From assembly GCA_030248225.1 (NCBI GenBank), contig JASANE010000442.1:62001-126000 (forward strand): a DNA stretch of 64,000 nucleotides. Reading direction: 5' to 3'. This document shows, piece after piece, positions 1 through 64,000 of the stretch. Within the stretch, counting starts at the first letter, position 1; the number at the start of each line of letters is the position of its first letter. Below the pieces are notes generated by a model. The model was not told the DNA's origin. It ran no database searches and worked only from the letters and a program-made list of their open reading frames with translations. The translations under genes were made by a program, and so were the position numbers. This stretch comes from Trileptium ribeirensis (Eukaryota; Nematoda; Enoplea; Enoplida; Thoracostomopsidae).

Positions 1-1029
1 GAAATAGTCAGGTCCTTGCTGGGGATGCATTCGGCTTCGCTGGGGGGTTAGCTGGTAGGCTAGGAAAAGGGGTGGGGAAGAGTGTGGCACCACCGGCGCT
101 AAGGGAGAGGGGAGCTCTAAAACTCTTCCCCCACTCCTTTCGTGCAGATGCCAAAGAATTGCAATTTGTTTTTATCGCCTACTTTGATAACAAGTTCGGG
201 CCCTTTTTTAATTTGAGTGCATAAATTTTGCAATTTCGATCCATAAATTGTTGCTATTACGTTTGTCATGTGCACAGTCATACTTTTGGCGGTATTTTCT
301 CCATTTCATATCCACATGCCGGTTTCGTTTATGATACCATATAATTATGTTTGAAATACTACGTCCCGCAGGTGTGCTTCTATCAGCAACCGTAAACTGT
401 AACTGCATACATGCTGGGGGTTCGAAGTCCAAGGGGGAGGGGTCTAGATCCTCTAAACGGGAATCCTTATAAGTGTGTATGTTGTGCCTGGAGCAATTTT
501 AGGCATAAAAAAGGAAGATTGGCATTTTCATGTGCACTCACACAATTCCTATTTAGTTTTCATCAAGTGAATAGGATATTACATTTAATAGAGCAAGTTC
601 TTTTAAAGCCGAGAAATACGTCAATAGGGTATGGTGCAGAACGTCGTAAACGACGGCCTAGATTATAATAGCGTCACCATAGTGAAATGGGTTTAAGAGG
701 TAAGCGGTCAATAATGATTCTATTACCATATTAACGAAAAGTTGAATGTTTAAGTAACCTTTGAGCTAAATCTTTAAGTAACCTTTTCCCAAAAAATGAC
801 GTGTTCGGCTCCTTTCCGTGCTGTCGGGGGTACCATAACACAAAGGTCTACATCACAAATCTGTTCGTTTGGGCAATACCTATATTATTCAATTTCGAAT
901 GTAGACTGTTGATGCTATATGCGGCCCATGTCACCTTTAGGGGCTTTCCAACTTCCCGGGGAAGATTTTAACTATTTATGTGTGTCTCTGTGCAATTAGA
1001 CACACAAATTTTCACAACACTTGTTTTCC
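1..1029. other. Stretch with no recognised gene
   Basis: I see no convincing coding region, RNA gene or repeat. The short open frames here (for example minus 208-432 and plus 411-668) have no recognisable domain and look like chance openings in AT-rich DNA. Confidence 0.5.
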
Positions 1030-2820
1030 TGGGAAGATGAAAAATAGGGAAGACGGGAAATTATTTTCTTCCCAACTTCCCATCTTCCCAATTTCCCATC
1101 TTCCCATCTTTCCAATTTCCCATCTTCCCAATTTCCCATCTTTCCAATTTCCCATCTTCCCAATTTCCCATCTTCCCAATTTCCCAACTTTCCATCTTCC
1201 CAATTTCCCATCTTCCCAATTTCCCAACTTCCCATCTTCCCAATTTCCCATCTTCCTAATTTCCCAACTTCTTATCTTCCCAATTTCCCATCTTCCCAAT
1301 TTCCCAACTTCCTAACTTCCCAATTTCCATTTTCCCAACTTCCCATCTTCCCAATTTCCCATCTTCCCAATTTCCCATCTTCCCAATTTCCCAACTTCCC
1401 AATTTCCCATCTTCCCAATTTCCCAACTTCCCAATTTCCCAACTTCCCAATTTCCCATCTTCCCAATTTCCCATCTTCCCAATTTTCCATCTTCCCAATT
1501 TCTCATCCTCCCAATTTCCCATCTTCCCAGCTTCCCAATTTCCCAATTTCCCATCTTCCCATCTTCCCAATTTCCCATCTTCCCAATTTCCCATCTTCCC
1601 AATTTCTTAACTTCGCATCTTCCCAATTTCCCATCTTCCCAATTTCCCATCTTCCCAATTTTCCAACTTCCCATTTTCCCAATTTCCCAACTTCCTCTCT
1701 GCCCAACTTCCCATCTTCAAACTTCCTCTCTTCTCAATTTCCCCATTTTCCAACTTCCCATCTTCCCAATTTCCCATCTTCTCAATTTCCCATTTTTCTA
1801 AGATCCCAATTTCCCAACTTCTTATCTTCCCAATTTCCCAACTTCCCATCTTCCCAATTTCCCATCTTCCCAATTTCCCATCTTCCCAATTTTCCAACTT
1901 CCCAACTTCCCATCTTCCCAATTTCCCATCTTCCCAATTTCCCAACTTCCCATCTTCCCAATTTCCCATCTTCCCAATTTCCCAACTTCCCATCTTCCCA
2001 ACTTCCCAATTTCCCAACTTCCTATCCTCCCAACCTCCCAATTTCCCATCTTCCCAATTTCCCATCTTCCCAGTTTCCCATCTTCCCAACTTCCTAACTT
2101 CCCAATTTTCCAACTTCCCATCTTCCCAATTTCCCAACTTCCCATCTTCCCAATTTCCCATCTTCCCAATTTCCCATCTTCCCAATTTCCCAACTTCCCA
2201 TCTTCCCAATTTCCCAACTTCCCATCTTCCCAATTTCCCAACTTCCCATCTTCCTAACTTCCTCTCTTCTCAATTTCCCCATTTTCCCCACTTCCCATCT
2301 GCCAATTTCCCTACTATTGGTTTTACATCTTCCCAACTTCCCATATTCCCATCTTCCCAATTTCCCATCTTTCCAACATCCCATCTTCCCAATTTCCCAA
2401 CATCCCATCTTCCCGATTTCCCATCTTCCCAATTTCACAACTTCCCAATTTCCCAACTTCCCAATTTCCAAACTTCCCATCTTCCCAATTTCCCATCTTC
2501 CCAATTCCCCATCTTCTCAATTTCCAATCTGCCCAATTTCCCATCTTCTCAACTTCCCATCTTCCCAATTTCCAATGTTCCAAATTTCCATCTTCCCAAT
2601 TTCCCATCTTCCCAACTTCCCAATTTTCCAACTTTCCATCTTCTCCATTTCCCAACTTCCTATCGTCCCAATTTCTAATCTTCCTAATTTCACAACTTTT
2701 CATCTTCCCAATTTCCCAACTTCCCAATTTCCCATTTTCCCATCTTCCCAATTTCCCGTTTTCCCAATTTCCCATCTTCCCAATTTACCATCTTCCCAAC
2801 TTTCCATCTTCCCAATGTCC
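1030..2820. repeat. 16-bp G-free satellite array (about 1.75 kb)
   Basis: The unit alternates between AATTTCCCATCTTCCC and AATTTCCCAACTTCCC and repeats about 110 times with scattered point changes. The plus strand is almost free of G from about 1070 to 2815. Three units make 48 bp, or 16 codons, so several frames stay open on both strands and give spurious peptides of 60-208 residues. The first 35 bases (1030-1064) are the same unit in inverted orientation, so the array begins at a small palindromic junction. This is tandem DNA, not a gene. It could adopt triplex or slipped structures because one strand is polypyrimidine-rich. Confidence 0.95.
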
Positions 2821-2879
2821 AGGCGCGAGTATCGCAGTTATTTTTACCTTAACTCATTGACCGAGGGAAGTTCAGTATG

Positions 2880-3330
2880 ACTTCGACTATCTTACTGAAT
2901 CATGTGACCGGCTAAACACGGCTATGGGTGTGCCGGCAGGCTAAGACGGGCAGGGGTATCATGTAAACAGAAGTATAGAGAGGGACTCCATGGAGGCTTA
3001 AGCTTATGGTTAATCGATACGAATTTCTCAGTCCTACCTTAACTACTCTCGAAGCTAACCCTATCCTACATCAATAATACTCGGTGGTTACACTAAGCCT
3101 CCCTGTCCACACTTACGTACTCGGGTCCTTTGATTCGACGTCCATCGCCCATCCATCCAATCGCAAAGCCAAGATAAGTAAGACAAAAGAAAAAACGGTA
3201 AACTGCGAGTAAAACTGTAAACTGAATAACCGACAAAGCCGGTCTGCAAAACGACCGCACCCCACGCTGCCTAAGTCAGACTGAACGGTGCAGAGCTCTG
3301 GTGGCTCTGCTTAAATAATGCCAATTTTAA
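2880..3330 (+). repeat. Fragment of the 5-kb dispersed repeat
   Basis: The stretch around 3120-3290 resembles 11,720-11,940 in the left arm. Both share a Pu-rich segment followed by the series ACGACCGCACCCCACGCTGC / TCGACCGAACTCCGCGCTGC and then AAGTCA(G/A)ACTGA. It is therefore a third, partial copy of the repeat seen at 8.5-13.7 kb and, inverted, at 21.6-26.0 kb. The boundaries are approximate and were judged by eye. Confidence 0.55.
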
Positions 3331-4959
3331 AATTTGATTTATTAGTTTTCTAGAAGTGCTTGGTCAGCACTTTTTGGGCGATTTGACCCCAAAGTTTGAT
3401 CTTTTAATCAAACTTTATTATCACCGCATATTTCGATTAATTTTGGACCAATTTTATGTCCAAATCTTATATAATGAAAATAATTTATTACCCTCTAAAT
3501 ATAAAATTTATACTGAATTTCTACAAAATTATACGAACTTCTCGGTCTTAAAGCGACAGTTAATCTTACGAGCAAACGGAACTACTATACTTAATACGGA
3601 ATTCAAATTTTCAAATTATTAACTAGAAGCTTTACATTAGCTTACTATTAAACCACTAATTCAAACATAAATCCTTTATAAAGCTGGAGGACAAGCTTGT
3701 TTACTAAACAGCTCAAAGTTCGGTGGTCCGAGGCGGCAATCTTAAAATAAAGCTCCAACTCTCGCATGAAATTTATATAAAATCTATATTAAGCCACTAT
3801 GAAGTTTATGCCCCTACTGATAAGAAACCCCGTAACTTTCATATTAGCTTCAGCTACGAGGTCAAACTTCATATTAAGCTAACATAAAGTTGCTATAGAC
3901 TCACTATTAATTTCATATCAGACTTGTTTACTCACAGAAGTACCGAGTTAACGGCTTATCCAACCGCGAAGTAGTAACGATACAGCTGCGTACGGGTCGC
4001 TTAGACCACGTTGATATAAATTCAATATTACTGGACTGTTTGCTTAGTATCAATATTAAGCTTATATTAGAAATGGATGCTCGCATACGTGGGACAATCG
4101 TGCGGCTTATGTAAACAAACAAAGTCAGGGAATGCGAAAAGAGGGTCCCATTCCCTCGGTGATGGCCATAGTGCCAAACACGATTCGGATTCGGACTCAG
4201 CGTGTCCGTCCGAACAATGTGGTATGTAACAGGTCCACTTTCGGACAATAAAAGGGGAAGGCGGACTCTCGGGCGAGCCCATCAGAAATTTTATATAGAA
4301 TCTAAGTGTTTTAAATGGCTCCCACTGGTTCGGGGTACAGTTTTATGGGGTATTGGATATATTTTTGTGTTAGTCTTGACAAGGAGAATCCAACGAGGGG
4401 TTACACGCCGGTCGGGGCGTTAGTTCTGCGTTTTTCACGGGAACTGGTACCCAAAGTAGGCACAGCGGGATCGGTCCTGGCTCAAACAAAAGCCTGGATT
4501 CCAAAGAATCTAATGATATCCTATATATAGCTCGGTGTCAATTATTCGTTGAGTTAATTAATTAATTAATTGTATTTTATTTGCTCTACGTACATGCTTA
4601 TTTACTCACAAGGCCGTGGATCCGGGTCGGATGTCCACGACACCGGTCTTTATTAGATAGACCGTAAAATTGTCTATCCGAAATGTTGAGTCCTTAAATC
4701 CCGAATTCTCAAGGGTTCCGGTGTTATGGGCCGGAGCCGATACTTTTAATTCCAAATTTTTACTAATTTCTTATACTTTTATCAGTTGTCTTTGCCAGCG
4801 AAAATAAACGCTGGTAACTGATATTTCATTTATCTTCATACTTTACTAGTGTGTTGGCTAAACTTCAACACTGGTAAATTTAATATCGGCCAGTTTCACT
4901 TATAATTTTCAGAAATTTAGCTACGTTGCTGTTCACTATAGGGCGAACAGCCATACACG
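3331..4959. other. Gap: no gene recognised
   Basis: This is AT-rich sequence that may continue the degraded repeat fragment to its left. An 88-codon open frame at 3356-3622 lacks any domain and is strongly biased to AT-rich codons, so I do not call it a gene. A short (TTAA)n run lies near 4553-4570. Confidence 0.4.
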
Positions 4960-5465
4960 AGTATGGTAATCATAAAAACGGTATAGAATCATAACATAAT
5001 ATAGGCGCTTTTATGACCTTAAACAACACGAAAGTACGGTATGAATATGGTATAACGGTTATACATAAACGGTTAACAAGCACGATCCAAATAAATGACG
5101 GTAATCAAACGACCAAATCGTGTATATCCACCTAAAAATACATATGAATACTAGCAAAGATTTCAAAGATACACAGATACACGGTACGATCAGGATTATA
5201 CGAACCAAATGCATAATACGTGCCTTTACGGCCATCAAAATGGTACAACAAAAGCAATGGTAATGGTAATATATACATAATTCAAGTACGCCAATGAAGC
5301 CTTTATGGCCAACAACAATAAGGCTACAATAGCGGTAATAATGTACAGGTTACGTATACCAATAGGTGCCTTTATGGCACTACAATCAACATATATACGA
5401 TAGCAATACTTCAACGATTATCCACTCCTGAAAGGTTAATAACGATAACCGGTTAATTCACGTAC
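4960..5465. repeat. Degenerate short-motif repeat region
   Basis: Motifs such as ACGGTAT, ATAACGGTTA and (G)CCTTTATGGC recur irregularly through this half kilobase. No clean period can be read by eye, so this is probably a decayed minisatellite. Confidence 0.4.
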
Positions 5466-5554
5466 GTATTTCGATGCAACGGTTTGTTTCGTACCCAGTT
5501 GGGTCATCTCCGTTAGGTATTCTAAGTTGGGGAGACATCCGTGACTAAATTCAA

Positions 5555-5772
5555 AAATGTTGACCATTACACTATGCTCAGGATTATTGGGCGTTCTGTT
5601 AAATGTTGGCCGTTGGGCTCTGGCCGGGATTATTGGGCATTCTATTAAATGTTGGCCATTATGCTGTGGCCAGGATTAATGGGGTATTTGACTAAATGTT
5701 GGCCATTACACTGTGGCCAAGATTAATGGGGTATTTGTAAATGTTGGCCATTAGGGTGTGGCCAGGATTAAT
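5555..5772. repeat. 47-bp tandem repeat, about 4.7 copies
   Basis: Five successive units start with AATGTTGRCC and contain TGTGGCCAGGATTAATGGG or close variants. The period is 46-47 bp and the last copy is partial. Divergence between copies is moderate. No coding role is visible. Confidence 0.85.
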
Positions 5773-6361
5773 CTACCTCGTAACGATCCAGTATGGATCT
5801 GTTACACTTGGAAATAGGTAAAATTATGGAAATCCGGAAACTGGAAAATGTTGGAGAAGCAGTAAATTATAATAAATACATAAAATTAAATTATAATAAA
5901 TACGTAAAAAATTTGAAAACTGTACATTAGGGAAACACAAAATGTTGAGTAGCATAAAACTGGAGTGTTCGGAATTGGGAAACATTAAATCTTTGTCCAG
6001 CCACACACTCAAAAAACAGAAAGGGTTAGTCAACGGGAAACTTCTTAACTAGTCTAGTCTCGTCTGCAGCTTCATTTCGTAGCATGGGATCCTTGCTCCT
6101 GTACTGTTTATAAATTATCGTGGATATTTATTATAGGCAGCAATGAGCCACATTTTTCAAATGCCTTCCCGATTCGGCTTTTCGTGAACAGCACCCGGCT
6201 TGCCTCAGTTCGGCTCTTCCGCTAACAAACTAGGTTCAGCTCTCAGGCTTCAAACAATGCGACTCCCGCTGTAGCTAATTTTTTTCATGTGCGCTATAAA
6301 GTCGGCTATCATTGGTTAAGCGTCTAGAAGCAAAGGCCGATCCTGGGAGATCCTTGGATCG

Positions 6362-6690
6362 AATCTAGACGGCGCCTCGGGAGGGATTGGATGCGGCGGG
6401 CGAGGGAGGGGGTGGCGGAATCTCGGGGAGTGTGGCTAGTCGGAAGTAGAGAGGTACGGCGCCCCGAGGGCGGGGGAAGGTGTCCCCTCTCGGGGTGGGG
6501 GGAGGAGGGCTCGCCGTATTGCAGAGAGGGTGCAGCGCGTGAGGTGTGGAGGGTTCGGCGCTTCGGGGTGAGAGGGCTCAGCGCCCCGGGATAGGAAAAT
6601 TACGACACTTCGGGGGATAGGGTGCGGTGCCGCGGGGCAAGGGGGGTTCGGCGCCTAGGGCCGGTGGGTGGGTGAGGAATTTCTCCACGA
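6362..6690 (+). repeat. G-rich, GC-skewed degenerate repeat island
   Basis: This is a sharp GC-rich patch in AT-rich surroundings. The motif GGCGCCYCGGGG or close variants recurs roughly every 30-60 bp, with many runs of three or more G on the plus strand. Such G runs could form quadruplexes. Open frames through it (for example 6391-6594) follow from its low stop-codon content and are not called as genes. Confidence 0.7.
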
Positions 6691-6699
6691 GGAAATCCA

Positions 6700-8511
6700 G
6701 GATCCACCACAGCTTACTAGAACTTTACCAGGTATATATTATAGGTGGAAAACAGCCACGTTTTTCCAGTTCTCGCCCGCCTCACGTTGTGGTCAATATT
6801 CGTATCGACTCGGGTCAACACTTCCCATAATAAGCTACGATCAGATATCATGCTTCAAACAATATAAGTTTGCGACTCCCTATTAGACACAACATATACA
6901 AACCGTTAAATAAAATATATAGTTGCTGTTAGACCTTTTAGGAGCCGAGCCGTTGTAACGTCTGCTGTTCTTGCTTTTGCTAAATTATCGTGCTATTGGG
7001 CAGAATTTTTTCGAAAATTGTGGGTACCGACAAAGGACAAATGAGAACTCAAAAACTCGAAAAATATTGCCATAAAACTGAACGAAATGAATATTTTCTG
7101 AGTCATTTGCGTAGTCGAATGGTACTAAATTTTAGCTGCATCTTCAAAATTGACGAATTCAGAGCTGGGGGATTCTAGGAAAGACCGTGACATCAATTGT
7201 AAAAATTAGTGTTGTTTTAGGAAACATATTTTAAGAGTCGATCCCGGAGTCCGATACTTTGGGCTCTACTCTCTCAACTTTGGGCTCTTCTCTTTTGGGC
7301 TCTGACTCGGCACTTCAGACATCATGGCTCGGCTCGGCTATAGAGCTGAGAAGGCTTTAGAGCCCAAATTCTCAGAAGCTTCATCTTTATTTTTCCCACT
7401 AATTGAACCTTTACTCTATGAAAGTGTATTTAGTGACCATGTAAAAGGAATAATACAAGGTAACAATGCTACGATGTAACTTGTAAAATGCATATATTTA
7501 TTCATGTAAAATGCTTGAAGTAGGTTTGAACGATATCAAAATGTTCACTACGTGTTCTGAACCACGATTTAATGCAAATGCTACTGCCACACAAGGTTTT
7601 TTCAAAGCTCTAACCATTATAATAGCTACAAAACATATGGCGTCTGCCAAAGTATTGAGGAACGCACTCAAAGAGATATATTGTAGGCTGCTTCCCAAAG
7701 CTTACCAAAGCAAATTAATTTAAATAAATATATATTTTAATACTAACGACGGCGCTTTGTTAAAAGACTACATATATGATATAAACACGTTTGCTGTTTC
7801 AAAAAGATTATTAGCTGAAATGTATTACTTTGAAGTGGCGACATGTTAATGCTGGTACTTCAACCATACTATATATTTATCGAAAATGCTAATTCAAATT
7901 TTCTCTTAAATACAAAATTATATAAATTAAAATTAGTTTTTAAAATTATATCTTAGGCAGAAAAATAGATTTGCGCGTTGATCTACGCTATTTTTAACAA
8001 CTGTAGACAAAGTGTCTTAAATATCATATAACAGTTTTTTGAGATTTCATTATGCAACATAATTATATGCTCCTGAGGCATATATAATGGCCCTGCCTAA
8101 GCTTAATGTAATATTTTAAAGTTGCCATGTTTAAATTATGTTACACCCCAAAACGTGCAGATAATGCATGACTATGCACATAAAACGACCCTAAATACCT
8201 TTAAATTATAGCTTCGCTGTTGAGGGAGACACTGGATTACATTGTACAGCAACAGGCCATGATGTTAGTCTTTCGAAAGCTTATTTGTAGACCAACTCCG
8301 TTGCTGCGCTCTTGTAATTTAGTGCTCTTTGTAGCTCGGCATCGGTTCCTTCCTAGATGGCAACAGCGTCGGCGTGTGATCTAGTATGCCAGCTTCGTCA
8401 CCGGTTGATACTACAGGCATCGGTCGCACAGTTCTTGCAGCAGCACCCAGTCCACTACATAACAGAACATAACGATTGACTGAACGGAGCCTTGATGAAC
8501 GCTTTTAACGC
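6700..8511. other. Gap: no gene recognised
   Basis: AT-rich noncoding sequence. A 70-codon frame at 7511-7723 overlaps a 66-codon frame on the other strand, and neither shows a known domain. Nothing else stands out. Confidence 0.4.
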
Positions 8512-10413
8512 CTCACGGCGTAGCCCCCAACAATGTAATAACGGGACGCAGCTGCATGGCGCAACTTCCTAACACCATGCCCATACGACCCCGGCTATCA
8601 TAACCTCAAGGGTGGACCCTAAGTTTTACAGTTTAGACACTTTTCTTGGTCAGACCCAAGAAGTTACGGAGCTTAGCAGGCCGCAGGCGCGCTTCTCGGG
8701 GTGTGTTCGGACACCGCCCGATTGGTTGCGCACGTGTCTAGTATCCTGGTATGATCACGGAGGTCCCCCAGGGAGGTTGACACCGAAACCTGCTCACAGG
8801 TCATAATGTCAAACCGATATTCCCTGTCCTAATCTAATGGAAGTTGTTTAGTCTAGCGTAACCTAAAGTAAAATGCGTGATGAGATATTGGCGGCGGACC
8901 GCTCGTGTCAGGGCTTGGGGCATTTCCGCCCGCAAGCCGTGGCACGAAGGGTCGGCCCGTCCATTTGGACGTCCTTATCACGCTAAGAATCCAATAACAC
9001 GGGACACGTCCAGTAGTTTCCAAGAGTTTATTTGAAGTTTGGTACAAATACAATCAACGTTAGGAAATCGAAACAGTATATAAAACAATACAAACTAAGG
9101 CGGCCACGCTCCGACACGTTGAACATTCGCTCCCTCGTTTACGGCTAGGCGGGGAGAGGGGCAGCAAGAGCGAGGGCGATCCCGGCGATGCCGGACCAAA
9201 ATCTATGTCCGAGCTGATGATTGTTAATTATACCCAATTCCATCGTGGCTCAGGCCCTGTGTTTTGGCGTGCTTCGGAATTCGCTCTCCATAACGTGCGT
9301 CGCTATGAGGGATTTACGTACATTACGGGCAAACGGGGAGTCGCATCGAGAGGGAAGTGTGCTAGCCCGGCAAGAGCAAGAGTCTATGCTTGCAACGAGG
9401 GTAACGAAAGCATGGGCTACCTAGACGGAGTGCCGAAGCTAGCGGGCGCGGCTGGGTCTTGTTCAATAGCAAGGAACGCGAACGATCTCATCGGTCAGAG
9501 CCTATCCTCCTAGTACAGGTCAAGGCCTGGTTATATTAAGCAGATCAACTAAGGTACAAATCCTTGCATGAGCATGGGCAAATTTATCCAGGCAGCTATA
9601 ATACAAATCAGTACATGGGCATGGACAAATTAAGCAAAACAGCGATGATGCAAATCAGTACATGAGCATGGACAGGTCAGTGAAATTTTCGACGGGCCAC
9701 TACCAATGAATCCTAGTGTCTGAACAAAGTATCCTTTTAATAGTCAGTTATAAGGAAGCTCCGTCTGGTGGACCTTCCGGATTCTGTCAGTCCTGCCTAG
9801 TATCTCTAGCGGTTTCTCACACCGTTTCGGCACTCAGGCGATGCCATGCCGTGCCATGCGCATATTATCTCTGTCTCGATGTTTTCGGTGGACTAATCGG
9901 AAATCACAATTTCCTATGTCCTTGCCCAAAATGCCTAACTGATAAGCGTATGTCGAGGCGGTGCATTTCGGTGGTAAGACACTGATGGAACTACCCCATA
10001 TTCGTCGAGGACGCCGTTTTGATCATTCTGAAAGATCGCACGAGTAGTTTTTCAGCAGCCTAGCTAGGTGGGGGCACGAGCAAATACCGCCTTGGGCGAT
10101 TCTCCTAAGCGACTAGTGTGGCCCTTTTTTCAACCGCTAGGACAGGCCATCGCGCCCGTCACATAATTGGGAATAGTTGGCGCCCTGAGGAGGGTTTGGG
10201 TATGTTTCTTTTGGTGTTGTTTTGGTTGGGTCCTTTCGTTTCTTTTCTTGCTTTGATTCTTTTGTTCCCTTTGTCGCTGTTGTCTTTGCCGTCCTCTCTC
10301 TATCGCTTATCCTATTGCCTTATTACACTGTACGCGTCGCAATTGTACAGTGTCTCAACTGTACTATCGAAAATGTACAGTTGAGTTATTACTGAAATTT
10401 TAACAAATTTTGT

Positions 10414-10492
10414 CAGAACTCGATGGCCGAGTGGTTAGAATTGAAAGATCTGCAGCGGGCTTATTCCCCGTGCAGGATCGAATCTCGACAAG
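10414..10492 (+). pseudogene. tRNA-Ser/Leu-like sequence, degraded
   Basis: CGATGGCCGAGTGGTTAGAA matches the D-arm/A-box of class II (Ser/Leu) tRNAs. About 30 bp downstream, GCAGGATCGAATCTCG resembles the B-box/T-arm, with an intervening arm-like hairpin CTGCAGCGGG / CCCCGTGCAG. The acceptor stem and T-stem do not pair properly, so it is not a functional tRNA. It may be a pseudogene, or a SINE head embedded in the left repeat arm. Confidence 0.5.
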
Positions 10493-12934
10493 GGAAATTG
10501 AAAAAGGAGAGAGACAGAAGTGGTGCAAAAGCCAAATCGGGGCATACATAGTACATAGCCTAACGGGCAACCAGAGAAAAATAGAGAAAATACCTAAACT
10601 CAGCGATCAAGTCGCTCTGAAAAGAAAACGGGGTTTTGCACTTACTCGGTTTGGGGTCAAAGCGGTTCGCGGGAGGACGCGATTTTCCGTTAGTACAATG
10701 AGAGTATTGTGATTTCCTTTTGAACATTGAGCACCCTAACGTGCCTTTGAAAGCGTTTATTGTGGCCGATTTTGGTACCTAGCCATGCCGTCGGTTCATT
10801 CTGGGAGCAGGTGGTATCCTACGTACTACCATTGAGCTTAACCACGAGTCCGTGTTGTATTGAACCTTAGTAGACTTTATAGCCTAATCGCGACAGTTTC
10901 GAAGTAAACATTTTGAAGCAATATCTTTTGCTAGAGCTTAGGCGGTGGGGTCATCGGGGCTGTCAAGGACTCGCGAGGTCGGTGGCTATGTAATGCTATT
11001 AATGACCGTCTTAACAATGAATCAAATCGAATATCAGATTATGCCGATTATGCGAAGACTGCGTCAAAGAAAATCGCTCCTTGCGGAGTGCTAATACCTT
11101 ACTCTCACGCTAAGGTTCTTAGAATTTGTTTAATCTTCTCGATGTTCCCCAAATTTTCTTAGCTCGATCTGATAAGCGAAATTTTGGGGCTTCCTAAAGC
11201 CCGACGGAGGCTAATCCTCCGTCCCTAACTGCAACGTGAGTCCGTGCTCAAACAGCGGCATGAGCATCGAACAGTCCACTAAGCTGTAATTTTGTAAACC
11301 ATAACCATAATCAAAGACAAACAAGTAAATCCCTATGGTTTTGTTGGTAAAATTTTTCCGTGGTCGACTCAGGGAAAATTCAATTACCCTAACTCACGAG
11401 AGCAACTGATCCTGTAAAACATGGACGAGAGGCGTCCGATTTGCCTTACGTATGACCACGGGGAATCAGAAAGACTTCGACTTTTGTGTTCACAACCTAA
11501 TACCCTCCGTGCATTCGCCCACGATGCCCAAAACGGAACTCGACTCGAGGAGATTTGTCAAGGAACATGTAAAAACGTAGCAAATCGGTGTGGGAAGCGG
11601 GGCGTCCATCGGCGGACGCCCAGTCACCCAATGGAAAACAAGTCGTGCTACCGCGAACTAAAATTTTGGTCTGTTATATTCATGTCTGGAGAAAATAAAC
11701 CCCCATACTCTTGCAGCTCCTCTTGACTTACAACCTTTGATCCGGGACGGCGATAGCTAGTCCCCTTCCGCGAGACGAAAGATGTCTACGCGGGTCCTCC
11801 GTCGGTCGAATCCCATTCCAATCGCAAGCCGAAAAAAGAGAAACACGAAAGAGTAACAAAAGCTGCGAAACCATACAATAAACTCAAGCGTCGGAGCCGG
11901 TCAGTAAAATCGACCGAACTCCGCGCTGCCGAAGTCAAACTGATTCCAAGAGACGACGCGGTAGTCGTCGCCTCAAAATTTTCAGCAATGTTGAAGGATA
12001 GCGATTTTGTCGCCATCCAATCGGAGAAGATCTTTGAACGCCCACTTTTTCGAGTTCAAACCCGGGCGCCCAATCGAAAAATTCCCAAGATTTTACTTTT
12101 GACAGCTATCGTAAACCCTGGGTCCCCTTTAGAGAGAGTCGGCTTCAATCGAAATCGCCGACATCAAATTTGAACCCTCCGAATACTCGGAGGTCGACCA
12201 TCTGTGAGTTTTAGCCCAAATTCCAGCGTAACTTTTAAAATTATGTCAAGAATAGATCTGAAGATGATTACTCAGATCTCTTAAATCTATTACCTAATCC
12301 TAAATCGACTGTTATCCCCAACTGTTCTATCAAATGGTTAGGTCACCCGTCAAGTTTAAAATTTTGAACCTTCTTCTCTATATAAATGCTTGAAGTAAGC
12401 TGAAAATCTGTCCTCATTTCAGGACAGATTGGTGTTCTTGTCCTCATTCATCAAATCCCCACCAGCTAACTCGTCGATTTAAAGCCGAAGTCTTGCTATT
12501 TAGCGAGTTAGCTGCCTCATCCATCACCTAATTAAGCTTATTGAAAGTCCATCTGGGGCCAAATTCTACTGCTAAATCCATGAGTAAACGTGCAAACATT
12601 GCACGTTTACATGTCGGCTTATAAGATAAAGCCAAACATTCCTAACGTTCCTAGCTGACAGCTTTTCAAATATCCCGACAGAGCGTCCGTAGACGTCCCG
12701 AAGGGGGAACGTGTGGCGGGAATGAGCTTCTTTCTTGCTTGGGGGCGCAGCACATTCCCATGCATCCTTTGAGCTATCGGGGTCCTATTGAGGGACCCCG
12801 GGGGACCACGGGAGGGCCCTAAACATGCCCCCTGTTTTTTCTTAGTCCTATGCGTCCAGTCTGTCCGTAAAACTTATAAATTTAACAGAATTTTACATGT
12901 CTGTCCTCGTCTGTCCTGTTTTTTGTCATGTTCT

Positions 12935-13185
12935 TACATACTCTATATATATACATATATCTCTATATCCATATATACATACACATATACATACAATACT
13001 CATGAGCACATAAACACACACTACACATGAGACACACAGGCGACCTGAGCGACAGAAAGGTCGCTCAAGTTCACACCAGAAACACGCAGAACAACAACAA
13101 CAGCAACAACAGCACAACCACACAGCAACCACAACAACAAAGACACAACACAATCACGACGACAACAACAACCGGCCAAAGAAGT
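12935..13185. repeat. Simple-sequence cluster (TA)n, (CA)n, (CAA)n
   Basis: Alternating TATA/CATA runs at about 12,940-13,000 are followed by CA-rich sequence and a CAA-rich tract to about 13,175. The same succession, inverted, lies at about 22,170-22,330 in the right arm, so it belongs to the dispersed repeat. Overlapping Q/N-, C/V- or T-rich frames here are translations of simple sequence. Confidence 0.75.
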
Positions 13186-13700
13186 CCGTTAGAGAGAGAG
13201 AAAAAACAAAAAGGAAAGACGGAAAGGAAGGGGCACGGGAAGGGAGGCGGGACAGGGGGTTCCTGAGGGATTTTCGAGGAAATGGGGCCAAATTCGGTCT
13301 CAAGACGAAGAACAGGGCCGAACGATACCGAACACGAGGGGTAGACGCAGTGGCGGTGTCGGGACCCAATTTTGGATTCCGACATGTATTAGCATACAGG
13401 GATTCAGCGGGCCTTCCCGCTCTAACGGTTGGGCGGAGCGTCGCCCGCCGGACATCGTTCAACTCGCCTTGGGAAGGCGATTGGAACGAGGGGTGATTTC
13501 TCTGCCTTGGAGGCAGCGGTTAGAGGGGCACTAAAATCGTTGCAGATAGAGAGAGTGTCGATAGTGGTAGGGGCACTTTTGTCGGCCGTCCCGGGTTAAC
13601 GGGGCAACTGACGGAAACCCGCCGGGTATTTTTGGAGATGTCCCGACGTGGTGAATCCAATGAGGGGCGATTTGCCTACTCTCGAGTTAGCGATAAATTT

Positions 13701-16700
13701 TCGGCTGGTTTGTACCCACTTTCAGTCGGAGTTCCAAGCTGGAGGCACTTTAACGGGTTATAGCTGGCTAGCGAGGAGTCGGGCGGAGACCCGCCGTATA
13801 TTGTCGTGTTTGCCAAAAGTAGGCGAGTAGAATGAGGGGTCGCACGAGCGCATTTAGGGTCAGGGGTCAGCTACGGAGTTGGTGCAAACTGACGGAAATT
13901 TATGTTCCATTTTCGTGATGCGTTGGAAACAGAGGAGTAGGGCATACGACAACAGATTGCTAAGTCAGGTCGAGACCCGCCTGGTCTCGTTGGTTGCCTA
14001 AATGGGTAAACTACTTAAAAACACGCATACCTTCAATCAATGATCCGGCGGCTATAAGAAAAACCAGTTCCTAGGGCGCTGGTCAAGCCATTTTGGGGCG
14101 TTCAAGAGGCTATATAAAAAAGGGAATTTGTCCGGTGGGGGGGGAATAGAAGTATCGGGACGGGAAAATCAAGTAGCACACATGTACACACACATATATA
14201 TATCGCTATATGTCCACGTATATATTCAGGTGATATCTACTCGGAACCATGGTCACCAGCCAAACCTAGCGTAAGTATTGGCTGTTGATTGGGCTTTCGC
14301 CCATTTGTCCCTTGAATATCTCAGGAAACTACTGTAACCCATTTGTTTCAGCTTACTTTTGGGACCATTAAGCTATGGTTTGCTCGAACCAGGTAAAATT
14401 GATAGTCTTGATTTTGATCACTTCCCAATCCCTTAGATTGTCAAAGGCCTCCTATCCCCGGACGGTCATAATTTTGACCTTTCAGTAAGGGAACATGGGG
14501 GCTATTAGTCGAGTTCCGTTCAGGTCTCCTGTCTTGACCAGTTAAAGTTTCTCTCACGTTCCTTGTCGTTCCGAATTGAACCAATTAACCGAAGTCAATT
14601 TCCTCTGGGCTCGCATGAGCCCTGTCCAAATCTATACAAATCATGCGATAAACCATGCAATGGCAAAGGTTATATCAATAACAAAACATAGCAAAGGCAA
14701 AATGTGTGTACAATATAACAATAACAATACGCAACGCAATCATCGGTCACCATGGCACCATGCGACGCATGAAGACTTTGTTCCCTTAACTTTGTCTGGT
14801 TCGATTTGAGGTACATTTAACGTCGAAATCATGTAAAACACACGTAACGGGCCGGAACAGGCCTGTTACAATATTATGTCATCACAATACATTAAGTTTA
14901 ATGTAAAAGTTATTTTTAATGCATTTTAAATCCACTATACCTTCATTTAATTGGTTTTACTGTATATAAATTTCGAAGACCAGGTTCCGGTTCCGGATCC
15001 GGTTTAAATGGACGGTTCCGGTTGCTGGTTCCGGTTCTGGAAAATTTCGGTTCTGGTTATTCCCAGAGCACGAGCTGGCTATACGTGTTTTTCTTGAAAC
15101 CTTATGTCGAAGTCTGGATAATCGGTCTAGTCTAGGCTGACTATATAGTACAGACTATGGTGTCCTGGCTGACGGATTTATGCGGTTAATGTTTTGATTT
15201 ATTCTGTAACAGTAGAAATTCAAATTTTAACATTTGCCGAGGCGGGAAATTCAAATTTTGGCAGTCCTACATCGTGGAAAGTTTCAAATTTTGTATAAGT
15301 ACAATTCTTGAAATAGTTCAACGTATGAAATTCAAATTTTGGCGCGGGTTTTAGCTATAGTCGCGGGAGACTCTGTCGGACAAAATTCATAGTCAGTGAA
15401 GACTGTCTACGCAAAACCTTGCAGTCACGTAAGACTCAACCAGTTGTCCAGGATATCTAGAAGAACTATATGCGAAAATGGTGGGCGCCTCGAGAGCCTC
15501 TTGGACAACTTAGATTCATTCCGCTCACAACTTAACTTAAACGCCCCATTAAGAGGTACTGGTTGAAGTGTGACGTAAATTTTAAAATGCCGTTAAAGAG
15601 TGCACACCGCATGGTGTAATTTTATACATTGTAAAATCTCATGTAGCAGCACGCTCAACTGAAACATAGATAAACTTGCCAGCCATAATTGGAATCTTCT
15701 CGCACTCTACTCCATAGAGTTACAAATTGTTTGCGCCAAATTTTCACCACTTTTATTGGCGTCGGGTGCTAACACTAGCGATAGCCTGTGAATTTCAGTT
15801 TGCAGTATACACAAAAGCTTCTTATTCTACCTCGTGGTGCGTTTTTGATCTTGCAAGAGCAACAATATTAAAATTTCTACCTTGGTGTTACAATGGCAAA
15901 ATAACGACGACAAATATTGTGCGAATGATTTAAAATTCTGCAACTGCTGAAACATTTTTCATTTGAAGCATATACGTAAACCAAAATCACACATGTACAA
16001 CGGCGACGTCATGAAATTTATAAGACCATGTGTCCCTCTCAAGTTTTGACAAATTTTCGTTGGCGTGCTGATACAGCGAATATTGAAAACTACAGAGAAC
16101 ATTGTAGATTTTCGTTACGGTTAGTGAAAGGCACTTCCTATAATCGGTGGAATCTGAAGTTATATGCATCGATATAGTCGCTGCAGCAGACTGAAAACTC
16201 TCCATTTTGGCAACAAATATTGCATAATTGTATCATTTTTCGAATTAAGTGCACATGTAGAATAGAATGGATCAGCATGTTTTGAAAATAATTGTATTTG
16301 CCTGGAATGTACTCTACAGCATACGCAGGATATGGCTACATCGTTGAAAAATTATACCAGTAATTATAATTTTTTGAATTTTGTTATGCAAAAAATTCGA
16401 AGGCATTTGTCCTCTTAGCTGTTGGAGTACAAAATAAAAAAGTGTATGGCCTTGATATATGTGGATAATAGCCGTAACGTCGCGCTTACCGTATAGCTGA
16501 TAGAAATGCAGCCGGACCAGTCTGGCCTACAGGCCCGGATCGATGCATTTGTAATTTATAAGAGCTGAATAAATCAAATGCAACTCAGCGGTAACACCTA
16601 CGCGGTCTTTTAACTTTGCCTTTAAAGGCACACGTCTTTTAAAAATACTAAGATCAAATGTTGCACCACCATTTTGTGTTTGTTTTAACAGTACTATTGC

Positions 16701-17220
16701 ACTATTTATTACAATTCACAATATCACTATCATTATCGCCTTGGGTTTTCAAGAATATTGAACCGCCATTGTTGGCTATAATGAAAACGTCTGCTGGCCA
16801 ATCGCTTAGTAGTGTTATCCCACCTAACTAAATCTTTTCAATTTTCGGACATGTAACTAATGTTTGTAACAAAGGACAGATCATTTGCAAAAAGATTAAA
16901 CTTCATCGCTGGAAATAAGCTTAGAACCGGCTCATTTATACCAAATAGTTTGTGTCAGCATATATAAATTCGCAACCTATTCATATACATTTAGATGATA
17001 AAATGAAAGACGCAGTGACTATATATAATGTACCGAAACAAAGGCAAACGTACTGAATACGGAATTCTAGTGATTACAATGGGTTTGATCCTTCGTCGGA
17101 AAATTTTAAGGAGCGATTAGTAAATAACAAACATTTAATGTCAAAGTACATTAAAACGCGCAATTACAAATATACACAAGTATGCTTTACAATCTATACA
17201 TCACAAAATAATCCATAGCA
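13701..17220. other. Gap: no gene recognised
   Basis: Mostly unique-looking noncoding DNA. It contains a (GGTTCC)n-like microsatellite at 14,968-15,060 and a scatter of the near-palindrome GAAATTCAAATTTTGGC at about 15,220-15,345. No open frame here shows a recognisable domain. Confidence 0.45.
14968..15060 (+). repeat. GGTTCC-type microsatellite
   Basis: GGTTCCGG, GGTTCTGG and related hexamers recur about ten times in 90 bp, in interrupted form. Confidence 0.75.
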
Positions 17221-17225
17221 AATAT

Positions 17226-17528
17226 TACAAACTGTTCTCGTTTGTAATATTTGTTATGGACGATCGGTCACTTATAACATTTGCTGCAAGAGACCAATCG
17301 TTTATAACAAATGCTATAAACGGTTGATTGCCCATAACAAATATTACAAACATTTCGTCGCTCGCAAAATTTGTTACAGACGACGAATCGTCTGTAACCG
17401 AATTTATAGACGCGTTGTTGTCTGTAACCTGATATACGAAAGATCGATCGTTTACAACAAGGTAAAGACTACTCATCGTTTGTAACACCATTTTTCCTGT
17501 TGCTGTACGCTTTTCTGTGAAAGGCGCA
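17226..17528. mobile_element. MITE family A, truncated copy
   Basis: It shares the right end (GTCGCTGTA / CTGTACGC ... GGCGCA) and the internal palindromic subrepeats (GTTTATAACAAATGTTATAAAC type, CGATCGATCG cores) with the full-length copy at 54,161-54,722. The left TIR is absent. The open frames on the minus strand are translations of the subrepeats. Confidence 0.8.
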
Positions 17529-18671
17529 TTATGCTGCAATTTGATTGGCTGATTTCAAACTGAGGCAGTCGCTTCGTCCAATGGCAATTTAGTTGTTCCC
17601 GAACAACTTCTGGATGAAGAAGGTTAATTGACGACAAGCCATTCATGTCAAAATTAAACATGATTTGACAAGGGTCCAACATGTGCAAATGCCGCAACAG
17701 CTGGTACGTTCAATTTTTTTCTACATGCAATAGTTGGAGCCATTCCGAGTTTCGCTTAATGGAACACTAGTTGGCACCGCTCGAACTGTTGCTTTTCATC
17801 CCTGAACCACCGATTTTCTAATACTTGGGGTGTGGAATTTACCCTTCTGAGGCGTCGGACTTTTGCTGGCTGGTAGTACAATCGCAGCCCTGGCGCCGAA
17901 GGTGCCACCCCTGGGGGAACTCGAGCATTCATGGCTAAATGTAAAGAAAATTTGTAGCAAAATTTGTATGAATAAAGTGAAATTTAATTAAATATGATTG
18001 AAAACGAAAATGTTTGATTTCACGAAAACGAAATAATTTTATGCTAGCTCTTTCCCACACAATTTTATAAGTTTGAGGCAGTGTAATCTTCAAAGCGATA
18101 CGGTAACGGGTTTGTCTTGGGGAGTGTGTTTTTGTTCCTTCGCTTTACGCTATTCTTAAAGAACCAAACAACTGCTTGTATATAGCTTAGTCGGAGGCGC
18201 ACGACACGCGCATTCAAACGATTCCGGTTTAATATGCCTTTGCGGCAAAACTTTGTTCAAAATTGCACGAAATACACGTTAATGCAGCAAGATGTTATAT
18301 TTATTTCTTCAATTTCTAACAACGACTCGGTTTTTTAGTTCCAACAACAACAACGCTCAACACCTTACTATTGAAAACTGTGCAAAATAGAACTATTGCG
18401 AACACACAAGTCAGTAAATAAACGTCAATATATTAAAACCCACGCTAACTCGTCAAGAACTAGCTAGCTCATCCGTTTCGTCGTCAAAAACATAATTAAT
18501 AATAATTAGAATCATCATCAAAAACAATGTTAATATAAAACAATAAACGAGTATAATAATGAACAATAATATGCAACGTTAATAGGCGAAAAACGGTACC
18601 CTGTACCGTGCAAGTATTACGCATGATAGTAACAAGATATACAAAATACATTCACTATAAAAGTTTAGAGC
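17529..18671. other. Gap: no gene recognised
   Basis: AT-rich noncoding sequence with a short CAA-rich patch near 18,340. I see nothing else. Confidence 0.45.
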
Positions 18672-19230
18672 ATTTTAGTTGAAAATTTTAAATGGGAAAT
18701 TGTGGAGAAATGGGGTGGAAAGAAGGGCGTTGGTTTTGAAAAAGTAGGGAGAGGTTAAGATAAAATTTTAATATGATGAAGGGGTAGGTAGGGAGATTGG
18801 AATTAGAAATTAGGGGAGTGGGAGTTAAGTTTTGAATGGATGGGGAATGTTTAAAAAATGTAGGAAAATTGAGAAAATGGAGATTCTGGGAAAAGGTAAA
18901 TTTATAGAAAATAGGAGAAGGGGAAGGTGTTGGTTAAATATGTGAATATATAAGGTTAGAAGAAAAGGATATTAGAATTTGAAGAATAATGGTTGGGTAT
19001 TGAGGGAGAGTGGATTTTTTAAATTTTGTTGGAAAATGTAGGAAATTGAGGGAAAATGAAATTTGGTTAAATTTTGATTATAGTGAAAAAGGAGGGGTGA
19101 ATAGGAAATAAGTGATATTTAAAAAGAAAAAGGTATTTTTGGATGGTTTTAAGTATGAATTTTGGGTTTTGGAATATATAGGAATGCGAGGAAAATGTAG
19201 GAAATATATGAATTTTAGTATATTTTATAT
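18672..19230 (+). other. Cytosine-depleted tract
   Basis: From about 18,729 to 19,184 the plus strand has only one or two C residues in some 450 bases, while G remains frequent. The sequence is a loose series of GGAAAATGTAGGAAATTGAGG-like words without a clear period. Flanking DNA has ordinary C content. No coding frame is convincing. This could be a diverged purine-biased satellite or the product of strand-specific C loss. Confidence 0.8.
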
Positions 19231-20235
19231 AGCTATACCTAATTACATAGCCAGTGACACATTTTGACCAATAAATTTTATGTACAGTTTCATGTAAATA
19301 ATACGCTCATATATCATGCCTAGGACGACAGGGGAGTACCAGAGCGGGTGTGGAGGCTGGCCTTTTAGTTAATTGAAAAATTTGAGTAAGAGTAGGTGTA
19401 GAAAAAGGCACCAGCCCACAATTAATAACTATGAATATGCTTAGTAATATCATAAAAATTTCGGTCCTTGGATTCGAGTTAGCAATACCCGGTCGAGAGT
19501 GCAGGTGGATCTCGAATAAATTAGTAGTGCTACTTGTGACGTATGGCAGCCGTCCCGGGTCGATGGAGCATGTAGTACTATTCTTGATTAGATCAGGCAA
19601 GGAATCTGTTACCCTATCGAGCCTGCAGTCGATCCCACGTACTATTCTTGGTCAGCCAGCCGGGGGCCTCGAATCTCTAGTCGACCGCTACCGTACAATT
19701 TTAGTAACGTAGTCTGGCAGCCGTCCGGGGTCGGCTAGTTTAACATAACTGGCACTATTAGTGCAATTCTAAGGCTTAGGTTAAGGTAATTGTCTGAGCA
19801 GGATTTCTATCAACGGCAGTGTAGTTCTGTGCTTACGCGACCTTCCTACCCCCAGCCACTACTATAACACAGCAAAGACACCATTTAACTACGAGTCTGC
19901 CCGCCAAATAGTTTTACACTAACAGCCGAGGTGCACGAGTTGGTGGTCTAGCGGGCTAGAAAAGTGGTGATGAATCGAAATTGCTAGTTTTCTTACTATC
20001 GGTGTCAATCCAATATCACAAGTAGCTCTGCAAGTTGCTAGTTAGCTTCTATTACGCTCTCTCCAGTAGACACAGTTGACAGCCAATGATTTACAAATAT
20101 TTATTATGTAACAGGGTCGTTCCGACCCTGTCACGAGCATTTCAGGACTTTCACACTCAAAATCGTACCGTGACGCGTTGGCACATGACTGTTTTGTCTA
20201 AAAAAATGTTACTCGCATGTATGTACCGTTTAGAC
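19231..20235. other. Gap with two GGCAGCCGTCC-type repeats
   Basis: TGGCAGCCGTCCCGGGTCGA at about 19,542 recurs with few changes at about 19,710, with a looser relative near 19,655. This suggests a degraded direct repeat. The overlapping frames of 93-97 codons on both strands at 19,307-19,712 carry no recognised domain. Confidence 0.35.
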
Positions 20236-20745
20236 GAAGATGTCACTGATGTCTATGATCCGTTCTTGTGTAAAATTATTGCTTTATCAATGATCCGTTT
20301 TTGTATCAAAGTATCGCCTATGTATATCAATGAACCGATTTTGTATAAAAGTATCGCTTGTATATCAATGAACCGTATTTGTATAAAAGTATCGCTTGTA
20401 TATCAATGAACCGATTTTGTATAAAAGTATCGCTTGTATATCAATGAACCGATTTTGTATAAAAGTATCGCTTGTATATCAATGAACCGATTTTGTATAA
20501 AAGTATCGCTTGTATATCAATGAACCGATTTTGTATAAAAGTATCGCTTGTATATCAATGAACCGATTTTGGTATAAAAGTATCGCTTGTATATCAATGA
20601 TCCGTTTTTGTATAAAAGTATCGCTTGTATATCAATGATCCGTTTTTGTATGAAAGTACCGCTTGTATATCAATGAACCGATTTTGTATAAAAGTATCGC
20701 TGGTATATCGATGAACCGTTTCTGTATGACAGTGTCGCTTGTACC
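20236..20745 (+). repeat. 38-bp tandem repeat, about 13 copies
   Basis: The unit contains TATATCAATGAACCGATTTT followed by GTATAAAAGTATCGCTTG. The central copies (about 20,340-20,580) are nearly identical and the flanking copies are diverged, as expected for array growth from the middle. There are no unique spacers, so it is not a CRISPR array. Confidence 0.95.
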
Positions 20746-21629
20746 GTTTTGTAATTAGGGACGTGTGTTGTAACCTGACTGAGCCATCAGGAAATGAGCC
20801 GCCTCAACCGATCTGTAAGACTGCAGAAGGAGCCCCACACTAATGGAAACTAGAAATTAGCCTAAGACCCAACCAGCAAACACTACGTGCTATAGGTTGA
20901 CGGTTACGACCGTCCGGGAATAGGAGGCCCCTGGCTGCACGTTCGAGAAAACACGTTGGTTAAGAATGAAATCAAAAATATTAAATTTACTTGGTTTTAG
21001 CGACACACTAAGTAATGGTCACAGAAACAACAAGTCGAAATAAGCGGAAATCACACTTTTGGTAGCCTTTGCCAGTGTAAGGGACGACGGATACCGGGTT
21101 AATTCGAAGGCCAGCCACCGTCGACGGTACGATGATCCGGAAAATGACCGAAGCTGGCTGGTAGAACACTTTGGGGGAGTGTGAGTGGACTTCCAAAACC
21201 GCTCCGAACAAAGCCAGAGCTTCGCTTGTAACATGCAGGGACAATCGCTACTTACGCTAGGTGGGATTGTCAACGCGGAACCCGGATTGTTACCTTCCCT
21301 ATATATAGGACATACCATATATAAAGTACGTCAATGTATCTATCCGTGTGTGTGTGTGCCCCGAGGACGACTCTTTTGGGTAAAACCGCTCCGCTTTTGG
21401 CAGACCATTGTAGTATGCAACTAATACAAACCCCACTTTTCGACATCCTCGTTGCCCTATCCCGCATTCGATCCGGTGCATGTAACCCCTAGTTTTGTTC
21501 ATCGTGACTAGTTGAGTCCAACGATATGTGCCGGACCTCCGTCCGAGTCCCTGTTGACTCGCGGTAGCCTCGCGAAGATGCCCAGAAAGCAGTTGTCAAT
21601 CGCTGATGGGCACCGATAAATCGAATTTT
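20746..21629. other. Gap: possible decayed extension of the right repeat arm
   Basis: Similarity to the left copy fades here. A (GT)n run at 21,344-21,358 with neighbouring TATATATAGG may correspond to the CACACA/TATATA cluster at 14,180-14,230. No gene is visible. Confidence 0.35.
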
Positions 21630-24600
21630 TCGCTCAACTCTAAAATGGGCGAGCTACCCCTCATTGGATTCGTCTCGAGGAGACATCTCCAAAAATACCC
21701 GGCGAGTCTCGGTCCGCCGCCCCGTTAACCTTGGACAACCAACAAATGCGCCCCTACCATAGCCACGACTCTCTCTAATCGCCGCAATTTTAGTACCGTT
21801 CTTACCCCTGCCACCCCAGTAGCAATATCACCCCTCGTTCAAATCGCCGTTGGACGGTGAGTCCAACGATACCCGGCGGGCGTTGCTCCGCCCAACCGTT
21901 AACGCGGGAGAGCCCGCTAAAGTTCCCCATACTAATACCTATGGGAACCCATAAGTGGGTCCCGACCCGTTATTACGTCCTTCCCCATCGTGTTTGGTAT
22001 CAATCGACCCCGTTTTCCGTCCTGGGACCGAATCTGACCCCAGCCCCTCGAAAATCCTCCTGGATCCCCCTTGTCCCGTTTCCCTTCCCACGCCCGCCTC
22101 GTGTCCTCGCTGTCCTTTCGCTTTTGTCCTCGTTCTCTCTCTAACCGACGTTTCTGGTCGGTTTTCTTCTTTGGTGCTTTGTTGTTGTTGTGTTTGGTGC
22201 GTTGTGAGTTTGTGTTTATCCTGAGCGACCTTTCTGTCGCTCCGGACGCCATCCTGTCTGATGTGTGTAGTGTGAGTATTTGTGTATATGTGTGTGTAGA
22301 TATATGTATGTACATATATATATATGTAAGGACATAACATAAGGACGGACGAACAAGGACACCACGTACTAAAATTTGGTAAATTTTAGAGTTTTACGGA
22401 CGAACGAAACGTGGACGGATAGGACTAACGGGGGGCGACTTTAGGGCCCTCCCGTGGACTCTAGGGGCCCTGGAGCAGGGTTCCTGAACAGATAGGAGTA
22501 CGTTAAGGCTTGCCTCGTCTCTGACCCCGAGACGGACGTTCTTTCCCGTCGCCGGTTCCCCCCCCCGGCGGGACTTCGAAACATAGGCTTCGGCAGGAAA
22601 AGTACAAATTAGCTCGAGTCTTTTCGATATTTTCGGATGTCCTCGCGTACGAGGGTCATCTGCTAAATTCAATTTAGCTTAATTAGGATGGCGGCAAGTC
22701 AAGGACAACAAAGACAGAGCCGATCGCCGCCGAGTTAGGATGAGTTGGGAAGATTGAACAATCAAAATTCAAACAGATTGGCACGCTAATTGGAGTTGAA
22801 GAAAGAAATTGCGTGTCCCGAAAGTAGTCGCGATAGTTTAAGTTAAGCTGGGACCGGAAATAGTTCAAATCTTGTTAGTTTAGGATCTGATTTCGCTGGA
22901 CATCCGGCGATGAGAACGGGAAATTGGGACTTCAAAATTTACTTTTCTTGGGAAAATTTGGACAAAAATCACAGATGGTCAACTTCCGAGTACTCGGAAG
23001 ATTCAAACTTGATGTCGGCAAATTTAATTGAAGCCGACTCTCTTTAAGGAGATCGACGGTTTACGGTAGCCGTCAAGATTCTATTTTCCGGAAGTGTCCC
23101 CAATTGGACACTGGACAGAAAACCCAAAAAAGTGGGTGTCAAGAAATCGCCAACGATTGGACGGCGACAAAATCGCCATCCTAACATACAGGCAGAAATT
23201 TCGAGGTTACGACCAACGCATCGAATCTTGGAATCAGTTGGACTTCGACAGCGCGGAGTTCGGTCGACTTTACTGACCGGCTCCGACGCACTATTTTCTG
23301 TGTTTAGTTTTCATATGGCTCTGCTTTCTTTGGCTTTTCGCTTTTGCTTCGGACCGATTCGATGGACAAAGATTTCCGGGTAGGTGTATACCTGGCGAAG
23401 GGGTTCAGCTGGTGCTGCCCCAGGGATCAACGTTCGTAAGTACTGGAAGGCTCAGTGGATGCAGGGGTTTAGTTTCCCTGCCGGATGAAGAGTAACAGGC
23501 CATTCTCTTAAATATTTCATGAACGTAGCATGTTTCTTTGCCCCTAAGTAGAATCTATCGCGTTCAAGTTTCACCCACCCCGTCCCCTCGGAAAAGCTAC
23601 ACACGATCTTAACTGGAATCAACCTCTAGAATCGAGTTCCGACGTAGGAGGCGTTAGGCGATTTAGGGCATATTCGTGCAGAGCACTGTGAGGACCGACT
23701 GACTAATTCGAAGTCTTTCTGATTCCACGTGGTCTTAGGTAAGGCACAACAAAATGGACGCTTCGCGTCCGGGATTTACATGACTTGCTTCTTTTGAGTT
23801 AGGATCAATGAATTTTCCTGAGCCGACCACGGTAAAATTTCGTGAACGTGCATGCCGCAGAAAATAGGGACTTACTCAATGGTTTTGCTATTTTGGTTTA
23901 CAAACTTACAGCTTAGTGGATTGTTCAATGCTCATGCTGTGTTTGAGCTTGGACAGAATCGCAGATTAGGGACGGTGGACTAGCTTCCGTCGGGTTTTAG
24001 GAAACCCTCAAAATTTCGTTTTGTTCTTTTGAGTTAAGAAAATTTGGGAATTTAAAAGACTAATCAAGTTCTAGGGACGTTAACTTGAGCTTAAGGTGTT
24101 TGTTGCTTTCACGGAATGTTGTCTCGAAATCATCTTTACTTAGTTGTTAGGATCTGATTTGTGAAAACACAGACGACATATTCGGTAGGCACCTCATTCG
24201 TGCGCCAACCTCATTAGGACGACTGACCGGACTAACTTTAGACGCCCCTCTGGACCCCCGGCTTGTTTAAAGATGAGCTGGAGGAGCAACCCCCAGCTGA
24301 GCAAAAAATCCGCCGACTTCGATCTGTGACGATGGTGCATTGTTTGGTAGCGATACACCAGTTCTGACTCCAGATAACTATGTGGCGAAAACAGTTAAAT
24401 TTACCAGTGTTCGCCATTGCACTACGCAATGGTCTCTTCTCGAGACTATCGTCCAAAGGTGATAGAAATTAAAGTTTACCCCTGGGCCATCACCGGAAGC
24501 CGCCTTTGCGCGGAGAAACACATTGTGTCCCCGCCTTCCAACAAAATTTTAGGACTTTCAAAAACAAAGAAAACTTACCTCCTCGCCCTGGCCATTTCGG

Positions 24601-25991
24601 CCCCAAACCGGGCGAGTGCAAAACCCCTTTTTCCTTTTGCAGCGAGTCAAATACAATAGGATGAAATTACTTATGGGCACAAATGCAAGTGTATCTTGAG
24701 GATAAACGATTAGACGCCCCTCGTCAGATTCTGTGGTCAGTATCGTTTTGAGCAGCGCTCCCACCATGCTGTAGAGCTCGCGTAGTCCGCCCCGAACACC
24801 GTTTTTCCCTCCGTCCCGCTTAAGCATTCGTCGCCCAGAGCGACCTGCATTGAGGAGCGATCTCTGAAGCACTCTAGGGCCCCTGCTTAGTGCGCTGCAT
24901 AGCTGAGTAGTTAGCTAACATTGAGTCGAAGCAGGGATAACCGCCCCTAGTTCGCAACGTGGCGAATATCCGTACGCTCCAACCCTGATTTGTTTTCTCA
25001 TCGCCCAGTGCCCGTGATTGATTAAACCGACGCGACCTCTGCGAGTTCCTGCTAAACTCCCCAAGGTGATCACTTAGGTCGTCCGACAGACGTTTGGGAA
25101 CACTCGTCCCGGCATAAACATTGATCTCGTAAATAAACGTTGTATCTTGACACACCGAGTACAGTCTTCTTCGATACCGAGACGATAGGGACTTTCTACT
25201 TTTATGGTTTGTCCGCTCGGACGAGCAGGCACTGCTCGCCATGGCTTGTGGGCGAGAATGTCACAAGCACTGGCGAGCAGGGCCTTCTAACATCTATTTG
25301 TGTTCTTGCTCAGGAGAAAACAAATGGAAAACGTCATCCCAATTTGACCCGTTCACGATAGGACCCAAGAAATTTGTTAGGAATGTTCTCGATTTTAATA
25401 AGTTAAAACTTCCACTGGCCAAGGTACCAGTGCGCTTGCCTAAAATCTACTGATAAGTGCAGGCCACGCCATTGATAATCCGACACTAAACACTCAGGGC
25501 TCGTCGGAACCCTGTGGGGGCCACATAGGTCAATGCTCTAACACGGAGCATACCGTGAATTTAACTAGGCAAATCGTCTTGAGCTTCAAATTTCTAGGGA
25601 CATTTTCATGTTTTATTTCAAAACTCACTACACTAAAACAGAATTTAACAACTTCCGATGAGTCTAAGATAGGGAATAGCGGCTAGGCTCCATGACCTGC
25701 GAGCAGGTGTCGGTGCTAGCCTCCCTGGGGGACCTCAGAAATCATACCCGATACTAGACACGTGCGCAACCCTTCGGGCGGGGTCCGAACACACCCCGTG
25801 AAGCGCGCCTGCGGCCTGCTAAGCTCCGTAGCTTCTTGGGTCTGACCAAGAATAGGTTCAAAATTTAGTATTCACGGTCCACCCTTGAGGTTACGATAGC
25901 CGGGGTCGTATGGGCATGGTGTTAGGAAGTTGCGCCATGCAGCTGCGTCACCGGTTATTACAACGTATGGGGGCTACGCCGTGAGGCGTCA
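21630..25991 (-). mobile_element. Right copy (arm) of the 5-kb inverted dispersed repeat
   Basis: Reverse-complement partner of 8512-13,700, colinear over its length. The best conserved part, 25,700-25,860, includes GAAGC(T)TCTTGGGTCTGACC and the block around CGCGCCTGCGGCCTGC. The outer edge of both copies is GCCTCACGGCGTAGCCCCC. The many short open frames (for example at 22-25 kb on both strands) are not conserved between the copies and so are not called as genes. Confidence 0.75.
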
Positions 25992-26120
25992 ATTTTCATT
26001 TCTACCCCACGTAGCGAGTTTAAAAATTTTTGTCCAAACCATACGCCGTGAGGCGTATCAATCTTATTCCACCCCCATGTCGTAAGCTAAAATTTTCGTA
26101 CTATCCATACGCCATGAGTG
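25970..26120. repeat. Short tandem repeat at the outer edge of the right arm
   Basis: TACGCCGTGAGGCGT occurs at about 25,975 and 26,042, and as a diverged form at 26,108, giving a period of about 67-70 bp. The left copy has only one such unit. The core itself is palindromic. Confidence 0.65.
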
Positions 26121-26496
26121 CGGACTACGCTATCTGTAATAGTCTTTGTCAATGGTGGAGACTTCTCGCATTTGGATAGCTGTAATTGGTTTATTATTGA
26201 TGTCTACTTGAACGTATGTTAGCCTTGTGTGTTACGTGTTTGTTTCTGTGCCCCTGGTCGTTTCGAACAATTGGCTTTGTCACGTACCGACTATTCGGAC
26301 TCCACCCAATGGCAGTGGCGTATGAACTGACCTTGTGCGTACGTAGTGGCGGGCACATTTTCAGAGTTGCTTATTAGTTAACTATTTTACCTTCACTAGC
26401 TGCTTAATAATTCATTATCAACCGTATACGTGATTCTACCTGGCATAAAATTTCGCGGTACTAATTACATCGGACTGATTGTATTTTGCGACGTCA
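26121..26496. other. Gap: candidate U3 side of the retroelement LTR
   Basis: No gene is visible. The LTR start cannot be located because the element has no surviving 3' LTR to compare with. Confidence 0.3.
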
Positions 26497-26805
26497 CTTG
26501 ATTTGGAACGATATTACTTCGCGTTATTGACTGATTTGGAACGATATTACTTCGCGTTATTGACTGATTTGGAACGATATTACTTCGCGTTATTGACTGA
26601 TTTGGAACGATATTACTTCGCGTTATTGACTGATTTGGAACGATATTACTTCGCGTTATTGACTGATTTGGAACGTTATTACTTCGTGTTATTGCCTGAT
26701 TTGGAACGGGATTATTCTGTGTGATTGACTGATCGGGTTCGGTACTAATTCGTGTTCGTGGCCGACTGGGAACGACTTCATTCCGCGCTACCGACTGACT
26801 TGGAC
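26497..26805 (+). repeat. 33-bp tandem repeat upstream of the retroelement
   Basis: The unit is TGACTGATTTGGAACGATAT followed by TACTTCGCGTTAT. About nine copies are present. The central five are identical and the edges are diverged. A period of 33 keeps one frame open (26,479-26,724), but the peptide is only the repeat translated. Its position about 0.75 kb upstream of the gag start suggests an LTR or leader (enhancer-like) repeat. That role is inference. Confidence 0.9.
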
Positions 26806-27269
26806 AGATCCCCTAGCAATCGTTTATCGAAACTACCGTCTCAACGTTGAATTTCGTTGGACATTCGAGCGCCTGTCGAGTCTATCACGAACTTTGCCTG
26901 CAACGGTTCGGTTCTTCGCTGCTGTCGCTGGTCGTTTGGAAACATTCGCTGCCTAGCTCGCTGACAACACGCTGCGCTACGACCCGTCGAGTGGACGCTG
27001 CTCAAGAGAAAACGATTGAAGACCCTGAGCTGGACATTGTAAACCTCTCTTTATTTTCTTGACTTTGTTTGAATTTTATGATCACTATTGCTTAGTGCTG
27101 TGCTTGTAATTGCTTTAGCTTAACCTTTGTGTGTCTGATTTAGCTGTTAGTTAACTATATTGTGCATAATTGCTCTGGGTTAACGTTACTGTATACCTGC
27201 TCGATCTGTGACAACTCTCTTGTTATTACCGTCGTGAGTTCCGTGCCTATTAACCTGAGTGACGAAGGT

Positions 27270-27300
27270 GACTATATCATTTTGCTAACCGGGACCGTTG
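27270..27300 (+). promoter_or_regulatory. Candidate 5' LTR end and primer-binding site
   Basis: ACTATATCA at 27,271-27,279 could be an LTR 3' end (CA). The bases after it, TTTTGCTAACCGGGACCG, resemble the region where Ty3/gypsy elements carry a tRNA primer-binding site, but the canonical TGG is TGC here. Without a second LTR this cannot be confirmed. The leader up to the gag ATG would be about 270 bp. Confidence 0.2.
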
Positions 27301-27546
27301 GGTTGCTCTGATCTTGCAGGAAACACGGTAAGGAAGTTCGCGAAGTAACAGTTAGCTTCAGGTTTTGTAGTTGTCAACACTTGACTGTGGTAACATTTGC
27401 GTATCTGATCAATTCGCATCCGAACGTGTAGAGACATCAGCTTCATTCGATCACCCACACCCTAATCATCGCCGTTACCGCTAATTTGATTTACGCGTTT
27501 TGCTTAACTGAACTCCTGTTAGTTCCGAGTAAACGTGACTAGGACG

Positions 27547-30500
27547 ATGGACGCCAACGTTAATCACAACGGCGACTTGGAGACAAGCGACTTTTTCGGC
27601 GCGACGGATGGACCGATGGAAGATACCGTACGGCCCAGAACTCGACCGGCCGCAACTGCCGGCGAGCGACCGTTGACACCGCCACCACCTCGACCAACTG
27701 GACACTTGCGTCGTGGAGACTTTGCTGAAGCGCTCGGCGCGGACGCAAGTGCCACGAATGCGATCTTGCACCACTTAACCACCCAGTCCACCGGTCCTCC
27801 AATGATACCGTTAAGGGACATGCCGACCTTTGATGGGAAACCTGGAGGTCAGGATTTTGAGGATTGGGTCCGAATGTACAACCGTCTCGCCAACGCCAAT
27901 GGTTGGGATGATCGTCGAAAACTAATTTGTGTACCTGCTCTTTTGCGTGGACCGGCAAGGGAGGCTTTCGAAGGCCTTCCACCGGCGAAGCGTCAAAGTT
28001 TCTTAGGACTTGTCGCCAACTTACGCTTTTTGTTTTCGTCTTCTCGCAGGCCTGAGAAATCACTATCAGGACTTTGCACTAGGCAACAAGGAGCAAACGA
28101 ACCAGTTGCGATGTATGGTTTAGAGTTGCAGAAGTTGTGTGATCGCGCCTTCCCCGATATGGAAGATGAGCAAAGGGACACCATGCTGCGCATGTTCTTT
28201 CAGAGAGGTTTACGACCCGAGGTGCGCAGGCAAGTTCTTAACCAGATTCATGAGTGCGAGACGTTTCGCGATACAGTAGCTGTTGCTAAGCGGTACGAGG
28301 ATGCAAACGCTGCTTGCCCCGACCCAGACGCTTCGGTTACTAGTAAACCCCGCACTAAGACGGTAAACTCTCTTCTTGAGGAAGGAGGCGAAGGTCTGAT
28401 CACACAACTCCAGACCATGATTGAGGAACACCGTAAGGCAAACACTAGTAATAGTGATACGATTAGTCGGTTATTAGACGTAATTGACAAACGAGCTGAG
28501 AACACGCGTCAATTAAATGCACTCGCGCCGCCGTTTGTACCCGGCTCGCCTGCCGCGCCGCCGTGCTTGCCGATGCCGCATATCACTTGCTATCGTTGTG
28601 GTGAACCAGGGCATGTCATGCGCGACTGCCCGCATCCCGCGCGCTATCCGCCAGCTGCTAACAACGTACCGCGCAACGCCGAACCTGCGCCAGTTTATGC
28701 TCCTGGTGCAATACGCCGAGAGCCAATGCAGTATCAACCGAGGAACTACGGAGGAGCCTATCCTCGGAACGATAATTATCCTGTGGGCCGTGGAGGTCCT
28801 CAACCGCCTCCGTCTCGTCGTTTCGAGAACGGAGCGGGACACCGAAATAACGTAGGATGGAATAGTGGAGGAAATCGTCCTAATTTGAATCAACCTGGAT
28901 ATCAGTCTAACCGCCCAACCCCAGGTTTCGCTAATAATGCTCGTGGTAATGGAGACTACGCAGGTAACCGCCAATCCGCTATGTACAGCAACAGACCTGG
29001 ACAGGCTAATGGATATCAGAGAGCCGCTAATGAGCGACCGCAGTTTGAGCGCAATGTAGGTCTACAGCAACAGTCTAACCGTCCGTATGTAGGAAACGGA
29101 GGAAATAGAAACGGAGGTGCAGTAGAGCGTCGCAGATATCAACTAAACTGTAGTGCTTCGCAGACAAAAGGTAATCGTGACCCTAGCCCAGCCACTACCC
29201 ACCGTTTAGACGTGCTTAGTCGTGAGCTCGGCATGATCCAGGGTAAGTTAGGATATAGCGCCCCAACTGGACGAGTGAATGCTATTGCAATTGCAGACGA
29301 ACCGCAGTATGACGATGACGGATATGAGATGAACCGAGACGACGATGACATGGACTTTTCCGAGATGACAGAGGGATTTGCTGAGAGGCATTTGAATGTG
29401 ATTACGACTGCTCCTTGGGCTGATGCCGCGCGTCTTCCTCGGAGTTGTAGTCCGTTCCAGCCGATCGACAATCCCGAAGATAGGACGTTGAATTTAACCG
29501 ACGCCGACTACGAACAGTATTTGGACGATAGCACCAGCACTGTATTATATAGCACTGAAAATAGAAAACACCAAAAAGAGGGTTATTTGGGAGAGGGATT
29601 GTATATGTCATGCGTGGACATACCTAGCGCGGGTATTGATCCACAAGTATATATGTCTGCGAGCGATATAGAAAGCGAACCGCGAGGCGAGCGACAGGTC
29701 GACCAATCGAACCATCCGGCCGTGCGTAGGTCTGGAATGAACGAACGAACCTTAATGGCTTTGGAAGGTAGTAATGATAGTGTTGAGATTTGTGATGAAA
29801 TGGAGAATAATCAAGTTGAAAATTATAGGTTAAGTGAGTATAAGGAAAGTGATGATTTTATTGCCGGCCGTCCCCAGGGAATCACCTCAAGGGGGAATTC
29901 CGGAACCCCCAGCTCTTTGGAGATGACTGCGAGGAATGTGGATGATGATGTTGATGTATTTGAGCCATTGTTATTATTATTTTCCTCCTCTGTGGCTGGC
30001 CATCCGATAGAGAGTGTGGTGGATGTTGTTGATGATTATTCCGGCAGGGAAGCCGAGGACGTTGATATGGCTCATGAAGATACGGATCGATTCGGGTCGT
30101 CGTGTGAGACACCCATGGAGCTTTTAGAGACCGATGGAAGGTCAGGGACGATGGAGGTTAGGTTAGACGATGTAGAGGCCTCATCAGAGTCGCCTAGCCC
30201 TAGTTCCGTTCTAAATTATAGGTCGTATGATGTAGTATGTGGGTCGGACCGCCGCGCGGGTCGTCCCTTGTGTGATGATGCGAATTGTGTGTCGTATGAA
30301 CTTGCTGATTTGCCTAAGTTAGGTCGCGCTCGCAGTCTTAGTGAATTCATGATGGATAATGATGGAAGTGATGTTGATGTAATTGAGTGCTATTTTGAAC
30401 CGGCCAATTATAGCACCGATGGACTTGAGGTGACTTTCCCGACCTCATTGGCAAGGGGTTCCACGGTCATTGGGTCCTTCCTTGATGCTGACCGGGGCCG

Positions 30501-33500
30501 CCCTTGTCACCTGTATCCAAGCAGAGGTAGCAGCGGGTTCGCGACCGTTCGCACCGATGAAGCGGGTATGATCGTTGGGGCTGAAAGTATTGCCCGGGGT
30601 CTGCCCAGGTACGGGGATGTTGATGGCGGAGTGGCAAATAAAGGCCGTCCATCGCATTGTGAGGCTTCCGTTGCGCCAAGCGTTACTGAAGCGCGCAGTA
30701 ACGTTCCCCATGCTGAGCTAAGTTTTTTCAATGACTTGCATGATGAAGTTGATGTGGTTGATGATGTTGTTGAACAGAAGAATAGTGAATTGAGGGAGTC
30801 GGTTGAACTCCTATTTGAACGAAGTGGATCCACAGCGAGCGAAGCGAATCATTTAAGCGAAGCGAAAGTGTCTAATCTAAGTCAAAGCACTGCACATGCA
30901 CATAGCGATTTTGAGGACGAGCAGGATAGTGAGCCTGAGTATGAAATAACCAACGCTCTGGACGACTCTGATAATAGTCACGACGAAGCCAGTGATAGCG
31001 AACTCGATGAGGAACAACTATTAAGCGACGAAGAGTTCTGGGCAAATTGGCAAGATCCGAACGCCGATTGGTACCGACGTGGACCCACCCCCGATGTACG
31101 AGAGTGGCACCGTGAAGGGGCATGGGAAATGCGCCGAAACAATGCGTTACAGCGAACACTATCGGACGAAGGTGTTGACTTGAGCCTGCGAACAAGTCAT
31201 TTGTCAATCCGCTCCGGAGACGCTGATGACACTACCAGCGAGGATGAGTCGGATGTGACCACCGAAGAAGACAGTGATGAGGATGAGTCGCCGGACGCGA
31301 GCGAGTTGAGATTGGCTCACTCGGATGACAGTGTAGGGGAGGATCCTATCGAAGGGTCGCCGCGTATGCGCCCGGGTAATTTAGGTGAGTCCACTAACAC
31401 TTTGTCTAGCGTTTCTAGCGATATTTCGGGATCCGTCGAAGAGGTGCCCTGTATGCCCTCGGGTAATTCGGATAGCCCGCTTAAGAAATCTAAGGTAGCT
31501 GAGGATGAATCCGTCGAAGGGAGACCAAGTATGTCCCCGGGTAATTCGGAGGAATCCGTGGTCATTGTCAGTGAACATTCAAACGCATGTATGGGACGAC
31601 GACAGTTACTTGACTTTGTGCAGGACGCCAACGACGAACGATCACGCCGACTGGATGAGCAATTGCACAGCATGTATGGACTTTATCTTACTCATAACCT
31701 CCCGATTGAACGAGGACGCATTCGCGCACTGACAGCGAATGAGCGAAATCGTATTGTGGGACCGGACACATTATTTGCTATCTCTACCGATCATGCCGAG
31801 ACCTCGAACTATCAATATCCGCGCATCGAAATAACCGAAAATTCGAGCCCCTTTGTAGCGGAATGTCTTATTCCGATTAACTTTAGAGCAGGTGAGATAA
31901 ACGCTAACTTCGGTCAATCTGTGGTACTACAACCGCAGGCCCTTTTCTATAGGAGGGTTGTGTTAGCCATGGAGCAATTGAACAATCTTAGTAGGCTGTT
32001 CGACGTTCGCTTTGAATGTAGCGAGGACGCCGCTCTTCAACGAGATTCCGCTATGCTGAGCAGTATTCTAGGTATGGCCTCCCCTATCGATCATCGCGTA
32101 ACTGGACTGTACCTTGATCCAGTGGCTCTCGCTTCGTTGGAACTCCTCATGGAATTGTTGGGTCAATGCGTGAATGGCCACACGCTCCAGCAAGTCATGG
32201 AGAAGGAATTTGAGGCAGAGCTAAGTAAGCACCCAATGTGTCAAGAGTGTAGGAGGAGTCATACTCGACCAACATCGAGCGTCGATCCTTGCTGTTATTT
32301 TGTAGGGCGCCACGGAAAGTGGAACAACCAAGGTACTTTAAGCACCGCTTGCGCTTCTATCCGCAGTGACGGCTATATAATACCTAACTGGCGTTACTAT
32401 ATTGGTATTCAGACGCCCCGAATGCAACGACTCTCCCGTGCAGCTAACATCGACTTGCATGATATGCTGGGCGAAGCGCCCCAGCTGTTAGAATTCATCT
32501 ATAGAAATCAAGGTAGCGAAGGAGTCCCAATAACTACTTTCGCTCAGTACACAATGAATAACGTGGAGTTTACAGACGAGTCCCATAGTCGGGATCGCCT
32601 AGTGCTCTTGTGTGCGCGTTTGAGACTCCTGAGACGCCCTGCTAGCGTCAATATGCTCCAAATTGAGTGCGGCACGACCATCGGCGAACATGTAGAAGTG
32701 GACTACTTAATTTCGGAACCGTGTACACTCCGGCGCAGTAGTATCACTAGCTCCACTCAAGACTTGGACGAACAGCTGGCTCTAGCGATGGCCGACTGTT
32801 TAAACACTTCCGAAGAGGATCTTGGTGAGCAGAATGAACCGACGGCAGAGAATGCCCGACCAGTTGATGGGGAAACCCCGAGTGGAACTGACGAACAGGT
32901 AGTGGACAGTGAGGAGCAATCAGAGCCTCCCCGAAAGATGGCTCGACCTTCCTCTCCTAGCTTAAACAATGGCCCAGGTCAAAATACAGGTATTTGGAAG
33001 GTTTGTGCTATCTTACTGTTACTTTGGCTCTCGACACTAAGCTCTACGCACGCCACGCTCTCGCCTTTCAGTGACGCAATTTCACGACTAGGTGCATTTG
33101 TAAACCGCCAAGTAGGTGTTGTCGTCGAACCGCAGGGTCTGGTGATCACCTCCGACCAGACTACGCACTTGCCAGTGGTACTGCAGCTGTCATTGAGAGA
33201 TTGGGAACGCAAATCGGACCCCTACGTAAGCAATGTTTGTCCAACGTATGAAGTTAACGGTTCCTGCCGAGCTGATTGCTGCAGGAAGGCGAACTGTACT
33301 GAGTACCCGCAGCTGCATACAACCTTGAGCGCATTAGAACGCGAACTGGACGACGCATATCATGGCATATTAGATACCAATTATTACTCGCTACTTGTGC
33401 ACTCCTTCTGCCTAGAGAACGAGCACCTATGCGACCTTACCAACCGTCGAGAAAAACGCTTTGCGAGCCTAATCGCCGCCGCGGCGGGCGCCGTTTCTGG

Positions 33501-35400
33501 TTTTCTAGGTTTAGGAATGGCTTTTGCCAACGGAGTTCATATTAATAACGTACGTCAGCAAGTGACCGTTCTCGAAAAGTTTATGCGCGAGACGAATGAC
33601 GTCTCTTTTCGGAATACTAAGGCAATAAAGCAACTAACCCGAGCTAATGAGGACATTTATGCATTTCTACACCACAGCATGCAGGAGGTCGTCTTCATGA
33701 TTGAGCAGGTCCGATGCGCTGATCAGAAAAAGGTCACACACGTGCATCATCAATTAATTGATCACATACTGCGAGCGAACATGCGCTCGTCGGTACAGGC
33801 CATCATGGAGTCTATGTTAAACGGCGAACTCTCCCCCGCTGTTATCGATGTCGTTATGCTACGACGATTATTCGCAATGGATTCCCGCATATCCAAGACC
33901 ATTCTGATGCGAGAACCCAGTCTAGCCTATCAATTTGGCCGAGTGATGCCCGTAAGTGTAGACCTATCGAGATTTCGCTTTGGCTTTATTTTGCAGTTAC
34001 CTTTGCCTAAACGCAGCGATGTCCGACCCTATTTTCGGGTCTATAACACAGGTTGGAACGCTCCCGACATGCTGACGCAGCTGAAACTACCTCTACCACA
34101 ATATGCAGCCCGATTGGGACATACGCGTTTCGAGTCGCTGAATCTAGGAGCATGCATGCACAGACCCGGAATTGCTTTCTGTGCACCCCACGCGTTACTA
34201 ACCTACCACAGTACAAATTGCTTAGAATGGATCATCGCAGGCGAATTCGTGCCACAATCCACCAAACACGCATGCAGCAACCGCGCGCTCATCGGCCCAC
34301 TCGCCAATGACACCGCCGTACACACAACTATTCAAAGTGTTCTAATTAGGACTAGAGAGCCCGAAGTTATACTGACAAATCGTAGACAGCTCGCGCATGT
34401 CACCCTAGGTAAGGCCATTAAAGTTCCGCCTACTGGAATTTTATGGTTTCCCCAAGGAAATTATACGCAGTTAGACGTAGGATCGATTGTACTAACGAGC
34501 ATGTTAAAGCCAGAGGAAATCACAATTAAATTTGGACCAAATATTACTATTGACCGGCTCTCCGGCCTCAAACTAAGACCTCTAACCTGGAACTCACTCG
34601 ACGACGCTAAGGCGACGAACTTACATGTAGCTCAGATAGCTAAGGAACAAGTACAAAAGATAGTTAACTTTCCTGCCTTAGAGTATACCGGACTTTCTCC
34701 TTACCTTACAGTTACCATCATTGTTAGCGTAATTAGTCTGGTCTACTGCATGACCAAGTGTAAGGTCTGTCCTAAGTACGCCTACTACCCACCCGGTTGG
34801 CTACCATGCCGCGGGAGACTGATCAAAACTGACGGAAAACCCCGAAAAGCAATTAGATGGGTCAGAGCCGACAAAAGAGGCCCTAGCGCTCCAACTGAGG
34901 AGGAAACTACACCCCGAGCTTCGCCGACCGAGGTTTCGATTGTACCTTCGGGAACGCCGCGCGTGTCCGTTGCATCCAATCGTGCCCCGCGCCGCTCGAA
35001 CCGGCTGCTGACAGCTCGTGCCTCCTCTGAAGAAGAACTTGTATTCATTGAAGACGAAGAATTGTTCGCTAATCCTACCCGTGACTTACGCCGTGGACCG
35101 CGACAGGGTATGTTCACCCGACAATTAAACACAATGAACGCAGGTAACACCCCACTCCTCATCAATGCAACCATACTCGGCACTCCAGTCACGACACTTG
35201 TAGACACAGGAGCGGATGTGTCAATCATGTCACAAGCCCTAGCCGCCCGTTTAGGCCTGGTACCCCGAGACACTAACACCACCCCTATAGGATCGGCCAC
35301 CCAACAGGAACTGACAATTAGTGGAGTGGTGAAAGCACCAATTACTATAGGTTTCGCTAAGTACCCCATGCGACTTTCAAGTGACTACCGACACACCTAA
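27547..35400 (+). CDS. Gag-X-Env-protease polyprotein of an LTR retroelement
   Basis: 2,617 codons without a stop. I start at ATG 27,547 (context acgATGg), since the codons upstream lack an ATG. Residues about 90-250 resemble a Ty3/gypsy Gag capsid region. C348-x2-C351-x4-H356-x4-C361 is a nucleocapsid zinc knuckle, followed by a Gly/Asn/Arg-rich stretch to about 530. Residues about 580-1350 are acidic and repetitive. About 1350-1735 looks globular, with a Cys/His cluster at 1565-1583. A UIM-like helix lies at 1739-1758. A hydrophobic signal-like segment at 1819-1836 starts an envelope-like module. It contains RREKR at 1967-1971, an Ala/Gly-rich fusion peptide from F1972, a heptad-like helical region, and a transmembrane segment at about 2387-2405 with a basic tail. 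DTG at 2553-2555 starts a retroviral aspartic protease. The frame is lost inside the protease near 35,365. Known: these domains are typical of Metaviridae and retroviruses. Unusual: Env precedes protease and pol. The X region is unassigned. Confidence 0.88.
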   Translation: MDANVNHNGDLETSDFFGATDGPMEDTVRPRTRPAATAGERPLTPPPPRPTGHLRRGDFAEALGADASATNAILHHLTTQSTGPPMIPLRDMPTFDGKPGGQDFEDWVRMYNRLANANGWDDRRKLICVPALLRGPAREAFEGLPPAKRQSFLGLVANLRFLFSSSRRPEKSLSGLCTRQQGANEPVAMYGLELQKLCDRAFPDMEDEQRDTMLRMFFQRGLRPEVRRQVLNQIHECETFRDTVAVAKRYEDANAACPDPDASVTSKPRTKTVNSLLEEGGEGLITQLQTMIEEHRKANTSNSDTISRLLDVIDKRAENTRQLNALAPPFVPGSPAAPPCLPMPHITCYRCGEPGHVMRDCPHPARYPPAANNVPRNAEPAPVYAPGAIRREPMQYQPRNYGGAYPRNDNYPVGRGGPQPPPSRRFENGAGHRNNVGWNSGGNRPNLNQPGYQSNRPTPGFANNARGNGDYAGNRQSAMYSNRPGQANGYQRAANERPQFERNVGLQQQSNRPYVGNGGNRNGGAVERRRYQLNCSASQTKGNRDPSPATTHRLDVLSRELGMIQGKLGYSAPTGRVNAIAIADEPQYDDDGYEMNRDDDDMDFSEMTEGFAERHLNVITTAPWADAARLPRSCSPFQPIDNPEDRTLNLTDADYEQYLDDSTSTVLYSTENRKHQKEGYLGEGLYMSCVDIPSAGIDPQVYMSASDIESEPRGERQVDQSNHPAVRRSGMNERTLMALEGSNDSVEICDEMENNQVENYRLSEYKESDDFIAGRPQGITSRGNSGTPSSLEMTARNVDDDVDVFEPLLLLFSSSVAGHPIESVVDVVDDYSGREAEDVDMAHEDTDRFGSSCETPMELLETDGRSGTMEVRLDDVEASSESPSPSSVLNYRSYDVVCGSDRRAGRPLCDDANCVSYELADLPKLGRARSLSEFMMDNDGSDVDVIECYFEPANYSTDGLEVTFPTSLARGSTVIGSFLDADRGRPCHLYPSRGSSGFATVRTDEAGMIVGAESIARGLPRYGDVDGGVANKGRPSHCEASVAPSVTEARSNVPHAELSFFNDLHDEVDVVDDVVEQKNSELRESVELLFERSGSTASEANHLSEAKVSNLSQSTAHAHSDFEDEQDSEPEYEITNALDDSDNSHDEASDSELDEEQLLSDEEFWANWQDPNADWYRRGPTPDVREWHREGAWEMRRNNALQRTLSDEGVDLSLRTSHLSIRSGDADDTTSEDESDVTTEEDSDEDESPDASELRLAHSDDSVGEDPIEGSPRMRPGNLGESTNTLSSVSSDISGSVEEVPCMPSGNSDSPLKKSKVAEDESVEGRPSMSPGNSEESVVIVSEHSNACMGRRQLLDFVQDANDERSRRLDEQLHSMYGLYLTHNLPIERGRIRALTANERNRIVGPDTLFAISTDHAETSNYQYPRIEITENSSPFVAECLIPINFRAGEINANFGQSVVLQPQALFYRRVVLAMEQLNNLSRLFDVRFECSEDAALQRDSAMLSSILGMASPIDHRVTGLYLDPVALASLELLMELLGQCVNGHTLQQVMEKEFEAELSKHPMCQECRRSHTRPTSSVDPCCYFVGRHGKWNNQGTLSTACASIRSDGYIIPNWRYYIGIQTPRMQRLSRAANIDLHDMLGEAPQLLEFIYRNQGSEGVPITTFAQYTMNNVEFTDESHSRDRLVLLCARLRLLRRPASVNMLQIECGTTIGEHVEVDYLISEPCTLRRSSITSSTQDLDEQLALAMADCLNTSEEDLGEQNEPTAENARPVDGETPSGTDEQVVDSEEQSEPPRKMARPSSPSLNNGPGQNTGIWKVCAILLLLWLSTLSSTHATLSPFSDAISRLGAFVNRQVGVVVEPQGLVITSDQTTHLPVVLQLSLRDWERKSDPYVSNVCPTYEVNGSCRADCCRKANCTEYPQLHTTLSALERELDDAYHGILDTNYYSLLVHSFCLENEHLCDLTNRREKRFASLIAAAAGAVSGFLGLGMAFANGVHINNVRQQVTVLEKFMRETNDVSFRNTKAIKQLTRANEDIYAFLHHSMQEVVFMIEQVRCADQKKVTHVHHQLIDHILRANMRSSVQAIMESMLNGELSPAVIDVVMLRRLFAMDSRISKTILMREPSLAYQFGRVMPVSVDLSRFRFGFILQLPLPKRSDVRPYFRVYNTGWNAPDMLTQLKLPLPQYAARLGHTRFESLNLGACMHRPGIAFCAPHALLTYHSTNCLEWIIAGEFVPQSTKHACSNRALIGPLANDTAVHTTIQSVLIRTREPEVILTNRRQLAHVTLGKAIKVPPTGILWFPQGNYTQLDVGSIVLTSMLKPEEITIKFGPNITIDRLSGLKLRPLTWNSLDDAKATNLHVAQIAKEQVQKIVNFPALEYTGLSPYLTVTIIVSVISLVYCMTKCKVCPKYAYYPPGWLPCRGRLIKTDGKPRKAIRWVRADKRGPSAPTEEETTPRASPTEVSIVPSGTPRVSVASNRAPRRSNRLLTARASSEEELVFIEDEELFANPTRDLRRGPRQGMFTRQLNTMNAGNTPLLINATILGTPVTTLVDTGADVSIMSQALAARLGLVPRDTNTTPIGSATQQELTISGVVKAPITIGFAKYPMRLSSDYRHT

Positions 35401-36073
35401 CGAATGCATCTTAGGTACAGGTTTCATGGCTTTACTACCGTATGTAGCCATAAATTTCAAGGACAGCTGTTTGGATCTATCAATCGGGACGGAAAACTGT
35501 TCGGCGACCTTCGCCGATCAAGGAGACTATCGACCGCCCGTCATCAACGTAGTAAATAGAAAATATACACAGGTACCGCCAAACACCGAACTATTCAACA
35601 ACGCTATCCCCGAGATCACTCAGCCACCCACTGGCCAAGCACTATTTGTACCAGACCCTTTCATTAGGGACATTGCCATCGCACACGCCCTGGTGCTCAC
35701 TGGTCAATGCATGATTCCAGTAGCGATGATGAATTTTGGAAATATACCTGTTGCAGTACACGCAGGACAAACAATAGGACACATCGAGATGCTGGACGAT
35801 AATGAGGTCGAGCTCTTGTACGACAGCAACAAGCGTCTACTCCAACTCGGACCTCCTCAACACACCAAACAATGCAACCGCATAGGAGTTACACGCGACA
35901 ATGTAGTGCAAGTCATAAACGATCAAAACAAAACAATCGACACGGAAAGATCCATGCAGGTACTGAGCAAAATCGATTTTGGACAGACCACACTTAATCC
36001 CTATGAACTAAAACAATTGAAAACCACTATTTCCGAAAACGCAGACATATTCAGTGTGCACCCATCGACCTAG
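35365..36073 (+). pseudogene. Protease C-terminus and protease-RT linker (frame 2)
   Basis: A frame change near 35,365 moves the reading to a different frame open to the stop at 36,071-36,073. The protease C-terminal motif ILGTGF lies at about 35,408-35,425, equivalent to the usual ILGxDF. After it comes the linker typical of Ty3/gypsy Pol, with the pattern N-x-GNIPVAVHAGQTIG. The reading returns to frame 1 near 36,068. I see no obvious slippery heptamer at the first change, so decay is more likely than programmed frameshifting, but this is inference. Confidence 0.75.
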
Positions 36074-36700
36074 GTAGGTGTGGTGTACACCGGCATAGGA
36101 TAATTACAGGGGACGCAAAACCCATAAAGCAGGTGCCGTATCGTTTGGCACATTCTCTACGTGAACCTCTGAGGGAGGAACTAAACAACATGGTGGAAGC
36201 CGGACTTATAACACCATCAGATTCACCTTTGGGCTCACCCATTGTGTACGTCACCAAAAGTGACGGCACCTTACGTTTATGCGTGGACTTTCGCAAACTT
36301 AATGTGGTCGCCGAACGCGTCCTATACACGCTACCCGCATAGACGACATATTAGGATGCCTGCGAAACACAAAATATCATGTCGAGTTTAGATCTAAGCA
36401 AAGGGTTTTGGCAATTAGAATTAGATCCCGAAACCAAGGAAAAGACTTCCTTTGTCACTGTCCACGGACAGTACGAATACAATGTCTTACCCTTTGGCTT
36501 AAATTCTTCGCCAGGCGCCTTCCAAAGGTGCATGTTAATAATTTTAAAAGGCTTGGAATGGGAAAGATACCTCATTTATATAGACGACATATTAGTTTTC
36601 TCACCCACATTTGAACAGCACTTAGCAGATCTCAATCACAGTTTCGTAAGGCTAATCTCAAACTAAAACCCTCCAAATGCCAATTCGGACACAGAAACAA
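36074..36700 (+). pseudogene. Reverse transcriptase, disrupted
   Basis: Ty3/gypsy-type RT fingers and palm. The LREELNNMVEAGLITPSDSP region, the LCVDFRKLN motif, SSLDLSKGFWQ (first catalytic Asp) and the catalytic YIDDIL box at 36,577-36,594 are all present. Breaks: an out-of-frame patch at about 36,338-36,378, which puts stops at 36,340 and 36,352, and frame changes near 36,645 and 36,698. The catalytic residues I can see are kept. As it stands the segment cannot be translated as one protein. Confidence 0.9.
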
Positions 36701-37400
36701 TTAAAATACCTCGGACATATCATTAGCTCTGAAGGAGTTAAACCCGACCCCGAGAGAACTGCCGCGATAGACAACTACAAACGTCCCGAGACACTCAAAC
36801 AATTACAGAGCTTCCTAGGACTTGTAGGTTATTACCACAAATTCATCCCACATTATTCCGAAATTTGCGAACCACTTAACGCCCTCCGACGTAAGGACAA
36901 TGAATTTAAATGGACACCGCAATGCGAGGAAGCATTCGGAAAGCTACGCAAAGCACTAGTACAGGAGCCACTTCTCATCTACCCGGACTTTTCCGAACCC
37001 TTCATACTACAAACGGACGCTTCAGGATACGCTTTAGGAGCCGTGCTCTCGCAAAAAACTGACAAAGGGACATTGCCTATCGCTTATGTTAGCAAATCAC
37101 TAGCGGACAACCAACGCCGATACCCCGCTATAGAAACCGAAGCCCTCGCTATTCGATGGGCCGCTCTACATTTTAGGCACTACTTGCTCGGATACGAATT
37201 CCATGTCGAGACTGATCGTAAGCCACTTAAGGCATTATTTGAGAGACCACCGCGAAACTCACGCCTAGCCCAATGGCGTAATGAGTTACTCATGGAATTC
37301 GGTGGATTCAATATTGAATACCGGCCAGGCAAGGCCAATGCCAACGCATACGGACTTTCACGCGATCCCCGACATGACGTTGACTTCTCTGATTCCGATG
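36701..37400 (+). pseudogene. RT connection and RNase H (frame 2)
   Basis: Continues pol with KYLGHIISSEGVKPDPERTA and LQSFLGLVGYYHKFIPHYSE, then RNase H: QTDAS (Asp at 37,016-37,018), ETEALAI, and ETDRKPL. The last catalytic Asp of the family, normally in a GKxNxxADxLSR motif, reads as Tyr (TAC at 37,349-37,351). One base change from GAC would explain this. RNase H activity would be expected to suffer. The frame is open for about 360 codons, so this is the least broken part of pol. Confidence 0.9.
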
Positions 37401-38089
37401 ACGAAGCCGAATATGACGCACAGGACCATACACGAATGGTTGCTGTAGCCGTAAAAGGACAGGATCGTGGCAAGGGCAAAGCCCCTGCCAAACCGCCGCG
37501 GAGACTTCCTACCGAAGAAGCTTGGAAACGACTTACGCGACAGTTAATGGGACTCCCCCCGATGCTCCCGTTAACCTCCCACCCGAGTACGTTAGGGACC
37601 GCTTTTATCGCATGTTTGGAGGACCAGGATATGACCCTCTACCAGACCCGACGCGCTTTATTTTCTGCGGAGACATCGACGACCCATGGCCTGAGGGGGT
37701 CCAGAAGCCCTGGAAGCGCTCGACCGCACCCGGACCGCCGACTGAACCGGTCCCGACTCAAGAACCCGTGAGCGAATCCGCCCCTGGACGTTCAGCAGCC
37801 CCTGATCCATTCATTAGACCTACGCTACCACCAGAACCCCCGACTGCTCCGACACCGCCCGCCCCTGGCGCGGCAAGGGAAAGCTCAACACGTGCCACCG
37901 CTGGTACACCTGATCCCACCAGGCCCCGGACATTACCACCAACCGCTAGGAAAAGATATGGTGGCTTACCAGAAGTCGAGGAGTTCGATACATTAATTAG
38001 GGTCGCTTATGCATGTGAACCGCGAGTGCGACTATAACGCCCTGAACAGGTCTATGACACTGGTTAACACATATATCTACCGCACTTCC
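37401..38089 (+). pseudogene. Pol insert: acidic then Pro-rich region between RNase H and integrase
   Basis: After RNase H comes an acidic patch (DFSDSDDEAEYD) and a basic one. A frame change near 37,545 leads to about 170 residues rich in Pro, Thr and Ala (37,545-38,034), which include FGGPGYDPLPDPTRFIF and many PxP/PEPPTAPTPPAP-type runs. Frame 1 stops occur at 38,035 and 38,068. No known domain is recognised. Ty3/gypsy elements usually have only a short linker here, so this is an unusual insertion, perhaps a disordered spacer. Confidence 0.6.
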
Positions 38090-38529
38090 AACAATATGAA
38101 GGACGAAATCTTCTCAATTATATACCTTACATCCAACGTAGAGACAAACAATTTGGCCCTATATGGTGGTACCTACATACTCGACAACCACCAGCTGACG
38201 AAAAGGCAGCGACTGCTCTCAAGCTAGAAACCCATCACTACCGTCTCTGCCCCGACACAGCTATCCTTTACCTACACCCCATCATGCCTAATGACCACAG
38301 ACCTAAATTGTGCGTGCCCAGATTACTTATACGACAGATACTCAAACACGAACACGACACTCTGTTCGGTGGACACCCAGGTAGGGACCGCCTACTGCGC
38401 AAACTCAAACAATTCTATTACTGGGAAACCATGGGTAAGGACGTTGACGAATATGTAAAACGATGCTTGCTTTGCCAGCGCTCACGGAATCTGCCCCAAA
38501 ATGTTAGAGCCGCCAACTTCAAGAAATAT
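38090..38529 (+). pseudogene. Integrase N-terminal zinc-binding domain, truncated
   Basis: The frame runs through YIQRRDKQFGPIWWYL and CVPRLLIRQILKHEHDTL, then the HHCC zinc-binding module: a His pair around HDTLFGGH followed by CLLCQRSR, with YYWETM between them as in other retroviral integrases. The reading stops at TAA 38,530-38,532. No DDE catalytic core, integrase C-terminus or 3' LTR follows, so the element is truncated at its 3' side. Confidence 0.9.
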
Positions 38530-41205
38530 TAAAAAATCAGAAATCAAAACTCCGATGTTATAATAAAAAGTAACAAAATAATTTACAGATAGCGTTTATC
38601 AGACCTATTTTATGTATCGTGCAATTCATGTTTTCTTGCAATTTATATAATCTAGGAACCGATAAAGGACCTCACTAAATTTATCTATATAAGGTGCGTT
38701 CACGGTTACTCGTTAACAAGTATAATGACTTGCATCTCCACATGTTCGTGAGGAAGGTTCAAACGAGGCCACGGGCCAATATCATCCGGTATTTTGCTGC
38801 TATCCTTGGCAGTTGGTCTGTAAGTGAACCAATTTTAACTCAAACTTTTACAAGTCATTTGACCCTTAGTTGGCTTTTCTGTGGAAACAAATATCGATAT
38901 AAGCAACACCGCACCAGGACTATAGCCGGAGTTACCGTAAGTTTTAAAGCCCAATGTATTCAAATATAGTTACTACAGGTTACATGTTGTTTAAGGCTTG
39001 ATTCGACTTCTGTACAATTCTGTTCACAGTGCATCATGCGTGAGTCAACTTTGCATCGTCAACAAATCGTATAAATATTCGTGATCACAGCAGCCTCATT
39101 TGCAGTTTAACGAACGCGAACAGCTGCTCTGTGCTGTATGAATGCAGTTTACGTTCGTGTACAGTTTCCCATTTCGCAAGTTTTTCTGCGTTCATTAAGC
39201 GAAATGTTGAACCGGACATCTGTCCTTGTGGCCTGCTATTGTATAAAACTATGCGATCAAGATACATGCGCGAATTGACAGAACATCGTTTGTAGTTTAC
39301 GATTTAGACCGTAAAAAATGACCACGCACTGTGCCAACTAGTTTCTGTGTCGCAAATTATGGCCGCGCACATGGTCGTGAACTGAGTTAACAAAAGAGCA
39401 ACCCAGCTATACGCACGCGCCTATGTTCGGCTCAAGCATAAGTCATTACGTGAGCTACATTGTTCATCATGACTTTATCAAGGTTAAGACATTAATAAGA
39501 AGGAATAAGACTAAAATAGCTATCCAGCCCAAAAACACCACGTGTTGTACCTAAATTTGCTCCACCTTTACTAATTTTGCTCAGGTTTCATTATTATATT
39601 TAATATCACACAGTGCACCTGTAACCTAGATACTGTGCACACAACTGCTCACGCGAGACACCAAACATTTAACACCCCAATTGTGGTTGACAGTTGTGTA
39701 GGGTTACGTACTATGGCCTATAGAGTATATTTTATGTAGTCTTAAGCAGTGTTACTGTTGACGCTTTTTAAACGGGATTAGGAACTCAAAGCGATGTGTA
39801 ACGCCATGCTATTTTATACTGTTTACGAACGTGTTTAAATTAAGAGCGGAGCTACTGAAGCGGTGCATCTGTCAAAATTGGACTTTCTCACTTTTGACAG
39901 CCGAAAATTGAGAGATATGAAATTTTCCATTATATTATCGATATACTTTTATACCGACAGTGTTAACAGGTGTCAGACACTTGGGGATTCCGAAACTCAG
40001 GTGGTATAATCCCCTCTTTCTATGATAATGTATGGTCAACAGGTAACATTATTTACAGCTTCACTTTAAGTTCAAATTTCCAATTTTTAAGCTTTTACAT
40101 TTCAAACATTTGGTAATGCGAGTACAGGCTACAAATCAGGAGTTGGCCTGAATGAGCCCATTATTGATAATTTGGGGGCAATGGCCATAGAAATGCGTAA
40201 ATGCGCCGTGCAACATTCCTAATTTTAGTACCATGCAACACCATCCAATGTCTCCATTGTGTATATATCGTTCGTTAGCATTAGCATGCTACATCATACA
40301 GTAGGCATCGAATGTCTATAATGTCCAACAAATGGTTTGCTTTTAGTCGCCAGAGGTTCTATCTATTTTGTGAATATATCGGATTAAGCCGTCCTTTAGT
40401 GTTTAGCAAGCCATATCGGTACAAATGATATACACTCAACCAATTATCTAAACCGCAGTATTGCTTTTGCACGTTCGATAAGACGTAATATATTTTGCGA
40501 CATACATCATATATGGACCGAGGTCCGTAGTCCCGGGTACCCGCGGGAGGTGGGGACGTGGGTAAGCCTGTCGTGTGTAGGGTTTGTCGTGGGGGTGCGG
40601 GACGTATGTGTTCGGCGCCTGAAGCGCGTGAGGGGTGTTCGACCACCTGTTAAATAGAGTAGCCGACACCTTCGGGAGTCGAGGCGTCTGGAATAGATTC
40701 CCTTATCCTATGACCATGTATGAAATACATTTTATAGACGGCATACTAATATATTGCTGGTTACCAAGTGTTATCCTTTGGAGACTACCAATTCGCCCAA
40801 CTGCAGACGAACATCCTCCCTGTTTGACAATGCTCACATAATCAGTTTCACGTGTTCGTGGAATCTGAAAAATTATAAAACGCATTATGACATACTTTAA
40901 TTGGTTTATAGATACTGAGTATGAGATTGCCCGTATACAGAATAAAGAGCCTAAGCTTACGTACAATATGAACTATTAATATTTTTCGGAATATGCTGCG
41001 TTAGATGTTGTCCGCCAGCAAAACTATAATTATATATTTTTACAAAAAGCAAAATGTAGACCCATTTAAAATACACTGAGCCATGCCGTTTCCAAAATAA
41101 AGCTGCGGAAGCCTACGTACAACAATATGTACTGCCAGTATTTGCCGGAATAAGCTACTTTACAAATTGGATGTTGTCCGCTAGCAAAACTATAACTACA
41201 TGTTC
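38530..41205. other. Gap beyond the retroelement truncation
   Basis: No integrase core, polypurine tract or LTR is recognised. AT-rich noncoding sequence fills the interval. A GC-rich patch at 40,505-40,700 loosely resembles 51,060-51,290 (shared AGGTCCGTRGTCCC). Short frames here lack domains. Confidence 0.5.
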
Positions 41206-41208
41206 TTA

Positions 41209-41732
41209 TGCGCGAGTAAACTTAAGTTGACCCCGCCAACGATCCTATTTTGTATTTTTGCATACAATTTGTTACGGAACGCTTTTTGGTTAATTGAAAT
41301 TCGGCGTAGAACTGTTCACGAACACAAAATGGTTAGATTTCAATCGCGAGCGCTGTGTTCGCGAACGGTTTTACGCCGAATTTCAATTAACCAAAAAGCG
41401 TTCCGTGACAAAGTAAAATTACCCAAATTTTTGAGAACGAAAATTTGTCGATTTGATTGTGATGTCAGTTTTGCATTAAATTTGTACGCGAATACTGTTA
41501 TAAACCAAATTTAAACTATAATACATTAGGGAACTGAATTTATGCAAATTGAAATAGCCGAAATACTGTTCGAACACGAGGTCTAATTTCTGGGACTTGA
41601 ATTTGATTTTGCCAATTTTCGGTTAGCGAAAAACCGAATGAAATTAAGCCATTTTTCCGTAACAAGGGTTTGCGATTCGATATCGGTAATGACAAAATAG
41701 GATTGGTTGATCATCTTAAGTTTACGCGCGCA
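41209..41732. mobile_element. TIR element family B, copy 1
   Basis: Ends TGCGCGAGTAAACTTAAG and its inverted counterpart, flanked on both sides by TTA (41,206-41,208 and 41,733-41,735), a candidate 3-bp target duplication. It has no coding capacity, so it is non-autonomous. It holds a large hairpin at 41,274-41,406 and GTTCGCGAAC-type words. 3-bp TWA duplications are typical of PIF/Harbinger elements, but the termini do not clearly match, so I leave the superfamily open. Confidence 0.8.
41274..41406. repeat. Long hairpin inside family B copy 1
   Basis: Two arms of about 53 bp (ACGGAACGCTTTTTGGTTAA... and its near-perfect inverse) are separated by about 27 bp. The inner part reads GTTCACGAACAC / GTGTTCGCGAAC. 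Confidence 0.95.
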
Positions 41733-41735
41733 TTA

Positions 41736-42130
41736 CAAAAAGCAAAATGCTGTAGACTCATTTAAATACCCTGCGCCCTGACTGGCAATGGATAATCACC
41801 AGCCTGTTTGAAGATTTGGTTACCATCCTAAATTTTTGCGCGAGAGGAGTGGTAGCAGTATCACCGTCTATTTCAATATGAGCGTGTTCGCAGGCTTACT
41901 GTGTAGCCATCCGAAGAACCGCTCGATAGCACTTGGATTTTGGGGGTGTGTGACCCGACGCGACCCCCCATGTGACAATAGAGGGACATGAGACGGTGAC
42001 CTTACCGCAAAATCCTTAAACGCGTTAGATTAACGTTTAAATGTTGAACATTTTAATACGCAATCAGTGAACCATATATTTTCACAATGTTTTTTGTAAT
42101 GGTCGGTTGGAAATAAAATTGTCTTTGACT
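41736..42130. other. Gap: no gene recognised
   Basis: Noncoding. A small GC-rich palindrome-like patch lies at 41,940-41,970. Otherwise nothing. Confidence 0.4.
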
Positions 42131-42138
42131 ATTTGAAT

Positions 42139-42500
42139 CAAGGGCGTAGCCAGGAATTTTGAAAGGGGGGGGGTCGCGGCCTACAGTGGGTACCTAAAAG
42201 GGGGAGGTCCGGGGGGTCGCGCTCAGAAATGTGAAAGCGGGGTCCAGAATTGGTATACTAAGTACGCCATAAACAAGTAAAAAATGAAACTGTTGGCAAA
42301 ATAGCGAATTTTAATACAAAAATGTGAAGTTTGGTCAAAAATACGGTTGAAAATAATTGTTTTGTAGTGCGAGAGAGGATAGTTTTAGGACAATTTCCGA
42401 CAAGATTTTCAACAGGAATCGTTCAAAAAATTTGTTTGGGGTTGAGCCAAAAGGGGGGGGTCGCGACTCCCGCAACCCACCCCCCCTGGCTACGCCCTTG
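42139..42500. mobile_element. hAT-type MITE with 8-bp target duplication
   Basis: Perfect 16-bp TIRs CAAGGGCGTAGCCAGG (42,139-42,154) and CCTGGCTACGCCCTTG (42,485-42,500) are bounded by ATTTGAAT on both sides (42,131-42,138 and 42,501-42,508). An 8-bp duplication with CA(A/G)GG ends is the hallmark of hAT transposons. The 362-bp element has no ORF and G-run/C-run arms (GGGGGGTCGCG...) that extend the inverted repeat. It needs a transposase in trans. Confidence 0.95.
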
Positions 42501-42508
42501 ATTTGAAT

Positions 42509-43304
42509 TGTCTATGTCTTTGAAAAATATTAAAATATATAACCCATTGAAGACATGTTTTCGAATGAAAATCTTGTATCGCAGCAGCAATTGTAGCACG
42601 TTCGGTTTGGCTAAAAGCAGGCGCTATTTGATATTGCACTTGATTGTTTGGCCATCGGTACTGATTTCCTAAACAATATAGTCTAAATATACTCTAAAAT
42701 TTCAAGGAAACATGCATTATATGAATATAAATATGAAATGATAAATGCATGTTCAGTAATAAAAGATTTGAAGGAAATCAATAGTAATGAGATTAAAATA
42801 TTGCCCGTGTGTTTTAGGTTGCCTAACATTAATCTTGGTCTCGTAGAGACATGTTAGTAACACACGGCAGACACTTTAATTCGGACCCGAATTGTAAAGC
42901 ACATTGTAAAGCGTTGTGTCAGCTGAGTAATCCTGTACATCGTTTGCACGTGTGTTGTGGTTTGCTCGAGTTGTGAGGTTCCCTAAGAAATCAAACAACA
43001 GCTCCGAAATAGCTCACTGGCGTGCGTACGCATCTTTGTGGGATTATAAGGGGCATGACCGCCTATCCCTCCCGCTTTGGCTACGCCATTGAATATTTAC
43101 GTGGTGTGGTATATTTCAACACTCATCACAATGCATCAGAAAAGCTTTTAGCAAATATGATTCCGTTTGCAATCAATAATAAAACATATGCACACAACAG
43201 CAAGAAACAGGTCCATAGCATAATAGCTGTATATGCTGAAAGAAACAAACACATACTATATGAACGAAGCAGTATTACGACACGGTTTAGGACCGTTTGA
43301 GATT
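42509..43304. other. Gap: no gene recognised
   Basis: AT-rich. A 92-codon frame at 43,022-43,300 has no recognisable domain and is not called. Confidence 0.4.
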
Positions 43305-43818
43305 ATAATGCGTGTTCACGTTATAATGTCCCCGCTGATTGGAAATTTTGTCCCCCTATAGTCGAAATCCTACCATATAGACAGTCAGGGTGACACCCAT
43401 ACTGTAAATCAATTGCTGAGGGTGCACCACACACTCCTAGCTACTACATTTTTTCTTGACAGTGTCGTACACAGCCTTAGCTACCAATTTGGCGGGAATT
43501 AATTATAACGGACACCGTTTGTAGCAAATGCGGTTTTTTAATCAACTGTTCTGTGTAGTTTTTTTCTAAATTTATGATATTTGTATCTAGCTCATATGAA
43601 CATTGCTCAAATAATTCCGAACACAATCAATAAAACTGCCAGAAGACACGGTGTGCCTGACACTGTCGAGAAGTGGTAATACGCTTAACTAGCTACATTC
43701 GAAAAAATTTATTAAAAACTTGGGGTGTCTAAGACACCCTGTTGTCAACAGTGTGTCTGACACTGTGTGGTGTACATAGGTCCAAACGTTGGGGACATTA
43801 TAACGTGAACGCCGCATA
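43305..43818. mobile_element. TIR element family C (single copy)
   Basis: Outer inverted repeats of about 30 bp share GTTCACGTTATAATGTCCCC at the left (about 43,313) and its inverse at the right (to about 43,810), with TATAATGCG / TTATGCGGC at the very ends. Inside are several TGACACTGT-type palindromic words. There is no ORF of note, so it is non-autonomous. The target duplication is not clear. Confidence 0.75.
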
Positions 43819-44107
43819 ACACAGCAAAGAGGAGTTGTTTTAAGATGACCCTTGTTGATGTATTTACAAAACCGAAATACATACAAATTAAACTTAAGAT
43901 ACACGCAACAGAAAGATACATTAAATATTTTAATAGATATATGTAATCCAGCCGGAATATTACTGTCAGCCGCTGTTTTTGTTATATGGGCAACGACCGA
44001 TTTTGATTTCAAATGGTCGGTCCGCTTTGTCGTAAAGTAAAGTGAACACTTATTCGTAGATCGGCATTTGAGACTGAGGTGGTTTCCTTTGTAACTTAAA
44101 CATTTTT

Positions 44108-44336
44108 GCGAGCATATTGGTGCTTCTGTTCAGCGTTGTTGACTCAGTTGCATTTGAGTGAGAGCACGTTGGTGCTTTGTTTATAATTCAGCTTGAGAGC
44201 ACGATTGAGCTCCAATGGCAAACGGTTTGAGAGGTTATCAGTGCTCCAGTTGAGTACTTATTGAAAGCACATCGGTGCTTTTGTTGAATTCGGTTGAGAG
44301 CACATTGGTGGTTCAGTTGCAAGCTTATGAGAGCAA
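44108..44336 (+). repeat. Minisatellite 1, about 35-40-bp unit
   Basis: Six or so degenerate units built on GAGAGCACATTGGTGCTTTG followed by TTGAATTCAG-like sequence. Confidence 0.8.
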
Positions 44337-44344
44337 ATAAACTT

Positions 44345-44765
44345 AGGTATTGGCGGACCCCTCCAGTTTGATATTGGTGCCCATCTCCAATTTGATAGTG
44401 GTACCACCTCCAGTTTGATATTGGTGCCACCTCCAGTTTGATATTGGCGCCTCCCAGTTTGATATTAGCGCCCTCCCCAGTTAGATATTGGCGCCACCTC
44501 CAGTTTGATATCGGCGCCCCCAGTTTGATATTGGTGACACCCTCCAGTTTGTCATTGGCCCCCTCCCGTTTGATATTAAAGCGTCCTCTATTTTGATGTT
44601 GGTACCAATATCAAACTGGTAGAGGGAGGCACCAGTATCAAACTGTAGGGGCAACCAAATATCAAACTGGAGGGGGCACAAATATCAAACTGGAGGGTGC
44701 ACCAATATTAAACTGTAGGGGCACCACTATCAAAATGGAGGGTAGCAAAACGTCAAACTGGAAAT
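44345..44765. repeat. Inverted pair of minisatellite arrays (hairpin)
   Basis: About nine units of CCTCCAGTTTGATATTGGTG type (44,350-44,600) are followed by about six units of the inverse (CACCAATATCAAACTGGAGG type, 44,605-44,762). The two arrays meet at GGTACC (44,601-44,606), so the whole region can fold back on itself. Confidence 0.9.
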
Positions 44766-45280
44766 TGTCTCTTACAGCTTGCCACAAGAGACTTTTGTCT
44801 CTTACAAATGCCCGAAACGGACACAAATCTCTAACAGTGAGGCAAAACAGACTTAAATATCTTTCATTTAGCCGTAACAGATTTTGCCTCTTTCGGTTAG
44901 CTGCAATAAACTATTGTCTTTTATAAATGTCTCTTACAGTTATCTGTAAGGTTTTGAAGTCTCTTGCGGTTGGCTTTAAGAGACTTTTGTCTTTCAGCAG
45001 TGTATTACAAACTAAAATCTGGCATAACTGTCCTTAAGATATTTTTTTCTCGTATGGCCAGTCATTAACGACTTTCATCTCTTGTGGCCAGCTCTAAAAG
45101 ACAAAAATTTCTTACAGACAGCTGTAATAGACTAAAATATCTTACAGTTGTCTGTAAGAGATTAGAATATCTTACAATTGACTATAAGAGACAAAAATGG
45201 CTTATAGGTATTATATGAAACAAAATTTTATACAGCCAGCCTTAAGAGATTTTTGTCTTTTACGGATGGCCGTAAGAGAC
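44766..45280. repeat. Minisatellite 3, palindromic TCTTACAG unit
   Basis: Units combine TCTCTTACAG and CTGTAAGAGAC around short spacers, many with AAAAT or TTTTG. Each unit is itself nearly palindromic. It directly abuts the decayed retroelement segment to its right. Confidence 0.8.
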
Positions 45281-45289
45281 CAAACGGTC

Positions 45290-46130
45290 CGGTTCTTGCA
45301 CGAATTTTTCTGTGGAAGCTGCATTAGTACCAAGAAGACTAGTGAGCTATCTTGTAATAACTCCACAGTGCCCAGTGGTGTGTCCTTATATAGCTTAACA
45401 GGATAATAGGGCATGTTTAATAATCTAACCGGAAAGGTAATTCTCGTGTCGTTTGATCTTGAAATTTGGGCTGCCTGTATATCGAATTGCTCCAGTTTTT
45501 CACTCGGCTCAAAAATAATGTCACCCTCATAATCGAACCCGTTAATTTCAGAAAGTATCACCACCTCGGTTCGCGGCGGAATAATTGTATTGGTATCCAA
45601 ACGCAGGGTTTTGGAACGGTACGCGATCTATTACTACCTTTTCCTTTCGTTAGTTGATGGACACTGTGCCATGTTGGCGCAATACATCGGTTTCTATTAT
45701 TACAGAGTGTGTACACTCCTCGGACATGAAAACATAAAGTCATAGTTTCGTTTTCCGATGCCAAGAGCAACCCTAACAGTGCCCTTCAATTGCAAATTGT
45801 GCCGTGTTATCCCTGCAGCTGACGCCCAGGAACTGGGACCAGATGTTCGGTGTGGGCCCACGTTTATCAAACGTTTCGGCGTGGAATTATGACTATATTA
45901 CTACTGGTATCTAAGATTTCGGTAAATGGTTCACCTTCTATAGTGATACAATTTTGCGACGCAGTCTCACCCTCCGTGAACACAGTTTCGGCCACGTCTG
46001 TGTTTATTTGCTGCGTACTGGTCGTATTGTGCACCCTGCCACGGTAAAAAGGAAGCTCGCAAACATCTGGAACGGTGCCCGTTAAATTAGGATGATGGTG
46101 GGGAACGGCAAAGCAGATAGATAGCAGCAA
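45290..46130 (-). pseudogene. Decayed retroelement B: protease and linker
   Basis: Read on the minus strand, the first part (46,130-45,867) ends with CITIEGEPFTEILDTSSNI, which matches the start of a retroviral aspartic protease. The catalytic triad reads D-T-S instead of D-T-G (codons at about 45,905-45,913). Downstream, in shifted frames to about 45,640, are words equivalent to the protease C-terminus (TDVLRQHGTVSIN). 45,600-45,290 encodes the linker (IIPPRTEVVI, LNMPYYPVKLYKDTPLGTVE). Stops and frame changes show it is dead. It is clearly diverged from the 27.5-kb element. Confidence 0.8.
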
Positions 46131-46276
46131 ATGGGCTCTCGCGTCGTGTCGTGGGCTCTCGCGGGACTAAAAATTTTATTTGCGAAGCAGTTAGGATTTT
46201 TGACGAAAGAGTTCCGCTGGTACCTCCCACAACCATGGCTCGGACTAATTTTCTAACACCGCTTACAAAAAAGTTA
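46131..46276. other. Short unassigned interval between protease remnant and TIR element
   Basis: Probably residual sequence of retroelement B. The minus-strand frame is open but unrecognised. It ends with the TTA target copy at 46,274-46,276. Confidence 0.3.
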
Positions 46277-46707
46277 TGGGCGACTAAACTTAAATTGATC
46301 AAGCTAACCATCTCATTTTGCACTTCCCGATGTCGAATCCACATCCATTGTTTGGGAACAAATAGGATATTCGATTAGATTCACTGCTAGCGCGGACTTA
46401 AGTATTTTCATTCGGGTTATGACAATTCCGCAACATTTTATAGCGTTGAAACAGGACTCGCTTCTGTTCGCGAACAACCTAATTGTAACTGCGACGTCAT
46501 ACACGGGACGGTCATATTATTTATCAATTATTGTTCGCGAACAAACCTCTTGTTAATAAAAATCCGACAAAATTTTATTCGCGAACATATTTAATATTCG
46601 CGAACAAAAAGTAGCATTTTATGACCAACATGAAAATGTTCGGTGATGAAAATTTTTACAAAAACAAATAGGATGGTCAGCTGTGTCATTTTAAGTTTAC
46701 TTGCGCA
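46277..46707. mobile_element. TIR element family B, copy 2, inserted in retroelement B
   Basis: Left end TGGGCGACTAAACTTAAA and right end (inverse) TGCGCAAGTAAACTTAAA are flanked by TTA at 46,274-46,276 and 46,708-46,710. TTCGCGAAC-type palindromes lie at about 46,465-46,610. The left TIR closely matches the right TIR of copy 1 (TTGATCAA / TGATCAACC, then CGAT(A/G)TCGAATC). It sits between the Env and protease remnants of retroelement B and so is younger than it. Confidence 0.8.
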
Positions 46708-46983
46708 TTAGCTTATGCAATAAAGTGGGTCCAAGCTACTGTTTTCATCACTGTGCATTCTAAGGCGATGGAAGTTTGTTCCATATAGCGAACAATATCG
46801 TATGTAACGGCGTATATTTGCTCTGGATTAAAATTCAGCGGTGCTATTGCTTCTTCTTTGCGAATGGTTTGTTCTCCAAATACTCGTACCGAATTCTGTA
46901 AAGCTATAAGTTTAGGTTAAAGATGGGACATTTGAATGGCGTTCGCGATTCCTACCCTATGCTTGCAACGGAGGTAAGTCCAG

Positions 46984-47593
46984 CTAAAGCAACCGCGACA
47001 AAACCTTTTTGTCGCTTAGAATGAACAAAGGTTCAGGCGAACTGTTTATAGGTGCATATACTCTGTAAAAAGCCTTGTAAAATGCAACAGAGTCGCAAAA
47101 ATTCTCACTCAGGTCACTAAGGGATTTACGCGTGTGATCATGTAAAAATTGGTGAACTGTACAATTAGAATCTTTAGGGGTGACCGAATACCTTAGCGCG
47201 GTTTTACTAGCTCCGTGATGTTCATGTCTTGTGTGGACAAGTATAGGTACATAAACCGAATCTGCAGCTGTCATAAGCAAGTCTTCGGAAACAAATCCGA
47301 CACCAAAAGAAGAAAAAATCAGGATGTAAGCTGTTTAAATCTTTAGATGCCACAGATGTTACCGGCGCTACCAGCATGACCAGGAGCATTTGAGCTAAAA
47401 ACAGGCGAACTAGTAAAAGTCCGTGTAATGATTTATTTTTAGGCGGATAAGGTGCTTGGGCTGTTTTAGTTGATTTAATTTGTATAAGAGTAGCGATTGA
47501 TTCAGGTGGTTTATTGCTTACTTCAACCGCACAAACTAATTGAGGGTAAGCTTTTTCAGCAAATAAAGAGTTCTGTTTGGTAAGGGCACCCAC
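46984..47593 (-). pseudogene. Decayed retroelement B: envelope N-terminus
   Basis: On the minus strand, a hydrophobic signal-like segment (LLLVRLFLAQMLLVMLVAP) is followed, after a frame change near 47,310, by sequence that aligns by eye with the envelope of the 27.5-kb element. GVGFVSEDLLMTAADSVYVP matches that element's GVVVEPQGLVITSDQTTHLP. NCTVHQFLH matches NCTEYPQLH. A basic DKKVLSRLL lies where the other element has its cleavage site. The fusion peptide and the transmembrane anchor are missing. Identity is low, so this rests on pattern and order. It lies upstream of the protease remnant on the same strand. Confidence 0.6.
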
Positions 47594-47849
47594 TTCAATA
47601 CGAAGCTTTTCTAACTCGGTTCTATATGAGAGTTCAGTGGCAGTTTTGTGTTCGGTTTCTTTGGGCGCAGGGTGGAGTATAGTTGTTGCAACAAAGTTTC
47701 TGGTATTGGGGCATTAGCTATTTGTCCAGCGTTGGAGAGATTTGTCTAGGGTTAGTACTGACCGAGGGCTTTCTAAAATTTTGTGTAAAACTATTACGAG
47801 ATGGGAAACCACTGCTTGGTGGACGGCCAATATTATTTGCCCTAGTTTG

Positions 47850-48080
47850 TTTCCCTCTAAGCAAGTAACCCATTGCTATGTGACCTAATCCGGTGCATTT
47901 AAGTCTTTTTGGTTCCTAGCTAATAGTTCCATTCTTTGTGCTACCTGTTGTAGGGTTTGATCCTGTGTTAAATTATTACTAACATTGGTCAAACCGACTA
48001 GTGAGGATACATTTCCGCTGAAAACAGATTTAATTTCCTGTTTTGGGCAAGGTCTTCTGCTTCATTAAGTGTGCTGCTCA
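47850..48080 (-). pseudogene. Decayed retroelement B: Gag C-terminus and knuckle
   Basis: Minus-strand reading gives LTQDQTLQQVAQRMELLARN, then a damaged zinc knuckle (CTGLGHIAMGY, lacking its first and last Cys) and a basic R/N/S-rich tail. This matches the end of a Ty3/gypsy Gag. It lies immediately upstream, on the minus strand, of the Env remnant, with only about 130 codons between. Confidence 0.6.
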
Positions 48081-48124
48081 CTTCTGTGTAACACAGAAGT
48101 GAGCAGGCAATAATTTCTTGAGTG

Positions 48125-48720
48125 AACTTCAATTAGGTCAAGAAAAAGTTTCCCCGGAATAAACTAAATGGTTTGTTGATTTATGTACAGAATATTCAGA
48201 AGTTTTCGACATATATGACTATGACTATGGAGATAGTACTGTTATCCAGCATAGTATCGATACTGGTGAGTGACGCTGTTCCAATCAAACAGTGACCATA
48301 TCGTGCACCTTTCCAACGCAAAGAAAAAGTTGATGCTGAGCTAGATCAGATGTTAAACTTCGGAATTATAGAACCATCGACTAGCTCATGGGCAAGTCCC
48401 ATAGTGTTAGTCGAGAAAAAGGATGGCGAATCTTTAAGCCTATGCGTTGATTACAGAAAGCTCAATGCGGTTGCAAAGAAGGGTTGCTTCGCTTTACCTA
48501 ACATTAATGGCTTGCTAGAACGTATGGGGAAGGAAACAGTTTTCAGTGTGATGGACATGATATCGGGATTTTGTCAAATCCCTATGTCCTCTTTGAGAAG
48601 ACAGCTTTTATAACACCAGTTTGTACCAATTTATCAGGATGCCCTTTGGCTTGTGCAACACACCAGCTACATTTCAAAGGATACTTGAGGCGACTTTTCG
48701 TGGGCTTGTGGAGTGAATAT
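48125..48720 (+). pseudogene. Reverse transcriptase fragment, opposite strand
   Basis: Plus-strand Ty3/gypsy RT: the region before the palm (FVDLCTEYSEVFD, VIQHSIDTG), MLNFGIIEPSTSSWASPIVL, LCVDYRKLNAVAKK, FSVMDMISGFCQIPM and, after a frame change near 48,640, QFIRMPFGLCNTPATFQRIL and RGLVE to about 48,713. Several stops are present. The second half of RT, including the YxDD box, is absent. It starts where the minus-strand Gag remnant ends, so an inversion of the gag-env-pro block within one element is a simple explanation. Confidence 0.85.
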
Positions 48721-49165
48721 GTTTAGTCCATGTATGATGATTAATACTTTTATATTATATATACCCGTATTAATTTGAATTTTGTTTAATTGTAGAACCA
48801 TAATTTGACTTCATGGCGGGTTAAAGCCGGATCGTGATGTTGCAAACCCTGTTTACTAGTTACTAAAGCATTTTGCGGCAGTTTCGATTGCTTAATGCAC
48901 CTCGTTAAGCGAAAGACAAACAATCACGCATATACACATGCGCAGGACACAGAAACATGTACTCGAAGACCCGTGGTACTCCTCTAACAGTGGCGCGTAG
49001 AACATTGCCACTGTTACAGCAATAGTTATGTCGTTTTAGAGAATTTAACTTAAATCACATAGCTAGAGGACTGAGCACAACTTGTTTTTGACATTTAAGT
49101 ATTTCACCAGAAATCACTTGTTTCATAAGTCCAATTAACAATCTGTTCTTCTGGTTGAAGTAGCC

Positions 49166-49396
49166 TTATAAAGAGGATTGCTTTATCACAGCTTTGTAAT
49201 CCGTTGTATCGAAAACCCTAGCGAGCACCAATTCTTGGAGACTACGGTAGTTTGAAGCGCTTAATAGAAGTGCAAAAATTACGTATCTGAAATTACCATG
49301 ATCGAAATCTTTACCGACCGTGGCTAAAATCCCAAAGTGGTCTCTTGCTAACAGGTTAATTGGAGTACGAGTACAGTTCCAAAATGTGCATTCCAC
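49166..49396 (-). pseudogene. Possible envelope middle fragment
   Basis: A 76-codon minus frame contains DHFGILATVGKDFDHGNFRY followed by a Leu-rich strand. This loosely resembles QFGRVMPVSVDLSRFRFGF in the envelope of the 27.5-kb element. The similarity is short and may be chance. Confidence 0.2.
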
Positions 49397-49399
49397 AAC

Positions 49400-52300
49400 A
49401 GCTATTTTAATTATTGAAAATGTTTACAACCCAATTAAACTACTTATATAGCGACGCTTTATTTTTTTTTTGCAGTGCCACCATATTTGGACGATATTGC
49501 ATCAGCTGAATGTTGTAGTGATATTGTGTATTGTCGACCCAGCGGTCTGAGCGCAGCATCTAGTTTATAATTATAGATCATCCACTTTAGAACCAAATTT
49601 ACCCGAAATTTTGTGGGCTCTACAATATAAGACTCAGCAATTTGAACACTTGTGGATGTTGCTAAATTTTATGCACCAAGTAATTTTTTGTGTGCTGATG
49701 TAGTACCCAGTAATTACACAGCAATTTAAAGATTTGTAATGCTAATAAATTGCACACACTCAGTAATTTTCCACATGCATCCGTTACTCAATAATTTTAA
49801 TTTTGGAGGACAAATTTTATCTATGCTTCAGTTCTGTTGTGCGCCATCTATTAATGGGTCTGTGTGGAACTGTAATGTATCATTTCGTGACCATATCATG
49901 ATCGTGTTAGCCAAATATATGAAATATAGAATGAATTATGATATGAAGCAGCATATAACTTGTTTGCTGCAATCCGAATTATAACGAATGATTCTAAAAA
50001 TGGTTTATTTCAGTCAAAATTATATAAATAACATAAAAATAATCTTTTATATCCAATTTTTATTACTGAGCTTGCGCTCTGAATAAGCCAAAAATTTACA
50101 GCAATGGCCATCGCAGTTTCATTTATTATTCGAACAGGTTGATCATCATGCTGTTACTGCCTATGTTGCCTCGTTATTATTTGTCGATAAAGACATGCTC
50201 TTTGGTTTTCCACACGAAACGATTTAGACCGCAGGGTCTTATATTTGGGAACACGACGTGATGGTTCGCCGTACGACGTGAATAAAACAATCGATTCCAC
50301 GATGTCGTTGATCGGTGAACAAACAACACTAACGAATCAACGAGAATTCAAGACTAACCATGGTGAGGTAACGGCAAGTCTAACCGACACACTGGTTTCT
50401 GGAATAGAGCGTCTGGCGGGTATAAATAAACAACTATTCCAGGAAACCACGTATTTGTCAGCGGCTTATAAATTACGATACAAGGTGCGGCGGCACATCG
50501 GTTGATTCAAGATAGCGCGTCTGGGCCGACAACAATGGCAACCAATTTATAGCCCTGGTTCCTGGAATAGAGCGTGCGGCAAAAACAAATAAATAACTAA
50601 TCATGGGACCATGGTTCTTATCAAATTCTCACTTGGCGGAAGCTAAGACACAACGATGAAACCCCTTTCTCAGGAGCTACGAAAGGCATCTTCGGGCGAC
50701 CGTATTCCTAAATGTTATCTGGATCCTTCGGTATACAACGACATTGACGCAAAATCAAACACCCGCAATCGCGTCCAACCGTTTTTTATGCGGCAATGGC
50801 AACGATGCTGTAATTGCCGAATTTTGAAATGTCAAAGTGTTCAGTCAAGCCATACATCAGCGGGCACTTTCTACTGGTCGATATCAATCAACTGCGGACG
50901 ACATGCTACTTTCGGTTACAGCTGTTTGGGTATCCGAAGATGTTGAATCGAATCTTGGGCCGTGAAATGGCACAATTTGCTTAAACCCGAGTTGGCCGAG
51001 TTCCTACTGCGTCTCAACTTCAACAACCCAATAATGTTTAATCTACCAAGCAAAAAATCCACACATGCTCAAGGTCCGTGGTCCCAGGGGTAGTCGGGTC
51101 CCTGGATAAGGTAAGGACTCGGCCTCTCAGGGTAGTCTTGGCGATCGGCGTAAGGAGTGGAGGGTGTCGAAAAGCAGCTATAGGTTCTGCACCTACAGCG
51201 CTGCCGGTGGTTGCGTGAGCAAGCTGGTTGGTAGTCCGGGCCCTCGGGAGGGTGTCCAGTCCTCAGGCAGGTAACCCCCAGTCCCTTCTATGAGCTCTTA
51301 TGAAATAAGTCGACATTGCTGCATTGCTCGAAAAAACCGTTAGCTGTGAGCGCAATCACATAATTCCTCGCAAGCAATGAAAAGCCTGCGGTTGGTGGAC
51401 AGTTTGCTAGAAGTATTGGTTTTTCAAATTTCAGCAAATTGCTGCGTGTTTTTACTCCACAAAGAGGGCGTATTTGGTTATAATAGTCAACAGGCTATTC
51501 ACGTTTGACGTCAATTCTAGCAATTTGACCGCCTTCGAAAAGTATTCAACTGGCACTACGATGAGATGTGGGCACCAATATGGTAACAGTGAAAGATGAA
51601 TTTAATTTCATTTCCCGTTTTCAAAAAACTTTTATTTTTATGATGCTAATCGACTCGATTTGATTTCATTTTCATAAACAAAACTGGGTTTTTTTAAGTT
51701 CACATTTGTGAATTTGATTTCGCTCGATTTGCTTCCACTTAAGTGAAATGAATTCTCAGCGAGCTGCCACTGTCATACTAACAGTTAAGTGATTTCTTCA
51801 AGATAAGTTCATTTCTTCAAAATACCAAGTTAATAATGAGGTAAAAGTTTTCATAGAATATCACGATCATTACATGTAGCAGCAATTAAAATAGGGTGAT
51901 TAAAATTTAACAACGACAGACAATGCCAACGGCTTCAAAGTTTATACTGAGTGGATGCAACTCTAATTATTGCAACAGACAAGTCGACGGCAAATCTTCG
52001 CAGTTCAAACCTACTACGAGACCATAGAGTTTACAAATGGTTTACTTATTCGACATGCTTGAACGTTTATCAACTTATCAACACCACATGAGCATGGTCT
52101 CATACTCATGAGAAATCGGTATTTATAGTAGGCACGTTCAGCAGCCATTGTGTTTGAGCAAGGTTTTTAAACATCTTAGTACGATTTAGATGTAACTTAG
52201 ATTTTAGTAATGTATGATCTAGATAAAGTTATAGTCAACGTTATATAGATATCTGCATTCGTAAGTCATATAAATATTGGAGTATGTGCGCAATGTTTAT

Positions 52301-53600
52301 CTTCAAGATAAAATAGCGTAATAGAAGGTGAAAGTGGTATGATTTTATCGTCAGTGTGAAGAAACGGACAACTTAGTCAATGGCAGATCCGATGTCCAAA
52401 AATCTCTTCAAACTTCAACACCAAAGTCAAGCAGTGCTGGTGGTGTTCATTGTAAAGAAAATGAAAAAGAGGCTTGCATTTCATTTAGCTGTGTTTAAAT
52501 TTCCTTTTCTGTATTCAAATTGTGTCGTATTTATATTGTAAAACATGATATTCTGAATTTGTTAAAAATTTAAACAACATAACGGTAGGAGACGGCTGAT
52601 GATTCCCTTGACAGGGATGAAATGTTTCAAAAAGTGTGTGCATTTGGGAAATTCAGTCAGTGTTACATTTGCTTCCGGGCGATTATGTCTCTACATTTTA
52701 GCAGTCATTTTCAGTAAAGTCACGCTAAACGACATGTGCCCGGCAATTCCTTCTCATCGATGATTACGAAGCAAATGTGAATGAAAGGTGTTAGACGGTG
52801 ACGGCCACTTTGTACGACAAGATAACCTTGCGGAACACTTCAAGATGTTTGACAAAGTAATTATTTATGGAGGAATGACAGGAGCAGCAAAGTTTCTTTG
52901 TAGAACAAACATTTTTAATCAGCAAAACAGTTGCTTTTATTAGTGAGACTTCACAACAAATATTGTATTATTGTGTTTATAATATGAATGTAATACATAT
53001 GTATAAATTTGTAACATGAATAATATATACATAATTCGACGGTAACATATAACAACATACAACATCTCTAACCCTCCTCGTGGGCCTGGGTAAAACCGTT
53101 ATTTTTCATCAACATAATTGGCAAGTTGTGTTGAGATAATACAGGGCGGATTACAATAGGAATTTAGCAGTTACAGTATAAATTACAGTGTCGATAATAT
53201 AAAATCTGCAGTTTAACGACCGGAGAAAATTATTACTTTAGCAACAAAATATTAAGCAGAGTACAGTCTGCTAGATCTTTTTCTCCTTTATTCTTCCCCT
53301 GAAGTAGTGTATCCAGCGGCTAATACAAATAGGTTAAAACCAGTTATGTATAAAACAACGTGTTTCAGGAATTTTGCGGTGCATAGAATTAAAATCGTGA
53401 AGTATTAGGTGCAACATGTATAGTAGAAATTATTGGACTTTATTGGATCTGGTGTTAATAATGTAATGTGGCGACTTATGTACATGCTTACATTGGTTGC
53501 ATTTTGGCAGCTATTATAGTACTAAGTAGCGCATTTAGCTGAGTTCATGGCCTAGGCTGCGTTTGACAATGTGTTGTTATTAGCTCTTGTTGTGAGTAGC
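49400..53600. other. Gap: no gene recognised
   Basis: Mostly AT-rich noncoding DNA. Two frames at 50,245-50,505 (86 codons) and 50,656-50,946 (96 codons) look slightly more gene-like in composition. A phrase of the first, GIERLAGINKQ, recurs as GIERAAKTNK near 50,565. No domain is recognised, so they may be remains of an unknown element. A GC-rich patch lies at 51,060-51,290. Confidence 0.4.
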
Positions 53601-53620
53601 CTTAACGATCTGAGCAAAAA

Positions 53621-53690
53621 CGTCGTTCTGGTTCGGTAGTTAGGGAGACCGGTCGAATCTAAACGACCCGGGTTCGAGTCGTCCGTTCGA
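53621..53690 (+). pseudogene. tRNA-like sequence, possible SINE head
   Basis: TGGTTCGGTAGTTAGGGAGA resembles an A-box/D-arm. About 45 bp later GGGTTCGAGTC matches the B-box consensus GGTTCGANTC. A hairpin GGTCG...CGACC sits where the anticodon arm would be. The acceptor stem does not pair, so it is not a functional tRNA. It could be a tRNA pseudogene or a pol III promoter of a SINE. Confidence 0.45.
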
Positions 53691-54160
53691 TAGCAGATTG
53701 TTCAACGCTTGTCAAAATGCTAACCAATGTATGAAGTTACCGATTAAAAGTTTAAAATTTTAACGATTTGAAATACTTTTCCTATGATAGTCGTATAACC
53801 CAAAACAAAGCTTTCTATCATCACGTATAACCAAGAGATATTAAAAGAAGAGTATATATGTGTGATTTGTACGAGCACTCTATTGTTAACCCTTGTTGGA
53901 TGACGCAGGCGTCTTCGTCCTTACGGTTTCATGCATGTGAGATGGTCAAAATTCCCTGACCACACGTTTTTAGTGGTGATAGGTAAGACCGTCGAGCATT
54001 CTTGCGATGCCGAATAAAACATTTTTATTGCCAAAACCTTTCATTCGGTTGCCCAACTCGGGAGTTTAGCCTAACACTTCACGACATAACGCGTTTTCGA
54101 GCTACCACCCCCACAGATCATTTTGGTCCCTTCTCTTCAGAAGTGAGGGAGGGTTAATAA

Positions 54161-54722
54161 TGCGCCGTTCACAGAATAATACGTACAGCAACTGGAAAAT
54201 TTGTGTTACAAACCATGCGTCGTCCGTACCTTGTTACAAACGATCGATCGTCCGTATATCAGGTTATAGACGACAAGGAGTCTATAAATTTGGTTGGTTG
54301 CAGACGATTCGTCGTCCGTAACAAATATTACAAACAACGAACTGTTTGTAATATTTGCTATGGACGTTCGGTCGTTTATAACATTTGTTATAGACGATAG
54401 ATCGTTTATAACAAATGTTATAAATGACCGATCGTCCATAAAAACATAACAAACGACGAACTGTTTGTAATATTCGTCACGGACGATCGATCGTTTATAA
54501 CAAATGTTATAAACAACCAATAGACCATAATAAATATTACAAACAGTTCGTCGCTTGTAATATTTGTTATGCACGACAAATCGTCTATAACCAAATTTAT
54601 ACGCGCCTTGTCGTTCATAACCTGATATATTGACGTTCGATTGTTTGTAACAGGGTATGGAAGATCGTGGTTTGTAACACAAATTTTCCGGTCGCTGTAA
54701 GCATTATTCTGCGAACGGCGCA
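54161..54722. mobile_element. MITE family A, full-length copy
   Basis: TIRs of about 55 bp: left TGCGCCGTTCACAGAATAAT..., right its inverse ending ...GGCGCA, both continuing into AAATTTGTGTTACAAACC or a close variant. The interior is a run of 30-40-bp palindromic units with CGATCGATCG cores and GTTTATAACAAATGTTATAAAC arms. The 158- and 101-codon minus-strand frames are artefacts of this repetition. No target duplication is evident. Confidence 0.9.
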
Positions 54723-56519
54723 CTACTTTAGTGGCTTTCTCTAAACGAGTGTTAGATTATCCAGTATTGGTGCGGCCTTTAGTTTAGTGTTTAATAGAGT
54801 GGGTATGGTGTCTTTTGCGATCTAGGAACATTAGTGGGATACAAGTCGTTAGTGCAAAAATGACTTAAAATATAATATAGCAAATTTTATAACATTGCCA
54901 GCGTAGTACAGCATCCGTTAACGCAACAAATCTGAACAGTGTTATATTGTTAAGTGGGTATAATATCTTTCGGTTCTTCTTATCAAATATCTCTCTTACC
55001 ATTCGCGGCATTAATGTTCCTTATTTTGCATTATAAGCGATGTGCGAATTACTTTTTTATACTTTACTCAACAACGAATAGTAAGTCAAAACACAATTAT
55101 CCTCCCAGTTATTTCTTCAGTATATGAAGTAGTGATTGCGCATTGGCAAAGCAATCTTTAGTTTAAGCTCTAAATGTTGACGTGAAACATATCCATTTAG
55201 TTAAAATTTTCTAAATTTAAGACAATTTCTGTGTGCACATGTTAGAGCGGTTTCCGAGTTACGCACGTGCGGAAGTTTGGGATCAAGGGGCTCTTCTGTT
55301 AGAATTTCGAAGTAAGCGGAAACCGATTTTATCCTGCTATATTTCTTTATTAGGGAATACAATTTCTCCATAGTCTGGAAAACTAATTACAATCAGGAGA
55401 GTTTAGATGTATAAGCGTTTCATCAAATTTAGCCATTTTTGTTTTCTACCAGTCTTGTATCTGCTAAGCCAAGCTCTTTTACCTTTGACCTTATGATTAC
55501 AATTCTGTTTGGAGAAAACATCTGCTTTCTAGGGACAATATTTAATATATAATACAGTAGTGTCAAATTTCATACGATCATCTGTACAGACATTATAGCT
55601 TTAATTGATGGCTCACAACAGGGAGAACATTGTTGTGCACAACAGGAAGCTGTGCTATTAGACACATAGATAGAGCTACAAATGTTACAGCTGTGATCTG
55701 CAGAAATGCAACACAGCAGTTGTAATGGCTTGCAGTCTTCTTTCGACGTAGCTGTTGCAATGTTTAAGGCCTATATTATATGCAAGTGTAGTGTGGTATA
55801 TCTCACATATCCCTGTATTTAGACTGATTGCAACTCACGCTTCTAAGATCAAAGTTTACTTAAATGCTGTCTTTATAAAGATAACTGTGAAAAGTTAAAC
55901 AAGGTCATGATAATCGGATAGAGGAGGAAAGTGATCATCGCATCGGTAAATGATTCAAAAAAATAATGACTTCTGTGGTACAAAGTTTGACGTTTCATCC
56001 TATATAATGTACGCATGTAAACACTCCTGCAATGTGATTATAAATTTTTAGGTAAACTTATCATCACTCTACTGCAAGCACGGACTGTGTTAACTCGACT
56101 GCCGAGAGTGAAAAAGTAAGATTTGGCTTGTAAACTCGTGCACTAACATTGCGTACTCATGCGAGGTCAGCGTTACACCACAGCTACGACAGCGATAAAT
56201 ATCACAGCAACTATGTTATTTGAATTTCTATAGTGGACTGCCATTCATGTCGAAGCATGAATTGGAAGCGAAGGGTATGCAGCTAAACATCGCATCAATA
56301 TTATAAGATCCAATCAAGTAGGTAAGCCTGACTTTCCATCTCAGTTTTCCCAAGGCTTATCTGCTACATTGCGCGGAATATATATAATTAATTTAGCCTT
56401 AGTGTTAATATATAGGTTTTGTGATGTTTTGTTCGCAAACTCCGCTTTTTAAGAAAATAAACGCAGAACCGCTTTTGCAGATAAACCATACACCTTTGCT
56501 GCCTTCATCAATTTCATGT
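54723..56519. other. Gap: no gene recognised
   Basis: AT-rich noncoding sequence without visible repeats, RNA genes or domains. Confidence 0.45.
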
Positions 56520-56859
56520 CCGCCGTCGTCTATAAATTTGGATACAAACGATTCGTCGTCCATAACAAATATTACAAGCGACGAACTGTTTGTAATATTT
56601 GCTATGGACACTCGGTCGTTTATAAGTTTTGTTATAAACGATCGATCGTCTATAACAATGTTATAAACGATCGATCGGCCGTAACAAATATTACAAACGA
56701 CGTACTGTTCGACGAATCGTCTGTAACCAAATTTATAGACGCCTTGTCGTCTGTAACCTGATATACGGACGATATATCGTTTGTAAAAAGGTACGGACGA
56801 CGCATCGTTTGTAACACAAATTTGCCAGTCGCTGTACGCATTATTCTGTGAACGGCGCA
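56520..56859. mobile_element. MITE family A, left-truncated copy
   Basis: Same internal palindromic units and the same right end (GTCGCTGTACGCATTATTCTG ... GGCGCA) as the copy at 54,161-54,722. The left TIR is missing. The overlapping frames on both strands are repeat translations. Confidence 0.85.
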
Positions 56860-56889
56860 TAAACGATGAAAGCGCCCGTGCTACCCCAC

Positions 56890-57295
56890 GTTGGTTAACA
56901 TTCGAATACTGGGAAGTGCCAAACATACCGATGTTTTATGTGCTTTTGTTAAACAATAGCAACTAAAGTAGTGAAGTACTAGGTTGATGTACAGTTTTGT
57001 GGCATTCATATCTCTCGGCATTCCTGGAATGTTAATACTATTGTGCTAAATTATCCTCTATCATTCATTCATAAAATTTTTTGTTGAAAACCGTTGGTTA
57101 ACATTCGAATACTGGGAAGTGCCAAACATACCGATCTTTTATGTGCTTTTGTTAAACAATAGCAACTAAAGTAGTGAAGTACTAGGTTGATGTACAGTTT
57201 TGTGGCATTCATATCTCTCGGCATTCCTGGAATGTTAATACTATTGTGCTAAATTATCCTCTATCATTCATTCATTAAATTTTTTGTTGAAAAAG
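56890..57295. repeat. 203-bp direct tandem duplication
   Basis: 56,890-57,092 and 57,093-57,295 are the same sequence (starting GTTGGTTAACATTCGAATAC) with only about two differences, at CCGAT(G/C)TTTT and CATTCAT(A/T)AAAT. The near-identity indicates a recent event. Confidence 0.97.
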
Positions 57296-57345
57296 AATAA
57301 TTTACATGCCAAAAAAGTAATAGAACAAAGTGTGCTGATGTTTTA

Positions 57346-57888
57346 ATGCACCATTTACCTTAAGATATGTGAACCTAAGGATAAATTCTATCACAGAGCC
57401 AATTCCGGATCGTGACAAAAAGGCGTAGCGAAATCCCGCTCTTCATAGATAAAATAAATAGCTTAGCTATGCTTGTACGAGCCGCAGGCGGCTGTCTCAG
57501 CGCATGATAGACAGGACGGACTACTGAAAAAATAATTTATTACGCTCAGTTTAGCCGATTGTGTTGCAGGGAAAATGTTTAATTCTAGACACAAAAACGC
57601 AAGATTAGTAGTACTTAAAGCAAGAGGCATAAATGTAGCTAAAATTTCGATTTCGATTTTTTGTGATCTTCCATTGTCGTCATATATTTCTGACTTTCAG
57701 AGCCGATTCCGGTCCTTGTGACAATTTATCAGCTTCGCTTTACTATTAGCCAATATATTTGTAGGGTCTGGTTTGGTCCAAAAAATGTCACACTGGCTAA
57801 TCGAGGATAGCCAAGTGTGGATTTAGAGCCGCTGCACACTGTGACAAAATCCGGCCCTGCCGCACACATCTTAAGGTAAATGATGCAT
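57346..57888. mobile_element. TIR element family D (single copy)
   Basis: Inverted ends of about 26 bp: ATGCACCATTTACCTTAAGA at the left and the inverse of ATGCATCATTTACCTTAAGA at the right. The interior holds two direct copies of CAGAGCC(A/G)ATTCCGG (57,394 and 57,699) and a related inverse near 57,850. No ORF. Confidence 0.7.
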
Positions 57889-58812
57889 CAATGCAGCTCG
57901 AGTTATGCAACATTTTCGTGTGTTAAGTGAATAAAACTACAAACTTACATTGCAGGTAATAATTAATGTTAGTGCTATTATTGTAGGCAAAATTACAATA
58001 ACTGCATATTGATGTAACTTCGCCATTCGCATTCGAGGTACACTGATGTCCACGTTGAACGCATGTGATTTGGCGAAATAGTAAAGTTTCACTGCTCACA
58101 GTGTTATATCATCATCGCATCAGTTTGCTGCAGATATTGTATAAAACCGTAGGCAAATTAATTATAATTTTTTATTATATAAATATACTTATATAATATA
58201 GATATATAATAACTATTTGACAAAATATAAGTTATCAACTTCAAAGGATGATAGATTTGACCATAGGTCGTCTTCTTCAAGCAATTAGATAGTTAATGTG
58301 ACAATTTCAGGTGCCTGTCATTAAATTATGTTGTAATAGTTGACTCGATGTCAAATAGTGATTTATGTAAAAAATTTCAAGGTTTTGTAATCAGCGTCAA
58401 GTATATGCGGCCGTGGTTCGCTTGGAAATGATTTAGTTTTCATGACAATTATTTTTACTTCATCAAATCAATATTTTTTCGTCAAACAATATATTTTTGG
58501 ACTCACATTTCAGTGAAATTTTAAAGAAATATTTTTAGAATTGAATAAAATATTTTAATAGTTCTCAAAATGGTCTGTTTTATTCTTGAAAGCTTGAAAA
58601 TGTAATATTTCGGAATCGACTGTTTGCTCGAAATGTAATTTTTGTATTTGTTGAGCTCAAGTGTATAGTTACCGATGCAGTTTTAAAGCCGTTTTCCTAG
58701 TGCATTTGACTACATTTGTGATCAGGAAGTTAACATTTTTGCAATAGAAAAGCTCAAATTCATTAATTTTATCGATTTGAGAACGTCACTGTCAAAATAA
58801 ATGACTTCTCAG
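57889..58812. other. Gap: no gene recognised
   Basis: Strongly AT-rich noncoding DNA, including (TATA)n-like sequence near 58,170-58,215. Confidence 0.45.
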
Positions 58813-58815
58813 TCA

Positions 58816-59404
58816 CACTTGAGTAAACTTAAGTTGCGCCCCTACCATCCCATGTTGACACTATGTACAAAACCGAACAAAAAAAGCGAACAAAAAATTC
58901 ATTGTAAAAGCCAAGTCTAAATTCAAAAATTTTCGTTCGCGAACGCAGAGCGACTGATTGCAAAACGGTGTAATTTCTGTTCGCTGACACAATGTTCCTA
59001 TTTGCTATTTGGCCACATCACAACGCACAATGGGGCAACTAGCATTCCGCATTTTTTCGTTACGTTAAGACATTTCGTTTTATTATATATAATACACGTA
59101 GTTCGCGAACTTATCATATGATGTGCAGGTGTTAAAATATTAAATGGGAGAAATTTCATTCGATAATAAAATAAAAAATTTTCCAGTTGAAATGCCAAAC
59201 GGTCATAAATCTGTTACTTAACGTTTCCGAATTAACTGTTAAAAGAGCAATTTTCTGTTACTTAACGTTTCGGACCCGATGCCCAAAACCCTAAGTTTAT
59301 GTTCTCTTTTATGTTGACGGATGGCTCGTACACCGAACAGGCGATCCCCAATCGCTAATGACAAAACAGGATGGTAGAGGGCGCACCATAAGTTTACTCA
59401 TGCA
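58816..59404. mobile_element. TIR element family B, copy 3
   Basis: Left end CACTTGAGTAAACTTAAGTT and right end (inverse) TGCATGAGTAAACTTATGGT continue inward with GCGCCC and ACCATCC. TCA flanks both sides (58,813-58,815 and 59,405-59,407). GTTCGCGAAC-type words lie at about 58,935 and 59,100. The two minus-strand frames inside are not gene-like. Confidence 0.75.
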
Positions 59405-59407
59405 TCA

Positions 59408-62400
59408 CAATTACAGATTTTGGAGCCAATATTTACAGTCTGAATTATACAGTATTGAGAGCAAGTATGGAAGCCGCTAAAAAGAAATAGGATCGAATAC
59501 CCCATTCGGTGAAGTCGCTTGATCAAGATACGCCAAAAATCATGATTCGTTGAAGCAGTTGTATACTTGAAACTTTTTCTGAAACTTACATTATAGAAGC
59601 GGACCACTAGTAATCCGAAAAATTCTTCAAAACTTGTTTACAGCATAAATATTGCCGAAGTGAATTTATGAACCGTCATGATGAGCTGAGTCGAATGGCA
59701 CCAACCTATTGTTGTATCTTCGGAATTAGCGTTTTGCAGATAGAGGGACTAATAGGAACAGAATAATGTTACATCTTAAATCATACGTTTTATATACAAT
59801 TACGATGTTGGTAATTTACCACCCGTGATATATACGCGTGTAGCATGACATGGCGTTCGTAAAGCTAGTTCCATTTGGTTATAGAAAAACAGCCAATGTG
59901 CACTACGTGCGCATACTTATCTAATTTTATATCGGAAACTGCTACACATCCTCGTTCGTCAAACACATACATTGCTTAGCTTAATGCAAAGCCATTATGA
60001 AACTTGTACTTATATGTCAAACTAGAGTGAGTCATTTTAAAAGATTTGTTTTGCTAGTTGTTGAACATGTGTTGGTGTCCAAGTTAGATATATACACGAA
60101 AATTTTACCCCGATGTAGTGAAAAATTGTGAGTTAAGCGGTGTCTCTATAACATAGCCCTTGTTGTAATGCAACATACCGTGTTGGATCCCTCACCCGTT
60201 ATGCAACAAGCAGGCAACAATTCTTTATTTCCCAGTCTAAAATTCCAATATTTCCTACTTTTTATTATTCAGCCTTGTTTCTAGGAGAAAACTTATCGTT
60301 ACCACTTTTTAAAACATTGATGCAAGCCTTCGAAAGACTTTTAAAATAACATATAAACCATGTCCAATTTCAATTCGTAAATCCGAAATTTTGTCCTGTT
60401 TACAAGCAGGATATATTTCACTGGACAATAAGAAATTTGAAAATCAGATTACTGACGGTAATTACTTATTAAAGCTCTCAAAGTATTTTAACATGGCTAG
60501 AACGACATGATGCATAGATGGTTTTCATGAATTTACTTTAGTTAATTGCTTTGGTTATCAAACTAAGCAGTGTGAATTAATAACATGAAACTTTAAGCTT
60601 ATACCTCAAATGTTACGAAGAGGTAAACGTTGGATATAGTTCTGAGCGAGAAATATTTTGTATAGTATTTTAATCGTTACATACGAAACTATCCATAGAA
60701 GCCATAGCTATAATCTGACTTGAAATGAGCCATGTAAATTACAATTATTTCACTCACAAATAAAATTTCAGCTAACTGAAAACAGCGAAAATGGATTATG
60801 TTCAGTGGAAACTTATGATTAGGAGCAAAAAAGCAAATTCACAATTTTAGTATTTGATGATCGCATAGAATTTGGTCTTTTGCGTGATGCAAGCGACGTA
60901 ATTCTTTCATAGAAGAATAAAACAGAATATTCAACTGCGGCTAGGCATCTTGGCGTGCTATCGGCCTGGCACCTTTATGGTGTCAGCCGTCTGCTCCTTT
61001 TGAGATTTTACATGGCCAAGTAACCCTGATGGGCGTCACGTTGTAACGTTAGAAAAAGCACAGCTTAGAGCGGATGGTTCAGGCTTAGGCTAAGGCTTAG
61101 TATATCTAGAACGGCATGACTTGCACTATATTTACGCACCTCATAGTTACTTTCGCCATAATTATTGTTACTGCATTTAAGCCGTCTAGGGAACCAATCG
61201 CGTTCTTTAGTAGTAGTATATTGTTTATTACCGGTCATTGGATGTTGCAGCTCCAAGGGTTTTGCATCCGGAGTTAAGTCCATCATGGCGAGACTAACCA
61301 TTAAGGAATAGCCTGACTGCAACATCCTCTGCCAGCCTTATGCAAATATAACACAACATATAGAGCAAATTTAAATAAACATGACTTACAAGAGCAGTCA
61401 ATAAACGAATTAAATCAAAAAAGAAGGTAAATCCACTTATATTTCTGATTACATAATTTCTGTCTATACAATTGTCGTAATCCGTGCTTGCGACGGGATA
61501 GGCTATGTCGTTCATAGTTCCAGCAGTGTTTAAAAGTAATAATTTCTTTAGCAGAATGCAGTTTGCCTCGTGTGACCATGGCGTTCGGAAATTCAACGAA
61601 GAAATTCTCTACTGTTGTTACACTTCAAACCCAAGAATAAAATGTTTGTTACAAACATTTCAGCTAAAATCTTTCCTATTTTGGTAGAATTGGCTTTTGT
61701 CGACGGTCACCCACAATCTTGTTTATATCTCTTCATACGTAATATTTCAATATAACCAAGCACAAATTATATACTTGTACAAATTAAAAAATTTCGTATG
61801 CAGAAAGCACTTTAGTTTACTACACAAACAACAATAGGAAAAATTTATTTAAAATAATTTGTTGCACTATGCGTATGGTGATGGATTCGGACGAAATGCG
61901 TAACTTATAACAGATTTAAACATTATACCCCCAAGTGTTTAAACGAAACCAGTAAATGTTAAAATATCGCAGTAATAAATTTTGTATCAACTAGATGTTA
62001 TCCTGAGATCGTTAGGTTTAGCATCGTTACCTAATAACTAGCAAGTACGAAGCTTGAACAATATGTATTCATCGTAGGGTTTACCCGGCCATTTATTGCA
62101 ATTTTAGCCTAAGCCTAAGCTTAAGCCTATTAAAACTCCAGTAGCAACTTGATTTTGACATATTTGCTAGTTTCTGCCCGCTTATTCAGTTATTGAAGGG
62201 TTATTGTTACCATACTTGTAGGGAAATACTTTAAAATCTTTATATTGGGAACATTTTAGGCGTCGTTTCGCAGTTGGCAAGTTATATAACGTTGCAGAGC
62301 AGGACTCATCTTAATTTTGATCTCAAAACGACTGCTATTCAGGCACAGTTCATAGACGTGGAGACGTGCTGTAGATTGATGTGTTTACCACTTATTTGCC

Positions 62401-63690
62401 AATATTTTATATGCAATGATTGACATAAAATAAGGAAATCGGCCAATCAGATACCGAACTGTACATCGTTTTCTGAGCCATATATGTAATAAAGCGCTGC
62501 ATTGTTGCAGAAATATATCAACATGATGATAGTAGAATAATTTTATTTATAAACGAAAAATAAATCATAACATTTTAAAGGCGTGGGATCGTTTTAATAA
62601 CAATATTGTTTCTATGCTGTAGACATTAAAATTGCAGTATATGTACAAGACGATTTGTAAGTTTCGTAACCTACACAAAACGCGTTCTCTATTGCTTTCA
62701 GAGGCTCGGGCACACCAACCCCACACCGAGGCCACACCTAAGTTGGACTAACAAATACTTGACAGAATAAAAATCTAAAACATGTTCGAACGATGTATTA
62801 ATTAAGGATAGGTAAAGGTGCCAGCCACTCCGTCAAAAATTTCTGAATTCGCTAGTGCACATGTTTCGAAATTCGAACATGATTAGCATTTTGTCTTGCA
62901 AACAAACGGAAACTTGTAGTCAATTATAGTTGAACAGTTGAGATGTTTCACGTTTTGAACCAATTACAACTCTAATTTGCGTAATTAATAACTAGGTGTG
63001 AAATCCTACACTTACTTGGAAGTATCCGATTCGCGCATGCATATATTAGAATGAAATGCAAATATCTATGATATGATCATACAAACGTGTCCATGTCACT
63101 ACACATATTATGCGACTATATATTATTTTATACAATGTTTGACTACGCCTATATATGTGAAGTTGCAAGTACGCATATACAAATACAATATTTCCAAAAT
63201 ACAGCGACAAGAAGTATTTTGGCTTCCCAATTTAAGACTTCTTTCTGACAAATATTTCTAAATGCTTTAATTGCTACGCATTGCATGTTATTAGTAACAA
63301 AGTTAATGTAAAATTGCTGCGCATAAAAGCAAAGATACCATTTATTTTGTAGTTCCAGGTCCGCAATGTTTGGCGGAGCATACTGATCTCACCAAGTAAT
63401 CAGCAGGATTCTACGTCTATATCCGGTTCACATTAGCAAAATGAGCGCCATTTGCAAATAATTACGCAATAGCGACACCGGTGATACGTACATACTAGAT
63501 GTTTCGCTTAGATGGTTTGGCTTTATTAACTATTTTAGCTTTACAAGGCTGACGATGGCTGGTTTTTGACATTTTAGTACCCTAACCATAGCCGTGGTGA
63601 AGACTTATAGACATTCAAGAATCGTTAACCTTTATGTTCGATATTTTTATGTACAAGTAATGGTCTTGAGGCATGTGGACGCCTTATATA
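59408..63690. other. Gap: no gene recognised
   Basis: AT-rich noncoding DNA with scattered short frames, none with a recognised domain. Short TTAGGC-like words occur at about 61,083 and, inverted, at about 62,106, too few to call telomeric. Confidence 0.45.
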
Positions 63691-63762
63691 AAGGCCTGTT
63701 CACGAGCTCAAACATTTTGCTCATATTTTTAGCTCAAAGGTTTGAGCATGTGAATACACCTT
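63691..63762. repeat. 72-bp foldback element
   Basis: 23-bp inverted ends AAGGCCTGTTCACGAGCTCAAAC and the inverse of AAGGTGTATTCACATGCTCAAAC enclose 26 bp. It can form a hairpin. It may be a minimal MITE. Confidence 0.7.
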
Positions 63763-64000
63763 AACAAACGCTGGATATTCAATAATTACATAGTGATAAG
63801 TCAATTGATCAATTAATAGCGGGTGAATCGCCCCTAAATTACTTGAGATAGCACAGGTCTCCGTAACATTTGTAAATTTTGGCTTTTAGCTAAAGCAAAT
63901 CATTCGTCTGACAGCTTATTTGAAGACCTTTGCTGTTTGAAGAAAACCAATACAAAACATGTACTTCAAAAATACATTATCTTGGCCGCAAAAAATGTTT

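What the first reader, a model, noticed from the sequence alone, without database searches (positions are those of the whole stretch)
27547..38529. Retroelement with gag-X-env-pro-pol order
Seen: one ORF carries a CCHC knuckle (residues 348-361), an envelope-like module (signal-like segment, RREKR site, fusion peptide, transmembrane anchor; 1819-2405) and only then the protease DTG (2553-2555). RT, RNase H and the integrase zinc domain follow. Known: Metaviridae, retroviruses and Belpaoviridae place env after pol. I know of no described LTR element with Env between Gag and protease. Inference: a distinct lineage with its own expression strategy.
Basis: partly seen in the sequence, partly recalled or inferred. 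Interest (0 to 1): 0.93.

Follow-up and report, generated by a model that had tools for sequence, protein, structure and literature searches.

The report
Giant retroelement with envelope inside polyprotein
The window holds a decaying copy of a very large, many-copy virus-like jumping gene whose envelope-like (probable cell-entry) protein sits in the middle of one giant protein instead of at its end, an arrangement already described in planarian flatworms, and relatives in the same genome also carry an unexpected ADP-ribose-related enzyme gene.

Summary
One open frame (27523-35400) carries Gag with a CCHC knuckle, a long X region, a class-I-like envelope module and then the DTG protease. RT, RNase H and the integrase zinc domain follow, here in broken frames; the copy is cut off at 38513. 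It is not an assembly join: the same 687 Mb genome gave 110 scored RNase H matches (window included), 12 of them in open frames of at least 4,700 codons. In 8 of 8 copies chosen for long frames, X2-Env-protease-RT-RNase H are collinear in one open frame; Env dN/dS is 0.02-0.03 within subfamilies. Elements are about 28-30 kb: LTRs of 5.4-5.9 kb, ORF1 of about 4,700 residues, then an ORF2 with a NADAR domain (4 of 4). No Env match lies after pol (4 of 4 pieces). [quoted passage not shown] This is a Burro-like family with different cargo: no Burro accessory modules found, but a NADAR ORF. Homology of Env to a known fusion protein was not found by sequence and could not be tested by fold. Verdict: new variant of a known kind.

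The parts
20107..25962 (+). 5' LTR (TGTAA...TTACA), about 5.86 kb
   Evidence: Start string matched with 7 of 27 mismatches, end string identical to that of L002 and L006; flank homology 72-88% to 5' pieces of other copies over parts of 21657-26704. The start is the less certain end.
25968..25980 (+). primer-binding-site-like TGGGGGCTACGCC just after the LTR
   Evidence: TGGGGGC[T/C]ACGCC follows the LTR end in the window and in L002, L004, L006, L008; the matching tRNA was not sought
26499..26733 (+). 33-nt tandem array in the leader
   Evidence: similar array in L002
27547..35400 (+). ORF1 part still open: Gag-X1-X2-Env and the N-terminal part of protease
   Evidence: other copies are open on through pol
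27823..28527 (+). Gag capsid-like region
   Evidence: Pfam Retrotrans_gag E 1.5e-4, 22.3 bits against cut-off 24.1
28504..28548 (+). PAM2-like motif (possible poly(A)-binding-protein docking)
   Evidence: Pfam PAM2 E 0.0082, below cut-off; LN..A..F.P occurs once in six frames of the window
28582..28635 (+). CCHC zinc knuckle (nucleocapsid)
   Evidence: Pfam zf-CCHC E 3e-8, one stretch
29047..31746 (+). X1: acidic, serine-rich (21% D/E, 12% S), no Pfam family over its cut-off
   Evidence: (only SKA1 at E 0.4)
31747..32937 (+). X2: unknown Cys-containing region, faster evolving than Env
   Evidence: 51-93% identity to 10 other copies; dN/dS 0.09 in the two within-subfamily pairs; no Pfam at E<=10
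32986..34794 (+). Env module: signal 32986, RREKR 33445, fusion-peptide-like segment 33460, heptads, anchor 34693
   Evidence: 85-94% identity in 9 copies with an unbroken Env; dN/dS 0.02-0.03 in three within-subfamily pairs
35158..35400 (+). aspartyl protease, N-terminal part with DTGA; frame break inside the domain
   Evidence: Pfam PF13975 5.8e-9; full length in one frame in L014
35411..36055 (+). region between protease and RT, frame 2, no family
   Evidence: 88-95% identity in 10 copies; no Pfam at E<=10
36064..36690 (+). reverse transcriptase, broken across frames 1 and 3
   Evidence: RVT_1 3.7e-20; tblastn frames; best PDB matches include Ty3 Gag-Pol 7q5b
36692..37369 (+). end of RT and RNase H, frame 2
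   Evidence: RT_RNaseH_2 8.5e-36
38302..38487 (+). integrase zinc domain, frame 1
   Evidence: Integrase_H2C2 4.7e-21
38513..38513 (.). 3' truncation point of this copy
   Evidence: homology to L001, L003, L005, L007 ends at 38513 in 4 of 4
8533..14870 (-). second LTR of the same family in reverse orientation, followed by the same primer-site-like string

Best explanation
This is a 3'-truncated, decaying copy of an abundant, giant (about 28-30 kb) Ty3/gypsy-type provirus-like family with the architecture reported for planarian Burro elements. Layout, inferred from separate pieces of different copies: LTR, ORF1 = Gag, X1, X2, Env, protease, linker, RT, RNase H, integrase and a tail of about 750-770 residues, then ORF2 (NADAR), then LTR. 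Shown: the order, one frame, copy number, purifying selection, LTR ends by matching strings. Inferred mechanism: ORF1 is made as one polyprotein. The signal inside it threads Env into the ER while Gag-X and protease-Pol stay in the cytosol on either side of the membrane. Signal peptidase, a furin-like protease and the element's own protease then release the parts, so capsid, fusion protein and enzymes are made together and assemble at a membrane. A rival expression mode, a spliced Env mRNA starting at a Met next to the signal, is not excluded. ORF2 may remove ADP-ribose from nucleic-acid guanines or guard a related NAD pathway (inferred from the NADAR family only).
For: Order and frame. In 8 of 8 copies chosen for long open frames (L009-L016) the whole piece is one open frame; L020 has the same order with a shorter open stretch, L019 the same order but broken. 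Copies: 110 scored of 5377 candidates, window included, 12 with open frames of 4,705-4,749 codons. Env dN 0.010-0.012 against dS 0.33-0.50 in three within-subfamily pairs (0.02-0.03); RT N-part 0.00-0.01 in the same pairs. REKR and the fusion-peptide-like segment after it invariant in 7 of 7 Env rows. No Env match after pol in 4 of 4 3' pieces. Integrase core 5.8e-12 in L001, the one copy tested for it, and NADAR ORF2 in 4 of 4; ORF2 dN/dS 0.09-0.12. Internal length 16,944-17,585 nt in 4 of 4 copies. LTR pair of C7014 95.5-98.2% alike in its main blocks, 80% and 75% in two later blocks. Burro architecture: PMC6431247.
Against: Env resembles a class I fusion protein only by layout: no Pfam family over its cut-off and no fusion protein among solved-structure matches; the heptad signal is weak (53 of 500 shuffles reach it); no fold could be computed. 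Direct kinship with Burro is untested: no Burro sequence was available. Only one CCHC knuckle was found against two or three in Burro, no dUTPase family hit between protease and RT, and no Burro-type accessory domain in the pieces tested. The internal part (about 17 kb) is smaller than Burro's (up to 25 kb).
Confidence: 0.85

Rival explanations
1. Env is not made as part of the polyprotein but from a spliced mRNA that starts at a Met right before the signal, as in ordinary retroviruses; the upstream position then matters little for expression.
For: A Met directly before the signal core is present in 9 of 9 other copies examined (absent in the window copy), in the context CAGGT-ATG in 8 of 9. 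Two donor-like sites lie in the leader at 27234 and 27328.
Against: No acceptor-like tract (at least 12 of 16 pyrimidines) within 300 nt upstream in 4 of 4 subfamily-A rows and only borderline ones (12 of 16) in 5 of 5 subfamily-B rows. The earlier in-frame ATG at 32938 is kept in only 2 of 7 rows. There is no stop between Env and protease in the 8 open copies, so a spliced product would still carry protease and Pol.
Confidence: 0.35
2. The locus is an artefact: an assembly join or chimera of two elements that puts Env before protease only here.
For: Pol is frame-broken while gag-X-env is open in the window.
Against: Same order in 10 of 10 other copies examined, on ten other contigs, in one open frame in 8 of them.
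Confidence: 0.01
3. The window's gag-X-env frame is a domesticated host gene kept open after pol died.
For: All seven disruptions that I count by hand (five frame changes, two stop clusters) fall in the 29% of the length that is pol; chance 1.7e-4 if uniform, 5.8e-4 for six (post hoc).
Against: The window copy's Env has more amino-acid change than its relatives have among themselves: window against L009/L016 dN 0.027-0.029, dN/dS 0.05-0.07; L009 against L010/L016 dN 0.011-0.012, 0.02-0.03. Its broken pol pieces show a like excess (RT N-part 0.020 against 0.000-0.005). That is relaxed, not tightened, selection. The frame also ends inside the protease.
Confidence: 0.06
4. The Env-like module is not an entry protein but a membrane-anchored structural or host-modulating domain.
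For: No sequence match to any known fusion protein.
Against: Signal, furin-type site, adjacent hydrophobic segment and anchor in the right order, with cleavage motif REKR and hydrophobic segment invariant in 7 of 7 rows. The same position is called Env in Burro from HHpred (PMC6431247).
Confidence: 0.12

Closest known systems
Burro (GYPSM1) giant Ty3/gypsy elements of planarians (Arkhipova and Yushenova 2019, PMC6431247, section 7 read)
   Same: Giant gypsy-like element; ORF1 of 4,873 residues there and about 4,700 here; N-terminal Gag with CCHC; Env in frame between Gag and protease; then RT, RNase H, integrase; long element with accessory ORFs.
   Different: There: MATH, BIR, ankyrin, RING, SUMO-like, BCL2-like and dUTPase-like modules, over 30 kb in all. 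Here none of these found by Pfam in the pieces tested; one CCHC knuckle; acidic X1, unknown X2, long Pol tail, NADAR ORF2, about 28-30 kb. Host not identified; window 50-66% A+T in 2-kb steps against over 70% in S. mediterranea (PMC11410931, passage seen).
Errantiviruses and other env-bearing Metaviridae
   Same: Ty3/gypsy pol; fusion-type Env (details of their Env recalled, not tested).
   Different: Their env is a separate ORF, usually after pol (PMC6431247 section 7; PMC5408684 passages).
TelKA LTR elements of bdelloid rotifers (PMC5408684, passages)
   Same: LTR element with a fusion-type Env of about 600 residues.
   Different: Env is ORF3, separate from gag and pol; dUTPase between protease and RT.
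Cer1 of C. elegans (PMC10309623, abstract, outline and passages)
   Same: Ty3/gypsy element with an extra ORF.
   Different: The CERV ORF lies after pol; CERV is a nuclear RNA-export protein that does not resemble Env.
NADAR family (PMC11543638, passages)
   Same: ORF2 matches Pfam NADAR (E 9.8e-16 to 6.5e-17) and PDB 8bau (2e-4).
   Different: The passages name bacterial antitoxins and bacterial, eukaryotic and viral lineages; the terms 'retro' and 'transpos' do not occur in that paper's main text.

Membership tests
Burro giant Ty3/gypsy elements | Env in the same frame between Gag and protease | tested here: met
   window; X2-Env-protease in one frame in 8 of 8 chosen copies
Burro giant Ty3/gypsy elements | single ORF1 of 4.8-5.1 thousand residues | tested here: met
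   12 of 110 scored matches have open frames of 4,705-4,749 codons; slightly shorter than Burro's 4,873 and 5,140
Burro giant Ty3/gypsy elements | giant size (over 30 kb, internal part up to 25 kb) | tested here: inconclusive
   internal 16.9-17.6 kb in 4 of 4; LTR 5.4-5.9 kb, so about 28-30 kb: same order of size, somewhat smaller
Burro giant Ty3/gypsy elements | retrotrans_gag plus two or three CCHC knuckles | tested here: not met
   retrotrans_gag just under cut-off; one knuckle in the window copy; other copies not tested
Burro giant Ty3/gypsy elements | accessory domains (MATH, BIR, ankyrin, RING, SUMO-like, BCL2-like) | tested here: not met
   none at Pfam E<=1 in window X pieces nor in L014 X pieces; HHpred-level search not available
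Burro giant Ty3/gypsy elements | dUTPase-like domain between protease and RT | tested here: inconclusive
   no Pfam at E<=10 for P0003; Burro's was annotated with HHpred
Burro giant Ty3/gypsy elements | common RT ancestry with Burro | not testable with these tools
   no Burro sequence was found in what was offered
Ty3/gypsy (Metaviridae) | RT-RNase H-integrase order and Ty3-type RT | tested here: met
Errantivirus | env as separate ORF after pol | tested here: not met
   no Env match in 4 of 4 3' pieces; the ORF there is NADAR
Class I viral fusion protein | signal, furin-type site next to hydrophobic segment, C-terminal anchor | tested here: met
Class I viral fusion protein | heptad-repeat coiled coil after the fusion peptide | tested here: inconclusive
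   best window lies shortly after the segment, but 53 of 500 shuffles reach its score
Class I viral fusion protein | fold or sequence homology to a known member | tested here: inconclusive
   no Pfam or PDB sequence match; fold not computed, queue full in 11 of 11 attempts

The most novel reading that the evidence does not exclude
A second, NADAR-armed group of giant enveloped Ty3/gypsy retroviruses exists in which the fusion protein is made inside Gag-Pol by an internal signal sequence, and the ORF2 enzyme strips ADP-ribose from viral RNA or cDNA as a counter-defence against a host ADP-ribosylation immunity.
Probability: 0.25. Interest if true: 0.82.

Novelty: new variant of a known kind. Interest (0 to 1): 0.6.

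Why it matters
It turns a trait reported from planarians into one seen in many copies of another genome, with long open frames and strong purifying selection on Env, so the question how a membrane fusion protein is made from the middle of Gag-Pol becomes directly testable. The NADAR ORF suggests a link between eukaryotic retroelements and ADP-ribose-based defence.

Tried and rejected
Assembly-join artefact: rejected. Env after pol in other copies: no match in 4 of 4 3' pieces; ORF1's tail has no hydrophobic peak (maximum 0.45-0.55), ORF2 a moderate one (1.22-1.45), so a quite different membrane protein in ORF2 is not wholly excluded, but its family is NADAR. Conserved separate start at ATG 32938: rejected, kept in 2 of 7 rows. 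Domestication: weak. The ENA contig with the closest outside RNase H (P0047, 76% over 24% of the query) could not be opened.

Led nowhere: protein searches for Env and Env plus protease (none; 8000 candidates scored each); six scans of viral contigs and two of prokaryote genome contigs: none confirmed; PDB sequence searches for Env, X2, Gag and the post-protease region: no related match; NCBIfam (only sub-cut-off matches). The genome-wide Env search did not complete, so Env copy number rests on RNase H copies plus 10 loci read.

Dropped or partial: 110 of 5377 RNase H candidates and 150 of 2317 NADAR candidates were scored by the tool. The eight copies L009-L016 were chosen because one search showed long open frames, so their open frames are no sample of the family; L019 and L020 were taken as more decayed ones and are not in the 8-of-8 count. 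dN/dS pairs shown are a chosen subset of rows plus four rows each; between subfamilies dS of Env is saturated. The shuffle test and the disruption count are post hoc.

Claim of prior art and of absence: ten paper searches; none asked about NADAR, so nothing is claimed about NADAR in print. Grohme et al. 2018 (Nature) is not held and is known here only through PMC6431247.

Full report
What is in the window. The + strand frame 27523-35400 is open for 2625 codons. It holds a Retrotrans_gag-like region (E 1.5e-4), one CCHC knuckle (3e-8) and, at its end, an aspartyl protease (5.8e-9). Between them lie an acidic, serine-rich X1 and an unknown X2, then a module with the layout of a class I fusion protein. 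A hydropathy scan of the frame gives three separate strong peaks: a signal (32986), a segment directly after RREKR (33445) and an anchor (34693); five N-glycosylation sequons lie in the module. Shuffled residues reproduce the joint pattern in 19 of 20000 (post hoc).

Decay of this copy. Pol is real but broken. Of 98 outside homologues used as queries, those listed align to RT in frame 1 (36064-36660) and frame 3, to the end of RT and RNase H in frame 2 (36692-37369), and to the integrase zinc domain in frame 1 (38302-38487). The protease is split: the open frame ends inside it, whereas L014 has the full domain in one frame. Homology to other copies ends at 38513 in 4 of 4. So this copy cannot be autonomous, and the stop at 35400 is not a natural gene end.

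The family in the same genome. The window is part of contig C292 of a 687 Mb assembly of an unnamed organism. RNase H gives 110 scored matches, the window's own included, of 5377 candidates. Twelve lie in open frames of 4,705-4,749 codons. In eight other copies chosen for long frames (L009-L016) X2, Env, protease, linker, RT and the start of RNase H are collinear in one frame that is open through the whole piece; L020 keeps the order with a shorter open stretch, and L019 keeps the order but is broken. Env identity to the window falls in two groups, 93-94% and about 85%; X2 ranges from 51% to 93%.

Both ends. The LTR is TGTAA...TTACA, about 20107-25962 in the window. TGGGGGC[T/C]ACGCC follows it in the window and in four of four other copies. 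The distance from 5' LTR end to 3' LTR start is 17,455, 16,944, 17,099 and 17,585 nt in four of four copies. In C7014 the LTR blocks are mostly 95.5-98.2% alike, with two later blocks at 80% and 75% and a short identical block; by those coordinates this copy spans about 30 kb, insertions in the 3' LTR included. No target-site duplication was established. A second LTR of the family lies reversed at 14870-8533.

After pol. In four of four 3' pieces the ORF1 frame continues into a tail of 749-773 residues after the integrase region, without a hydrophobic segment; the integrase core was tested, and found, in L001 (5.8e-12). A separate open stretch of 358-433 codons with a NADAR domain follows in 4 of 4 (E 9.8e-16 to 6.5e-17; PDB 8bau for L001, 2e-4). 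By pol and gag identity two of these copies belong to each subfamily. No Env match lies in these pieces. NADAR is frequent in this genome (150 scored of 2317 candidates); how many belong to this family was not determined.

Selection. Env has dN 0.010-0.012 and dS 0.33-0.50 in three pairs within subfamilies (ratio 0.02-0.03), close to the RT N-part (0.00-0.01), while synonymous sites of Env are saturated between subfamilies. X2 has 0.09, the Pol tail 0.10-0.14, and ORF2 0.09-0.12. The REKR motif and the hydrophobic segment after it are invariant in seven of seven Env rows. So Env and ORF2 are maintained parts of the element. The window copy's Env is more relaxed (0.05-0.07 against subfamily A), which speaks against domestication although its gag-X-env frame is still open and all seven disruptions I count lie in pol.

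Mechanism. Shown: order, frame, membrane-protein layout, selection. Inferred: an internal signal threads Env into the ER, leaving Gag-X and protease-Pol on the cytosolic side, and cleavages by signal peptidase, a furin-like protease and the element's protease separate the parts. The rival is a spliced Env mRNA. A Met immediately before the signal is found in 9 of 9 other copies but not in the window copy, with no acceptor-like tract in 4 of 4 subfamily-A rows and borderline ones in 5 of 5 subfamily-B rows. There is no stop between Env and protease in the eight open copies, so even that product would carry protease and Pol.

What is known. PMC6431247 (section 7 read) reports Env in frame between Gag-side domains and protease in planarian Burro elements, calling it the first case. 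The present family shares order, single giant ORF1 and, roughly, size class. It differs in having one knuckle, no detected Burro-type accessory domains, and a NADAR ORF2. Kinship with Burro by sequence could not be tested. The RNase H tree of the window and its 98 outside hits pairs the window with P0047, a fragment from an unnamed ENA contig (SH-aLRT 99; P0047 fills only 29% of the columns).

Verdict. Observation confirmed; interpretation partly supported; new variant of a known kind. The remaining surprises are the Env constraint and the NADAR ORF.

Noticed in passing
L001:4165-5463:+; also L003, L005, L007: ORF2 after pol encodes a NADAR domain in 4 of 4 copies, two from each subfamily, under purifying selection (dN/dS 0.09-0.12).
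   Followed up: partly
own genome: NADAR is very frequent in this 687 Mb genome: 150 scored of 2317 first-look candidates, the scored ones at E 2e-38 to 4e-33.
   Followed up: no
window:28504-28548: PAM2-like motif in Gag just before the zinc knuckle, a possible poly(A)-binding-protein docking site; single occurrence of LN..A..F.P in six frames.
   Followed up: partly
window:8533-14870 (-): Another LTR of the same family in reverse, with the primer-site-like string after it: probably the 5' LTR of a second, truncated copy.
   Followed up: partly
own-genome copies, ORF1: Synonymous sites of Env differ by dS 0.33-0.50 even within a subfamily, while one copy's LTR pair is mostly 95.5-98.2% alike: long-diverged replicating lineages with strong amino-acid constraint.
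   Followed up: partly
window:48296-48610: Fragment of another RT (RVT_1 E 0.001, below cut-off).
   Followed up: no
window:1068-2815: 1.7 kb array of 16-nt units (CTTCCCATCTTCCCAA), open over long stretches in several frames.
   Followed up: no
window:56889-57293: Near-perfect (99%) tandem duplication of 203 nt.
   Followed up: no
window:31344-31550: Three imperfect 42-nt repeats inside X1 coding sequence.
   Followed up: no
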